From the NCBI GenBank assembly GCA_016618085.1, contig JABLTG010000093.1, positions 16,156 to 80,155 of the forward strand: DNA of 64,000 bases. The letters run 5' to 3'. Below, one piece after another: positions 1 to 64,000 of the stretch. Made by a program: the position numbers and the translations under genes. How positions within the stretch are numbered: the first letter of the stretch is position 1; the number at the start of each line of letters is the position of its first letter. Under the pieces are notes generated by a model. The model was given only the letters and a program-made list of their open reading frames with translations. It ran no database searches and was not told the DNA's origin. The stretch is from Neovahlkampfia damariscottae (lineage: Eukaryota > Heterolobosea > Selenaionea > Neovahlkampfiida > Neovahlkampfiidae).

Positions 1-1004
1 GCAACCAATTCCAAAATTCTAAAAAAAATAAAATAAAATTTTTTGAACAAACTTACTGTTGTGATTGTTCATCTGAAACTGCAACAACTTGGTCAATATC
101 CAATTCATCATTATGTTGTGATAACCAAATGTCAATTTCTTTTCCTTTTTGATCAAAATAGTTGATAGCTTCAACACAATTTCTTTTATCAGTTTCAAGT
201 TGTTTAAAAGCTTCTTCTAAATGAGCACTACGTTGATTTAATTCAACTTGTTTTTTCATTGCATCATCAATTTCTCTAACAGCATCATTTTTATATTTCT
301 CAACATTTTCTGTGACTTTTTTTGTTAACAAGTCTTCAGTCTTTGGTTGACTTTGAAAAAATGAAGGAATTCCAAAAAATGAAGAAGATGAAGAAGATTG
401 TTGTGGTTGTGATTGTTGTTGTTGAAGTGATTTTTGAGGTTGTTGTTGTTGAGGTTTGTAAACACTTTGGTTTTGTACATTTGTTGTTGTTGGTTTTTGA
501 TAAACAGGTGGATCATTTCCAAATATAGCACTCATATAATTTATCATTTCATAAATAGTTGATGTTTTTGCTTGCCAATCTGTTAAATAAGGTAAATAAC
601 AACGTCCTGCTGAATCAACATGTTTATGTCTTGGTTTTATCATCATATTTTGAGTTGGTGTTACATAACAGATAGGTGGATGATATCTAAATCTATGTTA
701 CATAATTTTCTTTTTTTTCTTACGGATAAAGTTCAACTACCCAAATACAAACTGGAATGTTGTACTTTCCACCTTTGTAATACATAGGTATGGTACCTGA
801 TAAATTAACTAATGTTGATCTTTTTCCATTGTCATGAGTCAATGTTGAAACACTTTTTTTTTAATTTTTTTTTTTTTTTTTTTACGTTGGTTTTAAAGTT
901 GGAAGTGAGGAAACTGCGAGTGATATATCTTGAATAATTCTTTGTTTAAAATTATAGACTGAGATTTGACCGACCATTGATTTGATTAAATCTTCGTTGG
1001 ACAT
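1..1004 (-). CDS. TSG101: ESCRT-I subunit Vps23/TSG101 (3' end off window)
   Basis: ESCRT-I component that binds ubiquitinated cargo and PTAP motifs at endosomes. The ATG is at 1004. Exons are 1004-886, 852-724 and 692-57, and a last partial exon occupies 18-1. Joined, they give an N-terminal UEV domain: the stretch reading GTIPMYYKGGKYNIPVCIWV, then PPICYVTPT and HVDSAGRCYLPYL, is diagnostic of TSG101. A Q/P/S-rich linker follows (residues about 130-175), then a coiled coil. The final intron has a GTAAGT donor at 56. The acceptor at 19 leads into residues QILELVA, where the C-terminal steadiness box should begin. The introns are 33, 31 and 38 nt. The gene shares a short divergent promoter with the LYRM7 gene, including a CCAAT at about 1065. 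Confidence 0.9.
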
Positions 1005-1175
1005 GTTTTTTTTGTGTGGGTAAATTTCCGAACTTGAGGTTTTTATAAATAGATCCAAATTTGACCAATAAAATCATTTTGAATCAAAAGAAAATTCAAT
1101 GATTATTTCAACAAAAAAATTAGATTTTATTTTCTAGGTAAAATTTATCCAATCATTGTTTTTTGTTGAAGAAAA

Positions 1176-1547
1176 ATGTCTCAAAGAACTGCAGTTTTAT
1201 CGTCGTTCAAAAATTTAATGAAAACTCGATCAAAAGTTTTTAAAAATGATAAGAATTTGTTGGATAATTCAAGAAATCAAATTTTATTGGAATATAGAGA
1301 AAATAAGAATTTAACAGACCCAAACCAAGTGAAAGAGTTGATTGAAAAATCTTATCAAGTTAGTCAATTTTTAGAATTTGAATTGGCTCAAGCAGTAAAA
1401 GAAGAAGAAGCTGAAGGATATAGTAAGTTTGTATTTTTTAATTTTAATTTTCTCACAGATATTAAATTGAGAAATGATCAAGTTTCGGAATTAGTCGGTT
1501 CTGAAGTTAAATTTACACCTATAGATAAAGCCATGAAACATAAATAA
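1176..1547 (+). CDS. LYRM7: LYR-motif protein, LYRM7/MZM1-like complex III assembly factor
   Basis: Small mitochondrial matrix chaperone of the LYR family. The LYRM7/Mzm1 branch stabilises the Rieske iron-sulfur protein before its insertion into complex III. The N-terminal pattern (ravLssFknLmktRskvF, then LLDNSRNQILLEYRENKNL) fits that branch, and length (about 110 residues) is right. A 36-nt intron (GTAAGT at about 1424 to CACAG at about 1459) must be removed. Reading through it inserts a phenylalanine-rich stretch that the family does not have. The second exon ends in KFTPIDKAMKHK. Two CCAAT-type boxes (about 1065 and 1150) lie in the region shared with the divergent Vps23 gene. Assignment to LYRM7 rather than another LYR protein rests on pattern only. 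Confidence 0.75.
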   Translation: MSQRTAVLSSFKNLMKTRSKVFKNDKNLLDNSRNQILLEYRENKNLTDPNQVKELIEKSYQVSQFLEFELAQAVKEEEAEGYSKFVFFNFNFLTDIKLRNDQVSELVGSEVKFTPIDKAMKHK

Positions 1548-1715
1548 ACAATTTTCAAGATTCAAAATTTCATTATTAAAGTTCAAACCAGAAAAACTTG
1601 TGTTATTTTTTAATTTTTTTTGAATTTTATTTCAAAGTTATTTTGAAGCAATTGTTGTGTTTTAACGGATTTAATTTTTATCCAATAATATTTTCACATA
1701 ACTTTTTCTTTTTTG

Positions 1716-2091
1716 ATGGTACAAAAACTTGTTTGACTCATTTTTTTTTTCACAGGTTCACACAATTCTTCTCATTCAATACAGTCAAAATAATTCTTCA
1801 AAAACATATTTCGATTTTGAATCTGTTCAAGAAGCAATGAATGGTGTTTGTCAAATGTATGAAAAAAAATTAAAAAAAGAGAATCCAACAAAATCAGAAA
1901 TTACATACGGTCTCAATGATTTATTAAAATATATTGATGAATTACACGATATTTGTTGTTTAACGTAAAAAAAAAAACAAAAAAATTTATTATTATTTAG
2001 GTTTTCACAACAGACTTTTAGTTATCAACCTTGTAGTCGGAAATGGGTGAAACAACAAGTTGCATCACTTTTAAAAAAACAAGTCAAATAA
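1716..2091 (+). CDS. ERH: Enhancer of rudimentary homolog (ERH)
   Basis: Small conserved nuclear protein that acts as a dimer in mRNA processing and chromatin complexes. Exon 2 (1756-1964) encodes HTILLIQ, then FESVQEAMNGVCQMYEKKLK and the segment ending IDELHDICCL, a close match to ERH. Exon 3 (2001-2091) supplies the C-terminal FSYQPCSRKWVKQQV and ends in a lysine-rich tail. Introns are 1719-1755 and 1965-2000. The only start that fits is an ATG at 1716-1718 followed at once by GTAC, so exon 1 would contribute nothing but the start codon. With these junctions the length is exactly 100 residues, against about 104 in animals. Confidence 0.88.
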
Positions 2092-2106
2092 ATTTGGAAT
2101 TTTCTT

Positions 2107-2915
2107 TTATTTTTGATTTACAGAGTTCATTAAACTGGTTCCAATGCTTTCAAAAATGTCCTGAAAATCATTTGTTTTTGCGCTAACCAAAAATGATTTT
2201 GCTTTGATACTATCAGAGAATTTCTATTTTAAAAATTTAAAAAAAGACCGAAAATTCAAACTTTTAGGTTTTGTTCAGATATGTTATTATATCCTGAATC
2301 GTTTTTGGTACCAACTATAACTTTTAAAATTCCTTTTGGTGCGTAGGTATCTAAATCATTATTCCAGTTTTTCAAAGACTCAAATGAAAACAGATTTGTG
2401 ACATCATAAACTAAAATGGCAAAGTCTATTTTTCTGTAATATGAAGCTGTTAAAGATCGAAACCTCTCTTGACCTGCTGTATCCCATATTTCAAATTTAA
2501 TAATTTTTTCGTCAATTGGCAAGTACTTGTGAAGAAAAAATTAGATTTTTTTTTTTTTTTACTTTGACTTTCTGTGAAAGATAAGAAATTAAAAAAAGGT
2601 AATTCATACAAAATCTACACCAATGCTCGCTTCTACATTTGTTGAAAAAATTCCTTCAGTGAATTTATGTACCATGGCTTGTCGAATATTAACTGGAAAT
2701 TAGAATTGAATTTGGAATTACTTTTATTGTTTGTTACATGTTTTTCCAACACTAGAATTTCCGATTACAATTCCTTTAAAATGAAAATCACTTGATATAT
2801 TAATTTTTGTGTTTCATCTTTACCTATTTGTATATTTTGGATTGTCAGAAATCAGAGAAATTCTTTCTTTTTCTTCTTGTATGGAATCTGGAGCTTTGCT
2901 ACCACAGCATGACAT
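2107..2915 (-). CDS. Rab-family small GTPase, six exons
   Basis: Membrane-traffic GTPase. Exons are 2915-2824, 2790-2738, 2692-2610, 2571-2563 (9 nt), 2525-2262 and 2223-2107, giving 205 residues in a continuous frame. Motifs in order: P-loop GNSSVGKT, Rab effector region IGVDFKVK, WDTAGQERF, GTKND in place of the usual NKxD, and VSAK. Two oddities stand out. The C-terminus ends ...MNSVNQK with no cysteine for geranylgeranylation. The N-terminus begins MSCCGSK, so two cysteines at positions 3-4 could be acylated instead. The 9-nt exon encodes KVK and is needed to restore the conserved sequence. An ATTGG box lies about 25 bp upstream of the ATG. The subfamily cannot be assigned with confidence. 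Confidence 0.88.
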
Positions 2916-2990
2916 TACACCTTTAAAAAATATAATTCCGATTGGACAAAAATGTAAGTCAAATTCCCTCTCAAAAAAAATAAAAAATTA

Positions 2991-3062
2991 GGGGAGTTCC
3001 GAGAATTGAACTCGGGACCTCTCGCACCCAAAACGAGAATCATACCACTAGACCAAACTCCC
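2991..3062 (-). tRNA. tRNA-Pro(UGG)
   Basis: Complete 72-nt cloverleaf without intron. Acceptor GGGAGTT pairs with AACTCCC, the T-arm contains GGTTCAAT-type sequence, and the anticodon loop TTTGGGT gives UGG. It differs from the two other copies in the window at the last pair of the anticodon stem (G-T here) and in the T stem (CCGAG/CTCGG here). Its 5' flank is unrelated to theirs. Confidence 0.95.
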
Positions 3063-3178
3063 TTGGGTTCTACAATCAAAAATATAAAAAAAAAAATTCT
3101 CGATTAATCGAATGAAAGAAACTTGCAATATGAAATGTGTAGTCAAAAAATCAAAACAAATATGAAAGAAACAAATAT

Positions 3179-4219
3179 TCAATTTTTTTGTTTTTGTATT
3201 TTGATCAGAATGTCATCATAAATCTTTTCTTTCAATGCCACCAAAATTTGTTGTTTCATATCTTTTTTCAATACTGGAAGCTCCAAAGACATAAAATCGT
3301 CCAAATTATCATCATTCCAACCTCCATGTATTATCATTTCATGATTATCTGACAAAACAGAAACATGCCAATAACGAGGAAAATGATTATCATGTAAAAC
3401 TTTTCTCCAAGTTGAAGTCAAAATACTGAATTCATACAATTCATTGGTAATATTTCCACTATTAAAAAAATGATAAACAAAAAGAAATGCATACTTATTT
3501 CCTCCGTAAATCCACATTGAATTTTGATCAACAACAGCAGTTTGAGAAGCTCTTGCTTTTGGTACATCTCCAGTGCCTTCAACAAGTTTCCATTCACAAG
3601 TGAATGTATTAAAGCTCCAAAGATCATTAAATCGTTTTTCATCATTTCTACCACCAAATAAATATAAACAATCAAGATGTGAAACAATAGAAGCATATCT
3701 TCGACCATCAGGTATATTATCATTTCTTGGTATGATACAACACCATTTTTCGTTCATATCTAACCTCCATAAATCATTAAATTGTTGTTCTGGAGTACAT
3801 TCACCTCCAAAAAAATAAAGGTCATTGTTACAAGTACAACCACAATGATACTTTCTTGGTGAGGGTAAAACTTGACTTTTTTCAAAATGTACTTCAGTCC
3901 ATTCATTTTTTTCCAAGTCAAATTTAAGTAATTCATTTCCATCAGACAATCTCTCGTAATCACCTCCGAACAAATAAGCAAAATTGTTTCTTGAAAGAAC
4001 AACATGATTTCTTCTGGCTATAGGTGATGGTCTTGTTGGTATCCGATATAAACTATTTGTGGATGGATTATATTTAACAACTCGGTTGCTAAAGTCATAC
4101 TCTTCTTTTTTTTCTCCTAAAAATAAGAACAAATTGTCTTTGTAATATATAGCTTGATGACAGGATCTATAAATCTTTCCATCATGTTTTTTCCACTCCA
4201 AAGATTTTTGTTTGAGCAT
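3179..4219 (-). CDS. Kelch-repeat beta-propeller protein
   Basis: Predicted cytosolic protein-interaction propeller of 334 residues after splicing. About six kelch blades are visible, with repeated YLFGG, YFFGG and W/F motifs (for example YLFGGRNDEKRFNDLWSF). A 36-nt in-frame intron (3494-3459, GTATGC to TAATAG) must be removed. The read-through peptide between GGNK and GNITNELY is hydrophobic and breaks a blade, whereas splicing gives GGNNGNITNELYEF. No other domain or signal peptide is seen. An ATTGG box lies about 30 bp upstream of the start. Function beyond protein binding cannot be inferred. Confidence 0.85.
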   Translation of the reverse strand: MLKQKSLEWKKHDGKIYRSCHQAIYYKDNLFLFLGEKKEEYDFSNRVVKYNPSTNSLYRIPTRPSPIARRNHVVLSRNNFAYLFGGDYERLSDGNELLKFDLEKNEWTEVHFEKSQVLPSPRKYHCGCTCNNDLYFFGGECTPEQQFNDLWRLDMNEKWCCIIPRNDNIPDGRRYASIVSHLDCLYLFGGRNDEKRFNDLWSFNTFTCEWKLVEGTGDVPKARASQTAVVDQNSMWIYGGNKYAFLFVYHFFNSGNITNELYEFSILTSTWRKVLHDNHFPRYWHVSVLSDNHEMIIHGGWNDDNLDDFMSLELPVLKKDMKQQILVALKEKIYDDILIKIQKQKN

Positions 4220-4340
4220 TTTGTTGGTTTTTTTTAGGAGTTTTTTTGATTGGATGTCGCCCAGTCAATCCAAATGCGTTTTATTTCTGAGAAATGAACA
4301 ATTTATTTATGACTTTTACAAAGGGTATTTGAAAATTTAT

Positions 4341-6104
4341 TTAATTAATTTGTGTGGTTTGGAATTCTACTGTTTTCATTAACATTAAATATTCCCTTTG
4401 AAATCTGAATCTTCCATAAGTATCTTTTAAATTTACATCAATTTCCTTTTCAATTCTATCAAATAAATCAGATGGAAAATTATTATTTTCAATTGAATTA
4501 TGAATTTCAGAAATCAGAGATTCAGCGATATTCACTTGATAAATTGAATCAGTTCCATTCAAATATAATGCAAAAATACCTTTTGCCAATTGAGGTTTTT
4601 GATTTGATGTTCTATATTTTTCGATATCTCTTTTGATCAATACATTTTCAGAACTGAATTCACTTTCCGAAAATTTAACAAACATTTTAAATAATTCATC
4701 ATTTTTTGTGTCAAATATTTCAGTGATCTTTCCTTGTTCAACATCAGCAATTTTCCTTCTGTCATTGACAAATTTTCTAATGATTGTAATACCAAGAACA
4801 AATAAAACTTGATAAATGAATAAATTATAATAAAGAAGAAAATAAGCAACTTGTTTGGTAACTCGAGCAAATCCAAATGCAGTCCCAAGACCAAAAGCTA
4901 ATGTTGAAAAGAAAACAAATATAGTTTCCAAACGAAAAAAGTGTATATCTTCTGTCAAGTAATATTTAAATATTCCACATTTTGAACAAATTGCTTTGAT
5001 GTTAATGAAAAAATCAAAAACAAGCAAAATTGAAATTGGAATATAAACTGAGAACTGCTGGAGAACAGTCATTGTACTATAAAATCTCGATGATTTGACC
5101 TTATTACAATCAAAATTACCTTGAAAATACAAAATGGATTGAATTGCCAAAGTAACTAAATAGATCAAACTGATAAAAATAATGGTGCAAAAATTTGAAG
5201 TTAAAAAGTTGATGAATTTGAGAAATAACTTTGCTGATCTTGATATTTCCACTTGATCTTTTGATTTGGTATATAAAAGTTCTTTTCTTTTGTTTAAATT
5301 AATCAAAATAAAATATCTTAAAATAACAAAAAATGGAAGAAAAGAAATGACAACTGATAATCTATTTGTTGTAAACAAGTCAACAATACAGTCATTCTTT
5401 GTCCTCCATTCATGATTGAAGTTATTCATGGTCATGTCAACAATCAAAAAACAAAAATTTGACACTAAAGCGATATAAGGTACTAATCTTCTTGATTTTA
5501 AAGGTTGTTCATTTCTATAATAAACCAGAAGTAACAGTATAAAAATATAAAACAAAACTGAAAAAATACTAACTTGCCAATAAACAGCGTCAATTCTACC
5601 TCTTCCAGAAAGTGAATCCGTTATACAAGGTCTTATTTCAGATTTATGAACAAAGTTGATATTTGAAGAATCTATCTTTTCCAGGTCTGGATTTTTGGTG
5701 TGATGATCATCAATAAAAATGATATACTGAAAACTATCATAAACTGATGAATTCATTTCACATGCGTAACTGATAATATCATCCATTTTGTAAAATATTG
5801 ATTCATCTATTCCTTTGTTGTGACAAGTAATGTTGTTTGTTTTTCCATTTTCTTCGGTGAGTTCAAAAACGGTTGACAAGTTGGAGAGTGTTAGAGTTGA
5901 GTTTTTAGTATAATTAAGGGATTTTGAAAGCCCAAAACCTTTTCCTGCGACTCTACTTTGAGATAAAAAAACAAGTTCCATTTCACCATTCGATTCTTTA
6001 ATAATTTTCAACATGGAGTCGTCATGGTAAGCACATATTCCTTCACAGTAACATGAGTGAATTAAATAAACGATTAAGATCAAAAGTTTCACTGTTAACT
6101 TCAT
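4341..6104 (-). CDS. Seven-transmembrane receptor-like protein with C-terminal RGS domain
   Basis: Predicted plasma-membrane receptor coupled to G-alpha deactivation. From the chosen ATG at 6104 it has a signal peptide (MKLTVKLLILIVYLIHSCYC), an extracellular domain of about 160 residues with several NxS/T sites and cysteines, then seven hydrophobic segments. The cytosolic C-terminus matches an RGS fold: MFVKFSESEFSSENVLIKRD, later LYLNGTDSIYQVNIAES, and DTYGRFRFQREYL. An in-frame ATG at 6206 exists, but starting there would bury the signal peptide 34 residues in. The layout resembles plant AtRGS1. A paralogue lies at 42482-44245. The extracellular ligand is unknown. Confidence 0.8.
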   Translation of the reverse strand: MKLTVKLLILIVYLIHSCYCEGICAYHDDSMLKIIKESNGEMELVFLSQSRVAGKGFGLSKSLNYTKNSTLTLSNLSTVFELTEENGKTNNITCHNKGIDESIFYKMDDIISYACEMNSSVYDSFQYIIFIDDHHTKNPDLEKIDSSNINFVHKSEIRPCITDSLSGRGRIDAVYWQVSIFSVLFYIFILLLLVYYRNEQPLKSRRLVPYIALVSNFCFLIVDMTMNNFNHEWRTKNDCIVDLFTTNRLSVVISFLPFFVILRYFILINLNKRKELLYTKSKDQVEISRSAKLFLKFINFLTSNFCTIIFISLIYLVTLAIQSILYFQGNFDCNKVKSSRFYSTMTVLQQFSVYIPISILLVFDFFINIKAICSKCGIFKYYLTEDIHFFRLETIFVFFSTLAFGLGTAFGFARVTKQVAYFLLYYNLFIYQVLFVLGITIIRKFVNDRRKIADVEQGKITEIFDTKNDELFKMFVKFSESEFSSENVLIKRDIEKYRTSNQKPQLAKGIFALYLNGTDSIYQVNIAESLISEIHNSIENNNFPSDLFDRIEKEIDVNLKDTYGRFRFQREYLMLMKTVEFQTTQIN

Positions 6105-6286
6105 CTGTAAGTTTTCTGTTATCGTTTTGATGACCAATAAGATGGGTTTTCCTGAATTATACAGATAAATTTCCTTTTTTGGAGCATTTGATGTGTTTCC
6201 TTCCAATCAGGGTTCCAAATCCTTTTTGATAGAAAATGCTGGACTAAGAAATCATTTGAGGATTGTTGCAACAAAATAAAAAATCT

Positions 6287-7690
6287 TTAAATTGATGCTT
6301 TGATTATATCTTGAAGAAGAGCAGGATTCTCTTTTTTTAAATTTTCAAAGAAATTCGTTTTTTTGCATAATGATTGATACTCTCCCTTCAAATATTCAAT
6401 ACAACCATCTCTTAATGGTTTACATTCAACTGATGAACATAAAATCAAGCAATCTTCAAAATTATCAGCATCCAATAAATATTTAAAGTTTTCAGCCACA
6501 TGATTGGAAAGCTCTTTTAATAACAATGAATCTGAACAGACATATAAATCAAAAGCAGATTTTGGATCTTTTAGAATTGGAAATTGATTTGAATAAATGA
6601 ATTGTAAACATGTTTCAAAAGACTTTAAATCATCAATTCCATCAAGATCAATTTTATCCATTTTTGATTCCATAAAATCAGTAAATAATAAATGTTTGAA
6701 ATATTCTGATCTGCAAGCAAGAATTGATTTATGAGCAAGTATTTTTTGATTACAAATATTCAATTGAACGTCAGAACCTAGTTTTGATTCAAATAAACTG
6801 CCTATGTCAATTTGATATTGAGTTTGTTTTGGTTTTTCATATTTTGATTTTATTTTATATTCTGACAATTTTCCCTTGAAATTAGCAACTGTTTGATTAA
6901 TGGAATCCACAAAACTTCCGTTTTTTGCTTCTAAATAATTGAGTTTGAGATCAATGACTAAATTCTTTGTAGTGTCGAATTTATAAGGACCTTTGGCGTC
7001 TTTCCATATTTTTACAGACGAAATATATCCATCAAAATAATTTGTATTTCCTAAAGATGTTGTGTCTAAAGATCCAATACCATAATGTAATCCATATTTT
7101 GGATAAGGTGGTTGTCTTGGTCCATATGAAGAATCATGTGATTTTACTCCATTCAAATATCCATATAATGACTGAATATTTTCATCATAAACTAAAGAAA
7201 CTGTATTCCAAGTTCCAAATTTAATTTTTCCAACGGAGACTTTTGTCAAATTCCAAACTCTTATAAATACTTCACCATTTTTTAAAACTTCTATTTGAGA
7301 GTCATGATGGTTAGAATTCAAATTAACGGATCCTAATTCATCAATTAAACACCCTCCGCTTGGAAATGAGTTGAAAGTAATTTCTATATGAATTGTTGTT
7401 GAAGCATTGAAAAGATTTGTTAAATTTGGAGTTACAACATAGTTTTGGTTGTTTTTATTGAATCTTATACCACTTGGAAGGGTCAATATTGAGAGAACTT
7501 CTTCGTCAACTGTTTCCTGAATTTCTTTTGGAACTTTGTCGGTGATCTGGTCTTGAACAAAAATTGAATTCTTATGGAACAAATCTATATATTTGGAGGC
7601 TACATCTAAACTTAAGTTTTGCTGTCTACATGCTTCACGCACCACAATGTAAATGTTTTTGGAATTCATTGGTGGAAAATAATCAACCAT
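6287..7690 (-). CDS. LamG/concanavalin-like plus BTB domain protein
   Basis: A 467-residue single-exon protein. Residues about 75-280 look like a laminin-G/concanavalin-type lectin sandwich (LPSGIRF, then FGTWNTVSLVYDENIQSLYGYLNG and YFDGYISSVKIWKDA). Residues about 300-400 are a BTB/POZ domain (LGSDVQLNICNQKILAHKSILACRSEYFKHLL), followed by a short BACK-like helical tail. BTB proteins often serve as CUL3 adaptors. No signal peptide is present, so the sandwich domain is probably intracellular. It lies directly beside another BTB gene in the same orientation (next start 9499). Confidence 0.8.
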   Translation of the reverse strand: MVDYFPPMNSKNIYIVVREACRQQNLSLDVASKYIDLFHKNSIFVQDQITDKVPKEIQETVDEEVLSILTLPSGIRFNKNNQNYVVTPNLTNLFNASTTIHIEITFNSFPSGGCLIDELGSVNLNSNHHDSQIEVLKNGEVFIRVWNLTKVSVGKIKFGTWNTVSLVYDENIQSLYGYLNGVKSHDSSYGPRQPPYPKYGLHYGIGSLDTTSLGNTNYFDGYISSVKIWKDAKGPYKFDTTKNLVIDLKLNYLEAKNGSFVDSINQTVANFKGKLSEYKIKSKYEKPKQTQYQIDIGSLFESKLGSDVQLNICNQKILAHKSILACRSEYFKHLLFTDFMESKMDKIDLDGIDDLKSFETCLQFIYSNQFPILKDPKSAFDLYVCSDSLLLKELSNHVAENFKYLLDADNFEDCLILCSSVECKPLRDGCIEYLKGEYQSLCKKTNFFENLKKENPALLQDIIKASI

Positions 7691-7720
7691 TGATAATCAT
7701 TTTATTTTTAGAACAGAATT

Positions 7721-9499
7721 TTAATCAGAATTGATCAATTTGCTTTCATTTTTGTTGAAGAATTTTTCAAGTCCTTCTTCTAATAAACCACAATTATAAT
7801 CCATTGCAATATCTTTCAAAACATGATAATTTGAAAGATCGATTGTTTCAACAATTCTTTCTTCGCACATAATTTTTAATGAATGAAGCATGTACAAATC
7901 AGCAGCTATTAATGTTTCAATAACATTTGAATTTGTTAAATGTTGGTGACCTCCAGTATAAATATGAGTCAGAACTGGATGCATAACGTGAAAACCAAAA
8001 TCAATTGGAATGACATCAGATGTTGTTTCTGATAGTCCAGATTTGAACATATTTTTGAAAAATTCAGAACGACAGCTTAAAATTATTTTGTTGACATCCA
8101 CATCAATGAAAGCTGATTCATCAATTTCAGGATTTTTTATCATTGAAAATTTGACGTCAGAATAATCTGGATTTCCATAAATTCTTCCCATGGATTGATC
8201 ATATGTAGAATATGTAAGTGACTTTTTTCCTAAACTATCTTTGAAAAAAGTTGTATCTTTTGAATAATTAACTAATTGATTGATTCCTTTTTCATTTAGT
8301 TTGCTATCTAGACCTTCTTTCAATTCTTCAACTTCAAAGAATACTGAATTTGCATAAATGAACTGAAGAAACTTTTCAACAGCAATTGGTTCAATTTCTT
8401 TTGGAAGAACCATACAATCCTTTGATAAATCAATATCAACTGTTCTAACTCTCAAAATACATTTATGGGCAAAGAATTCAGTTCCATTGGAACATATAAA
8501 TTTGAAATCACTATAATCTGGATTGTTCAGTGCTTTTAGCATATCTCTTGAAAATGTTTTTTCAAGTGAAATCTTGGAGAGAACATCATTCATGTGTTGT
8601 CTAATTTGTTTAGTTTTTCGTTTTCCTAAATTCCATAACATTTCATAAATATTCATTCTGTATAAGTCAAACACAACTTCTTTGGTATGTGACGCTTTTG
8701 AAACAAAAAAACTTGCATAGATTAAAATTTCAATCACAAATGGGTTTTCTTTTTTTTCATTTGCTGAATAATAAGTAATGACTTTCATTGCATCAATATA
8801 CGATCTCATATTGATCATGGTGTTCAAATATTCTGGATTGAGGCAACGATTTCCTAAACCTTTGATATTTGAAAGAATTTCAGTCATTTCTTCTTTTGAG
8901 TCACCTAGTTTTTCTAATTTTTGAACTAATTCAAGAATAGTTCCTGATGCTCCTGAAACTGCAAGTGCATCAATTTCATCTTGAGTTTTAACAATCTTTG
9001 GTTTTTTCTTTTTTGAGTAATTTGTCCAACCTAAAACAGATGGATCCACAATTACTTTAGTTTCATCTTTTTTTTTCTTTTCTTCCTTTAATCTCATTTT
9101 TTCCTCCATAATACGTTGATTCCTTTCTTTTTTTTCTAATTTCTTCTGGTGTTGTAATTTTTGTTGCTTTTCTCTTGTGGACTCTTTTTTCTTTTGGTTT
9201 TCCTTTTGTGGTTTTAGTTTCTTCTTTTCTTCTGGAAATGTGGAACGACAAAATTCAATAAGTACTTCCAACATGTACTCACCAGTATATTTTTTCGCTT
9301 CTTGTTGTATTTTTTCAGTTAATGTTACTTCAATTTCATCTTTTTTGTAAATTGTAACTGTTGGCTCCACAGTTGGGTATTTATCTGATAATTCAAACAC
9401 AGCAACATAAGAAGGAAAATATACCTCTAATTCATATGATGAGTATATGTTAATATCTTTGCCATAAGTCTCTTCTAATTCTGTTAACTCCTCTTCCAT
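7721..9499 (-). CDS. RWD domain protein with two C-terminal BTB domains
   Basis: A 592-residue protein. The N-terminus (residues about 1-95) reads as an RWD domain: EEELTELEETYGKDI, then VFELSDKYPTVEPTVTIY. A highly charged K/E coiled coil follows (about 95-150), then a helical segment with a possible armadillo-like character. Two BTB/POZ domains come last (NPDYSDFKFICSNGTEFFAHKCILRVR and NPDYSDVKFSMIKNPEIDES...ILSCRSEFFKNMF). RWD and BTB domains both mediate contacts in ubiquitin pathways, so a cullin-3 adaptor role is plausible but inferred. Upstream lie a CAATCA and an ATTGG box within 40 bp of the ATG. Confidence 0.8.
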   Translation of the reverse strand: MEEELTELEETYGKDINIYSSYELEVYFPSYVAVFELSDKYPTVEPTVTIYKKDEIEVTLTEKIQQEAKKYTGEYMLEVLIEFCRSTFPEEKKKLKPQKENQKKKESTREKQQKLQHQKKLEKKERNQRIMEEKMRLKEEKKKKDETKVIVDPSVLGWTNYSKKKKPKIVKTQDEIDALAVSGASGTILELVQKLEKLGDSKEEMTEILSNIKGLGNRCLNPEYLNTMINMRSYIDAMKVITYYSANEKKENPFVIEILIYASFFVSKASHTKEVVFDLYRMNIYEMLWNLGKRKTKQIRQHMNDVLSKISLEKTFSRDMLKALNNPDYSDFKFICSNGTEFFAHKCILRVRTVDIDLSKDCMVLPKEIEPIAVEKFLQFIYANSVFFEVEELKEGLDSKLNEKGINQLVNYSKDTTFFKDSLGKKSLTYSTYDQSMGRIYGNPDYSDVKFSMIKNPEIDESAFIDVDVNKIILSCRSEFFKNMFKSGLSETTSDVIPIDFGFHVMHPVLTHIYTGGHQHLTNSNVIETLIAADLYMLHSLKIMCEERIVETIDLSNYHVLKDIAMDYNCGLLEEGLEKFFNKNESKLINSD

Positions 9500-9586
9500 C
9501 TAAAAATAGTTTCGTTGGGCAATCATTTGATTGGTCGGGGTAAGTTATTTAATAATAATGAACTCTAAAAATCAATTTAACTTTTT

Positions 9587-12500
9587 TTATTCATTCAATA
9601 TTTTATTTGCTTCAATTTTCAGCATTTGAAAAGATGATTGATCAGAGAAACTGTCAAATGATTTGAATTCATTCAAACATTCAAGAAACTGTTTTATCAT
9701 CAACAAGATTTTTCTGAAATTGATTTAGTTCATATAAACTTACTTTTTATATTCAATTTTTTCAAAAATTAACCAAAAAACTTTCACAACGAATAGGAAA
9801 TTAAAGCATTCCATTAAACCTTGTTCGATCATACCTTCATGAGAAATTGGAGCAGAGTTGAGGATCATTTGAAGTATTTCATCTCCAAAATTTTGAATTG
9901 ATTTTAAATTTGCACTTCCTTTCAATTTCTGTCTCAAATCATTTGTAAATTTTGTAGTTTTAGAAATATCCTCATATTCATCAAACAATAATGATAAAAT
10001 GAATTTATAAATGATCAAATGTTTGGACTCAAATGTCGATTCCTTTTCAAACTTTGAATTTTGTGGATTCAACAAAATGGATAGCAAAGAAATAGATATA
10101 TTTGTTTGTTTTTTCAATAAAATTAGTTTCCATTCACTTTTATCTGATGTTTTTTTGATCAAATTAATGTACCATTGTAATATTAAAATAAAATTATGAT
10201 GATGATTTTGATGAATATTTTTTTCCATTAAAGAATTAATCACTTGAAAAATATCGATAAATAATGTTTTCAAATATTTTAAATTGAGAGATTCAAGTGT
10301 ATCTACATCTTGAGATAAATGACCCAAGAAATCTATATCCAACTTTGACAAAGGTAATGACTCTTTTTTTATGAAATTTTTGATCAACTGAATCCAAATA
10401 ACTAAAAATAAGTTGTATGTTTCAGATCTTAAAATAAGATCATTTTCATAAAAGTATGGCTTTAATAGGACCGAAAATATGATTTGAATACATGTAATCA
10501 TTAATTCAAAATTGTTCTTTTTTGATTTTTCAATTGACAAATTGGCGCAAAATTTCATCAAGTTGTATCCAATTAAAAAGTTTTCTGGAGAATGTGATGT
10601 TAGTCTGTAGATCATTTGAAAAATCATTTGGAATTCATGAGAAGTTACAATTTTCATTTTTTGAAGTAATATTGACAAAAAATTCCATGAAATTGCTGTT
10701 GAAAAAATATTGTTTCTTCTTTTGATTGTTGGATAATTTGTGAGTGAATTGGTTTCAAATGACTTCCATGTATCTATTAAATGAGAATTTGAAATAAAAT
10801 TCAGAGGTTTTAATTCTTCATTTCCAATAGGAAAAGTGTATCCATTTGAAGTTAATTTCAACAATTGTTTTGAATTTTTTGGGTTTTTGATCATCCATAA
10901 AAATACTCTCCAGTTGATATTTGATGATCTTGTGTATTCTTTACATTTTTCTTTCCACTAAAAGCGATAAATAAAAAAAAATTGAGTACTGTTAATTTTT
11001 CTTTCAGATGCAGGAAATTCTTTAAAGACGATTTCAAAATCTCAGTATACTCTGGAAGTGAGTCAACTTTTAACAAATTGATCGATAAATCATTTGAAAT
11101 TGTGATTAAAATTCCGTTAGATTTCAAAAATTCCAACTCTGCCACCTAAAAGTGAATAATAGTAAAAATTTGATTTACTTCATCTAACGTATTTTGATGA
11201 ACCAATGCGTTCTTTGTAAATGATATTGTTGATTTATTTTTCCATTTTAACATTAATTTATTAATTTGGATCTTCCAATTTAATTTTATCGATTCTTCAA
11301 CACTTTGTAAATGCTGAAATGAAGTTTTGTTTTCTGAGAGTTCGCACAACCAAAGTAATTTATCAATCTCAATAGAATGATTATTATTTTGATTACAAAA
11401 AGAAGAACATAACGTTTTTCTTATGTGAACCCATTTGAAGTAACTTTTCATTTCTTGGCGGACTCTATCCAGATTCTCTTTTGATCTTTCTTTCATCAAA
11501 TTCTGAAATGAAGGAATAACTAAATCAATCGCTTTTTGAAAATTATTCAACTGATCTAATAACAATTTTTGATTTAGATGCTTTGAAAAAATCTTTTGGA
11601 ATTCATGAGAAGAAACAGGTTTCGTTAAATTGATCATTTTTTCAAAATCACTTGTAAAAAAAGGCACATATTCCTTTGATTTTGTAGACCTTGGTGACTT
11701 TTCCTGATCATCAGATGCAACTTTTTTTGATTTTTGAATTTCAATTCTATGAAGGAGTAATTTTAAAATTGGAGATATTTCTTTTGTTTTTCCGTCAATG
11801 AAGTTTTGTAATTCAGAAATTTCTTCATGATAATTTTCCATTGATTTGAATTTTCTTGTTTCATTTCCAACTGTCAATAATAATTTGACTAAATCATTCC
11901 ATCGGGATTCTTTTACAGAATTCTTATGAAACTTTGAAAAGAAAGCAACAACAGTATGAGGTTTGATTCCAAATAAATCCAGTAACAATTGATAAAATCT
12001 GTTTAAACGGTTCTTTTCATTTTTTTCTTTGATTCTTTGATCATTCAATATTCTCAATTTCTCTATTAGTGCATTAAGTTCCGTTTGATTTACTGTAAAA
12101 GAAATAGAGTCTTCGTTATTGGAAACTTTAAATGAGCGATCAAATAAAAATTGAAAATCATTCCAATACGAATTACAATCATAACAAAATCCGAGTATAT
12201 CACTCAATCTTTTCATTGGAACATTCTGAATATCTTTTGTTGCTTCAATAATTTCCGGCAAATCCAAAGTTTCTTTTGTGGATTCTCTGATTTTTTTGAA
12301 AAGTAGAGCTGATAAAGTTAAAAAGGATTGGTCTTCTTCATTGATTTCTTCAGTTGTTAACTGAATGATTTTTATGATATATTTATGATATTTTGAGAGT
12401 AAATATTTTTTCTTCTCTTCAACCAAATTGATCGAAAGATGATGTTGTACCAATGAATTTAATATTTTTTCATTTTTGATTCTCTTTTGGTCTTTGGACA

Positions 12501-15500
12501 ATTCCCATTTGATAATTTTGATAATTCCTTCTTGTTTGATTGGTTTATTGAAAATCTTGAATGTTTTCAATTTTGCATTGAAATCTATATCAAATACGTT
12601 ATTCATTTGAACTGAATCTTCTTGAACTATCTTCAAACACTTTTGAAAAAAAGAATGGTTTTCAAGCTGTTTATGGAAATTTCTTTCTTCTGTGGACTCT
12701 CCAAACAACTTGATTAGATATTCTATCTCCGAAGAATACTCATTCATAAGTTCATATTTGTATTGATTCAATTTCACTTTGACAAATCTCTTTTCAATTT
12801 CAAGTATCTTTTCATATGGCTTTTGACGTTTTATTTCTTTTTTTAAATTGCTCAATAGTTCTTTAGATTTTTCATATTTTGATGAAAGAATATGAATTTG
12901 TGTTTGATTTTCTATTGATTTTTTTTCAGATTTCAATTTTGTAATTTTCTTCAACAGACTGACGCAATATTTCACCAATAAGATTTCCTGTTGAAATTTT
13001 TCGGAATTTTCAATTTCATCTTTTGTGGTCAACGATTCGTATTCAATTTCAATCTCTTTTAATAATAGATTATAAAAATCATCACATTCACCAATTAAAC
13101 CATCTTTGATTTGGTATAACTCCAATAGCACTTTTTCTTTTTTTATTGATTTCGATTTGAATACTTTGTAAATGGATTTGTACTGAAGTTTAATTCTTTG
13201 ACAAAATTCATATTCTCTGCCAATTATTTTCTCTTTTGGTTTCACATAATTTCCATAGTACAAATAAGTTTCCAGTGACTTCGAATGTTTTAAGGAAGTG
13301 ATTCTCAGGGACTCCAAAATATCCATATACATTCCTGAGAATTTCATGATGCTATAACAAATATGTTGATCTGATTTTTCCATTTTTGAAACCATGTGAT
13401 CAATTTGCCCAATATGTTCTTCATTTGTAATATTTTGAACTGATTTAGGAGGTTTCAGCATAGACAATGGTTTTGTGTTCAAATAATATTTGTTATACAT
13501 GAGATCCAATGTTTCATTGATTTGATCGTTTGGAATGTCTAATCTCTTTTGAACATCATAAAAAAGCCATAAAGGTGCTGTTTTTTCTTTCAAATTTTCA
13601 AAATCCCACATAAATAATTTAATAGTTTCTGACAAACTCTTTTTAAATGCCATTGGATTGTTTGAGATGATCCAATCAATTTCTTTTATTTTCAACAAAC
13701 AATCCAATCTTAAACCCTTATCTCCATTTTGAAAATATTCTTCCAATTTGTTAGAAAGTTCCTGATATAATTCATTCATTGTTTGAGTATTTTTATTTTG
13801 AAACATGATAAAATACTCTGATTCAATTTTACTATAAAAAGAGTGTCCCATTGACTCTAACTGTTGATCATATACAGTGTTATTCGCAGAAGATTGTTGA
13901 ATTAATTTGTATGTCTCTTTGTATTTGTGATTTTCTTTCAATTTCTGCTTCCAAGTTTCGATGAAACAGTTATCATTCCATTTTTTTCCAGATTTCAATA
14001 AATACTGTTTTTTGAATTCCAATTCATATGAAAAATCATGAATAAACTGAAAAAATGCTTTTAATGACGACATACTATCATTATTTTCAAATAGCCAAGA
14101 AATAGTTGGAAGTGAATTGTGGACAAATGAATGAAGTTTTGAAACTGACTCAAGCACTAAGAAATATTGTTCCTTGGATAAATCAAGATCAAATGCCATT
14201 CTAGGAGCTTCCAAAATTATATTTTCAATGTTCAACTTCTCAAAATCTAGTTGTGATTCTTGTTCAACAAATGTTATTTTCAACAACATATTTGCAATGT
14301 TATCAATCCAATTTTGCTTCTTCATCCAATCTTTATCAATTTGGTCAAGTTTGTGGGAAATTGAAAATTTATAGAAAGTACTAAATATTTCCAACTCTTG
14401 AATGAATTTTGAAAGAAGTTCATAGAGACAAACCAATTCATCATTTGAAAGATTATTTTGATCAATCAATTTTTGAACAATCCAAGTTTGTTTCATCAAA
14501 AACAATAATTGATTTTGAACAAAGTCTTTTCCAATTTTTCGTTTACTGATAAAAGATGGTTTTTTGTATTCAATATATTGAATGAAGTATCTATTCATGA
14601 TATCTTTAATTATTTTATCTGAGGTTTTCCATTGAATAACTTGACGATTTGACATTCCATTTACAATTGAATTGATCAATTCACAATGATCCTTTGATGA
14701 TAACTTCATATTTTCAACAACTTCTTTGAACCAATTGAAAAAGATTGTTTTCAATGATTCTGGAAAATACATTGAATTTCGAATGACAATTTCAATAAAT
14801 TCTTTTAATTGTTTTGGTTGTTCTATTGTATTGATATATTTCACAATTTTTCGAATCAATTTCTTACTGGTTGATTTCAAATTTTTGTTTTCAACATCAG
14901 TACAAAGGGAAGTTAACATTATCAATGGAATGATATTATTGGTCTTTTCTTCTTGTGTCCACATGTTAAATGAGGAATCAATCAAAAAAAACATTTCAGA
15001 AAAAATTACTTTCAATTCTGAAATTAAATTTAACTTTGCTGAATCAACTGCCAAATATTGCATGGATTTTTCAAATGTCATTCCTTCAGAGTCTTTTAAA
15101 TCTTTCTTTTTCCAAATTTCAATTGAGATTCTTGTAAAAAATGGTGAAATAACTTCATAAGGGGACGTTAAATCATAATTCTTTATCGTTTTATTGACTA
15201 TTGCAATGATGAATAATGAACAGATTTCAGTTGCGTATTTAAAGTATCCATTACTCATCCACAAAAGAATGTAAAAATTTCTTAAATTTTCAGTAAACAA
15301 AAAATGATGAAAAATTTTGTTATTACATTTTTCTTTCAACTGTTTTGAAAAATTGGATATTTTTAAATCTGTATTTGAATTCGAATTTGCATCTGATTTG
15401 ACTTTATAAATTAAAGTCCACCACATCTCTTTCTCCTCTTTTGACAATTCAAAATTAAATTCTTTGTTTTGAATAATATGAGATTCATTTTGTTCAAATT

Positions 15501-18500
15501 TAAGAGTCAATTTAGAAACTAGATTATTTGTCATTTCATGAAATTTTGTTAACTGTTCCACTTTTTTGAAATGGTAGTACATAAATTTTGGATCTAAAGT
15601 GATTCCAATATGACATATTCGCAATAAAGAATTGAATAAACTATCAACTTTTTTCATAATTTCATTTCTCTTTTCCATCCAATTTTTCACCATAAAATCA
15701 TTTTCTTTTTTGATGGTTGAAAATTTATCTAAAACAGTTTTCAATTGTGGAATAACAATTTTGATGTACTTATCCAAATTTCCATCCTTTTTCAAGTTGA
15801 AATTTTTGTAAAGAAATTTTTGAAACAATAATCCAGGTTCTAAAATTCCAAGTTCAAAATCATCTTCGTTTGAGTCTTGTATTTTAAAAAACTCCTCTTT
15901 TGATTTGTTTGAAATTTCCTGTGTCATTCTATTTTTGAACATTAAAATTAAATCTTGATCAATTTTTGATTTTTTAGTATTTGGAACAAATTCTGATTTT
16001 TCAAGGATATGTTTTTGTAATGTTCCAATAGTTTCTTTGTTTTTCACTTCGAACATTTTATGTGAAATTGGGACATAATTCGAAAATTCAACTCTAGTTT
16101 TCCATTTTTCAACAATTTCTTGAAGTAATTTCATTTGATCAGTTTCATTCAAAATTTTATCTTTCACATTCAATGAATGACTGAATATCATGTTTTCTTT
16201 CAATATTAATTCCAATTGTTTAAATATAATATCATAAATGTGATTATTATTCATTGGAATAATTTCATCTGAATTCAGTAAATTCAAACAATACTTTTCT
16301 AACTCACTAAAATTTGAACCAATTGAATCATGAGACAGTGTTTTCAACATATTGTTCATCCAAATTTCTTTTGATTTAAAATGAACTGAGTGGTCATTTA
16401 ATACATCATATGGGTTTCGATTCATCTTTTCTTTGTGTTCTGTTTCTCTCTTTTTAATTTCATTCAAAATTTCTTTTTCCCTTGATGCTTTAAAAATATG
16501 AGATGAATGCTGTTCATCAAATGGAATAAAACTATAAGGCTGACGGTGACTTTCATCAACTCTTTCAATCAAATAATTCTTTAACATTTCCTTGAAAAAA
16601 GGATGTTTTTCATTTGGAACAGTTCTTTTTGATGGATCAGTTTCAATGTATTTATCAAACAAAGAAACTATCATTTTCATTTTTTCTTCATTGAATGGAT
16701 TTTTCCTTTTTGTTGGGTTAATTTGAAGAAAATATCCGATAGATGATTCAAATGATCTAAAAATTGATGTCAAATTATCAACAATATCATCTTCTTCATT
16801 CCTTTTTAGTTGTTGCAAAATTTCGATTGAATAAGTTGTGACGATGTTTATTGGATGATCTGTTGATTTTTTTATATTTGGATTCAAAATTAATTCGGAA
16901 TACAAATGGTTCAATTTGTTTGCCATTACATCATCATTAATTGTATTTAATAAATCATCAGACAGAGATTGAGAATATTCATGTGCTGTTATTTGTAAAA
17001 TTAATAATTGCAATTCTTCTGTTGTTCCTTGGAGTAAACTTTGATCAATTTCATATGTTCTTCCTGTTTTACCATTGATCACTTTGGTGATATCAAATTT
17101 CTTTTGTGATGGTAAAATCTTATCAACAGATTCAATAGTTGAATAATCATCAACTGGCAAAGGTAAATCAATTTCATATTGAATTGCGGCATGAATTTCA
17201 CATAATACTTCAATTGAATCCTCAGAAGATATTGGTGAAATTGGCAAATACCAATTGACAGTCCCTTTTAGCATGCTAATCAATTTTGGAAATTTATCAA
17301 AGTATTCCTTAGAGTAACAATAAGGAATAACATCACAAAATGGTCTCCATTTTGTTTTATTAAAGGTATTAAGTATATTTGGTTCCTTTTCAGTTTTTTG
17401 ATCGAGCAAAAATCCTGATAATACATGCACGAAATCTAATATTCTAAGTCTAACAATTCGAATATCTTTTCCAAGGATAACTTTTGATTTTAATTTCTTC
17501 ATCAATGCAATTATTGAAATCAATACTCCAATCAATGAAGATGTGATGTATGAAGGATATAGTAAATTTTTGATGATTTTGTAAATTGAAAATGCCAGCA
17601 TATCTTCTTCATCAAATCCTTTTAACGGAAATACTTCATTGATCATTTCATTTGGGAAATGCTCTGATAAATCTTTCATCTTTTGATAAACAGAATCAAA
17701 TTTTGATTTTCCACTCATTTGTAGTAACCTTTTGAACAAAATATTCAATTTAATTCGAAATGGGTATTCTTGTTTCCATTTGATTAATTCTAAAATTAAA
17801 AATGAGTTCATTGGAATATTTTCAGCATTAAAATCTATGGATTTCTTCATTTCTTCAAAAATTTCTTCTTTTGAATTTTCTTTTGTTTTTTGTTCGTTCG
17901 AAGATGCATTCACTTCTTTCTGTTCAATTTTTTCTTCCTTGATTTTATACATTTCTGTGAACTTATTAAAATCATCCTTCTTGATTTCTTTATCTATTTT
18001 AGAAATTATCAATTCATTTCTTAATAAACCAACAAGATGTGAACATGGATCTTTTGAGTCTAACAAATTTTTGGTGACCAAATTGAAATCATCTTCACGT
18101 ACAAATGAAATATATTCATCTATTTCATCAATTTGATCTTTTAAATCATCATAAAAAACATCATTCATTGGATAAATATCGCTGATAAGATTTCTTTTTT
18201 CTAAATTAATTTTTTGAAATTGTTCATATGTTTCCATAATTTCTTCGTGAATGTTCTTGATATTTTCAAAGTCATTCTAATATATTTTAGTATTATCAAA
18301 AATCTCATACTTTTTCTTTATTTTCTTTCATTGGTTCTTCTGGTTGTTTGTTTTCAAGTTTTGAGTTGATTTCTTCATGAATACTCTGTTCATTTTCATT
18401 TTTATTAAATCCAAATATCTTTTGTATGATTTCCGGAGCTGGTGAATTCTTTTCTTTTTCCATTAAGATTTTCACAACTTTTATTTTTTTTTCAACTTTT

Positions 18501-18601
18501 TCTAAGTTGTCTTCCTTCAAAATTGAAGAAGGTAAATTTTTTTGAAATTCCACTGGTAATTCTTCACATAAATTCAACAAACTGCTCCTTGTTACATTCA
18601 T
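9587..18601 (-). CDS. Giant alpha-helical protein, 2961 residues (possible Nup188/Nup205-like solenoid)
   Basis: One gene in five exons: 18601-18311, 18276-11179, 11145-10990, 10957-9744 and 9713-9587. The introns are 30-34 nt and the exon lengths sum to 2962 codons, including the stop, without a break. The long internal exon alone encodes about 2360 residues. The protein is almost wholly helical and rich in K, N, E, S and I, with coiled-coil stretches near residues 1850-1950. I see no catalytic motif, membrane segment or short repeat. Near the C-terminus a helical pattern (AELEFLKSNGILITISNDL; later AISWNFLSILLQKM) is faintly reminiscent of large nucleoporin scaffolds, but this is weak and the protein is longer than those. 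It shares a divergent promoter with an ATTGG box with the NDUFAF6 gene. Confidence 0.7.
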
Positions 18602-18661
18602 AAACTCATGGATTTGATTCAGCTGTGATTGGTCAAATTCATCACAAAAAAAAATTGAAGT

Positions 18662-19642
18662 ATGAAGAAAAGTTTGTCACAATTTTTTCAACAAAAACGA
18701 TTATATGCTGTATTTAAATCCACAAACATAAATTACAATACCAAACTTGAATTTTTAACACCAGAGATTTTAAAAAATCATTACCAAGACATAAAAGATA
18801 ATTTAAGAGAAACCCACATAGAACAACATTTAATCGGAACTTTTTTTCCTTTTGAGCATCATGATGCATATTACACCATTTTTGCTTTGAACAATGAATT
18901 GACAAAAATAAAATCTGAAGACTTCAATGCTTCAATGATAAGAATGGCATGGTGGAAAGAAAACATAAATCTTGCTATTCAAGGAAAACCAGCAAATGTA
19001 CCTGTTTTATTGTGTTTAAGTGATGTTGCAAAAAGATATGAATTGAAAAGTTTACATTTTCGTCAAATACTAAAATGGAGAGAAACTGATTTACGTTGGA
19101 AACAACCTCCTTCATTGAAATCAATTGAAGAGTATGCTGAAGGAACATATTCACAAATATTATATATTTTATTGAAAGTTTTGAACATCACAGATCATCA
19201 AGCAGAACATGCAGCAGTTTGATTTTATTTCTAGTTTCTCATAATTTCATAGAGTCATATTGGAAAAGCAATGGGTATCTGTAACTTATTGAGAGGTACA
19301 ATATATCATGCACGTAATAGAATAACATATTTACCATCTGATATTTGCGCAAAGTATCGAGTTTCTGAAGAAGACATCTATCAAATGAAATCATCTAAAA
19401 GCTTAGAAGATGTTGTTTTTGAAATTGCTGATTTTGCAAAAGCTCATATTGATCATGCAAGAACATTAACAATACCAAAAGAAGCAAATGCTCCTTTACT
19501 TCATTCAGTTTTGGTAGATATAATTTTGAACAAATTACAAAAGAAAAATTTTGACATTATGAGTGATGTCTATTCACCAGATCATCTTCGATTGAAACTT
19601 CAAATTTATTTATTGATTCATAAATTGAAAGGAAAGTTTTAA
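18662..19642 (+). CDS. NDUFAF6: NDUFAF6-like phytoene/squalene synthase family protein
   Basis: Mitochondrial assembly factor of respiratory complex I, derived from the phytoene/squalene synthase fold. The exons 18662-19216 and 19253-19642 flank a 36-nt intron. Splicing restores HAASHIGKAMGICNLLRG, the conserved signature of the family. Other matches are HHDAYYTIFALNNEL, MIRMAWWKENI and YAEGTYSQILYILL. The acidic DxxxD pairs of true prenyl-transferring enzymes are not evident, which favours the assembly-factor branch. The N-terminus (MKKSLSQFFQQKRLYAVFKS) is basic and could serve as a mitochondrial presequence. Length is about 314 residues. Confidence 0.85.
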
Positions 19643-19651
19643 ATAAATAAT

Positions 19652-22288
19652 TTACCAAAAATTCATTCTCAAAAGATCTTTAATTGTTTCAGGAGATTTT
19701 TTTGCATGAATCCATTCAAAAATATGACCATAAGCCCGATAGATGTATTTTGTTGATAATTTTTGTCTAATTTTCTGTCTGTTTGAAATATCAGGTTTTT
19801 TTTGATCTATCAGTTCCATCATATGATTTGCGAGTCTTTCAACATATTTTGGATTGTTTCCATTTGCAATTGAATTAATATCATCTGTAAGAATAGAATT
19901 ATAAGGTGGTGTCATCACAATACTTCCTTTTACTCCGTAGTGTAAAACTACATCTTGATTTCCACCTGTATCTGTTATGATTACTCTTTTGTTCATATAA
20001 ATTCCTTCTGCAATTGCAAGACACCAACCTTCCAATAAAGAAGGATGTAACAATACATCAATAGAATTCAACATACAAGGTACATCTTGACGATGACCTA
20101 ATATTTTGACATGATTCTCTAAATGGTACTCTTTGATCATTGTATTCAATTTCTTTGGAAAATTTAGATCCATTCCTTTTCCGATCAGAATTAATTTCGC
20201 TTTTGGATTTTTTTCAACAACTTTTTTCATTGCCATAATTGAAAAATGTGGTGCTTTAATTGGAACCAAAGAACCAGATTGTAAGAATATGAAATCATCA
20301 TTCGAAAAATTGAACTCTTTGAGTAATGATTCCCGTGATGGACAATTTTTCAAATTGAATCTTTTTGTGTCCACACCATTTCTAACAATGATCATTTTTT
20401 TTACATCCAGTCCAAGAGTTAAATCTGAGTACATTGCGACTGTTGAAGACACACAAATATATGCGGATGTATATTTGTCAATATTTCTATAATTCTGTCG
20501 TTCAATGCTATTTAACCAAGTATATTCATTGTGAATCGTTTGAATAAATGGAATACCTAATTTGTATATCATTTCAGCTCCAAAAAGAGAATAATGCGCA
20601 TTGATTACAGAAAAATTTTCTCTTTTGATCATTTTTCGATATTCTTTTATTTTATCTGAAGATGATAATGTGTAGGTTTTGAAACCATGTTTTTTCATTT
20701 CTTTATAAGGAGGACCAACTCTTCCACAATTGATTAACGTTAATTTGATTCCAACTTTTCGTAGTTGTAGAGCAACTTCCAACACAACTCTTTCTAATCC
20801 ACCTGGAAAATCAAAATGATCTACTTGAAGAGCAATGTGTAATTTATTTTCTTTCAATTGTTTTATCTGGGGAAATGGAAGGTTTTTCATACTTTCTCCT
20901 AATTTACGATCATATAGTTGATAATTACAATGAATGTATGCAGTATCTAAAATATTTTTCATTGATGCTGAAATAAAAACATTTGGATAAAACAAATGCA
21001 ATCTTTGTGCAGTCTTTAAGTATTTTGTGAATATTAGATCCACTGATTGTTCAAATATGAACCTTTCTTTGTATATTTCTTCTTGCAATTCTTTCCGATA
21101 AATAACAACAACACAAACATCATTCTGTTGACGATTTGGCAATTTAAACTGAGAAATTGAAGAACTATCCAGCAATACAATGGAACTTTTTTTGGCATTT
21201 CCTTTATACAAAATTATTTTTTTGAATCTTTTGTCATTTTCGTTAATTTCCAAATATGTTTTTGAGTCAACATATAAATTTTTGATTTTAGATGTAATTT
21301 CTTTTCTACGAATCATATCATGATAAGAACTCGTCTTCAATGAATTTTTAGAATTTGAATTCATTAATCTTTTTTTTTCAGTTTTTATTGACAAAGAAAG
21401 ATAATAATTGACCTTCAGCCAAAAGTCATCAATAGAATGATGAAAGTGATTAAAAATTCTGTGTAGTTTTGTTTTGAATATCATAGATTTTCTATTCTTA
21501 AGTTCATATATTTCATTTGGAGGTTTCAAATCATATTGAATGAACAAAATATTCTTCATGGATTGTTTCAAAGAAGACAATAAATTAGCAAGATAAAAAG
21601 TATTCAAATCATCACCTGAGTGTAATATTGTTGAATATTTACCATTTGAAAGCATTAATCCAATATTCAAAGCGTCCATCTCGTTTGTTTTACACTTCAA
21701 AGTGATAAATTTGTTTGAATATTTCAAGCGTATTTTTTGAGCGAAAATATTTTCTTTTGAGTAATCCAAAATAAAAACTTCATATTTTGGATATGACTGT
21801 TTTTCTAAATCAAACATAGTTTTACGTAATTTTTCAATTGAATGATTGTGAAGAACAAAAACTGAAATTAAATCAAAATCTGAATTCTCTTGGACATGTT
21901 TCACTTTTCTGACATTATATTTTGTAACATGTTTTTTTAATTCACATTTCTTTCCATAGTAACCAACGTTACAAAAACAAATATTTTCTTGGTCACAAAT
22001 ACCATTCAAACAGTCGCAGTTATGAGGTGGAATTTGTTCTGATATGACATTATCTTTTTCTTCACAAAATATACCTTTCCATCCTTTCTGACATTCACAA
22101 AATTGTCCGTTATTTTCGTTAATACAACTACCTGAATTTAAACAAGGGCATGAGGTTGAAACTGGAATTTTCATATTCGTATGAGTATCTGGATTTAATT
22201 TATACAAATAAATAAGAGTGGTGAGTATATACAAAATTACAGCAAAGAGGATGACCAACAGAATTTTTCTTCGTTTTCCTTTTATCAT
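19652..22288 (-). CDS. Type II membrane protein with EGF-like modules and GT4-type glycosyltransferase
   Basis: Predicted Golgi/ER glycosyltransferase of about 878 residues. From the ATG at 22288: a short basic cytosolic tail, one membrane anchor (LLVILFAVILYILTTLIYLY), and two EGF-like modules rich in cysteine (CPCLNSGSC...CECQKGWKGIFC and CDCLNGICDQ...CFCNVGYYGKKC). Next is a GT2-like region of about 200 residues. A C-terminal GT-B catalytic domain follows, with FPGGLERVVLEVA, IIVRNGVDTKRF, LVPIKAPHF, GHRQDVPCMLNSIDVLLHPSLLEGWCLAIAEG and ITDTGGNQD. An upstream in-frame ATG at 22462 would overlap the divergent gene and put 58 extra residues before the anchor, so I reject it. The GT2-like segment is the least certain part. 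Confidence 0.8.
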   Translation of the reverse strand: MIKGKRRKILLVILFAVILYILTTLIYLYKLNPDTHTNMKIPVSTSCPCLNSGSCINENNGQFCECQKGWKGIFCEEKDNVISEQIPPHNCDCLNGICDQENICFCNVGYYGKKCELKKHVTKYNVRKVKHVQENSDFDLISVFVLHNHSIEKLRKTMFDLEKQSYPKYEVFILDYSKENIFAQKIRLKYSNKFITLKCKTNEMDALNIGLMLSNGKYSTILHSGDDLNTFYLANLLSSLKQSMKNILFIQYDLKPPNEIYELKNRKSMIFKTKLHRIFNHFHHSIDDFWLKVNYYLSLSIKTEKKRLMNSNSKNSLKTSSYHDMIRRKEITSKIKNLYVDSKTYLEINENDKRFKKIILYKGNAKKSSIVLLDSSSISQFKLPNRQQNDVCVVVIYRKELQEEIYKERFIFEQSVDLIFTKYLKTAQRLHLFYPNVFISASMKNILDTAYIHCNYQLYDRKLGESMKNLPFPQIKQLKENKLHIALQVDHFDFPGGLERVVLEVALQLRKVGIKLTLINCGRVGPPYKEMKKHGFKTYTLSSSDKIKEYRKMIKRENFSVINAHYSLFGAEMIYKLGIPFIQTIHNEYTWLNSIERQNYRNIDKYTSAYICVSSTVAMYSDLTLGLDVKKMIIVRNGVDTKRFNLKNCPSRESLLKEFNFSNDDFIFLQSGSLVPIKAPHFSIMAMKKVVEKNPKAKLILIGKGMDLNFPKKLNTMIKEYHLENHVKILGHRQDVPCMLNSIDVLLHPSLLEGWCLAIAEGIYMNKRVIITDTGGNQDVVLHYGVKGSIVMTPPYNSILTDDINSIANGNNPKYVERLANHMMELIDQKKPDISNRQKIRQKLSTKYIYRAYGHIFEWIHAKKSPETIKDLLRMNFW

Positions 22289-22332
22289 TTTTAAACCAAT
22301 CGGAGTTATTTCTTCTTCAACTAAGTTAACAA

Positions 22333-23136
22333 ATGAGTGAACCTCAAAAAGTCGTTGTGAAACCACGAAAAAGAAAACAAAACATACGTCAAAAAGATGA
22401 TGAAGAGACGACTGAAAATCCACCTGTACAAATTGTGAAGAAGACAAAAACTCAAAACTCATTCACCACTTCAACAAAAAAGAACCAAGAAAATACTTTG
22501 GACATTAAAATCCAAGCTGACCGTGAGATAAAAGAATCCGACCAAGGTGCTACAGCAACTGATACAATAGATGGTGATTATTTAGATAAACAAAGAGCAA
22601 AAATAAAAAAACAGAATGAAACTTCACGTCTTAAAAAAATGGGTCCAACAAGAGGAAATTCAACAATGAGAGCAACAATAGCATTTGATTATAAACCTGA
22701 TATTTGTAAAGATTATTTTGAAACTGGATATTGTGGCTATGGAGATGGTTGTAAGTTTGCACATATTCGTGAAGACTACAAAAGTGGATGGGAAATTGAC
22801 AAAGAGCATGAAGATCAATTAAAAAAACAAAAAGAAGAAGAATCAAAAAAAGAAAAAGAAATTCCGTTTGCTTGCTTTATTTGTCGAAAAAGATTTGTTG
22901 ATCCAGTTGTAACAAAATGTCTACATTATTTTTGTGAAAAATGTGCTTTAACTCATTATGATGGTGGTAAAAATACAAAGTGTGCAATATGTAAAGAACA
23001 AACTTTTGGTGTTTTCAATACTGCTTATGAAATCATAAGAAAAATGAAAAAAGAAGAAGAAGAAAAATTAAAACCAAAAGAAGAATGGAAGATTGATGAA
23101 AAAGAAAGGAAATATGATTCATGGGCAATTCAATAA
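22333..23136 (+). CDS. RNF113A: CWC24/RNF113-type CCCH and RING finger splicing factor
   Basis: Spliceosome-associated protein that acts around the first catalytic step. It has 267 residues in a single exon. A basic, low-complexity N-terminus is followed by a CCCH zinc finger (CKDYFETGYCGYGDGCKFAH) and then, after a charged linker, a C3HC4 RING (CFICRKRF...CLHYFCEKCAL...CAICK). The order and spacing match Cwc24/RNF113. It is divergent from the glycosyltransferase gene, with only 44 bp between the ATGs. A CCAAT box sits between them at about 22297. Confidence 0.92.
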   Translation: MSEPQKVVVKPRKRKQNIRQKDDEETTENPPVQIVKKTKTQNSFTTSTKKNQENTLDIKIQADREIKESDQGATATDTIDGDYLDKQRAKIKKQNETSRLKKMGPTRGNSTMRATIAFDYKPDICKDYFETGYCGYGDGCKFAHIREDYKSGWEIDKEHEDQLKKQKEEESKKEKEIPFACFICRKRFVDPVVTKCLHYFCEKCALTHYDGGKNTKCAICKEQTFGVFNTAYEIIRKMKKEEEEKLKPKEEWKIDEKERKYDSWAIQ

Positions 23137-23315
23137 ACTTTATCATTTAATAAAATGAAAACGGAGAACAATTTTTTTTTATTTTTCCTGGAAATTTTGA
23201 GTTTCTCTTTTTTCTCCTATTTTTCTTTTGCTGTCAAGATTTAAAAAAAAAATTTTTCAACTTACCGTTACAAACTTTTTGAAACATTTGATTGGATAGA
23301 ATTGATTGAGGACTG

Positions 23316-26300
23316 ATGACAGAAACTCCAACTTCAACGGAAGAGAATCAATCTGAAAAGAAAAAAAAAACAAATGGAACAACAAGTGAAAAAGCTGAAA
23401 TACTGGAAGAACAATTTCCGTTTTCTTTAACTCAAGAACAAGTAATATTTTTTTTATTTTTTTTTACACAAATAGTTGACTGAAATAATACTGGGTATGA
23501 TGGATCCACAGAATGGTATAAAATTAGGAATGAATAAAGGAAAAAAAAAGAAATCAAAAAATTCTTTTCTGGGTAACTTTTCTTTAATCAAGTTTTAAAA
23601 TTTTTTTTTTTTTTTTATAGCCACGGAAGGAATTGATTATTTAAGAAAAAATAAAAAAATACCCGTGAATGAAATATCAAGAAAACATTGTGTCGAGTTT
23701 TGTCAGTTGATGATTTATTTAGGTATAACTTTTTATTTATTTAAAACTGAAAAGGAATTCTTGAAAATATAGGTGATCCTGAAAGTAAAGAATTTTTAGA
23801 CGATGAAAGTTGTGTTATGAAATTCAATGATTCAGTTAGTCCTGAGAATTTAAATGAATTTGTTGAAAATTATGACGACTTTAAGAAGTGTCGTATTGTT
23901 ATAAATGACGTTGAATCTATGAAAGAATTTTATAAAAAGTTCAATCATCCAACAACAGGTGTACAAATTAAAGACAGAGTACAAAGATTAGTCACCTATA
24001 AATCAACTTTTGTCGGTAATTCAAAATTTTTTATAAAACGAACTTTAGGTGCTGATGCTACTACTTGGTTGGAAATTTTTTTCGGAATTTCAAGACAGAC
24101 AGCTGTTGGAGTTGGAGAGCTACTGAGAAAAACAGGTTGTTTTATGCACATTGGAAACAAAGGTTTTTCAGACAATCAATCATTATATAGAATGTTATCT
24201 CTTGAAGAATTCACATCAAAAAGACCTTTAACTCCTTTTGAGAATATATCAAAACAAATGAAGGATATTGTAAATCAACCATTAGCAGAATTACCAGTCG
24301 CAAAAGATTTATTGAGGTTAGTTTTTAATTTTTTTTTTTTTTTGACATCTTGTAGAATGTATAAAAATTTCAAGTTTTATAGAGAAGTTGAAGATGATGT
24401 TTTTGTTGAAGATTTTTATTCTGATAAGGATAATTTTGAACAAAAAAGCAATCAAGAAATTATTTTAAAAGATTTATTCAATTTTCTACCAAAATTTATC
24501 GATCCTAATATTATGTTATTAGAAAAAGACCAGTTACAAGAAGAAACACTTCAAAAAGAAGATATTGAATCATCACAACAAGATTTACGAAAATCATTTC
24601 CTGATGAAGAAGAAACACCAACTACACCAATTTCAAGTTCATTTGACTCAAAGAAAAAAGATGTTTTGAAAGTTACATCATCACCAAAATTGATATCACC
24701 TTTATCACAAGTTCTTGAAAGAAAGAAAAGTCAAGCAAGTGGAAATACATCAACAACAACAAATTCATCAGATAGACTTGGTATTTCATCAACAACACCA
24801 AATGAAAAAAAAAGATCAACAGATTCTTCATTTTTCAAAAGAAAATCAATTAATGCATTCATATTATCAGGTTTAAATGGAATTAATTTTGATGGTTCAA
24901 ATCAAGATAAACATATGTCTCAAACTGAAAAAGCAAAAACATTACCAATGCCATCAAAAAGAACTACTTCTTTAACTTTGAATCATTTAATTACAACTGA
25001 AGAATTTAAAGAAAAAGTGCATGTTTCAGATCATCAAACACTTACAACTTTTATTTCAAATTCTTTTGGTGAATATTCAGCACCTGTAAAAATATTAAAA
25101 TTGGCACATCAAGGAATTGTTGTTGGTTTTTTATCACAATTAGGAGCTGAATTATTATACAATTATGGAATGAGATATAAAGATGTTAAAAATTCATGGT
25201 TTATCAAAATAACACGTCATTTACAAAAAGTTGAAAAAGATGAGTACATTTCAGTTGCGCACACAAGATCAGAAGAAGTTGTAGTAATGACAGAAGACTC
25301 AACTTTAATGACATTATTTAAATTTACATGGATTCTAGAAATGGAATTTGATTCAACAAAAATGGAAGAAATTTCATTCATTAAATCATCAATTCTAAAT
25401 TTTGATTGGAATGTCAATGGAAAAGATTCAATTCCAAGTGAAATAAAAAAAAGACATGAAAAGAAATTTAGGTACTATTTTGATAATCCAAAAGTGAATA
25501 AACGTAAAAGTCAAGCAACTCCAATGTCAAAAACAACATCACCATATGGACATTCAGAGGATAAAGAATCAACACTTGATCATTTATTTAGTGTTTCACG
25601 TTTGATATCAGCAATCAAAATTGGATCCACTTCTGATATTTTCAAAGATGAAAAAGTGACTGATTTGGTTGGACATTTTCTTTCATTAGATTTATCACAA
25701 CAAAAAAAAATTGTAGAATTAACACCAAAACCAAAACATTCAATTGAAAATCCATTTCCATTGTCAGATAGAAAAATAGATGAAATTACAAAATATCTTT
25801 GTTTATCACATATTGAAATTGATTATGAAAATGAAAAGCATGTTCATTTGATAAAACTATTATTTGAATCATTAACAGGAGAACAATTAACAGATCTAAA
25901 AGGACCTCATTGGACAGTAGTTGGATTAAGAGGAGAAGATTTAAAATTAGAAGTTCAAGGTACAGGTATTTTGGGACTATTGATGATTTTTTGGGTTTCA
26001 GTTCATTATCAACCTGAATTATATCAACTTCAAATTTTAGGAAACAAAAAAGGTTTTCTGAGTTTAACTGTATTACTACAATTGACAATTTTATGTACAA
26101 AAGGAGTTCGTGCTGGACTTGTTAGAGAGATATTTGAATCTGAAGATGTCATTACAGGTCTGGGAATAACATTAGCTTCTCTAGTGAGAGAATTCCAAAA
26201 AATTTGGAAATCCGGAACCTATGACGAAAAAGCTGCATTACAAAAATTGGAAGAAAAATTTTGGACAAAGCATCAAAAAATGATTCGAAGATTAAAAGAA

Positions 26301-26375
26301 GAACATGAAAAAGAACAAAAATATTTGGATAAAGTTTCATTGGAAAGAACGAAATCATTCAATTGGAAAAAATAA
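23316..26375 (+). CDS. DEP and ELMO domain protein
   Basis: Five exons (23316-23441, 23476-23572, 23621-23722, 23773-24316, 24356-26375) join in frame to 962 residues. The last intron is 39 nt and in frame, so it is easy to miss; read through it adds a run of phenylalanines. A DEP domain lies around residues 150-225 (LGADATTWLEIFFGISRQTAVGVGELL...GFSDNQSLYRM), consistent with membrane targeting. A serine/threonine-rich linker follows. The C-terminal third carries an ELMO/CED-12 domain (WTVVGLRGEDLKLEVQGTGILGLL). ELMO domains act with DOCK exchange factors or as GAPs for Arf-like GTPases, so a role in actin or membrane dynamics is likely. A final coiled coil of E/K residues ends the protein. 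Confidence 0.8.
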
Positions 26376-26472
26376 AATTTATTTTTAGAAAATAATTCCG
26401 GAGTTCAATCCTTTCAAATTTCTTTCGTTTTTTTTCTTCCACCAATAAAATCTGTTTTAGTTGTAACGAAAA

Positions 26473-27839
26473 ATGGACGAACAACAACAAGAAGAAACAC
26501 TTGCAACATTTGTTAGTTTGACAGGAAGTGATATGGAAACTGCTAAATTCATGCTACAAGCTTCAAACTGGGATATAGGTCAAGCTACAAATTTATTTTT
26601 TGATCAAGGAATGTCTGGAGGCAATTCTTCTTCAAATTCAAATTTCAATCCATCAAATTTTCAAGAAGAAGAAGTAGTTAGAGCACCAATTCAAGAAACA
26701 GTACAAAGATTAACAGATGACGGAGGTTAATATTGTTTTTTTTTTTTACATTTATAAAATAGGACCTCCTACAGGTTTTAATAATTTTTCCGGCTTTAAT
26801 CAAAATATACCTCAAGAAATGATGCAAAATATGATGGGATTTCAACAAAATTCTCGAAATGTTTTTAAACCAAAAAGTAAAATGGAGAGTAACTTTGATA
26901 AAATTTTTGCTCCACCAGAAGTAAGAGGAAATCTATTTTTTTTTTAAATGAAAAGGATATCATGTTTGATGGTACATTTGAACAAGCAAGAGAATCTGCA
27001 AAAATCGAAAATAAATGGATTTTAGTGAACATTCAAAATCCAACAGAATTTGATGCATTAAAATTGAATAGAGATTGTTGGTCAAATGATATTATCAAAG
27101 TAATTAATATCTATTTAAAACCTATTAGTCCATTATAGAAGCTTTTTTTGTATTTTGGCAACAGGAAGATACTACCAATGAAGGAAAAAGATTTTGTTCA
27201 TTTTATGATGTAACTACAGCGCCAACTATTGCAATTATAGATCCAAGAACAGGAGAATGTGTAAAAACATGGACAGGATATATTGAAAAAGAAAAATTAA
27301 TTGGTTATCTTCAAAAGTTTTCAGAAACAAATCAATACACACCAATTGAAGAAAAACCATTAACTTTTGAAACAAATTCATTTCAACCAAAACCACAAGA
27401 AAATATATCTCATGATGAAATGGATGAAGATGAAATGATGAGATTAGCAATAGAAGCATCTTTACAAACTTATCAAGCTCCTGAGGACAAAGAAACATCA
27501 AAAGATGAAGTTTTGGAAGTTGAAGATAAAGTAATGGAAGAACCAAAAATTGAAGAAAAAAGAGAATATATCAAAGATTTCAATCAATATATCACAAAAG
27601 AAAACAGTACAAGACTTCAATTAAGATTTGAAAGTGGAAAAAGAGAAGTTATTAATCTCAGCCTCAAAGCACCTCTATCAGCGATTTATGCAATCTATCA
27701 TGATAAATTATCTGATGAAGAAAAAGATAAAAAATTTGATGTAATTTTTATGAATGAACATTTGGAAAATACCAATGAAATTTCATTGGAAGATAAAAAT
27801 ATAAAGAACGCATCATTATCCATTTTATTTGATGAATAA
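26473..27839 (+). CDS. UBXN7: UBA-UAS-UIM-UBX protein (UBXN7-like)
   Basis: Adaptor linking ubiquitinated substrates to Cdc48/p97. Exon 1 encodes a UBA domain (TFVSLTGSDMETAKFMLQASNWDIGQATNLFF). Later exons encode a thioredoxin-like UAS domain (FDGTFEQARESAKIENKWILVNIQ...APTIAIIDPRTGECVKTWTG), a UIM (DEDEMMRLAIEASLQTY), and a C-terminal UBX domain (RLQLRFESGKREVINL). Introns are 26726-26762, 26921-26955 and about 27100-27138. After the third intron the frame agrees with the UAS strand (FFVFWQ) only if the T7 run at 27143-27149 had one more base. Either this is a sequence error, or splicing uses the later acceptor before GAAGAT and drops that strand. Confidence 0.85.
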
Positions 27840-29211
27840 AACAATTAATCTACTAATCTTCTTGAATTCTTTTACACCTGAAACTTTCATTTTTTTTTTC
27901 ACCAACTTTCTTTCAATTTTCACATTGCGGAGAACAAATGAAATACAAAGAAATCCAAAAGTATTGTTATCAATAGAAACTGGAAAGCTTATTTTGAGAT
28001 TCACCGACCAGTCATTTCAAAATTGAAAATCTGTGGTTCCTCATCTAAAATCTCACTTCAATACAAATTACAACAGTTAATCAAAAAATAGAAATTTTAA
28101 TCAATATTATCTTCGTTTGAATATTCAAAGTGAACATAACGTTGTATGTAGAATTTTCTCTGATAAATTTGAAATATTTTTTTGATATCCATTCAATTTC
28201 TTTGTCCTCTTTTAATTCTTTGGATGCTTTTCGAAGTGAATGATCATTTTGTTTTACTGCTTCCCAAACCACTTCTCTATCATTTTTTAATTCCTCAGAT
28301 GCATATTCAAGTGAAAAACCATTTTGTTTAACTGCTTCCAAAACAACATCTTTATCATTTTGTAATTCCTTAGATGCATATTGAAGTGAATAACCATCAT
28401 ATTTTAGTGCTTCCAAAACTATTTCTTTATCACTTTGTAATTCTGATATCTAAGTGAATACCCCTTTTGCTTTACTGCTTTTAAAACTAGTTGTTTATCA
28501 TTTTGAAATTCCTTGGATGCATAAAGAAGTAAATACCCCTTTTGTTTTACTGCTTCAAAAACTACTGCTTTATCGTTTTGTAATTCTGATGGTACGTATT
28601 TAAGTGAATGACCATTCTGTTTTACTGCTTCCAAAATGAATTGTTTATCATTTTGTAATTCAATGGATGCAAATTTAAGTGAATAACCATATTGTTTTAC
28701 TGCTTCTAAAACTACTTGTTTATCATTTTGTAATTCATTGGATGCATACTCAAGTGAAGAGCCAAGTTGTTTTACCGCTTCAAAAACTACTGTTTTATCC
28801 CTTTGTAATTCTGATGGTACATATTTAAGTGAATGACCATTCTGTTTTACTGCTTCCAAAATGAAATGTTTATCATTTTTAATTTCTTGGATGCATACAC
28901 AAGTGAACAGCTATCGTGTTTTACCGCTTCTAAAACTACTTCTTTATCATTTTTAAATTTGGACGAAGAACAGTTTGTTTTACTTTTTTCGATGCTTCTT
29001 TTTTGGAAAACATTTTTATTGGACAGTTTGAAAGTAACTCAATTTGTAAGAGAAATTGAAATTTCGATTTTCTCCTCAGTTTCAGCAGAATATAACGTTG
29101 TGAATTTAACATTTAGAAAATACAATGGAAAGATGAAAATAAAAGAACAAATCATTATCCATTTTATTTGATGAATAAAGCTTAATCTGCTAAATCTTCT
29201 TGAATTCTTTT
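27790..29211. repeat. Imperfect direct repeat flanking the DUF4116 insertion
   Basis: The 3' end of the UBX gene plus the adjoining reductase 3' end (about 27790-27873) recurs at about 29128-29211. Shared blocks include TCATTATCCATTTTATTTGA and AATCTTCTTGAATTCTTTT, with a few substitutions and small gaps. The second copy forms the true tail of the reductase gene. The sequence between them holds the decayed DUF4116 gene. Confidence 0.8.
28081..29000 (-). pseudogene. Decayed DUF4116-repeat protein gene
   Basis: Tandem DUF4116 units of about 24 residues are visible, each close to LQNDKxVVLEAVKQNGxSLxYAS. They are spread over at least three frame segments: 28081-28416, 28419-28859, and a degenerate upstream part to about 29000. 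A frame change lies near 28440, where a unit breaks off into RYQNYKVIKK and resumes as ELQSDKEIVLEA in another frame. The 5' part has several stops and no start. Unit-to-unit DNA identity is high. The function of DUF4116 is unknown; it is common in amoebae and their large viruses. The intact relative in this window is at 50061-51479. Confidence 0.8.
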
Positions 29212-31125
29212 GTTTTGTTTCATTGTTGCCACAAATTCTTCTGGAGTTTGATTGGATTGAGTATTTTGTGAATAAATCTGTTTGATTGCATTGTATACAC
29301 TTATACCATATCCTTTGACCCCACCACAGATATAAATAGTACCATCTTGTTTCACTGCATTCCAAAATTTCTCTGATTCGAGGATCATTTTTTCAGAAAC
29401 GAACATTGGAGGACCAAATGAATTTTCAATATGAGAATAAGTGATAAACAAGTCTGAAATGATTCCATCATTATAAGCTTCCAAAATATAATCTTGATAC
29501 ATAACTGATTGTGAATCTCTGATTCCATAAAAAAATAAAGCAGGTCCTAGTTCTACTCCTTGAGATTTCAACCATTTTCTTTCTTCAATAAAACCAATGA
29601 ATGGTGCACAACCAGTCCCACCTGCGATGAAAATCAATGGTTTCATTGAATCTTTTGGTAATTTGAATTCAGATTTTCTGATAAATCCTTGAATGGTTTC
29701 ACCTGGTTTTAATTGATTCAAATAACCAGATGACAATCCATAGAATGTGTTCATCGAATTTTCAACTTTTAATTGAGCAACAGTAACCGCTATTTTAGTA
29801 GGATTGTAATGATTTGATGATGAAATTGAATAATATCTTGGGTACATTCTAGGTAACAAATCAATCAAATTCTCAAATGGAATTTCGACTGATGGATACT
29901 TTTCAAGCACATCAACCACGTTAATCATTTGTTTTGATATTTCATTGCTATACAAAGAACTTTCTTTGTCGTATTTGGTCAATTTTTGAATTGTATCAAT
30001 TTCATTTTGATCTTTTGAAAACTTTGTCAAACTATTCAAAAATGAAGGTTTTGGAGCGTGATTCAAATTGAAATATTCTGTAAAAACCTTCTCTACTGTC
30101 AAAGGTTCCGAAATATTTGATTCAAATGGAAGTTTCTCTTGTTGGGAAATTTTCAATTTTTTGTTGGGTCTTACGTGATTTTTTTTCAATTGTGAATTTT
30201 TGATCTTTTGATAAATTTAATCGATCCAACAATCTTGAAACTAACTTTTTATTATTCTGCGGAAAAATACCAATGTGATCACCAGTTTCATAATTCAAAT
30301 CTGTTTTGTTCATATTGTCAAATTCTAGATGCTTGCAAGATCTAATTGAGTTTGGAATCAATTCTTCATTTACCAGGACCTTCAAAGTGTTTGGGTTGTA
30401 TTGATCAGTTGCAGATTGAGGATAGTGTTCTGGAAAAACTGTTTTTTTTTCTTTTTCAGAAGTAATGAAATTGATATTAAAGTTTGATTCTATTTTTGAT
30501 TCATTTTCTTCATTACTGGTTTCTTTTGCTAATTTTGTCAATAACTCTTCTTTCCAGTTCATAAAATCATCATCCAAAGTTGGAGAGTCACCTTTTCCAA
30601 ATTCATAAATTCTTTGAGCTCCTAACTCTTGTAGTTTGTTATCAAGTTCAATAGAAACCTTTTGGTATCTTTCTGGGAAGCAGGCTTGATTACCAAGTCC
30701 AAAAATGGTGTATTTTAATTTTTTAAAATCATCATCAGTTTTCTTTGACATGATCCAGTTGTAAAAGTTTTTTGCATTATCAGTTGGTTCTCCTTCTCCA
30801 TAACAAGCCATTATGAAAATATTAACATGATCTTCATCTAATTTTGACTTAAAGGAAGTCTTGAAAAAATTAATTCTTTTTTTTTGAGTTACTTCTTCAA
30901 AGTTTTGAAGATCAACGACTTCATTTTTTATATTTAAATTGTCTAAATCATATTTTAAATCTTCTGACAGCAGATGAGCATTTCCTTCGAAAGTGTTAAA
31001 AAAACTATTATATAGTTACCTGTTTGTGTACCAAAGTAGATTTCTGCAGTCGTTCCATAATTATGAAAAGAGTTACTGAATCTCTTTGAGTAACTGAATA
31101 ACTTTTGTTGTGCTCTTCTCAACAT
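29182..31125 (-). CDS. NADPH-dependent diflavin reductase (cytochrome P450 reductase family), one frameshift
   Basis: Electron-transfer flavoprotein. Exon 1 (31125-31020) and a small intron (31019-30985) join to give the FMN loop YFGTQTGNAH. The flavodoxin domain follows (ACYGEGEPTDNAKNFYNWI, FGLGNQ), then an FAD-binding region with GDHIGIFP and RYYSISSS. The NADPH domain comes last (FIAGGTGCAPFIGFI, ALFFYGIRDS, YICGGVKGYG). The N-terminus MLRRAQQKLFSYSKRFSNSF is basic, hydroxylated and lacks a membrane anchor, which suggests mitochondrial import rather than ER anchoring. The frame changes at an A8 run (T8 on the + strand, 30179-30186); one base fewer would restore one reading frame. It is either a recent break or a sequence error. 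Confidence 0.8.
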
Positions 31126-31184
31126 AATTTTGTTTTCACCAAATTAAGAACAAATTGAACAAATCAAATCATTTTAAGCAAGCA

Positions 31185-31301
31185 GAAATGGAAGAGTTTG
31201 AATTTCAAGAATTGTTTTTGAAAAAATTAACAAAGAAATAAATTTGAATTTTTCTTTTTTCATTTGTGATTTCTCTTAATTTGGGTAAAATAAAGCAAGC
31301 A
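31185..31301. repeat. Inverted 117-bp copy of the 3' end of the gene at 40505
   Basis: This block is the reverse complement of 40445-40561, with one mismatch seen. It encodes MEEFEFQELFLKKLTKK plus the stop and about 60 bp of 3' flank, exactly the end of the coiled-coil gene at 40505-41653. The copy is bordered by the imperfect direct repeats AAGCAAGCAGAAATGG and AAGCAAGCAAGAAAATGG. It lies between the reductase promoter and a decayed coiled-coil reading frame. Confidence 0.85.
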
Positions 31302-31306
31302 AGAAA

Positions 31307-32175
31307 ATGGAACAATTACAATTAGATATTTCTGAAAAGGAAAAACGTATCAAAGATATTGAAGAGAAATTAAAAAAACAAAATACCAGAAAAGAAACGG
31401 AAGCAAACAACTTTGTTCAAAAAAAACGTCAAATGATTGAAACTCCTTTCTCTGAAGAAAAAAATACAGTTACAAATACTGAACAAACAATTGGGACTTC
31501 AGATGAATCACCGTTAAATGAATCGTCTTTAGAAGATTTCATTTTTGACATTTCATCACTTTTATGATGATGATGAATTTCTAGAATTAATTGATGTTTT
31601 TGATACCAAAATTCCTGAAGAAAAAAGATTATATTTTTGGAAAAAATCAACAATCAGAAAAACCTTCAAATGAAGTCATAAAAAAAAAAAAAAAAAAAAC
31701 TAAAGTAGAAGAAAACATCCGGACTTAAAAAAAGAAAATGAAAATATTCTACAATATTTGGAAAGAATACAAGCTGATTTGGAAAGAGATAAATGTTCGA
31801 TTGAAAATTTAGAAACGAGATTGGATGAAGATTCCGTAATTCCTGACATTGATGAAATGCAGAAAACAGGAATTAAAACATCTGATGTTTATTTTGTTCA
31901 GCAATGTTACAAAAATCAGAAACTTTTGGAATGCAATTAAATTTGGAAGATATTTGAATTATTTGTTTTGTCATGTTTATCCAACACAAAAAGGAAAAAA
32001 TAATATTATTGATTGGAAAACTTTTTTGAGACATCACAAGTTAATGAACGATGGTGATTCCATTATAAAAGAATTATACAGATTGAATGAATACCCAAGA
32101 TTTTATCAACTTTCAATTCCCAAATTTTTAATTGAATCTGCGAAATTTTTGTTGCTTTCAATAAGGGTTTTTTGA
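31307..32175 (+). pseudogene. Decayed coiled-coil gene fragments
   Basis: An ATG at 31307 opens a K/E-rich coiled coil (MEQLQLDISEKEKRIKDIEE) that stops at 31567. The same kind of protein continues in other frames: DDDEFLELIDVFDTKIPEEK from about 31570, then after a run of about 20 A residues at 31680, ERIQADLERDKCSIENLETR to 31940, then YLFCHVYPTQKG to 32175. These look like pieces of one former gene. No known family is recognised. Confidence 0.45.
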
Positions 32176-32370
32176 GTTTTTAACTTTGATTGTAATCTTT
32201 TCTTTTTTTCTTTTAATTCTTTGTTATCTTTATCACCGTCTTTTTTTAATTCACTGATGATATCGTTTAATTTTTCATTGGTTTCTTTAAATTCTTTGAT
32301 AATTGTCACTGTTATAATATCATCTGTGTTTTTCCAAAAATCAGCTTCATCAACATCTCCATCAACACAA
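32106..32370 (-). pseudogene. Coiled-coil fragment on the opposite strand
   Basis: An open frame without an ATG encodes DEADFWKNTDDIITVTIIKE, then KLNDIISELKKDGDKDNKEL and a lysine-rich helix. It overlaps the tail of the plus-strand fragments. Its orientation, opposite to its neighbours, points to local scrambling. Function is unknown. Confidence 0.3.
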
Positions 32371-32472
32371 GAAATTCAAATATGGAATTGTTTTTTGTCC
32401 AACAAAATTTAAGTCAAAACTCTGAAAATTGAAATTGTTTCTAAAAATTCAAAAATCACATGCGAAAAGAAT

Positions 32473-32718
32473 TTGGAAGAAATTGCAGAGATGATAGACA
32501 TTTGGATAAATATGTGTAATATTGTTTCAAGTCCAGAAAAATTAGACGAACTATTGGAGGAAGAATATTCTAAACTAAGAAACAAGTTTTATGATATTTT
32601 TCACAAAAATATATCAAAAGTTAACGGGTCATGTTACGTGCGGAACAAAGTTGTTTTAAACAGAGATAAACACATCCGAATTAGGCTATTCAATTATCCA
32701 TATTTAGCGATTACATGA
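32473..32718 (+). pseudogene. Short helical fragment
   Basis: An ATG-less reading frame that extends back to about 32410 (IEIVSKNSKITCEKN) runs through EEIAEMIDIWINMCNIVSSP and ends at 32718. It probably belonged to the same decayed gene cluster. No family is recognised. Confidence 0.3.
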
Positions 32719-33014
32719 CCTAAAGTAAACCATCTATTTCGGATACGACCTTCTACTTCGGAGCTTTACACCAATCAGAATTAACCACAAGAGCTATAAA
32801 AGCGCACTAAAATAACTAAACATTCACAACTTTTGAATACCCAAGAGTAGATAGTCTCCAGACAGTCCTCTTTATAATGATATTTTCTACAATTTAATGA
32901 ATAGTTTAAGACAAAGAAGATTTGATTTGACATTTAGTTTTATTTGTTGAACCAATAAAAACCGTTTGTTGAACGAAAAAAAGTTCAACACATTTCCACA
33001 AGGTTCCTGGACAT
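32719..33014 (+). promoter_or_regulatory. Promoter-like stretch with CCAAT and TATA boxes
   Basis: A CCAATCAG box at about 32771 is followed by a TATAAAAG box at about 32794, the arrangement seen at host genes. A second CCAATAAAA at 32952 lies about 60 bp before the ATG at 33015. The stretch contains no coding frame that I can support. Confidence 0.4.
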
Positions 33015-33579
33015 ATGGCAAAAGAAAAAAATTCATCAACAACAAAAAGAGAAAAAAGACAGTATGATAAAGGGCATGATCAAAAGAATCGTTCTAAAAA
33101 GCTTAATTATCAGAATAATTACATGATGAAGAAAAAGCAACAAAATTTCCACCATGATTCTGCCAAAAACTCACAACAAAAAAACAAAGTCAATGATACT
33201 TGGTATCAAAAAAATCGTTCTGAAAAGTTGAATTACCAAAGAAATTATCGAGTGAAACACAATTTAATAAAAAAAAAAAGAATTTCAAACAGATTGAAAA
33301 ATTAAAAAACAATTTAAAGATTTCTGAACAAAAAATAAATCTCTTGGAACAAGATAACTTTACAGCAACTCAGAAAGGTCTTCAAGGCAAAATGACAATT
33401 GGTATTTTTTTATTTTTTTTTTTATTTTATTAGATAGTTTTTAAAAGTTGATTCAAGATTTACAAGTTGCAATGGAGGAGATGAAAGATGCTCAAGAGCA
33501 GGTTGATCAACTTAATTCAGAAAATGTAAATTTGAAAGAAAATATAAAAACTTCTTTTAACATTATTGCTGAATTATAG
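33015..33579 (+). pseudogene. Decayed basic coiled-coil gene
   Basis: From the ATG at 33015 the frame encodes two copies of a basic unit (QKNRSKKLNYQNNYMMKKK and QKNRSEKLNYQRNYRVKHN). It stops at 33305 just after an A-run (about 33270). A coiled coil continues in the next frame (KISEQKINLLEQDNF). A possible intron then runs from GTATTT (about 33402) to TTAG (about 33434), and a second helix (QVAMEEMKDAQEQVDQL) ends at 33579. The family is unknown. It directly precedes the small membrane gene copy. Confidence 0.4.
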
Positions 33580-33580
33580 A

Positions 33581-33855
33581 ATGCAATCAGAAATCATAGT
33601 TTTGATTATATTAAGTTCATTGACATGTTTGTCATCTCTTGTAGCTCCAATTATCACAGCTGAGTGGTGTTGAATTCACATGAAGAATTGAGAAATCAAA
33701 TTGCTGTGGTTCATCTATTGAATTGACTCACATTAATGATCTCAAAGAAAATTTAAATCGAACGAAATCAGTTCATGAAGTTAAATTGAATGAACAGGAA
33801 GAACAAATCAAAAAATAAACGGATTTGTTAAATGAAAAGAAAAATTGATGTTTTG
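33581..33855 (+). pseudogene. Broken copy of small virus-type membrane gene
   Basis: Near-identical in DNA to the gene at 54094-54327, in opposite orientation, and the match continues about 35-50 bp past its stop. It begins ATGCAATCAGAAATCATAGT. The membrane segment is intact, but small insertions at about 33660-33690 break the frame between the hydrophobic part and the NCCGSSIEL-type segment. A weak AATTATAGA sits just before the ATG. Confidence 0.8.
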
Positions 33856-34050
33856 CAACCAAGAAATAAATGAATTTGACAAAAATATAAATTTTATTGA
33901 GAAAAGTTAAAGCTGTTTATTGAGCTGTAAGATGCAAGATTTGTAATTTCACCTGAAAGACTTGAATTCATTTTGCATTTTAACAATTCGAAGCATTCTA
34001 TGGTCAGATTTTGTTTTTTAATATAGGATTTGACAAGCTTTTCCAATTTT

Positions 34051-35740
34051 TCAGGACTTATTTCGGAGAAAAAGAGCTTCTTCTGACTTTTTCAAAAGAA
34101 AAAAGATTTCTAAGCAATCCCTTTCAACTTTAACATTCAATTTTCCTTCATGGTTGAGTTTTTCAACAAGCTCTCTCAATTTTTTAGGATCCGTTTCAGA
34201 AAAAAAACTTGTGATTCCGTTATATTTTATATATTCTTCTACGGTGGTTTTAAGAACATCTTTTACACTATCATTAATAGCATTATATTCCAATGATTTT
34301 TTGAATCCCACTTCGAAGGCTTTGCCAGTGATTTTTTCTTGGTTTTTAAGGTTTTTTTTGTTTTTCAGTGCACCCAAACAAAACCCCAATGGCTACTTGA
34401 TAACATTGTGAGCAAGCAAAATATAATATTTGATCATTTTTACCTACTCCTGCCAAAATACTTTTCAACCAACCTGGAACATTGCCTGCTCCAAAAACTT
34501 CAAGTATAACAATACTGATTTCATTTTTTGGAATTTTTGAAATCATGCTTTGAAAAATGTCTTTTATCAGAGGAGGTATTTTTATCAACAGCACATATGA
34601 AGAAATATTTTTTGAACGAAACTCACTGATACTACTTTCTTCATCGAATTTTTTGGAAAAAAAATATCCATGATTTAATATTGCATTTCCAGGGTTCAAT
34701 TTTCCAACAGGAGCTGAGTTGATTGATTCAAAAGCATCAATATTACTTTTGTGAATCTTTTTTAATCTACTTCCTTTCAGTAATTTATTATTGAAAAATA
34801 AGAAACATCCAATATTTCTTGTTATTTCTTTTTCTTCTTTTTTTCTATTTGTTAATTTTACTACAATTTTCTGTAATAATTTGATTTCAGATTCACTTGA
34901 TTCTGAAATGAGCCAAATTGTCATTTAAGTTATTGTTTTAAATTACTTTTTGAATTTCTCTTGAAGTAGACTCATGTGTACTAAGTGCAGGAAACAATTT
35001 TTGTTGAAGGATTTCAAGAACTTTTTTGTCATTGTCCGATTCTGATTCTTCTGTTTGTTTTTCTTTTTTAAATTGCTTAAATTATTTAAGAATCTCTTTG
35101 GTCATTTCCAAACTTCCGATTAAATTGTTTTCTGCGTCGTTGAGTTTTGTCTTCAATGGATATTGAGAACCAGTGATGATCATTGAGATTGGAATCCAAG
35201 TTGTTGTTGTTTTGAAATTGTTTAATTTGACTTGATATTAATTTCCATGTTTCTAAGTTTGCATCTGAGGGGTTATTACAAGGATATACACTTCGAAAAG
35301 CAATATTTTCATGTTCATAATTCTTCTGCATAAAATTTTGAACTTTAAATGACGATGCACATAGTGCTTTTGATTTTGATTCATAGCAAGATATGGTTCC
35401 TCCAGTTGATAATATTCCGATTTTTGGTCTTTTTGTTTTATCAATTCTCTTTAAATTCCAAGTATATTTGTCATCTTTTAGTTCTTCAACTTCTTTCATG
35501 TCTATCTCAGCATCAAAAAAAAAGTGAAAGACCGTTACATCTATTTCTTTTTCTTCACTTTCAATCATTTATTCTTGTACTTTTGTATTTCCACTTTCTT
35601 CTTTTGAGAAGGCTTTGATGATTTTTTCCTCAGTGCCAGGTTTTTTTCTTTTCTCTAGTGCTTCGATGATGCTTTCAATTTCTTCTTCATATGCTTCAAG
35701 ATCAGGATCGTCAAGACTTTTAAAATTTCCAGACACTTCA
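34051..35740 (-). pseudogene. Disrupted L-asparaginase gene
   Basis: The N-terminal half lies at 35568-35086, with the catalytic-threonine motif KIGILSTGGTISCYES and the downstream PSDANLETWKLI. The C-terminal half lies at 34924-34346, with FFNNKLLKGSRLKKIHKS, PVGKLNPGNA, and EVFGAGNVPG. Between them (about 35086-34924), where the second active-site block with TDT should be, sits unrelated glutamine- and serine-rich sequence. A further frame change near 34385 separates YQVA from GFCLGALKNKK. The tail contains two related 50-residue units, each starting FFSE-x-(D/S)P-x-KL. An acidic leader (35740-35580) precedes it in another frame, and an ATTGG box at 35775 looks like its old promoter. Asparaginase hydrolyses asparagine to aspartate; this copy cannot. 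Confidence 0.75.
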
Positions 35741-35774
35741 CAATGGAATTACATTTCTTTGTGGCAGTTTTTGA

Positions 35775-36298
35775 TTGGTCAATAATTTTTCACCAAACAA
35801 ATCAAATTTCATTTTACCAATTGGGAGAAAACAAATTTACCAAAAAAAGTTTGTACCGGTGTATGCAACTAGGGGTACTATGGAAAACTACAAAGGATTG
35901 ACAGTGAAAATAAGTTATTTATTTGCCCTGCAGAAACTTGAGGTAAATCTAAGTCATCTGATTGGCCTACTGAGAAGATACTTTATGGAAAAGTATTTCC
36001 AGGTATGAATGATACCATTGTCTGTATACAGGGAGATATCACAATATATACATTGCTACATTTCCCCATGAGTACATTACATAATGTTATCATAAACAGA
36101 ATCGTATTTGTTGCATACATAAATTGAATTGAGTGTGGAAATGAAGTGATCAAAGATTTGCATTTCTATATGCCAAATCCCATGATGTTCAATCCACTCA
36201 CAAGAAATCGTTCTAATGATACTAGATGTCCTTGTTATTCGTTGATTGGAGATGAAACGAGTGTGGATTTAAATAAATAAGAAATCTTTCTAAAAATA
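35775..36298. other. Non-coding stretch beside the retroelement, with a direct repeat
   Basis: No coding region is supported. A 45-bp imperfect direct repeat occurs at 36196-36240 and 36323-36368 (core ACTCACAAGAAATCGTTCT). A segment GGTGTATGCAACTAGG at about 35857 resembles GGTATATGCAAATTAGG at about 40267, on the other side of the retroelement. This could be a remnant of its terminal repeats. Confidence 0.35.
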
Positions 36299-36362
36299 CT
36301 AAATCTTCTTATTGGAACCATTACTCACAAGAAATCGTTCTGATGATACTTTATCTTCTTGT

Positions 36363-36914
36363 TTATTCATCATATCGGCTATTTCTTTCCCTTTTTCTCT
36401 TTTGACCTTCTTTGATGGATTGAGCCATTCTAGTGAATCGATCGAGTTTCTTTGGAGGTTTTGCCGATATAGTATTTCCTGATTTTGATAAATCTCTAGG
36501 AATAGTTTTCCTACTCTCCTCTCCATACTTGGAAGAGGAGTTCAGGTTTGATATTGTAACTTTCTTGGAGGTGGTACTTGATTTCGTGTATTTCCTTTTC
36601 TTTTTAGGTGATTCTTTGATTTCATGATCTTCTGGAACTTCTGATGATTCAGAATAATCAATTTCGACTGGTTTTGAGTTTATTTCATTTCTCTCATAAT
36701 TTTCGAATTCAAATATAGTCAAAATCTTTTCACCTCTTCCAAGTTGACATTTCTTTAATTCTGTCATTGGATATACTCCCACAATCTCCTGATTACAATC
36801 TATTAACGTAACTTTGTTATGTGAAACTTGTGATACTTCCAAAGGTCCAATAAATCGAACTGACATTTTACTATCCTTTTTGAGTTTTACCATTACATGA
36901 TCCCCCCGTTTCAA
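36363..36914 (-). pseudogene. Integrase C-terminal domain and basic tail
   Basis: The frame begins upstream of 36914 (DRPKSQPEILKRGDHVMVKL) and shows the SH3-like pattern GDHVMVKLKKDSKMSVRFIGPLEVSQV typical of Ty3/gypsy integrase tails. A lysine- and serine-rich extension follows that could bind DNA. It is one base out of frame with the integrase core; the shift lies near the A-run at about 36952. Confidence 0.7.
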
Positions 36915-37832
36915 AATCTCCGGTTGACTCTTTGGACGATCAACCTTTTTGAAGCATTAATCTTGTTCCGAATTTCAGGGTAAATCACATCATTGATGAA
37001 TTTCCAATGTCGTAAGATCTTTTTCCTTGCTTTGACAGGATTTGAATACCGTTTTGAAGTTTTCTTTGAAAATGGTGATCTTCCAAACATCAATTCAAAT
37101 GGAGATACCTCTAAACCATTGAGTATCCTGGTATTCATTGAGAACTGAACTAAAGGAATACTATTTGTCCAATTCTTCTCTTTCAGATTTTTCATTGTTG
37201 ACTCTAAAACTGATCTGCAATATCTTTCTGAAATTCCATTTGCTTGATGATCAGCTGTCAACTTGAAATGACTGTTGTATAGAATTTTCTCAGCCATTAA
37301 ACTGTTCAATCGATTTAAAAAGTTTGTACCTTGATCAAATTTCGTTTTACTTGGTATTCCAAAGTTTTTATAAATCTCGAATAGGAATTCACTTGTAGTT
37401 TTTGCTGTAAAGTCCTTCACACTCTTTAACCAAACAAATTTCCTGAAAACATCTACAATGACAATCACAGCCCTACCTTCTGCTTCTTGATTCATGAATA
37501 ACACATCTCCTACAATACTCTCCATTGGATAATCTGCAATGTGGCTTTTAAAAGGAGCACGTAAAATATAAGGACTATTTGTGTATTTTCTACATCTATC
37601 ACATGATAACACAACTTCACGTACTTTATTGTAAGGAATTGATTCCCAAAGCAGTTTTTATAAATCTGTAGGTTTGATTTATTCCGTAATGGTTCTCATT
37701 GTGAATAAGTTTAATTAATTCAATCTTTGATTTCTCATTTTTCTTCCTCTTCAACTTTCTTATTTTAGATGCAATAGATTCTTCAACTTTGAATTCACAA
37801 CATCGAGATAACAAATCAGCAATAACATTCAT
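36911..37832 (-). pseudogene. Integrase zinc-binding and DDE core domains
   Basis: 37832-37626 starts with NVIADLLSR and carries the HH part of the zinc finger (HNENHYGINQTYRFIK). After a frame change near 37650 the CC part follows (LSCDRCRKY). The core shows all three catalytic acids: D in VGDVLF, D in KFDQGTNF and E in SERYCRSVLE. The core itself is open over 230 residues. Confidence 0.85.
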
Positions 37833-37871
37833 TTATCTGGATTTATTTTTAAGTGATTCTCTGTTAACGCA

Positions 37872-38949
37872 TCCATGATTAATTATGTCCTTTCAATCAG
37901 TTGATTCTCATCATCAGCCAAAATAAGTAAATCATCCACATAATGAATCACGAATTCAAAATCCTTGATTAAGTCATGAACAATTGAATGAAAATGGTTG
38001 CACTACATTTCATTCCTTGAGGAAGAGTAGTATACTCATATCTAGTGTCAGATTCCATAAAGCCAAATAGTTGAATATCATCAGGATGTAATAGTATATT
38101 TTGAAATCCATCTGACAGATCAATCTTTGTTGCCATATTGGTTCTCAATTTCCCAACTCTAGAATTCAAAGGTGCAATTTTTGGAAGTGTATTTACTAAT
38201 TCTGGTAACTCCTTGTTGATACGCCTGAGATCATCAACAACTCTGAGTTTTTTACTTCCTAGTTTTGATGTTATCCAAATCGGACTTGTACATTGTCCTT
38301 TAAGATGTTGATTTCCAGATCTTTTACTAATACCAACTCTTATCTGACCACATTGTAGTTTCTCAATGGTATACTCTTTTAAATGCTTCAAATAATTCCT
38401 TGGTAATGGATATTGAGGTACTTTAAGTCCTCTCTTTCTAAATTTTCTTGTGAATGGCAATTTTGGTGCACTGAGCTTTGAACCTTGAAATTGCTTATTT
38501 CTATGTAAAGCTTTCTTTAATCTTACCATGTTTTTGGAATTCAAAACGCCTGAAGTTGAAACTGTTTGAGCATCAAAGAATTTGATCTCTGATTTGTTTT
38601 CTTCTGAACTTGGTTCAAAACCAAGTAGTTCCTTTGGAATTGATTTCTTAATCTTCAGATCCAATTGTAAGTCTAAACCAACTCGAAATAGGGTTTTATT
38701 CTTCTCATTTAAATCATCTGAATCAACCACCCAAACGAATTTCCAACTATAACCATTTACATTCAAAAGTAACTTTATAAGTTTTGCTTCACTTTTTGCT
38801 CCATTAAATCCAGTTAATTTGCACTTATAAGGCATTTCTACATAGTCTTTATCTGATATCAATCTTTCAAGCAGTTTATTACTAACATAACTAACATCAG
38901 CTCCTTCATCAAGGAAGGATTTTACTGGAATTGTATTTCTATCAGCTCA
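37872..38949 (-). pseudogene. Aspartic protease and reverse transcriptase
   Basis: The protease reads PVKSFLDEGADVSYVS, where the usual DSGA is DEGA. An in-frame TGA sits just before it at 38947-38949. The RT domain contains CTSPIWITSKLGSKKLRVVDDLRRIN, TKIDLSDGFQNILLHPDD and YTTLPQGMKCSATIF. After a one-base shift at about 37970 comes the catalytic box IHYVDDLLILAD. The frame ends at a TAA at about 37872. Confidence 0.85.
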
Positions 38950-39055
38950 AACCTTGATGTAAATAAAACGAAGTGTTTCTTGGTCTAAACTCTGAATATT
39001 TTCAAAATAATCTGATGATGAAGCTTTATTTACTTCATCTATTGCTGGTTGTTAA

Positions 39056-40218
39056 TCAGAACCAAGTTCTTTTAATAATTTCTTCAAACTCTTTGATTCT
39101 TTTTTTATTCAAATTGAATTTCTTAGGTTTGTTTTCCCTAACTCTGAAAGTATCTTCTTCTGAAGAAGAGGATTCATCATCTGATGAACTTTCCTTTTTC
39201 AACTTTCTCTTTTTCTTCTTCTTTGAATCAGAATCAACAAATTTTCTCTTTTGGATTTTATTCTTCTTCTTGTAATCATCATTTTGATAAGAAGCTTTCC
39301 TTTCATTTGCTACTTTCTTCACAATAAACTATTTTGATTGGATAAAAATAAAGTACTTGCTTCACTGAAAATATTGAAGTAAACATTAAGAAAGTCTCTG
39401 CCTAATGTCTTGCTAAATTTATCTTTCAACTTGTCTTGTAAGAACTTTAGTAAACTCATATAATATGAATGTGTCCTTGTTCTTTGATCAATCTTTAAAA
39501 GATCTGCAATTAATGTGAATCTCTTTATATAATTAAATATTGTTTGATTTTGAATTTTAATTTTGTTGAATATTTCAACTAACTCTAATGAATTCACATC
39601 TCCTAAAATCAGCTTGTGAATCTCTGGAATACTTTCATAAAGATTTGTATCAGCAAATTTAGCTTTGTCAATTTTAGTAGATAAAGTATCAGGAAGGAAT
39701 CTTACTAAATAGTCATACTAGTTGGTGATATCTTCCTTTGAAATCCAAATAATAAAGTCCAACAAAAAGTTCAAAATGTCTGGTTGATCATACCCTTTCA
39801 ATCGAGGTTTCCTTGATATAAAGTGAGTCCTGATAGTCTTAGCATCATTAATTTCGTTTCTGGTGCTGTTCTTGAGGATACCAAGAAACTCATTGAAATA
39901 GTAAACTAATTCTTCAACTTCACCCTGAGCAAGTTTGTAATTAATCTTTTCATTCTTGATGTAAGCAAACATAGCTTTTATAAAACCTTTTCTTTTGCTT
40001 GAAGAGGAGCAAGTGAATCCAACACTTGTTTTGCCACACGATTTTTCTGTGAAGAATTTGTAAAAGCTCTTCTTCTCTTCATCTGTGAATGGCAAGATTT
40101 TAGTCCAAGCGGTGGTATACTTTGATGCCTTTGAGTTTACAACTTTTGTAGCTTCAACAGTGTCAGTAAGCTTGGTAATCTTTGGGAATTTCTTCTGAGG
40201 AAATCTAAGATGGTCCAT
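39056..40218 (-). pseudogene. Gag-like capsid and basic nucleocapsid region
   Basis: A helical capsid-like protein opens at 40218 (MDHLRFPQKKFPKI). It is interrupted by an in-frame TAG at 39718-39720 and continues in the same frame to 39319 (YDYLVRFLPDTLSTKIDKAK, then FNYIKRFTLIADLLKIDQRT). A lysine/serine-rich region follows in another frame (39322-39056). It lacks a CCHC knuckle, so RNA binding would rest on charge alone. Confidence 0.6.
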
Positions 40219-40444
40219 TTTCTGAAATTTAACTCTTAATTCAGTAGTTCAAATAAAAAATGTAACGGTATATGCAAATTAGGTGAAATGAATTGTTTTT
40301 TTCCATTTCTCATTGAATTTTAAAAACGGGAAATTGATGTTTTTTCTTCGGGTAAATTTTATGAACACCTTTTTGAATGATTTTTTTGTTGTTCTCAGCT
40401 GATCAGGATTCGAAAACCGTTATAGGTCAGTTCGAAAAAACCCC

Positions 40445-40561
40445 TGCTTGCTTTATTTTACCCAAATTAAGAGAAATCACAAATGAAAAAAGAAAAATTC
40501 AAATTTATTTCTTTGTTAATTTTTTCAAAAATAATTCTTGAAATTCAAACTCTTCCATTTC
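40445..40561. repeat. Parent copy of the 117-bp inverted repeat
   Basis: This is the 3' end and flank of the coiled-coil gene. Its reverse complement occurs at 31185-31301. The outer edge on the retroelement side is TGCTTGCTTTATTTTACCCA. Confidence 0.85.
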
Positions 40562-41653
40562 TTCTTCTTTTTGGTCTAATAATTGTTTAATTGATTCAAT
40601 TTCATTGTTTAACTTTTCCTTTTTTGTTTTTAATCTCTTCAATTCATTTCTGACTTCATTAGATGTAAAAGGGGAGTTTCTCTTCAGAACTTCAAAAATC
40701 GTTTCATTTTCTCTTTTTCTCTTATTTGAATATGAACCAGTGGAAGAACGTCTGACAGAAACACTAGGTGTAGTTGCATTTATTTCCATAGAATGTTCAA
40801 TTGAAGATAAACTTTCTGGTGAGTTTGGTTGTGGCGAACTATCATTATTGGAAATAATAAAGTGAGGAACATTTGTTACTATTTTTGGATCATGTTCTTT
40901 TGTAATTAAAACTTGTTCGACTAAATGATGTAAATTAAATTCTTCATCTTTTTCCTCAGGTGAGAGAAGTTCACTTGTTGATATTTTTGTTCTGACTTTT
41001 GTTTGGTTTTCAATGTCACGTAAATCATCATTTGCATCTCTATTTTGATTTTGATTGAATAATTTATGTGTATATAACTTTCTAGCTCTGATATTGTCAT
41101 CTTCAATGGCTTGTGTTGGTGACTTTGGTCTTTGAAGACGAGTCTTCATTGGAGTTGAAAACATTGAATCTGATACTGTTTTAACAACTTTAGGACTTGT
41201 TTCAGGTGACACTTTAGCTCTTCCATTTTGTTGTGGTTTTGGTTTTACTTGTTTAATTTCATTGTATGGTTTTTTCAAAATTGCTGTTGAATATTTTTTA
41301 TAATTGACTTGATAACCATCCCAACCACTTTCTATTAACTTGAAACCTGCTTCAACATCTTTGTAATTTGGGTCTTCAATATCAAGCTTATCTCTGAAGG
41401 CTTGAATGAGTTGTGTTATAACTTTGAATAATTTTTCAAATTCATCTTTTGAGGATATAATGTTACATCTTTTCTTTGTTGATTTCTTTCCTACCACTAC
41501 AAATGGTATTTTATCGTTTTTATTTGGTTGCAACGAAAGGTAAATATAAAACAAGCCTTGGTCAAGTCTACACATGGTTTTGGTGGTAATAAGAGGTGTT
41601 AACCCGGATCTAGAAATAGTTATTCTATAGTTTTTTGTCTTTGGACCTTCCAT
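40505..41653 (-). CDS. Unknown coiled-coil, probably nuclear protein
   Basis: A 382-residue single-exon protein. The N-terminal 130 residues form a compact region (ITISRSGLTPLITTKTMCRL; PFVVVGKKSTKKRCNI). A basic, serine/threonine/proline-rich disordered stretch follows, with KRKREN as a possible nuclear signal. A C-terminal coiled coil comes last (LKRLKTKKEKLNNEIESIKQ). I recognise no family; a DNA- or chromatin-associated role would be a guess. A host-type ATTGG box lies at about 41708, some 55 bp upstream. Its last 17 codons are duplicated in inverted orientation at 31185. Confidence 0.7.
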   Translation of the reverse strand: MEGPKTKNYRITISRSGLTPLITTKTMCRLDQGLFYIYLSLQPNKNDKIPFVVVGKKSTKKRCNIISSKDEFEKLFKVITQLIQAFRDKLDIEDPNYKDVEAGFKLIESGWDGYQVNYKKYSTAILKKPYNEIKQVKPKPQQNGRAKVSPETSPKVVKTVSDSMFSTPMKTRLQRPKSPTQAIEDDNIRARKLYTHKLFNQNQNRDANDDLRDIENQTKVRTKISTSELLSPEEKDEEFNLHHLVEQVLITKEHDPKIVTNVPHFIISNNDSSPQPNSPESLSSIEHSMEINATTPSVSVRRSSTGSYSNKRKRENETIFEVLKRNSPFTSNEVRNELKRLKTKKEKLNNEIESIKQLLDQKEEEMEEFEFQELFLKKLTKK

Positions 41654-41810
41654 TGTTTATTTGATGCTTTTGCTCCTACCAAACGAAAACTGTTGTTCCA
41701 GCTGTTGATTGGTCGGTTTTGGTTAGAACTTTGTACTATGAATATATTGTCATGAAATTTCTCTTTTGCACAGCAAAGGAAGTGTGTTATTTGAAAAATG
41801 AACTTATTTT

Positions 41811-42251
41811 TTATTGAGTTTTACATTTTCCTTTTTTTTCAACAAATTTTTTTTCATGTTTCAGTTTTGTATGTTTTATCAATGCTTCAATATGTTTTTG
41901 ATTCTGTCCATGATCTGAGTATCCTTCTACAAATGAAAAAATGCTTCTAATTGGAATACAAAAAGAACCACAAAAACAACAAACATTTGTTGAAGAGGAT
42001 GTTGCTTGAAAAACACAACTTGATTTTTGATCATCTATGCATTTGAATGATATGACGTCTAACCACTTTAAGGTTGGTGTATAAAATTCTGCAACAACGT
42101 CTGATTTTTCAATTAATTTTTGTTCATCTTCATATTCTGATTTTAAATAAAAATTTGGAAGTCCAATAATAGCCAATTCAAGCTTTTCGATCACCTTCTT
42201 TTTGTTGTTTTGTGGAAAAGTGAATTCATAAGTCACAGTTGGGTGTGGCAT
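41811..42251 (-). CDS. Hypothetical protein with cysteine-rich centre
   Basis: About 146 residues from the ATG at 42251 (MPHPTVTYEFTFP). An in-frame ATG at 42299 exists, but the CCAAT box at 42277 lies between the two, which favours the downstream start. A cysteine-rich segment (STNVCCFCGSFCIPI) precedes a motif EGYSDHGQNQKHIEALIKH and a basic tail. I do not recognise the family. No membrane segment or signal peptide is present. Confidence 0.6.
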   Translation of the reverse strand: MPHPTVTYEFTFPQNNKKKVIEKLELAIIGLPNFYLKSEYEDEQKLIEKSDVVAEFYTPTLKWLDVISFKCIDDQKSSCVFQATSSSTNVCCFCGSFCIPIRSIFSFVEGYSDHGQNQKHIEALIKHTKLKHEKKFVEKKGKCKTQ

Positions 42252-42481
42252 GTTCGGAAATTTATTGAAAAGCTTTATCCAATGAGAAATAAGGAACATT
42301 CAAATAGATTAAACACTCTTTTGAAACGAAAGTTAAAAATACTGAAACACTGTGATTGAAAAATATAATTATTTTTTTTTCGATTAGGAAGGGTATACGA
42401 AATTAAGAAATATCAATTTCTAAATTTAGATCATCCAATTATAAGCAATCCTCAAATTGACACAACAACGAAAAGGTGAGC

Positions 42482-44245
42482 ATGAAGGAAATCTTGATAC
42501 TGATTTTCTGCCTCATTTTTAAAGCCACAACAAAGTGTGCGTATGCCGAAAACTCCATGATACAGGAAGCAATAACGGAGTTCAACAACGAAACCTATGT
42601 TGAAATTAATTTCTTTGTTTATGACACCAAATTCACTGAAGGATTTGGGTTTAGCATGGACTTAAACATGACAGATAATTCAATATTCACTTGTGTCTCA
42701 CAGATGACGCTACACGAAACTTCAATTTTTGAAGGAAAAAAAAGCAACAACAGTTGTGTTAAAAAAAAAATCCATGGATCATTATTTGAATCATTAGACG
42801 GAGTAATTCACTACTCTTGTTCAATTCCACTTCAAAAATTTCAAAAATTCAACTACATTTTAATTTTGCGATCCTCAAATACTTGGAATCCAGATTCTGA
42901 TTTTGATACAATCCAAAAAATTATCCGACCTATAAATTCATGGAAACCTTGTATTGTAGATACACTTAGTGGAAGAGGAAGATTTGACAGCAGATTTTGG
43001 TATCTTACAGTCATCACATCAATAATTTTTCTTTTCACTTTTTTATCATTAATTTATTACCGAGATGAACAACCTTTAAAATCAAGGAAATACTTACCAT
43101 TTATTGCTTTATTATATAATTATTCATTGTTACTGTCTGATTTTTTTCAAAATTTATTTTCTAACGAAATCAGATTAACTTATGGTTGTTTAATCAATAT
43201 TTTCATTACACATAGATTTGGAAATATAGTTGCATCATTACCAGTTTTAGTTTTATTCAGATATTTTTATTTGATTCATTTAACGAAACAAAAGAAAATC
43301 ATTTACAACAAAACGAAAGAAAAACTAGAGATTTCAACATTCACTGTATTTTTAGCGAAATATTTGAATTTATCAACTTCATTACTTGGAATTTTTATTT
43401 TTATAATTATACTTTATATTGTAACTTTATTGTTAAATATTATTCCATTTTTTTTTTATCAAACTGATTGCTTTGAAATTGCAAATAGTTTATTGTATAA
43501 AATACTCACAGGTTTCACATCTATATTAACTGAATCATTAATTGTCATCGTTTTGATTGTAGATTTAATGATGAATATTAAATCTATTTGCAGAAAGAAA
43601 TGTGGATTTCTGAAGTTCTATTTCATTGATGATATTTATTATTTCAGAATTGAATCCATTATGGTATGGACTGTTTCCATGTGCTTCACATTTGTGCCAT
43701 TATTTGATGATTACTCACGGTTACTCAAACAAATATCTTCAACCATTCTTTGGTATTTCATGTTTTTCACACAAGTTGTATTTGTTCTCTTGGTCACTTC
43801 ATTAAGATCTTGGAAAATTAGAAAAAAGAACAGCATTGAAAAAGAAGAAATTGAAGAAATATTTGACCCTGAATATGATATCATATTACAGGCTTTCTTG
43901 AAATTTTGTGAATCCGAATTCACATCAGAATATATCTATATCAAAAGAGATATTTTGAAATATCGAAAGAATATGAGAGATAGAGCATCAATTGGTAAAG
44001 AAATTGTTGCTTTGTATCTCAATGGTCGTCAATCTATACTTGAAGTAAATGTCATGGAATCCATGTCTTCGGATTTTAAACAAAGAATTCAATGCGGTGA
44101 TTTCGCTGAAGATTTATTTGATAAAATTGAAAGAGAAGTTGATTGCACATTGAAAGATTCCTTTAGAAAATTTAAACTTTGTAAAGAGTATCTGATTGTA
44201 AAAAAAGTTCTTGATTTTCAAGACAAAGATTATTTTAAATTATAG
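42482..44245 (+). CDS. Seven-transmembrane receptor-like protein with C-terminal RGS domain (paralogue)
   Basis: Paralogue of the gene at 4341-6104, with the same layout: signal peptide (MKEILILIFCLIFKATTKC), a glycosylatable extracellular domain, the shared box CIVDTLSGRGRFDSRFW, seven hydrophobic segments, and an RGS domain. The RGS core reads FLKFCESEFTSEYIYIKRDI, LYLNGRQSILEVNVMESMSS and DSFRKFKLCKEYL. The start is set by the signal peptide. The loop after the first membrane helix (YYRDEQPLKSRKYLPFIALL) is conserved between the two. Together they probably form a receptor family that speeds GTP hydrolysis on G-alpha. Confidence 0.8.
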   Translation: MKEILILIFCLIFKATTKCAYAENSMIQEAITEFNNETYVEINFFVYDTKFTEGFGFSMDLNMTDNSIFTCVSQMTLHETSIFEGKKSNNSCVKKKIHGSLFESLDGVIHYSCSIPLQKFQKFNYILILRSSNTWNPDSDFDTIQKIIRPINSWKPCIVDTLSGRGRFDSRFWYLTVITSIIFLFTFLSLIYYRDEQPLKSRKYLPFIALLYNYSLLLSDFFQNLFSNEIRLTYGCLINIFITHRFGNIVASLPVLVLFRYFYLIHLTKQKKIIYNKTKEKLEISTFTVFLAKYLNLSTSLLGIFIFIIILYIVTLLLNIIPFFFYQTDCFEIANSLLYKILTGFTSILTESLIVIVLIVDLMMNIKSICRKKCGFLKFYFIDDIYYFRIESIMVWTVSMCFTFVPLFDDYSRLLKQISSTILWYFMFFTQVVFVLLVTSLRSWKIRKKNSIEKEEIEEIFDPEYDIILQAFLKFCESEFTSEYIYIKRDILKYRKNMRDRASIGKEIVALYLNGRQSILEVNVMESMSSDFKQRIQCGDFAEDLFDKIEREVDCTLKDSFRKFKLCKEYLIVKKVLDFQDKDYFKL

Positions 44246-44578
44246 AATGATTATTTTACCTAATAAATTTTAACACATGATCGCATGTTTACATTGGAAC
44301 ATTCTTTTTTCCAAAGAGTGAATGAGAAGTTTACTTCAGCTTTTCACATCGGGAGGGTTTAAGCCTCAGAACTTGATCTAAAACAAAAATAGGATAGCAT
44401 TTTCAGTGTTGATGTTCTATTCAGCCACAGTAAGATCCATCTTTGTTTTAACGTACACAATAAAAATGAGCAAGTATTAGTTTTACTGCTTCAACAATAT
44501 TTACCTTTAACATCAGTGTTAGATTTTTTAGGTACATATTTTGGTATTTAAATCCTTTTTGACTACTGAATTATAACT
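44246..44578. other. Intergenic region upstream of tRNA-Pro
   Basis: No coding region is seen. The last 45 bp (ATTTTGGTATTTAAATCC, then GAATTATAACTGG) closely match the 5' flank of the tRNA-Pro at 47789, so that block was copied with the tRNA or is a conserved upstream element. Confidence 0.4.
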
Positions 44579-44650
44579 GGGAGTTTGGTCTAGTGGTATG
44601 ATTCTCGCTTTGGGTGCGAGAGGTCCGGGGTTCAATTCCCCGAACTCCCC
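44579..44650 (+). tRNA. tRNA-Pro(UGG)
   Basis: A 72-nt cloverleaf: acceptor GGGAGTT/AACTCCC, anticodon stem CTCGC/GCGAG with loop TTTGGGT (anticodon UGG), T-arm CCGGGGTTCAATTCCCCG. It is identical to the copy at 47789-47860 and followed by a T-rich stretch. Confidence 0.95.
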
Positions 44651-44734
44651 TGATTTTTGTTTTTTTTTTGGAAATTTTTGTTTGTGATGAAAGAGTGAAG
44701 TTGATCAAGAAATTCGATGATGAAAAAAATTTAT

Positions 44735-46568
44735 TTAACTATAGTTAAGCAATTGCAATTTGATAAAATCATCAGTCCAATATCCACCTTTCATTTCAAT
44801 GATTCTTTTTTTAATATCAACGATAGTGATTTGTCCTTCAATTTCTGCTGTCATTGGATCATTTGGATCCCAATAATTACTCCAAAAACCAGGTGTCCTA
44901 TCAGGTGATAATCTTGTAATGATATTTCTCACATATTCCCAATCTATTTTCCCATAATTTTCAAGGATCATTTTATTTATTCTATCATATCTATATTGCA
45001 TTCCTTTTGATCCTCCTTGCATCATTGAAGTTAAAGGACTCATTTGAGTAATTCTCATTTCTGGAACAACTGCTAGATTTGTAGTGATTATAACATCATC
45101 TAATTCTTCTCTTTGTGGTGAGAAAAAGTAGTAGAATCCTTTTTTTGCATAAACTGATTCTTCTTGGAATTTATCAAATATTTCATCTGTTTTGCCATAT
45201 TTTTCGAATGCTGTCGCATTCAATTGGAAATATTCAAATAATTTTTTGTTGAAATCTAAGAATTTTTTGTTGAGTTTCCAATTCATTTCTCTGATGTAAA
45301 TTCCATTTGAGAATTTATTTTGACTGTATTGTTTCAAGAATTCAGATGTTGGTAAAATTGATTTTGGAAATCCTTTAGGTACATATTTTAATGGATTTGA
45401 TTCTTCCTTTTCATGTTTTCCTGCTTCAATGACAACACAATCACCTGTGATATCACACATTGGATATAACCATGGAGTTCCTCTTAAAGAATTTGATATG
45501 AATTGAATTGCTTGTCTTGTAGTTCTCACATTATCTGCAACTGTTCTAATCAACATAATGCTATTTAACCCAGGGTGTTCTTGATTAGCGGCAGCACTTC
45601 TTAAAATATCAACGGCCATGGTATAGCCATGAGTGTTTAAAGCTGTAATTGAACCAACTAGTCCAGGAGCAGTAGCTGAGACTATTGAATTTCTTCCGTC
45701 AGTTGGATGATAAATGATCATCAAATTGACATTTTGAAAAACTCTTCCTGTTTTTAATTGAAAATCTCTTCCAAAGAAAATATCTTCTCCACTTTTTGTT
45801 GCTTTACCTTTGATTCCAAAAGCATCACAAGCAACTGTTGGTTCAAATAGTTTTTTTTCTGTATTTAAAACATGCATAAATTCTTTATGATATTGTAATT
45901 GTTGATTTTCTTTTGTCAACAAGAATTCCTTAACAGCTTTAATGAATCCAAAACCTGTATAAGCATTTGTCATCATCCAGTCGACCCCATAATTCAATGT
46001 AATGGCTTTATCCATTGTAACTGATTTTACACCTTGTTTTTGTAACGAATCAACAATACCTTTCATTTCATCAATTAAAGATTTTGGAAACATTGTTGGA
46101 TGAGCATCAATTGATTTTTTAAAACTTTGTGTTGAACTTGTAATGAGAAATGATTTTAAAAGATGCATAAAAGCTCTAAACCATGGTTTATTTCTGTATT
46201 TTTCAACTAGATCAAAACTAATTAGTTCTGGAACAACATATAAAAGATAGTCATTGAACATCTGTACTGTTTGATTTTTAGTTAACATACCCCGAAGCTA
46301 AAAGATGTCAGAATTTGAGTTAATTTACGTATCCCATTTCATAACCACTTCCTTCCACATATAATACATATTTTGGTTGTTTTGTGCTCAAAGTAGTTGC
46401 TGTTTTGTGAGCTGCATAAAAACCTCTTTGACCTTTGAATTCCACTTGAGTTTTGATAGTGTATCCATCTTTTTCAAATGCTTCTATGATTTCTTTGGTT
46501 GTTTTTTTTGATTCTGTCAAAGAGATCAACAAACACAACACAAGCACAAATAAGAAAAGTCTGAACAT
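44735..46568 (-). CDS. Secreted Ntn-hydrolase, acyltransferase/peptidase C45-like
   Basis: Two exons (46568-46329 and 46297-44735) flank a 31-nt intron and give 600 residues. A signal peptide (MFRLFLFVLVLCLLISLTES) targets it to the secretory or lysosomal route. Splicing restores VEGSGYEMGYLRGMLTKNQ. The nucleophile is probably the cysteine in VACDAFGIKGKATKSG, followed by FFGRDF, a pattern of Ntn amide hydrolases related to acyl-CoA:6-aminopenicillanate acyltransferase and to phospholipase B-like proteins. Activation by self-cleavage before that cysteine is usual in the family. The substrate is unknown, probably an amide or lipid in the digestive compartment. Confidence 0.72.
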
Positions 46569-46705
46569 TTTGATTGGCTATTGAAGAATCAAAATGATTG
46601 GTTACATGATTTAATCCTTTTGGGTTTCATATTGTATGTAATTAAATTACTAGCTTTAAGTTCATTTCTCAAACTTGCTCTTATTGGTCAAATTTCGGAG
46701 TTAAA

Positions 46706-47680
46706 ATGGACTTTGTTTGTGTAACAGGTGGATCTGGATTTATCAGTCTTCATTTAATTATTCAACTTTTAGAAAAAGGATATCAAGTAAATGCAACTGT
46801 CAGAAGTTTAGAAAACAAAAAAAAAATTTCTTTTCTTTTATCATTAGCCGAAAAATATCCAAAGAATTTAAAACTATTTGAAGCAGATTTATTAAAACCA
46901 TATAGTTTTGATGAAGCAATCAAAGATGTTTCTATAGTTTACCATGTTGCAAGTCCTTTCCTTCCTTCTTCGAAAGTGGAAAATCCAGAAAAAGATTTAA
47001 TTGAACCTGCTTTAAAAGGAACAGAAAATGTTTTAAATTCTGTTTTAAAACAAGGAGTTAAAAAAGTTGTTATTACTTCATCAATTGCTGCAACTTGTAG
47101 TATAATCTCTGTTCAAGAAGGTGCGACTATTGATGAAACAGTTTGGAATACAACCTCAACTATGGAAGAATCAGGAGGTCCATATAGAATCTCTAAAACA
47201 AAATCAGAAGAATTTGCAACTAAGTTTTGTAAGAAGAATGAGATTCAAATGATTGCCATCAATCCAGTTTTAGTTTTAGGAGAAACTCTTCATGGTGATT
47301 TTTCTTTAAACACAAGTTCAGATTTTATTAGACAAATGATGGATAATTCATTGTCTTCAGTTTCTTCAATATCTATTGGATATGTTGATGTGAAGGATGT
47401 CGCAAAATCTCATATTTTGGCAGCTGAAAAGGGATTATTTGGGCATCGTTTTATTATCAGTGAATCTCAATTAAGTTATGTTGATCTTTCAAAGGTACTG
47501 AAAAGATTATATCCAAATTATCCAATTACACAAAAAATTGATGAATCAAAATATCCAGACTACAAAATTGACAATTCAAAGAGTAAGAAAGAGCTGGGAT
47601 TACAATACACTCAATTAGAGGTATATTTAACGGAAGCTGTTGAATCATTGATTAAATTTGGTTACCTAAATAAAATTTGA
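46706..47680 (+). CDS. NAD(P)-dependent reductase, dihydroflavonol/cinnamoyl-CoA reductase-like
   Basis: Extended short-chain dehydrogenase of 324 residues. The nucleotide-binding loop is VTGGSGFISLHLI. Next come the conserved FEADLLKPYSFDEAI and VYHVASPF, the catalytic SS near VVITSSIAAT, and the YxxxK pair in YRISKTK. C-terminal substrate loops follow. These enzymes reduce carbonyl groups with NADPH; in protists the substrate is usually not known. An ATTGG box (about 46684) lies just upstream of the ATG. It is a single exon. Confidence 0.85.
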   Translation: MDFVCVTGGSGFISLHLIIQLLEKGYQVNATVRSLENKKKISFLLSLAEKYPKNLKLFEADLLKPYSFDEAIKDVSIVYHVASPFLPSSKVENPEKDLIEPALKGTENVLNSVLKQGVKKVVITSSIAATCSIISVQEGATIDETVWNTTSTMEESGGPYRISKTKSEEFATKFCKKNEIQMIAINPVLVLGETLHGDFSLNTSSDFIRQMMDNSLSSVSSISIGYVDVKDVAKSHILAAEKGLFGHRFIISESQLSYVDLSKVLKRLYPNYPITQKIDESKYPDYKIDNSKSKKELGLQYTQLEVYLTEAVESLIKFGYLNKI

Positions 47681-47788
47681 ATTCGAACAATTGTTGCGAC
47701 TTGCAATGAAAAAAGAATTTTGCAAATTAGGTTGACATCTGCAACACATTTTGGTATTTAATTCCTTTTTATTCAATGAATTATAACT

Positions 47789-47860
47789 GGGAGTTTGGTC
47801 TAGTGGTATGATTCTCGCTTTGGGTGCGAGAGGTCCGGGGTTCAATTCCCCGAACTCCCC
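47789..47860 (+). tRNA. tRNA-Pro(UGG)
   Basis: Identical 72-nt copy of the tRNA at 44579-44650. The 45 bp before it are also largely conserved (TTTTGGTATTTAATTCC; GAATTATAACTGG). A run of T residues follows and can serve as a Pol III terminator. Confidence 0.95.
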
Positions 47861-48070
47861 TAATTTTTTTTTTTTTATAAGTTTTGAATCACTCACCAAA
47901 AATTGATCTAAATACACGTTTCGAGTGGAAATGATGTGATTGGCTTGTTCCTCCCTTGTATTTCCCTGGGAATCTTTGAAAGTTGGGCGAACAATAAAAA
48001 CATATCAAGTCTTCCACTAAGATGGTAAAAAAGAAAAAGCTTGATTCAAAATTAAAAAAGACCAAAAAAA

Positions 48071-48188
48071 GCTTACAACACTCCCGGTTCCCAGGTGGTC
48101 TCCCACCCTAGTACTAGGAGAGCCTGTAGGAGTTTAACTTCGCAAATCGGACGGGATGCGGTGTATTCTCCTAAGTATGGCCGTAAGC
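48071..48188 (-). rRNA. 5S ribosomal RNA
   Basis: 118 nt read on the minus strand from GCTTACGGCCATACTTAGGA to GGGAGTGTTGTAAGC. The ends pair (GCTTAC with GTAAGC), the CGAAGTTAAACTCC block of eukaryotic 5S RNA and the internal promoter region are present, and T7 follows at once as terminator. It is a single copy, close to a tRNA gene. Confidence 0.95.
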
Positions 48189-48289
48189 AATAGTGAAAGT
48201 TTTTATTACCAACAGATCAGCAAAAGAAACACTTTTTTTTTTTTTGGAGTGAATTTGATTTATTAAACTAAATTTCATTTCAAATAATC

Positions 48290-48677
48290 TTAAAATTCAT
48301 ACATTTTGTTGGACACATTTTCTTTGCAACAAGGACATTGATTTTCATGTTCCAGATCAAAGCACTTTGGACAAAATTTGTGATCACATTTCAATCGAAT
48401 TTTGACTTCTTTGGAATCACATATTGTACAAGATTCCATTTCTTCATGTTGAAACTCAGCATGAAATGTAGTTTTAATTTTGTCCAGTGTTAATTGGATA
48501 ACATTTGTCCTGATCTTTTCAGTCAATTGCTCATCTTTTTGTGTAAATTTTTTTGGTAAAATGGAAAGTATTTGAGAAAAATCATCAGAAATTTCATCAT
48601 TTTCATTTGAAGTTGCTAATTCGAGGTACTATCACAATTTAAAATTCGTCAATTGTTACTGGTTTAAAAGTCGTCAT
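48290..48677 (-). CDS. Small RING-finger protein
   Basis: About 118 residues from an ATG at 48677. A short first exon (MTTFKP) ends at GTAACA, and a 33-nt intron ends in GATAG. The second exon begins YLELATSNENDE. The C-terminus holds a RING finger: CTICDSKEVKIRLKCDHKFCPKCFDLEHENQCPCCK. This suggests an E3 ubiquitin ligase. No other domain is visible. The first exon is supported only by splice signals and frame. Confidence 0.7.
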
Positions 48678-48998
48678 TACTCGAAAAGTTGTCGCAGATT
48701 CACTGTTAAAAAATTAATCAATCATTGAATTCAAACCCTTTTAAATTTCTGATTTTCTTTCCTAAAGAACCGATTTGTCCATATTTCTGAATTTCAATAA
48801 TTTGGTTCTCATCTTGTCTGATAGACTTCCTTCCAGATATGAATTGATATTTTTCAATATTACCAAAAAACTTTACCAGGAGTACTTGAAATTCGAGGTG
48901 GATTCAAAATCACCATCAAACCTCTGTTTATTTTTAAAAAAGAAAATAGACCAATAAAATCAACTTAATTTTTTGAACAAAACAAAATAACCGGAGAA
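48678..48998. other. Intergenic region with promoter box
   Basis: No gene is supported here. A CCAATAAAATC box at about 48951 lies some 45 bp upstream of the Sel1 gene's ATG. Confidence 0.5.
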
Positions 48999-50057
48999 AT
49001 GGACTATCTGTTGACTGTTATCAAAAATAATAAAATAGCTATAAGTTTGATTATTTTTCTTGGACTTTATAATTTATGGAAAAAATACCAAAAAATACCA
49101 CTAAAAAGAGATTTTAATTATTGGATTGAAACTTTCAAAAAATTACCAATTTCAAATCCAACAAAAATAAAAAAAGAATTTGAAATTTGCAAATTTAAAG
49201 AACCACAACAAATTTTAAAACATTTTGACAACAAAATTAAAAGAGGTTCAAACAACTCAAAATGTATCATGGGTTATTTCTATCATTATGGAATAATTGT
49301 CAATAAAAATGAAAAAATTAGTTTAAAATATTTTTTAGACTCAAAGGATTATAAATATAGTCAATTTTTTTTAAAGAAAATTTTTGAAAATGGACTTGGT
49401 GTTAAAAGAGATTTTGGAGAGAGTTTGAAGTATTTAATACTTGCTGCGGAAAATGAACATGATGAAGCTCAAAATATGTTAGGTTGTTTGTATTTCAAAC
49501 CATCTGAAAATTATACAGATTTAGTTTCACAAGATGATGAAAAAGCCTATGAATGGTTTATCAGATCAAGTGAAAATGGCAATTCAAATGCATTGACAAA
49601 TTTAGGGATTTTGCATGAGAAACATGAGGAATTTGAGAAGGCTGTCAAATTTTATGAAAAATCAGCATTTCAAGGAGACAAAGAAGGATTGTTTAGATTA
49701 GGTTTATGTTATAAAAATGGAACAGGAGTTGCAAAAAATATCCCTTACTGTTATAAAGTATTTATTAAAGCAATTGATTTTGGTGATTCACAATCAATGG
49801 TTCATGTTGGTGAATTGTATGAAAAAGGTCAAGTAAAAGGTAAACCAAATCAAGAAAAAGCATTCGAATGGTACAAACAAGCAGCAAAAAAAAATGATCC
49901 AAATGGATTGTTATCATTAGGAAGATGTCATGAACAAGGTATTGGAACGAGAAAAAGTCAAAAAGAAGCATCTACTCAATATGCAAAAGCTCTTCTCCTA
50001 GATCCAAAAATTGAATATGAATCATCACTCTTTAAATCACTGAAAAATGAAAAATAA
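48999..50057 (+). CDS. Membrane-anchored Sel1-repeat protein
   Basis: A 352-residue single-exon protein. An N-terminal hydrophobic segment (IAISLIIFLGLYNLW) probably anchors it. Five to six Sel1/TPR-like repeats follow, for example ALTNLGILHEKHEEFEKAVK, GLFRLGLCYKNGTGVAKNI and SMVHVGELYEKGQVKGKPNQ. Sel1 repeats are helical scaffolds for protein partners, as in ER-associated degradation. The specific partner is unknown. Confidence 0.8.
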   Translation: MDYLLTVIKNNKIAISLIIFLGLYNLWKKYQKIPLKRDFNYWIETFKKLPISNPTKIKKEFEICKFKEPQQILKHFDNKIKRGSNNSKCIMGYFYHYGIIVNKNEKISLKYFLDSKDYKYSQFFLKKIFENGLGVKRDFGESLKYLILAAENEHDEAQNMLGCLYFKPSENYTDLVSQDDEKAYEWFIRSSENGNSNALTNLGILHEKHEEFEKAVKFYEKSAFQGDKEGLFRLGLCYKNGTGVAKNIPYCYKVFIKAIDFGDSQSMVHVGELYEKGQVKGKPNQEKAFEWYKQAAKKNDPNGLLSLGRCHEQGIGTRKSQKEASTQYAKALLLDPKIEYESSLFKSLKNEK

Positions 50058-50060
50058 TGT

Positions 50061-51479
50061 TTATTTGAATCTAAAAAATAAATCAAAACATGTTGTAACT
50101 CTGATACTTTTATAATATTTTTTTGATGCCCATTGAACTTCTTTGTCAATTACATATTTAATATCACAATATCTGAAAATTAATGGAGTTTTCTTGATGA
50201 CTTCCATGATGAGATTTTTATCTTTAGAGATATATTTTGATGCATGTAGTAAACCAATTGCATTTGGATTTTTGGAAAAGGCTTCTAAAACATCATTGTC
50301 AAATTTCAAGTCTGGATGAACAAAATGATAAGCTTCTCCATCATTTTTTATAGCTTCTAATACAAATTCCTTATCATTTCTCAAATTATTGGAAGCATAT
50401 TTTAATGAAATCCCACTAATTTTCACTGCTGCTGACATTAACAACTTACTATCGATAAATGATTTGGAAGCATATTCTACTGCTTTTTTGTACGTTTTTA
50501 ATGCTTCAAAAATCAAAAAATCATTTTCTTGAATTAATTTTTGATCTGTGAACATTATTGATCTTCCATTATTTTCTATTGCAAGTTTAACAATCTTCAT
50601 ATCATTTTGGAATTTTTTCAAATCTCGAAGGGCAACTCCATTTTTTTTAACAATTTCTTCAGCAAATTTGGCATCATTTATTTCTTTGTAGCAATAACTT
50701 AAAGCATCTGCATTTTGTTTTACAGCCTCAGATATCACTGTTTGTGTCCTATATTCTTGAGGAACAAAACGTAATGCCAATCCATTACTTTTAACAGCAT
50801 CCAGAAATATTCCATCAATATTTTTATACGTAGAATATCCTAGTTTTCCTAACAGCATTCCATCACATTGAATCGCAGCTTGAATGAATTTCGTGTTACA
50901 TTTCAAGAATCCAGGCAAAAAGTTAAAATTATACCCACATTTTTGAACAGCAATCAAAGCCATTTCATCAGTAAACTCTATTTTCTTCATTGCATCCGAA
51001 AAATGTTCTGGGTACTTGTTAACGAATTTCAAAAGAAATTGTTCATCTTTTAGAAATTTTGGGTCACAATCAAATATTGCTTTTGGATAATTTGTCATTG
51101 CCAACCAACAGAATTCTTCATTTTTTTTATATTTTCCTGGTAAACTGTAAAATATTGATCCATCAATTTCCAGACCTTCAAGCAACAAATTTTCTGATAT
51201 TAATTCTTGTTGTGTTCTGGATAATTCCGGATAAATTTTTGGTTCTATAAGGAAAAATTCAGGTAACTCTTCATCTTTTATATTCGTTTTTATGACGACA
51301 AATAGTTCTGGATGATGTTTCATCAAGGATTTTGCAACATCTGGGTGGTAAGGTATTTTTTTGATGATGTCTGGGTTTAGTTTGACAACTTCACTTTGGA
51401 ATTCTGGGTGTTGAACAAATTCTGAAGGAAGACTTAAAAAGTTTTCAACTGAACTACAAGCAAAAGTCAAAGTTTTCAT
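50061..51479 (-). CDS. DUF4116-repeat protein
   Basis: An intact relative of the pseudogene at 28081-29000. Some ten DUF4116 units of about 40-48 residues are visible, with the pattern ND-x-x-x-VLEAIK-x-NG-x-A-x-x-x-(A/V): for example NLRNDKEFVLEAIKNDGEAY. The start is the ATG at 51479 (MKTLTFACSS). The frame is open to a GTG at 51503, but no earlier ATG exists. The tail WASKKYYKSIR is shared with the pseudogene (WISKKYFKFIR). The biochemical role is unknown. It is tail-to-tail with the Sel1 gene, with 3 bp between them. Confidence 0.75.
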   Translation of the reverse strand: MKTLTFACSSVENFLSLPSEFVQHPEFQSEVVKLNPDIIKKIPYHPDVAKSLMKHHPELFVVIKTNIKDEELPEFFLIEPKIYPELSRTQQELISENLLLEGLEIDGSIFYSLPGKYKKNEEFCWLAMTNYPKAIFDCDPKFLKDEQFLLKFVNKYPEHFSDAMKKIEFTDEMALIAVQKCGYNFNFLPGFLKCNTKFIQAAIQCDGMLLGKLGYSTYKNIDGIFLDAVKSNGLALRFVPQEYRTQTVISEAVKQNADALSYCYKEINDAKFAEEIVKKNGVALRDLKKFQNDMKIVKLAIENNGRSIMFTDQKLIQENDFLIFEALKTYKKAVEYASKSFIDSKLLMSAAVKISGISLKYASNNLRNDKEFVLEAIKNDGEAYHFVHPDLKFDNDVLEAFSKNPNAIGLLHASKYISKDKNLIMEVIKKTPLIFRYCDIKYVIDKEVQWASKKYYKSIRVTTCFDLFFRFK

Positions 51480-51562
51480 TGATAGTTGATCAATCAAAAC
51501 CACCCAATAAAAATCATAAGAAATAAAGAATTTAATCGATTTTTACACAAAAAACTGAAGAT

Positions 51563-52660
51563 TTAGAGAATATTTGAATTCAATTTTTTTTTTTGATAAA
51601 ATAAAACATATGCTGATGGTGATTGAATATCTCTAACATTTCTCACAATTGAATCATCAAAAACAATCCATTCATTATTTTCATTTTTACAGCTTGAAAC
51701 ATAATGTCCACCTTGTAAATTACCAAAATGATGAATTACAGATTTCAACTCATATTCATCATGAACTTGATCATTTATTGAATACTGATTTAAATGTAAA
51801 TTCAATGGTAATTCTACATTTTGATTCAATTTCTTCAAATCATAAGTAAACCTACATAAATGAAGAATCAAGATATTTGGTGTTTTTTTCAACATAACTT
51901 TTTTCATTCCATCCGTTTTTGATTTACATTTTTCACAGTAAATTTGATTTGATTTGATCATTGATTCTTCTTTAAAAAAATTATCAAGACATTCATTGAC
52001 TGTTGAAAAATGTTGAGAATCCATCAATAACGGAAGTGAGATATCAAGAAATTTCTCTTCTTTTATTGTTTCATTTTTACATTTCAAGCATTTGGTGATG
52101 TTTTCAAATTTCCCACCAAATATTTTTTCAATTTCTGTTTCTGATGCATTTGAGTGTTTTAAGTTTAAATTCACGTGTTCCAAGAAGAATTTCAAAAATT
52201 CATGACTATCATGCTGTCTTATAGAATGTAAATAATTTCAATAATTTTACCCGAAATCTTCGAAAAATGGATAATGTTTAATAAATGTAGAATGAAAGGC
52301 TTTTGGTGAAATAGAAAAATATGAATTTTTGAATTGTTCGATTAAATTATAGAATTCTGTTAGTAAATCATCTTTTTGAATTGTTTCTTCGTTGAAAATT
52401 TTTGTGAACTGTGGAATATTGATTAGGCACTGTAAACTGGAATTCATAAAACACTTTATAAAATAAAAATGAAATAATTTGTTACTGTATTTCCTAGGTT
52501 TATCAGACCGATTTTTTTGGAATGAACAAGGTTTTTTTTCAAAGTATTTGTCAATTGGTTCAGTCTTCGAAGAGTTGTTTGGTTCATTGAAGTTGTTTGA
52601 TTGGATAATTAAATGTTCTGGAATTTGAAGTCGAACATCGAATATATAGCACAACATCAT
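51563..52660 (-). CDS. Ubiquitin-specific protease (USP), compact, with a possible frameshift
   Basis: Deubiquitinase of minimal length. A 32-nt intron joins LGNT to CFMNSSLQCLI, giving the catalytic cysteine box. A second (about 52247 to 52213) joins EDFG to QHDSHEFLKFFLE. Zinc-ribbon cysteines are present (CLKCKN; CEKCKSK), and the His box is GGHYVSSCKNENNEWIVFDDS. The N-terminal part, from the ATG at 52660, is one base out of frame with the cysteine box. The T7 run at 52512-52518 is the likely place: one more base would give KKIGLINLGNTCF. It is either a broken gene or a sequence error. Confidence 0.75.
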
Positions 52661-52675
52661 TTTGAGCTTCAACAA

Positions 52676-54062
52676 AATGAAATAAATTTATATCAAAAGG
52701 AACTCATGTTCAAAATTGTTTCTTTTTCTAATTTATCTTTTTCATTCGTGTATTTCTAGAAGAAACATTAGTCGGACAATTTTCAAATGTTGCAGTGTTA
52801 ATTTTCATTGAAGTTAAAGGTCTGGTGTCCAAAACCATTAAGTAAGTGGGGGGCCTTTCCCGAATTGACATATCAAGGTTTTTTCATTCTGATGAGCTGA
52901 GAACATCGGTTTTCCTCTCCACATGACCATCTTGATTTTTTTCATCAAAAAAAAGGAATTTTCCCGTTTTTCAAATTCTCCAATACCTAAATTTTTTCTT
53001 CCCATTTCTCCTCAGAAGTCAAAATTTAGTGTTTCATTAAAAGAAAAAAATTTTACACCCAATAAAAATTCTCCATAATTCGACCAATGATGAACGTAAA
53101 ATGGTCCAGAGGTTTGAACGTTTATTTCTTGTTAAAATGAAAAAAGTATTCCATTTATCCTCTCACATTACTAATTTTTTTGTTTCCTTTTTCAATTCAA
53201 ACTGAACCATATTTTTTTTTTTCATGGAATGTTGAAAAAAAAATAGCTAAAAAAATAAAAAAAAACATGCAAGGATTGATTAAGAATGGAGTTGGTGAAA
53301 CCAAGATTAAGTTGATCGTATGATGTAATGACGCTGAAGTTCTTGAACTATTTAACACCACATGTTCAGATGATTTAATGATATTTTGTTCCCTGCTGAT
53401 ACCCAAACCTTGTTACCAAGTAACACCAATTTCCAAATGCATCAAGCTGTTCTAAACAGTATTTCATCAGCAATGAAGAAAATTCTCAATATACATGTCA
53501 AAAACATCAACAAATTGCAGATTTAGTTTTGATCATGGCAATCACGGTCACAATCCTTGTTTTTAGTAATGAGTTTGAAAAGAAATGATGGTTTTTGGAC
53601 AATGAATGTATTGACTTACAGGTGATCATTGCTCATAAATTGACCAAGACCAAAATCACTTTATTGTGTAATTTGGAAATTATAATATGGAAGACATAAA
53701 AATTACTTTAAATAGTAAATATAAAATGGTCGAATTTAAAGATATCAAAAGATGTTGTCAAAAATGTTATTTTACTTTGAGACGTGAAATTGCAATATTT
53801 GAAAAAAATAAAGGTATCTTTAGGATCTGGGTATATGGAAATTATTAAGTTACAAAGATATCAGAAGAATAAGATTTTATGCTTGGTTGATATCGTTCAT
53901 ATTAACACAAACAACAGACTATAGTTATAAAATAATTAGACAACTATTAGTATCTATTTTAAAGAACAAACATTTATTGGGTTAGCAAATTTATTATTGA
54001 AAAATAAAAAAAATAACAAAAACAAAGAACAGTGATTTACTAGATAATTACGTTAAATTTAA
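52676..54062. other. Long intergenic stretch, mostly degenerate
   Basis: No complete gene is supported. Two CCAAT boxes (about 53061 and 53084) precede an ATG at 53101 that opens only about 34 codons. From 53460 to 53990 there are scraps of reading frame in several phases, as expected for old decayed sequence. Confidence 0.4.
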
Positions 54063-54093
54063 ACATCATTTTTTTTTTCATTTAATAAATTCA

Positions 54094-54327
54094 TTAATTT
54101 TTGATTTGTTCTTCCTGTTCATTTAGTTTAATTTCATGAACGGATTTTGTTCGATTTAAATCTTCTTTGAGATCATTGATATGAATCAATTCAATGGATG
54201 AACCACAACAATTTGATTTCTCAATTCTTCGTGTGAATTCGACTCCAGCTGTGATCATAGGTGCTAAAAGAGATGACAAACATGTCAGTGAACTTAATAT
54301 AATCAAAACTACAATTTCTGATTGCAT
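54094..54327 (-). CDS. Small virus-type membrane protein
   Basis: A 77-residue protein with an N-terminal membrane segment (IVVLIILSSLTCLSSLLAPM). It is followed by a basic, cysteine-bearing juxtamembrane motif (RRIEKSNCCGSSIEL) and a charged tail. Short proteins of this shape are frequent in amoebal DNA viruses. It has the element-specific box TTAATATATAGA right before the ATG, not a host CCAAT box. A frame-broken duplicate lies at 33581. It may be the leftmost gene of the viral block. Confidence 0.6.
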   Translation of the reverse strand: MQSEIVVLIILSSLTCLSSLLAPMITAGVEFTRRIEKSNCCGSSIELIHINDLKEDLNRTKSVHEIKLNEQEEQIKN

Positions 54328-54945
54328 TCTATATATTAAACAAATAATAAAAGTTATTTTTCTTTAAAATTTCATCTTTTTTAAACTGTCAGTGATATAA
54401 TCCATGTTTTTTTATATTTTTTTCTTTTCTTTGTCTTCAGGTGTTGTGCATTGCCATAATAAAAATCATAAACATTCTATTGTTGATACTAGAGACAAAT
54501 ATTATTATTTGGAGAAGTAAATTTTATGTTTCAAAAAGTTTCATTAAAAAAACTGATAAACAAAAAAATGAGGTAATTAAATCAAAAAATTTCAACATTA
54601 AAAAATTTCAACCAAGAGTAAGTAAGAAAGAGAACGAAGATGTAAGCTCAAACCCAAATTTCTTTGTTGCATGCTTTGTTAACTTTGTATTTTAAAGAAA
54701 GCTTCAAGTTTTGTATTAATAAAATTTTAATTATTTAAGAAAGTTCGTGTAAATTTTGTTGTGATGTGCTTTGTTCTTTTTTTTTTTTGAACTGAATTTC
54801 GGAATTAGGTGAATTGGAAAGTGAAAAACGAAAAATGATTGGATCACGGAAATAAAATTTTTGCGGGTATTTTTTTTTGAGCCAATCAGAAATCATCAGA
54901 AATTCCTATAAATAGGAGACTTTTTGGATAGAAAACAAAATCAAA
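54328..54945. promoter_or_regulatory. Region before the 101-residue gene, with host-type promoter
   Basis: A GCCAATCAG box at about 54879 and a TATA box in CCTATAAATAGG at 54905-54916 lie before the ATG at 54946. An open stretch at 54441-54695 lacks an ATG and looks like chance or an exon remnant. Nothing else is supported. Confidence 0.5.
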
Positions 54946-55251
54946 ATGAAGTGGAGAGAAATTGATGAAAAAAAGCTTGCATTAAAAAATGGAATTAAGT
55001 TGTCCATCAGAAAAAGTGATGAAATTTTCGAAAGCAATGGAAAGTACAATGTAACTATCTTGGTAGTTGAATACCCAAACAATCTCCAAGGCTCTGGTGT
55101 AGATGTTGTCGTTAGTTGTGGAGGAAATGAATGCACTTATCTCTCAAATACCTTTTGGCATGGTTCTAATGTATTTGAAATTCCACTTTGTTCTAGATGG
55201 AAAAAAGATTATGTAAAAATTGATACTTCAAAGTTTAATGATATTAAATAA
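54946..55251 (+). CDS. Small hypothetical protein with host-type promoter
   Basis: 101 residues, soluble, mixed beta pattern (KYNVTILVVEY; GSGVDVVVSCGGNECTYL). No family is recognised. The well-placed CCAAT and TATA boxes argue that the start is real and of host type, although it lies between genes with the viral promoter motif. Confidence 0.5.
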   Translation: MKWREIDEKKLALKNGIKLSIRKSDEIFESNGKYNVTILVVEYPNNLQGSGVDVVVSCGGNECTYLSNTFWHGSNVFEIPLCSRWKKDYVKIDTSKFNDIK

Positions 55252-55347
55252 ATATTGTTAAATAATTTTATTTTAAATTCTATATATTTGATCGATCATT
55301 TACTTTAAAACTATAAAAAAATTATGAAAATATTTTGATTGCATTTT

Positions 55348-55569
55348 TTAGAAACATTTAAAAAAATCTTCCAAGTTTTTGTCATGAAGATAGTACTTAA
55401 ACTGCTTTGTGAACTTTTTTCCGAGCAATAAATTCATTTCTGAAACAAATTGTTTTCTCTCATCTTCAGTTTGTTTTTTCAATTGTAACACAAAAAAATT
55501 AAATAAATTTGCATTATTAACAATGTTGTAATTTGAAACATAATAAATTCCGCTAGATAAATAATCCAT
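55348..55569 (-). CDS. Small hypothetical viral-type protein
   Basis: 73 residues from the ATG at 55569 (MDYLSSGIYYVSNYN), preceded directly by CAAATATATA. Helical and basic at the C-terminus (KKFTKQFKYYLHDKNLEDFF). No family is recognised. It starts just after the ATPase fragment on the same strand. Confidence 0.5.
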   Translation of the reverse strand: MDYLSSGIYYVSNYNIVNNANLFNFFVLQLKKQTEDERKQFVSEMNLLLGKKFTKQFKYYLHDKNLEDFFKCF

Positions 55570-55580
55570 TATATATTTGG

Positions 55581-55988
55581 TCAATATTTTATTTTGAATG
55601 GTTTGTATTTTTCAGGTGCTTTTCCAAAATAATATTTTTCATTTTTTTTTGCTGTTGTGTCAACCAAAATAAATGAAAAATCTTCTTTTGTGTTATCATC
55701 AATAAATTCTTCAATTTCATTCTTTTTTTTATCAAGCATAAAGTTTTTACGAATCGCATCTATTGTATGTTCATCAGTTACATTAAATGTAATAAAAAAT
55801 CTTGTGCATTTTCTCAATAAAGGAGGAACAGCATAAATATGTTGTGTGATGAAAATAATAGTTATGTTTGGGTGTCTGTATAAAGAAATAATTTTTTCAA
55901 ATTTTGAACTTTTAAATTGAACAGAACCAATACAATCATCAAATACAACAAATGCAGGAGGAGGATTTTTGTCAGTATTACTTTTAGT
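55581..55988 (-). pseudogene. C-terminal fragment of a packaging ATPase (A32/FtsK-HerA superfamily)
   Basis: The open frame starts after a TAG at 55989-55991, without an ATG. It begins with the Walker B region (PPPAFVVFDDCIGS), then the sensor segment SLYRHPNITIIFITQHIYAV and the C-terminal lobe KCTRFFITFNVTDEHTIDAI. This matches the second half of viral DNA-packaging ATPases. The Walker A half is absent. Upstream lies the divergent promoter and start of another ATPase, so the gene was cut at this point. It differs in sequence from that neighbour. Confidence 0.7.
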
Positions 55989-56024
55989 CTAATTTGAAAT
56001 AAATTTATATTCTTATATTATAGA

Positions 56025-57044
56025 ATGTTGTCAATTGGTCAAAGAATAAACAAAGATGCAAAAGCCATAGCTTATATAAGAGGTGGAGAAAATGATGGCA
56101 ATGTTGTTTTTTTAAATAACGATAATTTAGATGCAACTTTGGAAGAAAAACAAAAATATGAAAAATTAAAAAATAACAAAAATATTGATATTTATGAACA
56201 TCTCACCGAAACTGAATTAAGAAAATTAATGAAACAAGTTTGTGGTCAATCAATAAGATTAACATCAAAAGATTATAAAATACTCAACAAATTATTAACA
56301 GAAAATATTGAACCTCAAGATGAAAGATTAAAAAAAATGTATGATTTATTGAAAAGTGAAATTCAATCAAAACCTGAAGAAAATAAAGAAATTATTGTTT
56401 ATGATGGATTTATACAACAAATACCAAGGAAAAATGATGATGGAAATATAATTTGGAGACAATATGTTGCCGCACCTTCAGAAAGTGGAAAATCAACTTA
56501 TTTAGCGTCTTTAATTAAAGAATACAAACAATTAAAACCAAAAGCAAATATTTATTTATTTTCTGATACTCCAAAGGATGAAAAAATTGATAGATTGGGA
56601 ATTATAAGAATTTTATTAGATGATGAATTAATTGAAAATCCAATTGAAGCTGATGAATTAATGGGACCGACTGAAGCTGACCATCATTCTCTTGTAATTT
56701 TTGATGATATTGATAGTATTATTGATAAAAAATTATTTAAACAAGTTTCTGCTTTAAGGGACCAAATTTTACAAAAAGGAAGACATCATTTTATTAGTTG
56801 TATCGTAACCAATCATAAATTAACAGATTACAAAAATACTGCAATTATCCTTAATGAAGCGCAATAAATCACCTTATTCCCGAAAGCAACCAGCAAACAT
56901 CATTTTCATTACATATTATTCACATATTGTGGAATGTCAAATGATGAAATTGATAGAGCATATAAATTACCAACAAGATGGATTACAATATCAAAATTAT
57001 TTCCAAGATACATAATGTATCAGTCTGGTATCTATGTGCTTTAA
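56025..57044 (+). pseudogene. Viral P-loop ATPase with one in-frame TAA
   Basis: A viral DNA-packaging type ATPase. The N-terminal 150 residues are helical and charged. The P-loop is VAAPSESGKSTYLASLIKEY, the Walker B LVIFDDIDSI, and the sensor region QKGRHHFISCIVTNHKLTDY. After LNEAQ an in-frame TAA occurs at 56865-56867. The same frame goes on with ITLFPKATSKHH, then DRAYKLPTRWITIS and stops at 57044. The downstream part is conserved in such ATPases, so the TAA truncates a formerly longer protein. The start follows TATTATAGA. Confidence 0.75.
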
Positions 57045-57092
57045 ATTGAATACATAGATTTTATTAATTTTATTTTATTATATTAATATATA

Positions 57093-59191
57093 ATGAAACA
57101 AAAAACTTCAAAATATGTTGTTATGTCGTTGGGTGGGGGTAAAAAATTGAATGATGCTTTAAATAATTTAAACGCTAAAAGGCATTACAAAAATTTGAAA
57201 AAATATTATAACGAAGCAATTAAAAATAAAGTCATTAAAGATGAACTTACATTGGAGAATTTAGAATTGTTTTATGATGTTTTAAAAAAAGAATTGAAAA
57301 AACCAAATTTGACTGAAAAAAGGAAAGATGCTTATGAAGAAATAGATGCTCAATTAAAAGTATTGATACCTGAATTAAAAAAAATACAAAAAGAAGACAA
57401 TGAAGAATATGAAAAAATGAAAAATCAAATGGGCAAGCTGGGGAATGAAAAAAATGCAAAAGAAACAATTGCAAATGTATTAAAAAATCAAAAAAACAGA
57501 AAGGAATTAAAAAAACTGATTGGAGAAACAAAGGCAAAAAAACAATCATAACAATCAACTAAAAATGGTGATTCAGATGAAGAAACAATTGGTGTTCCAA
57601 AAACAAATGATTTAACAAGTCTTGAAATGTTAATAGAATATAATAATATTCTTGGAAAAATAAAAAATATTCATGATGACGCGGTAGACGAGTTTCATTT
57701 ATTTGATAACATGATAACAAATTTTGAAAAAGAAAAAGATACTAATAACAAAAAAGATATTGCAGAAAAAATAGGAGAACAAGATTTTGTAATAAAGGAA
57801 AAAATTGAAAAAATGGATGGATTGCTCACTGAAGTAAATAATAATGTTGATAATGTAGTTAAAGGACTCATTAAAGATGTTGATGATATGGTATCTAATA
57901 GCGCTTTTTCTGAAAATGCTCCTAAAAGTATGTCTGTCCCTAATGAAATTATAGATTTTGTGGATGAATTTTCAAAAATTATTAAAATACCTGTTGCAAC
58001 TGGGGGACAAAAAAAACAATATAAAGAACACTTAATTTTCATTAAAAATGTATTGCAAAATTTTAGAAGAGACTATTATGAACCTGTAAATCTTGCTTTT
58101 GAAAAATTAAAGTTAGTATTTGAAAAAAGAAGAAATGATATGGTTCAATATGTTAAAGAAGATGATAATGACAACAAAAAATCTAAAATAGAACCAGAAA
58201 CAAACTTGACAGAAAATCAACTTAAAAACATAAAAGAAACATTACCGAAAGAAGATTTAATAAAAGTTATCAGGAGAAGACATCCAAATCTGAAAAAAGA
58301 AGATTTAAACAGTATGTTTGTTGAAGATTTAATACAAATCAATCATCAATTGGGAGTGAATTTATTGGATTTAAATATTTTAAAAGTTCCAAAAAATGCA
58401 ACAAAAGAGGAAAAAGAATTAATTGAAAATCTTGAAAATATTAGAAGACAAAGAGAAGTTGAAGCAGAATTTAAAAAATTAAAATCACAAATTGATAATG
58501 ATGAAGTAAAATCGGAAAAAGAAAGAACTGACCAAAATTTAAAAACTGCCGCAAAATCTTTGATTAAAAAGCAAACATACAAACCGGATAGAGTTAATAC
58601 AAAAAAAATGGAAAATAAAAAACCAAAAGATGAAAAAAAATTGAAAGAGCAGTTGCAAAGATATTAAAAGATGACACTCCAGTTATCAAATTAAACGATG
58701 AACAAATTCAAGGAATGGGTAAAGACGGAGCTTTAGCCCGAGCGGACCCTCTCGGTAAAATGAAAAAATCAAATCCTTATATGGAATTCTTAAAAGATTT
58801 TAAAGAAAAAAATGCAGGAATGTATAACAACAAGGAAATGCTAAAACAAGCAGGACATGCTTGGAATATGTTAAAGGGAGGCTGTGATTGTCAAATAGAC
58901 ATTGAAGGTGGTTCGTCAATGAAAAAGTCAAAAGATAACAGAAGAATGAATTACCAAGATGAGAAAAAATTAGATTGGAAAATTGCAAGTAATATTGAAC
59001 CTGAGCAACAAGATGGAATTTATGATTTTCCAAATGAATTCAAAGATGAAAAACAAGGTTTTATACCTACTATGGAAGTTGAAAATAATTTAGCTAACAG
59101 AATCAAACAAAATATTAGAAATCCAAATGAAGGAGAAAGAAAGCTAGCTTTATTAATGCATCAAAGAAAGAAAAAACAATTGGGAAATTAA
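57093..59191 (+). pseudogene. Long coiled-coil viral protein, interrupted
   Basis: Starts MKQKTSKYVVMSLGGGKKLN right after TTAATATATA. An in-frame TAA at 57549-57551 separates AKKQS from QSTKNGDSDEETIG. The same frame runs on to 58667. There an A8 run (58633-58640) shifts the frame; one more A would lead into ERAVAKILKDDTP and the last part (58715-59191), which includes ALARADPLGKMKKSNPYMEF and GGCDCQIDIEGG. The intact protein would be close to 700 residues, lysine-rich and mostly helical. It may be a virion core or scaffold protein; I recognise no named family. Confidence 0.6.
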
Positions 59192-59209
59192 TATATATAT
59201 TAATTATAT

Positions 59210-60325
59210 ATGAATACAGAAATATTTGATAACTACATTGTTGTAAAAAAACCAACTTCAATTGATGATAAAGAAATGGATGTTATATCAATTGGAACTA
59301 TGGAGCAAACAAAAGATGATTTTAGTGATTGTAAAATACTGCAAGAATTTAATAATTATTTGCAGGTGTATGATAAAGAATGTGATTTAATTGTCAATAT
59401 TTACCATTACAACAAAAATAATATACATTATGGTTTGTTTCTTCATATTTACCCAATTGATGTTGTTGAAAAGGTTTTGAATAATTTAAATAATCATTTA
59501 ACTGTGTGCTGTGATTGTTTGCTTGATAATGATGGCAATGAAATTAAAATTAATAATTATCCTGATGTTCTTGGTTTGACATCTGATGAAATATTGAAAG
59601 GTGGAAATTTATTCAATTCAGTTGCAGAACTGTTTAAAAATGGATTTAATAGGGTGAAAAGCTTAATTACAAATCCTATCAGACTTGACACGCCACCTTA
59701 TTATCGAACTTTTTTGGAAAACTTTGGAAATTTATCAATTGAAAGTATTTTAATTTGTAAAATACCAATCCAAGAAACATTTAATGTAATTTTAAATGCT
59801 GTGAGTTTTGAACAATGGGATAGAACCAAATCAAAGTTGAATTACGACTCTATGTATCATCTTTTTATGATATGTAAATTAGTTTCTGGTCAATATGTGA
59901 GGGTAGAAAAGAACGAAATTTTAAGCATCAATTTAGTTGAACCATCAAGTTATCAAAAAGCAAAATCAATTCATCTTACTCATTATCGGGAAGTTGTCCC
60001 TTTTAATCTCAATCAAATGCACCAGAGAGCATTGAATGCAGTTGGAAAAGAAAGATTGTATTTATATCGTGGAGATTCAACAAATTGTCAATTATTTATT
60101 AACGATTTACTTGAAAATTCGGGATTGATGAATGACGAAATTAAAGGATTTGTGATGCAACGGGCTGGAGACTTAATTAATTCGTTACCAACATTTGCAC
60201 AAAAATTTATTCAAGGAGTTACAGATGTATCTGGTTTCTTTAATCATGTGTTATATGGTGCTGGTTTAATGCAAAAATATAAGGTTAAAAATAATAAATT
60301 TGGTGGAAGTTTAATGTATTTATAA
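59210..60325 (+). CDS. Viral NCQ-motif cysteine-peptidase-like protein
   Basis: A 371-residue intact ORF that starts directly after TTAATTATAT. The C-terminal half has YRGDSTNCQLFINDLLENSG followed by MQRAGDLINSLPTFAQKFIQ and GVTDVSGFFNHVLYGAG, a pattern I associate with papain-like/LRAT-type folds in protist DNA viruses. The cysteine in NCQ would be the nucleophile and a histidine near SIHLTHYREV a possible partner. The N-terminal half is unassigned. Roles could include virion maturation or membrane modification; both are inference. Confidence 0.6.
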   Translation: MNTEIFDNYIVVKKPTSIDDKEMDVISIGTMEQTKDDFSDCKILQEFNNYLQVYDKECDLIVNIYHYNKNNIHYGLFLHIYPIDVVEKVLNNLNNHLTVCCDCLLDNDGNEIKINNYPDVLGLTSDEILKGGNLFNSVAELFKNGFNRVKSLITNPIRLDTPPYYRTFLENFGNLSIESILICKIPIQETFNVILNAVSFEQWDRTKSKLNYDSMYHLFMICKLVSGQYVRVEKNEILSINLVEPSSYQKAKSIHLTHYREVVPFNLNQMHQRALNAVGKERLYLYRGDSTNCQLFINDLLENSGLMNDEIKGFVMQRAGDLINSLPTFAQKFIQGVTDVSGFFNHVLYGAGLMQKYKVKNNKFGGSLMYL

Positions 60326-60396
60326 TTAATATTGTTGAATTAAATAATATTAAATGAAAAACTTTAATTTTTCTTAAAAATTGGAAATAAAATACT

Positions 60397-61430
60397 TTAT
60401 TTTTTAATCCATTCTTCAAAAAGTTCTTTTAGCTTTTTGAGATCCTTTCCAAAAAAAATGGGTTCAACTGAGTTTTTAGTTGTTTTATTCGTACATGACG
60501 ATTTAAGAATTCCATTTTCATAGTTTTTCTTGTTGATAGTAAAGTTATTCTGTTTTCCCCAATACCCGAATTCTTTGATTTAGTTTGGTGACAAAATAGC
60601 TATATATTCAAAAATTTTTTGAATTGATTCAATATCCCCTGAATGCTTTTGTGAGAAAACAACAATAAAAAACAAAACATTATCCCTTCTGTAATAATCT
60701 GATAATTTCAAATCTCCAGATAATTGAATCTTTGCAGAACCTGACTTAGAAGTAGTTGAAACTTTACACTCAAAATAAATAACTTTATCATTAATCAAAA
60801 TGTAAGCATCGTCTTCATATCAGATGTCACTTGGCTTTTGTGAATAAACCACTTTGTATGATTTACGTTCAGAAAAGCTTGATGAAACATGATTTTGCCA
60901 ACCTCATCATCAGATAGTGATTCTTTGTAATCCTTTATTGACTTCGCCATATTTTTTTCTTCATCTAGCTCAGATAAAGTTTTCAATTCTTGATCTGGGT
61001 CTTTTTTCAGGATAAACAGAGTAGTTTTAAGCTCATTAAGTTTGTCAATTAGTTTTTCAATCTCGATTTCAGTTTTTGTTATTTCTTCTTCAGTTTTCTT
61101 AATCTCATTTTGTTTACTACTGTCGTCTGTCATTTTGACCAGTTGTTCTATTTTTATTCTACGTGGTCCAATCAAAATATTGAAAACAGGTGTTTTTTTT
61201 CTTAAAAAATTCAACATTTTTTGATGTTTCTTTGTTTTCAAATGAAGATATTTACCACTTGTTGTGTATTTGCCACCACAAAGTTCACAAACATGCTTTT
61301 CTCTTGCTTTTTCATTCAGTTTTTCTTTATTTAACTGTTTATAATTTTTCATGTATTCTTGTATGTTTTCTGTTTTTCTTTTCGGAATTTCAATTGGTTC
61401 GCTTCTTGGTATGTCAGTGTTATTTTCCAT
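60397..61430 (-). pseudogene. C2H2 zinc finger joined to PD-(D/E)XK-like nuclease, interrupted
   Basis: From the ATG at 61430 (preceded by TTATATAGA): a basic lead (MENNTDIPRSEPIEIPKRKT), a zinc finger HVCELCGGKYTTSGKYLHLKTKKH typical of large DNA viruses and their relatives (CxxC...HxxxxxH), then a coiled coil. A one-base shift at about 60818 separates HKSQVTSD from YEDDAYILINDKVIYFECKV, a D...ExK pattern of restriction-like nucleases. The frame then meets TAA at 60580-60582 and continues (IKEFGYWGKQNNFTINKK) to 60399. It may have acted in DNA processing or homing. Confidence 0.55.
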
Positions 61431-61652
61431 TCTATATAATAATAGTATATAATTTAATATATTTAATGAAGTTTGACAAAATTTATTTGGAGCTGTAGAA
61501 AAATTTGATTCATATTTTGTTTTCCCATTCTGTATTATAATATTTTTAATTTTAAACACCAATAATAATTTCATAATGTCTAAACATAAGGAGATTGAGA
61601 GGTATTGACAAATAAAATTTTATTTTATATTTCATTCAAATTTCTGAACACT

Positions 61653-62507
61653 TTAATTGTCTTCCGAATTAAGCAAAGCATAATCACGGTGATTTGGATG
61701 GGACATAGGCTCGGAAACAGAATTTAAATTTTTAGATTTCTTTGAAAAGTAAGCAACAAAACCTTCACCCAAAAAAATAATTAATCTTGCCAGTAATTCA
61801 AAAAATCCAAGCATTGCTAAAATCCAAGAAACTAATTCATTAAATGAATATCTTGAATATTCTGTTTTTTCAAAATATTGACGATTTGGAGTTAATCCGA
61901 AACCGATAATATTTGAGGAATTGCCATAAAATTTCGGATTTTGGACTCCATTTATTTTAAAAGTATATGTTCTCACTTCTTCATATTTTAGAAAGTCCAA
62001 ATTGAATTTCTTTTTCAAGTAATGTCTTATTGTCACAGAAATTTGTAAGTTTAAGAAAAATTTAGCTCCAACAAGAACCCCAGATTGCATAATATCTGAA
62101 ATTCATTTTTCTAAAGTTGAATTATTTCTGTTTGCAACTGTTAGAAGTATTGCACTTGCATCAGTTTGGAAGAGCCATATCAATTCCAAATGGTCAGGTG
62201 TAAAAAAGTATTGGGTGCACATTCTCGTATTATTTTGTGTTCCACGGTATTTCCAATTCAAACAATATTTTTCTTTTGGAGGATTACATATCTTTGGTAT
62301 AACTTCATATTGTGGTTGAGCGGAACAAATAAGAATATCTTTTGGAAATAAAAAGTCTTTTAGACTTTTAAATTCTTTTAGTTCTGTTTTCCAAATCGTA
62401 TTTTTACTATCTTTTGCTTCTTCATATATTTTTATTTGCCAAATAGAATAGACAATCCACACACCAAGAAAAAAGCAGTGAATCAACACTTTCCAAACAA
62501 ATTTCAT
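61653..62507 (-). pseudogene. Two-segment membrane protein of host type, one in-frame TGA
   Basis: From the ATG at 62507: a membrane segment (VLIHCFFLGVWIVYSIWQI), a lumenal cysteine-containing domain (ILICSAQPQYEVIPKIC; KEKYCLNW), then TGA at 62103-62105. The same frame continues (ISDIMQSGVLVGAKFF) to a second membrane helix near the C-terminus (LVSWILAMLGFFELLARLII). A CCAATCA box 10 bp upstream of the ATG marks it as a host gene, although viral-type genes lie on both sides. The family is not recognised. Confidence 0.5.
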
Positions 62508-62525
62508 AAATTTGTAGCCAATCAA

Positions 62526-63170
62526 AATCAGAATTATTGGAAATAAAAAAATGAAAAAAATCTCTTATAATTTAAGGATTACTACTTGGATAATCAATTC
62601 AAAATAAAAATTAATTTGATTGGTTATTTTTTCAAACTCGAGTTTCAATTTTCCTTCGTTTCTGTTGGACAATAATTTTTCCGAAAAATTTTGTTGTTGA
62701 CATTTAGTTGCCAGAAATACTCCCAATAATTGTTGCCGACATTCAGTTACCAGTTTTTATTGTCTGGTCATTTGGTAGGTTGGTCAGCTCTTAAAATCCT
62801 TTCCTGTAAAATTGACCATTTTTTAAAGGTTTCAGATTTTCCTAAAACCACCTTACCATTTTACCACGAATTTTATTTTACCAGTTTTTATTTTCCGGTC
62901 ATTTGGTCAGGTGGTCGGACCACTTAATCCTTCCCTGTAAAATTAACCATTTTTTCAAAATTTTATAAAATTCCAAAAACCACCTTACCATTTTACCAGT
63001 TCCTTATCTTATTCCTTTTTGTTATAATTTAATTGGTAAAATGGTAATTGTAAATTAAAGTAATAAATTAAATGTTTCAATTAGATTGGAGTTATTAAAT
63101 TGCTCAAGGCGAAGCTGGAAGAGAAACCGTCAGGTTTTGAATTTCCCCCTTTTCGTAAATAAAATTTATT
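62526..63170. repeat. Intergenic tandem and inverted repeats
   Basis: A unit of about 130 bp occurs twice in tandem (about 62747-62876 and 62878-62999). Each unit starts TTACCAGTTTTTATT and ends CCACCTTACCATTTTACCA. A shorter 40-bp echo precedes them (GTTGCCAG/GTTACCAG). At about 63033 the reverse complement TTGGTAAAATGGTAA follows, giving an inverted pair. No coding region is visible. Confidence 0.7.
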
Positions 63171-63176
63171 TTATTA

Positions 63177-63838
63177 CTACGAGTCCTGCCACACACCAAA
63201 ATTTGCATCTGCTGAAACATCTGGTATTGTGTATATTCTATTACTTGCTGGTTGTGCAACATTTAATGTTGTTGTAGTTCCTGTTTCTGCTGGTTGAAAA
63301 ACCATTTGATTGCTTGGAGAATTTACATTCAAATATCCTTTAATGAAAACATTTACAGTATTTGTCGAACCACTTCCTAATTCAAATGGTAAAGGAGTTG
63401 ATGTACCATAATCCAGCCTTCAAATCTTCCTCTTGAATTTGATCTCATAGACATACAAAGAACTCTATCACTACTAATGCCACTATTTTGTATTTCAAGT
63501 TGGCAATCAGTTCCTCCAACAATTCTAACATTTCTCATAGCTACCCCAGATGATAATTCTAATGGATTTGATCCAATACCAGTTACACTGTTTGTCTGAA
63601 TAGAATTAGCGCCAGTCACATTATTACTATCATCAATTGTAATTCCTGATGATTGAACTCCTCTGCTTCCGCCATCACCTCTCACAATTGTATTATCTGT
63701 GATTGTTGAAGATGATGAAACCATATTTGGAACCGAAACAGTTGTTGCTGTTAAATTTGTTATAATTGCTGAGTTAATTGTTGCATTTTCACAAGTAAAA
63801 TCAGGTAAATTGTTAATATTTCCAATTGATTTAGACAT
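63177..63838 (-). pseudogene. Fibre/tail-like virion protein, frameshifted
   Basis: From the ATG at 63838 (preceded by AATATTATATA): a beta-rich, T/S/N/G-rich protein of about 220 residues with the repeated phage- and virus-fibre pattern (TITDNTIVRGDGGSRGVQSS, GITIDDSNNVTGANSIQTNS). The first frame ends at 63377. A one-base shift near 63405 leads to a matching end in another frame (YGTSTPLPFELGSG; RIYTIPDVSADANFGVWQDS). The latter is the usual close of such structural proteins. It is likely a surface fibre for host attachment. Confidence 0.65.
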
Positions 63839-63882
63839 TATATAATATTTGATTTGAAATTAATTTGTGATCATATAATATA

Positions 63883-64000
63883 ATGTCAATTTTTGATAGT
63901 CTTTCACAATTCGGTTCTGTAATCGGAGATAGAGTAAATTCAGCTTTTGATCCAAAAAATCATGGTTTTCTTGATGGCAATTGGGATGATTTCCAACTTG
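63883..64000 (+). CDS. Start of a viral-type gene running off the window
   Basis: ATG at 63883 directly after CATATAATATA, divergent from the fibre gene. The visible 39 residues are MSIFDSLSQFGSVIGDRVNS, then AFDPKNHGFLDGNWDDFQL. No stop is present before the window ends. Possibly a virion protein by position; the family is not recognised. Confidence 0.5.
   Translation, partial: MSIFDSLSQFGSVIGDRVNSAFDPKNHGFLDGNWDDFQL

What the first reader, a model, noticed from the sequence alone, without database searches (positions are those of the whole stretch)
54094..64000. Integrated, partly decayed DNA virus related to Polinton-like viruses or small nucleocytoviruses
Packaging-type ATPases, a fibre-like protein, an NCQ cysteine-peptidase-like protein and a zinc-finger/nuclease lie together in an amoeba-like genome and share a promoter motif not seen at host genes. 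The combination does not match any single well-known element that I can name. The element extends past the right edge, where a capsid gene would be expected.
Basis: partly seen in the sequence, partly recalled or inferred. Interest (0 to 1): 0.88.

Follow-up and report, generated by a model that had tools for sequence, protein, structure and literature searches.

The report
Virophage remnant inside another provirus
The DNA is not one decayed virus but two: a piece of a virophage (a small virus of the kind that preys on giant viruses) lies inside the remains of a different integrated virus in a protist genome, and relatives elsewhere in that genome suggest the two virus types have swapped working parts.

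Summary
The viral insertion is real, but it is two elements, not one. Window 54055-55990 and 63197-64000 are flanks of one provirus ('family 2': A32-type ATPase, membrane protein, fibre). Between them, 55991-63196, lies a truncated piece of another ('family 1'), whose terminal repeat ends inside the family 2 fibre gene. Family 1 is a virophage: capsid and penton of its relatives in this genome match Sputnik (profiles, E 8.5e-37 and 4e-20). The window copy lacks capsid, penton, protease, integrase and replicase, and its ATPase and coiled-coil genes are broken. The contig ends at the window edge. Each family's capsid gene has 33 matching pieces genome-wide. Family 1 copies carry an rve integrase and a Tlr1-like polymerase-helicase (polymerase part by motif only); family 2 capsid genes lie near relatives of both. 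One virophage's integrase is closer to a family 2 integrase (67%) than to another virophage's (50%), suggesting module exchange. TATA precedes 39 of 49 viral and 0 of 32 host start codons. New variant of a known kind.

The parts
54055..54339 (-). Family 2 left piece: small membrane-protein gene (ORF 54094-54327)
   Evidence: 87% nt identity to C235 copy L002; homologous to small ORFs that follow A32 in other family 2 copies
54340..55568 (.). Family 2 left piece, rearranged middle; ORF 54946-55251 (+) has no relative in the loci held; ORF 55348-55569 (-) is 34% identical to a stretch between A32 and the membrane gene in C235
55569..55990 (-). Family 2 A32-type packaging ATPase, C-terminal part only, with stops
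   Evidence: 96% nt to C235; PF04665 E 2.3e-9 with 1 TGA, 1 TAG, 1 TAA
55990..55991 (.). Left junction: family 2 A32 gene joined to the region upstream of the family 1 ATPase
   Evidence: Follows C235 up to ...TTTTAGTCT, then follows C214/C245/C188 copies; about 1 nt shared at the join
56025..56867 (+). Family 1 (virophage) packaging ATPase, Walker A PSESGKST; C-terminal part in another frame at 56854-57015
   Evidence: 61% (C251) to 95% (C188, C214) aa to relatives; alignment A6; one TAA inside the match
57093..59191 (+). Family 1 coiled-coil protein gene, broken into ORFs 57093-57551, 57627-58667, 58715-59191
   Evidence: Single ORF of 528 aa (C274) and 555 aa (C251); also split in C214
59210..60325 (+). 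Family 1 NCQ protein, 371 aa, intact; unknown function, conserved in this lineage
   Evidence: 8 relatives in the protein collection, best 66%; alignment A3
60795..61574 (-). C2H2-like zinc-finger ORF; stretch 61202-61464 conserved in C303, C214, C176 copies
61653..62525 (-). Two ORFs (145 and 140 aa) without relatives in the loci held
62606..63196 (+). Family 1 right terminal repeat (probably a terminal inverted repeat), with an internal direct repeat of about 120 nt; ends at CCACACAC
   Evidence: 55 matches genome-wide; 2.0-2.5 kb downstream of NCQ in C303, C214, C176 (1.0 kb in C105); opposite orientation 9 kb left of the capsid gene in C245; terminus shared with C303 and C132 copies
63196..63197 (.). 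Right junction: end of the virophage terminal repeat inside the family 2 fibre gene
   Evidence: Repeat homology to C303 ends at 63199, fibre homology begins at 63197-63198 (query base 1 = 63151); CCACACAC ends at 63196; uncertainty about 2-3 nt
63197..63838 (-). Family 2 fibre gene, N-terminal part, interrupted and frame-shifted
   Evidence: Synteny and homology to C280 copy
63883..64000 (+). First 39 codons of the 105-aa family 2 gene that diverges from the fibre gene
   Evidence: Fibre start and this gene together 82% nt over 405 bp to C280, where the ORF is 105 aa with a hydrophobic C-terminus

Best explanation
A virophage (family 1) integrated into the fibre gene of a resident provirus of another virus (family 2) in a protist chromosome. 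A later deletion running from the middle of the family 2 A32 gene to just upstream of the virophage ATPase removed the family 2 capsid genes, the virophage's left end, and its protease, penton, capsid, integrase and replicase genes. The remaining genes then decayed. Shown: that inner and outer parts belong to two different multicopy elements, the virophage capsid and penton of family 1 relatives, both junctions in the assembly, the shared orientation of the two family 2 flanks, and the broken genes. Inferred: the order of events, the nature of family 2, and the life cycle of intact relatives. That cycle would be: insertion by the rve integrase through terminal repeats; protein-primed copying by the Tlr1-like polymerase-helicase; transcription from TATA-like boxes by machinery other than the host's usual one, most likely a co-infecting giant virus; assembly of a virophage-type capsid with ATPase-driven packaging and protease maturation; attachment through the fibre.
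For: Left flank follows family 2 copy C235 at 87-96% and stops at 55990, where family 1 copies C214/C245/C188 take over. Right flank is fibre(-) plus the 105-aa gene(+), as in family 2 copy C280. Both flanks lie in the orientation of an uninterrupted family 2 copy, membrane gene - A32 - capsid candidate - minor capsid - fibre, all minus. The inner piece has the gene order ATPase - coil - NCQ of copies C274, C251 and C214, in which a divergent protease gene, missing here, lies on the upstream side of the ATPase. Capsid: Pfam Sputnik_MCP_1st 2.8e-18 and MCP_V20_C 3e-18, V20 8.5e-37. Penton: 3j26_N 4e-20. Contig C7 holds polymerase-helicase, integrase, NCQ, ATPase, protease (in two pieces, one stop), penton, capsid and fibre within 18.5 kb, 24003-42526.
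Against: Neither junction is confirmed by reads. The left terminal repeat and any target-site duplication are gone, so insertion by the integrase is not shown directly. The repeat at 62606-63196 could be a host repeat: it occurs in both orientations, also on contigs with no viral gene in my lists, and its distance to viral genes varies (1.0 kb from NCQ in C105, under 1 kb from the capsid gene in C132). Family 1 ATPase and protease gave no match over cut-off to named families.
Confidence: 0.8

Rival explanations
1. The window copy is a true recombinant virus, formed between a virophage and a family 2 virus before integration, rather than one provirus inserted in another.
For: The two families share fibre and membrane-protein genes and related integrases, so recombination between them is plausible. 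Contig C86 also has A32, family 2 capsid, integrase and a virophage ATPase piece in a row.
Against: The virophage terminal repeat lies between the two parts and cuts the fibre gene; the left breakpoint cuts the A32 gene; neither side keeps a full gene set in what the contig shows.
Confidence: 0.1
2. Assembly misjoin between two multicopy repeats.
For: Both families are multicopy, and the contig ends inside the viral DNA.
Against: No copy compared is identical to the window (best 96.2% for family 2 and 95.5% for a family 1 stretch), and the two sequences share about 1 nt at the left junction, whereas misjoins normally need a shared stretch.
Confidence: 0.07
3. One decayed Polinton-like or small nucleocytovirus element.
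For: Mixed gene content in one stretch and a shared promoter box.
Against: Each part matches a different multicopy element with its own capsid genes.
Confidence: 0.03

Closest known systems
Virophages sensu stricto (class Maveriviricetes in Roux et al. 2023, PMC9952930; outline and section 4 parts 1-2 read)
   Same: Capsid and penton recognised by profile; ATPase and adenain-patterned protease in the same block; rve integrase as in mavirus; about 18 kb
   Different: Replicase looks like a Tlr1-like polymerase-SF1 helicase rather than mavirus pPolB with a separate S3 helicase or PolA-S3 helicase; NCQ and coiled-coil genes matched no named family. No assignment to the seven virophage families was tested
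Endogenous mavirus-like elements (EMALEs) of Cafeteria, notably EMALE02 (PMC8547959, passages read)
   Same: Many integrated virophages in one protist; EMALE02 was interpreted as a virophage whose capsid module was exchanged for a PLV-like one; mid-GC EMALEs have a long primase/helicase ORF that may be a polymerase fusion; EMALEs interrupted by retrotransposons
   Different: Here the second capsid type goes with an A32 ATPase and looks nucleocytovirus-like, and a virophage is inserted in such an element
Tlr1-like PLVs and transpovirons (PMC11071308, passages read; PMC12721341, outline and section 15 read)
   Same: rve integrase (Tlr1) and vOTU-palm-SF1 helicase layout; motifs A, B, C at residues 486, 598, 693 with the first Asp of motif C missing (KTD), helicase motif I at 797
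   Different: Those elements are classed with PLVs; in family 1 this replicase accompanies a virophage capsid. The motifs were picked by eye with the papers and recall as guide, not by a profile; Pfam matched only the helicase part
Mriyaviruses / nucleocytovirus-like EVEs of Acanthamoeba (PMC11253617 outline, section 4 part 1 and passages; PMC11702301 outline and section 9)
   Same: Family 2 has an A32 ATPase and a capsid candidate with a weak Capsid_N link; an Acanthamoeba EVE has an unnamed capsid gene with rve integrase and GIY-YIG
   Different: No VLTF3 match in the genome (control silent); mriyaviruses are 35-45 kb with an HUH endonuclease, and a term search of the paper found no 'integras', 'endogen' or 'provirus'

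Membership tests
Virophage (Maveriviricetes), for family 1 | Virophage-like major capsid protein | tested here: met
   Relatives, not the window copy: Pfam 2.8e-18 and 3e-18; V20 6.1e-29 single and 8.5e-37 profile of 6 copies
Virophage (Maveriviricetes), for family 1 | Virophage-like penton (expected, not required) | tested here: met
   Profile of 4 pentons vs 3j26_N, E 4e-20, positions 7-355 of 357; no Pfam match for one penton
Virophage (Maveriviricetes), for family 1 | Virophage-like FtsK-HerA ATPase by HMM | tested here: inconclusive
   An ATPase lies near the capsid gene in C274, C104, C252, C245, C188, C214 and C7; only AAA_14 below cut-off; ICTV profiles not available
Virophage (Maveriviricetes), for family 1 | Virophage-like cysteine protease by HMM | tested here: inconclusive
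   197-204 aa protein with H, FDPYG and QTCGFHC in adenain order (pattern recalled); no Pfam match over cut-off and no PDB match
Virophage (Maveriviricetes), for family 1 | Genome 15-45 kb | tested here: inconclusive
   C7 gene set spans 18.5 kb and C274 about 15 kb, within the range, but complete ends were not read
Virophage (Maveriviricetes), for family 1 | Dependence on a giant virus | not testable with these tools
   Only the TATA-like promoter is suggestive
Polinton (Polintoviricetes), for family 1 | Polinton-type capsid | tested here: inconclusive
   Capsid matches virophage models only, at E<=0.1; whether Pfam holds a Polinton capsid model was not checked
Tlr1-like replicase | C-terminal SF1 helicase with N-terminal vOTU and pPolB palm | tested here: inconclusive
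   Helicase met: AAA_30 1.1e-7; palm and vOTU residues only by eye; PDB search of residues 1-770 gave nothing
Mriyaviricetes, for family 2 | VLTF3, RuvC, HUH endonuclease | tested here: inconclusive
   VLTF3: no match but the control did not ring; RuvC and HUH not tested
Nucleocytovirus-like capsid module, for family 2 | Capsid_N (PF16903) and A32 ATPase (PF04665) | tested here: inconclusive
   A32 met, 8.8e-15.

The most novel reading that the evidence does not exclude
Both families are variants of one modular satellite system of this protist: a shared chassis (integrase, Tlr1-like polymerase-helicase, fibre, membrane protein, TATA-like promoter read by the same unknown giant virus) that is fitted either with a virophage capsid set or with a nucleocytovirus-like capsid set, so that capsid type is an exchangeable cassette.
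Probability: 0.35. Interest if true: 0.75.

Novelty: new variant of a known kind. Interest (0 to 1): 0.55.

Why it matters
If right, one 20 Mb genome gives a natural series in which virophage and nucleocytovirus-like capsid genes meet on related replication genes. That bears directly on how virophages, Polinton-like viruses and nucleocytoviruses are connected, a debated question. It also gives a virophage lineage with a replicase otherwise described in PLVs and transpovirons, and a promoter box shared by two virus families and absent from the host genes examined, which makes the identity of a common helper virus testable.

Tried and rejected
Rejected: single-element reading (see rivals). NCQ as the capsid maturation protease: no profile support, a separate adenain-patterned gene exists in relatives, and the Cys is Tyr in 1 of 12 rows. 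A capsid gene to the right of the window: the contig ends there, and relatives place the family 1 capsid to the left of the ATPase.

Led nowhere: four scans of viral contigs with family 1 capsid (single and profile), NCQ and P0012 found no confirmed relative; a profile scan with A1 was not possible. PDB searches of ATPase (20), 404-aa protein (33, profile 76), polymerase part (71) and protease (74) gave nothing significant. PHROGs gave nothing useful. The third large protein search (polymerase-helicase, 1121 aa; only the 8000 candidates sharing most words were scored) gave 1 protein, P0023, a EukProt gene model 60% identical over 13% of the query. VLTF3 and Capsid_N genome searches were empty with silent controls.

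Literature searched. Nothing that I read in these described a virophage inserted into another DNA provirus of this kind, but only parts of nine papers were read, so this is no claim that it is not in print.

Rows left out: the capsid profile A2 used 6 of the 7 near-complete translations at hand (C104 left out). The ATPase alignment kept 4 rows after searches failed on stop codons in L021 and L014; L018 and L030 were dropped too without being tested.
Full report
SETTING. The window is contig C300:16156-80155 of a 20.4 Mb, 307-contig genome, and the contig ends at the window's right edge. Host genes to the left are eukaryotic (Kelch, RGS, BTB, ELMO, Sel1, DUF4116). The host could not be named. 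GC is 0.284 for 1-54054, 0.252 for 54055-55990 and 0.261 for 55991-60353.

TWO FAMILIES. DNA 56025-60325 has 35 matches in the genome, its own place included, the others at 66-96% identity; PF04665 (A32) has 22. Reading copies showed two different elements. Family 1 (C274 copy, L055) runs: GIY-YIG-like ORF (by eye), 288-aa ORF, NCQ, coiled coil, ATPase, protease, penton, capsid, fibre. Family 2 (C280 copies, L056) runs: membrane protein, A32 ATPase, 404-aa capsid candidate, 241-aa minor capsid-like protein, fibre. Capsid-gene matches number 33 pieces for family 1 (24 contigs by my count) and 33 for family 2 (22 contigs by my count); both lists contain open and broken copies and are lower bounds.

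FAMILY 1 IS A VIROPHAGE. The 547-aa protein of C303 matches Sputnik_MCP_1st (2.8e-18) and MCP_V20_C (3e-18) and the solved Sputnik capsid protein V20 (6.1e-29). A profile of six copies gives 8.5e-37. A profile of four pentons matches the Sputnik minor virion protein over nearly its full length (4e-20). The ATPase and protease lie in the same block but were not recognised by a named profile, so the criteria of Roux et al. (PMC9952930) are met for capsid and penton and open for the other two.

FAMILY 2. The A32 ATPase is clear (8.8e-15). The 241-aa protein matches DUF5901 (9e-10). The 404-aa protein has 14 relatives in the protein collection; one, P0004, just exceeds the Capsid_N cut-off (24.6 bits against 24, 2.1e-5), 2 of 14 match it at E<=0.1, the two host copies scanned do not, and PDB searches were empty of significant matches. 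I read it as a double jelly-roll capsid protein by its position and this weak match; that is an inference.

THE WINDOW COPY. 54055-54339 and 55569-55990 follow the family 2 copy C235 at 87% and 96%. At 55990/55991 the sequence leaves C235 and follows the upstream region of the family 1 ATPase seen in C214, C245 and C188, with about 1 nt shared. From there to 60353 it is family 1, 83-96% identical to the nearest copies. The ATPase frame stops early, and the coiled-coil gene is in three pieces. No match to the capsid, integrase, replicase or protease queries lies on C300. A repeat at 62606-63196 lies 2.3 kb beyond NCQ, as (2.0-2.5 kb) in C303, C214 and C176, and in reverse orientation 9 kb left of the capsid gene in C245; it has 55 matches in the genome, some on contigs without viral genes in my lists. 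Its end, CCACACAC, is shared with C303 and C132 copies, after which the flanks differ. Fibre homology starts directly after it, and the fibre is followed by a divergent gene whose first 39 codons match a 105-aa ORF in that place in C280 (82% nt over 405 bp). Both outer pieces therefore fit one family 2 element in one orientation, with a virophage piece inside its fibre gene. One insertion plus one deletion explains the whole stretch.

REPLICATION MODULE. C7 carries an rve integrase (PF00665, 4.5e-8) and an 1121-aa open stretch, cut at the locus end, with a C-terminal SF1 helicase (AAA_30, 1.1e-7). Upstream of the helicase are candidate vOTU residues (216, 308) and polymerase motifs at 486, 598 and 693, the last as KTD (picked by eye). 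PMC11071308 (passages) describes this layout and the loss of the first Asp of motif C for Tlr1-like proteins of PLVs and transpovirons. A PDB search of residues 1-770 found nothing, so the polymerase part rests on motifs. The genome has 52 matches to this protein and 43 to the integrase. In C274, C133 and C25 they lie next to the virophage fibre and capsid; in C7 on the other side, beyond NCQ. Near family 2 capsids they occur in C280, C47 and C243 (replicase) and in C280, C47, C86 and C306 (integrase); A32 and integrase lie about 3 kb apart in C143. Most of the DNA between was not read. Identity to the C7 replicase: C26 81% and C270 67% (family 1 by NCQ and ATPase); C280 58% and C47 58-62% (family 2); C274 (95.5 kb) and C133 42%, C25 43-46% (family 1). 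Less tidy: C243 (family 2) pieces 42-55%; C167 57% with a virophage capsid piece 15 kb away; C181 61-96% with a virophage capsid. Integrase pairs: C7-C280 67%, C274-C280 54-55%, C7-C274 50%. So the C7-type virophage integrase is closer to a family 2 integrase than to the C274-type virophage integrase. This suggests exchange of replication genes, but no tree was made and three sequences cannot prove it.

OTHER SHARED PARTS. Fibre proteins of C274, C303, C133, C104 and C25 match the C280 family 2 fibre at 48-56% over 176-199 aa (C7: 28-34% in short pieces). The small membrane protein of the window has relatives (36%) beside the fibre in family 1 copies C188 and C227.

PROMOTER. TATA within 20 nt of the ATG: 39 of 49 viral ORFs of both families, 0 of 32 host ORFs of at least 150 aa starting with ATG; shuffled viral upstream letters gave a mean of 21.2 and none of 500 reached 39. 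Within 40 nt the contrast to shuffles is weaker (43 against a mean of 34.2). Viral upstream DNA is 87% AT, host 70%. The ORFs and the pattern were chosen by me and many ORFs are homologues. TATATA motifs are reported upstream of genes in faustovirus, kaumoebavirus and asfarvirus (PMC5974111, abstract), and shared regulatory sequences of virophages and their giant viruses are noted in PMC8547959 (passages). A giant-virus reader for both families is a hypothesis.

NOVELTY. Endogenous virophages, integrated PLVs and module exchange are known (PMC10120064 outline and sections 8-9; PMC8547959 passages on EMALE02; PMC12220804 passages on replication-gene replacement). What is added is the combination of a virophage capsid with a Tlr1-like replicase, a second capsid type with related replication genes nearby in the same genome, and the nested insertion. 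I rate it a new variant of a known kind.

Noticed in passing
G000 C86:17168-21696: A32, family 2 capsid, integrase and a virophage ATPase fragment lie in a row: possibly a second mixed or nested locus.
   Followed up: no
window 59210-60325 and relatives P0015-P0022: The NCQ protein is an unnamed family with only 8 relatives found in the protein collection, on short contigs; very weak SUKH-like match below cut-off in short copies.
   Followed up: partly
window 52190-52260, minus strand: The ubiquitin-protease-like gene seems, by eye, to have a GT-AG intron of only about 33 nt.
   Followed up: no
window 2991-3062, 44579-44650, 47789-47860: Three tRNA-Pro(TGG) genes in one 64 kb window.
   Followed up: no
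C280:4228-5250 (L056): A metacaspase-like ORF (motifs by eye) lies between two family 2 copies.
   Followed up: no
genome contig ends: Many family 2 copies and terminal repeats lie within a few kb of contig starts or ends, from assembly breaks at repeats or a subtelomeric preference.
   Followed up: no
P0023: A EukProt gene model, organism not given, carries 142 residues 60% identical to the N-terminal part of the polymerase-helicase.
   Followed up: partly
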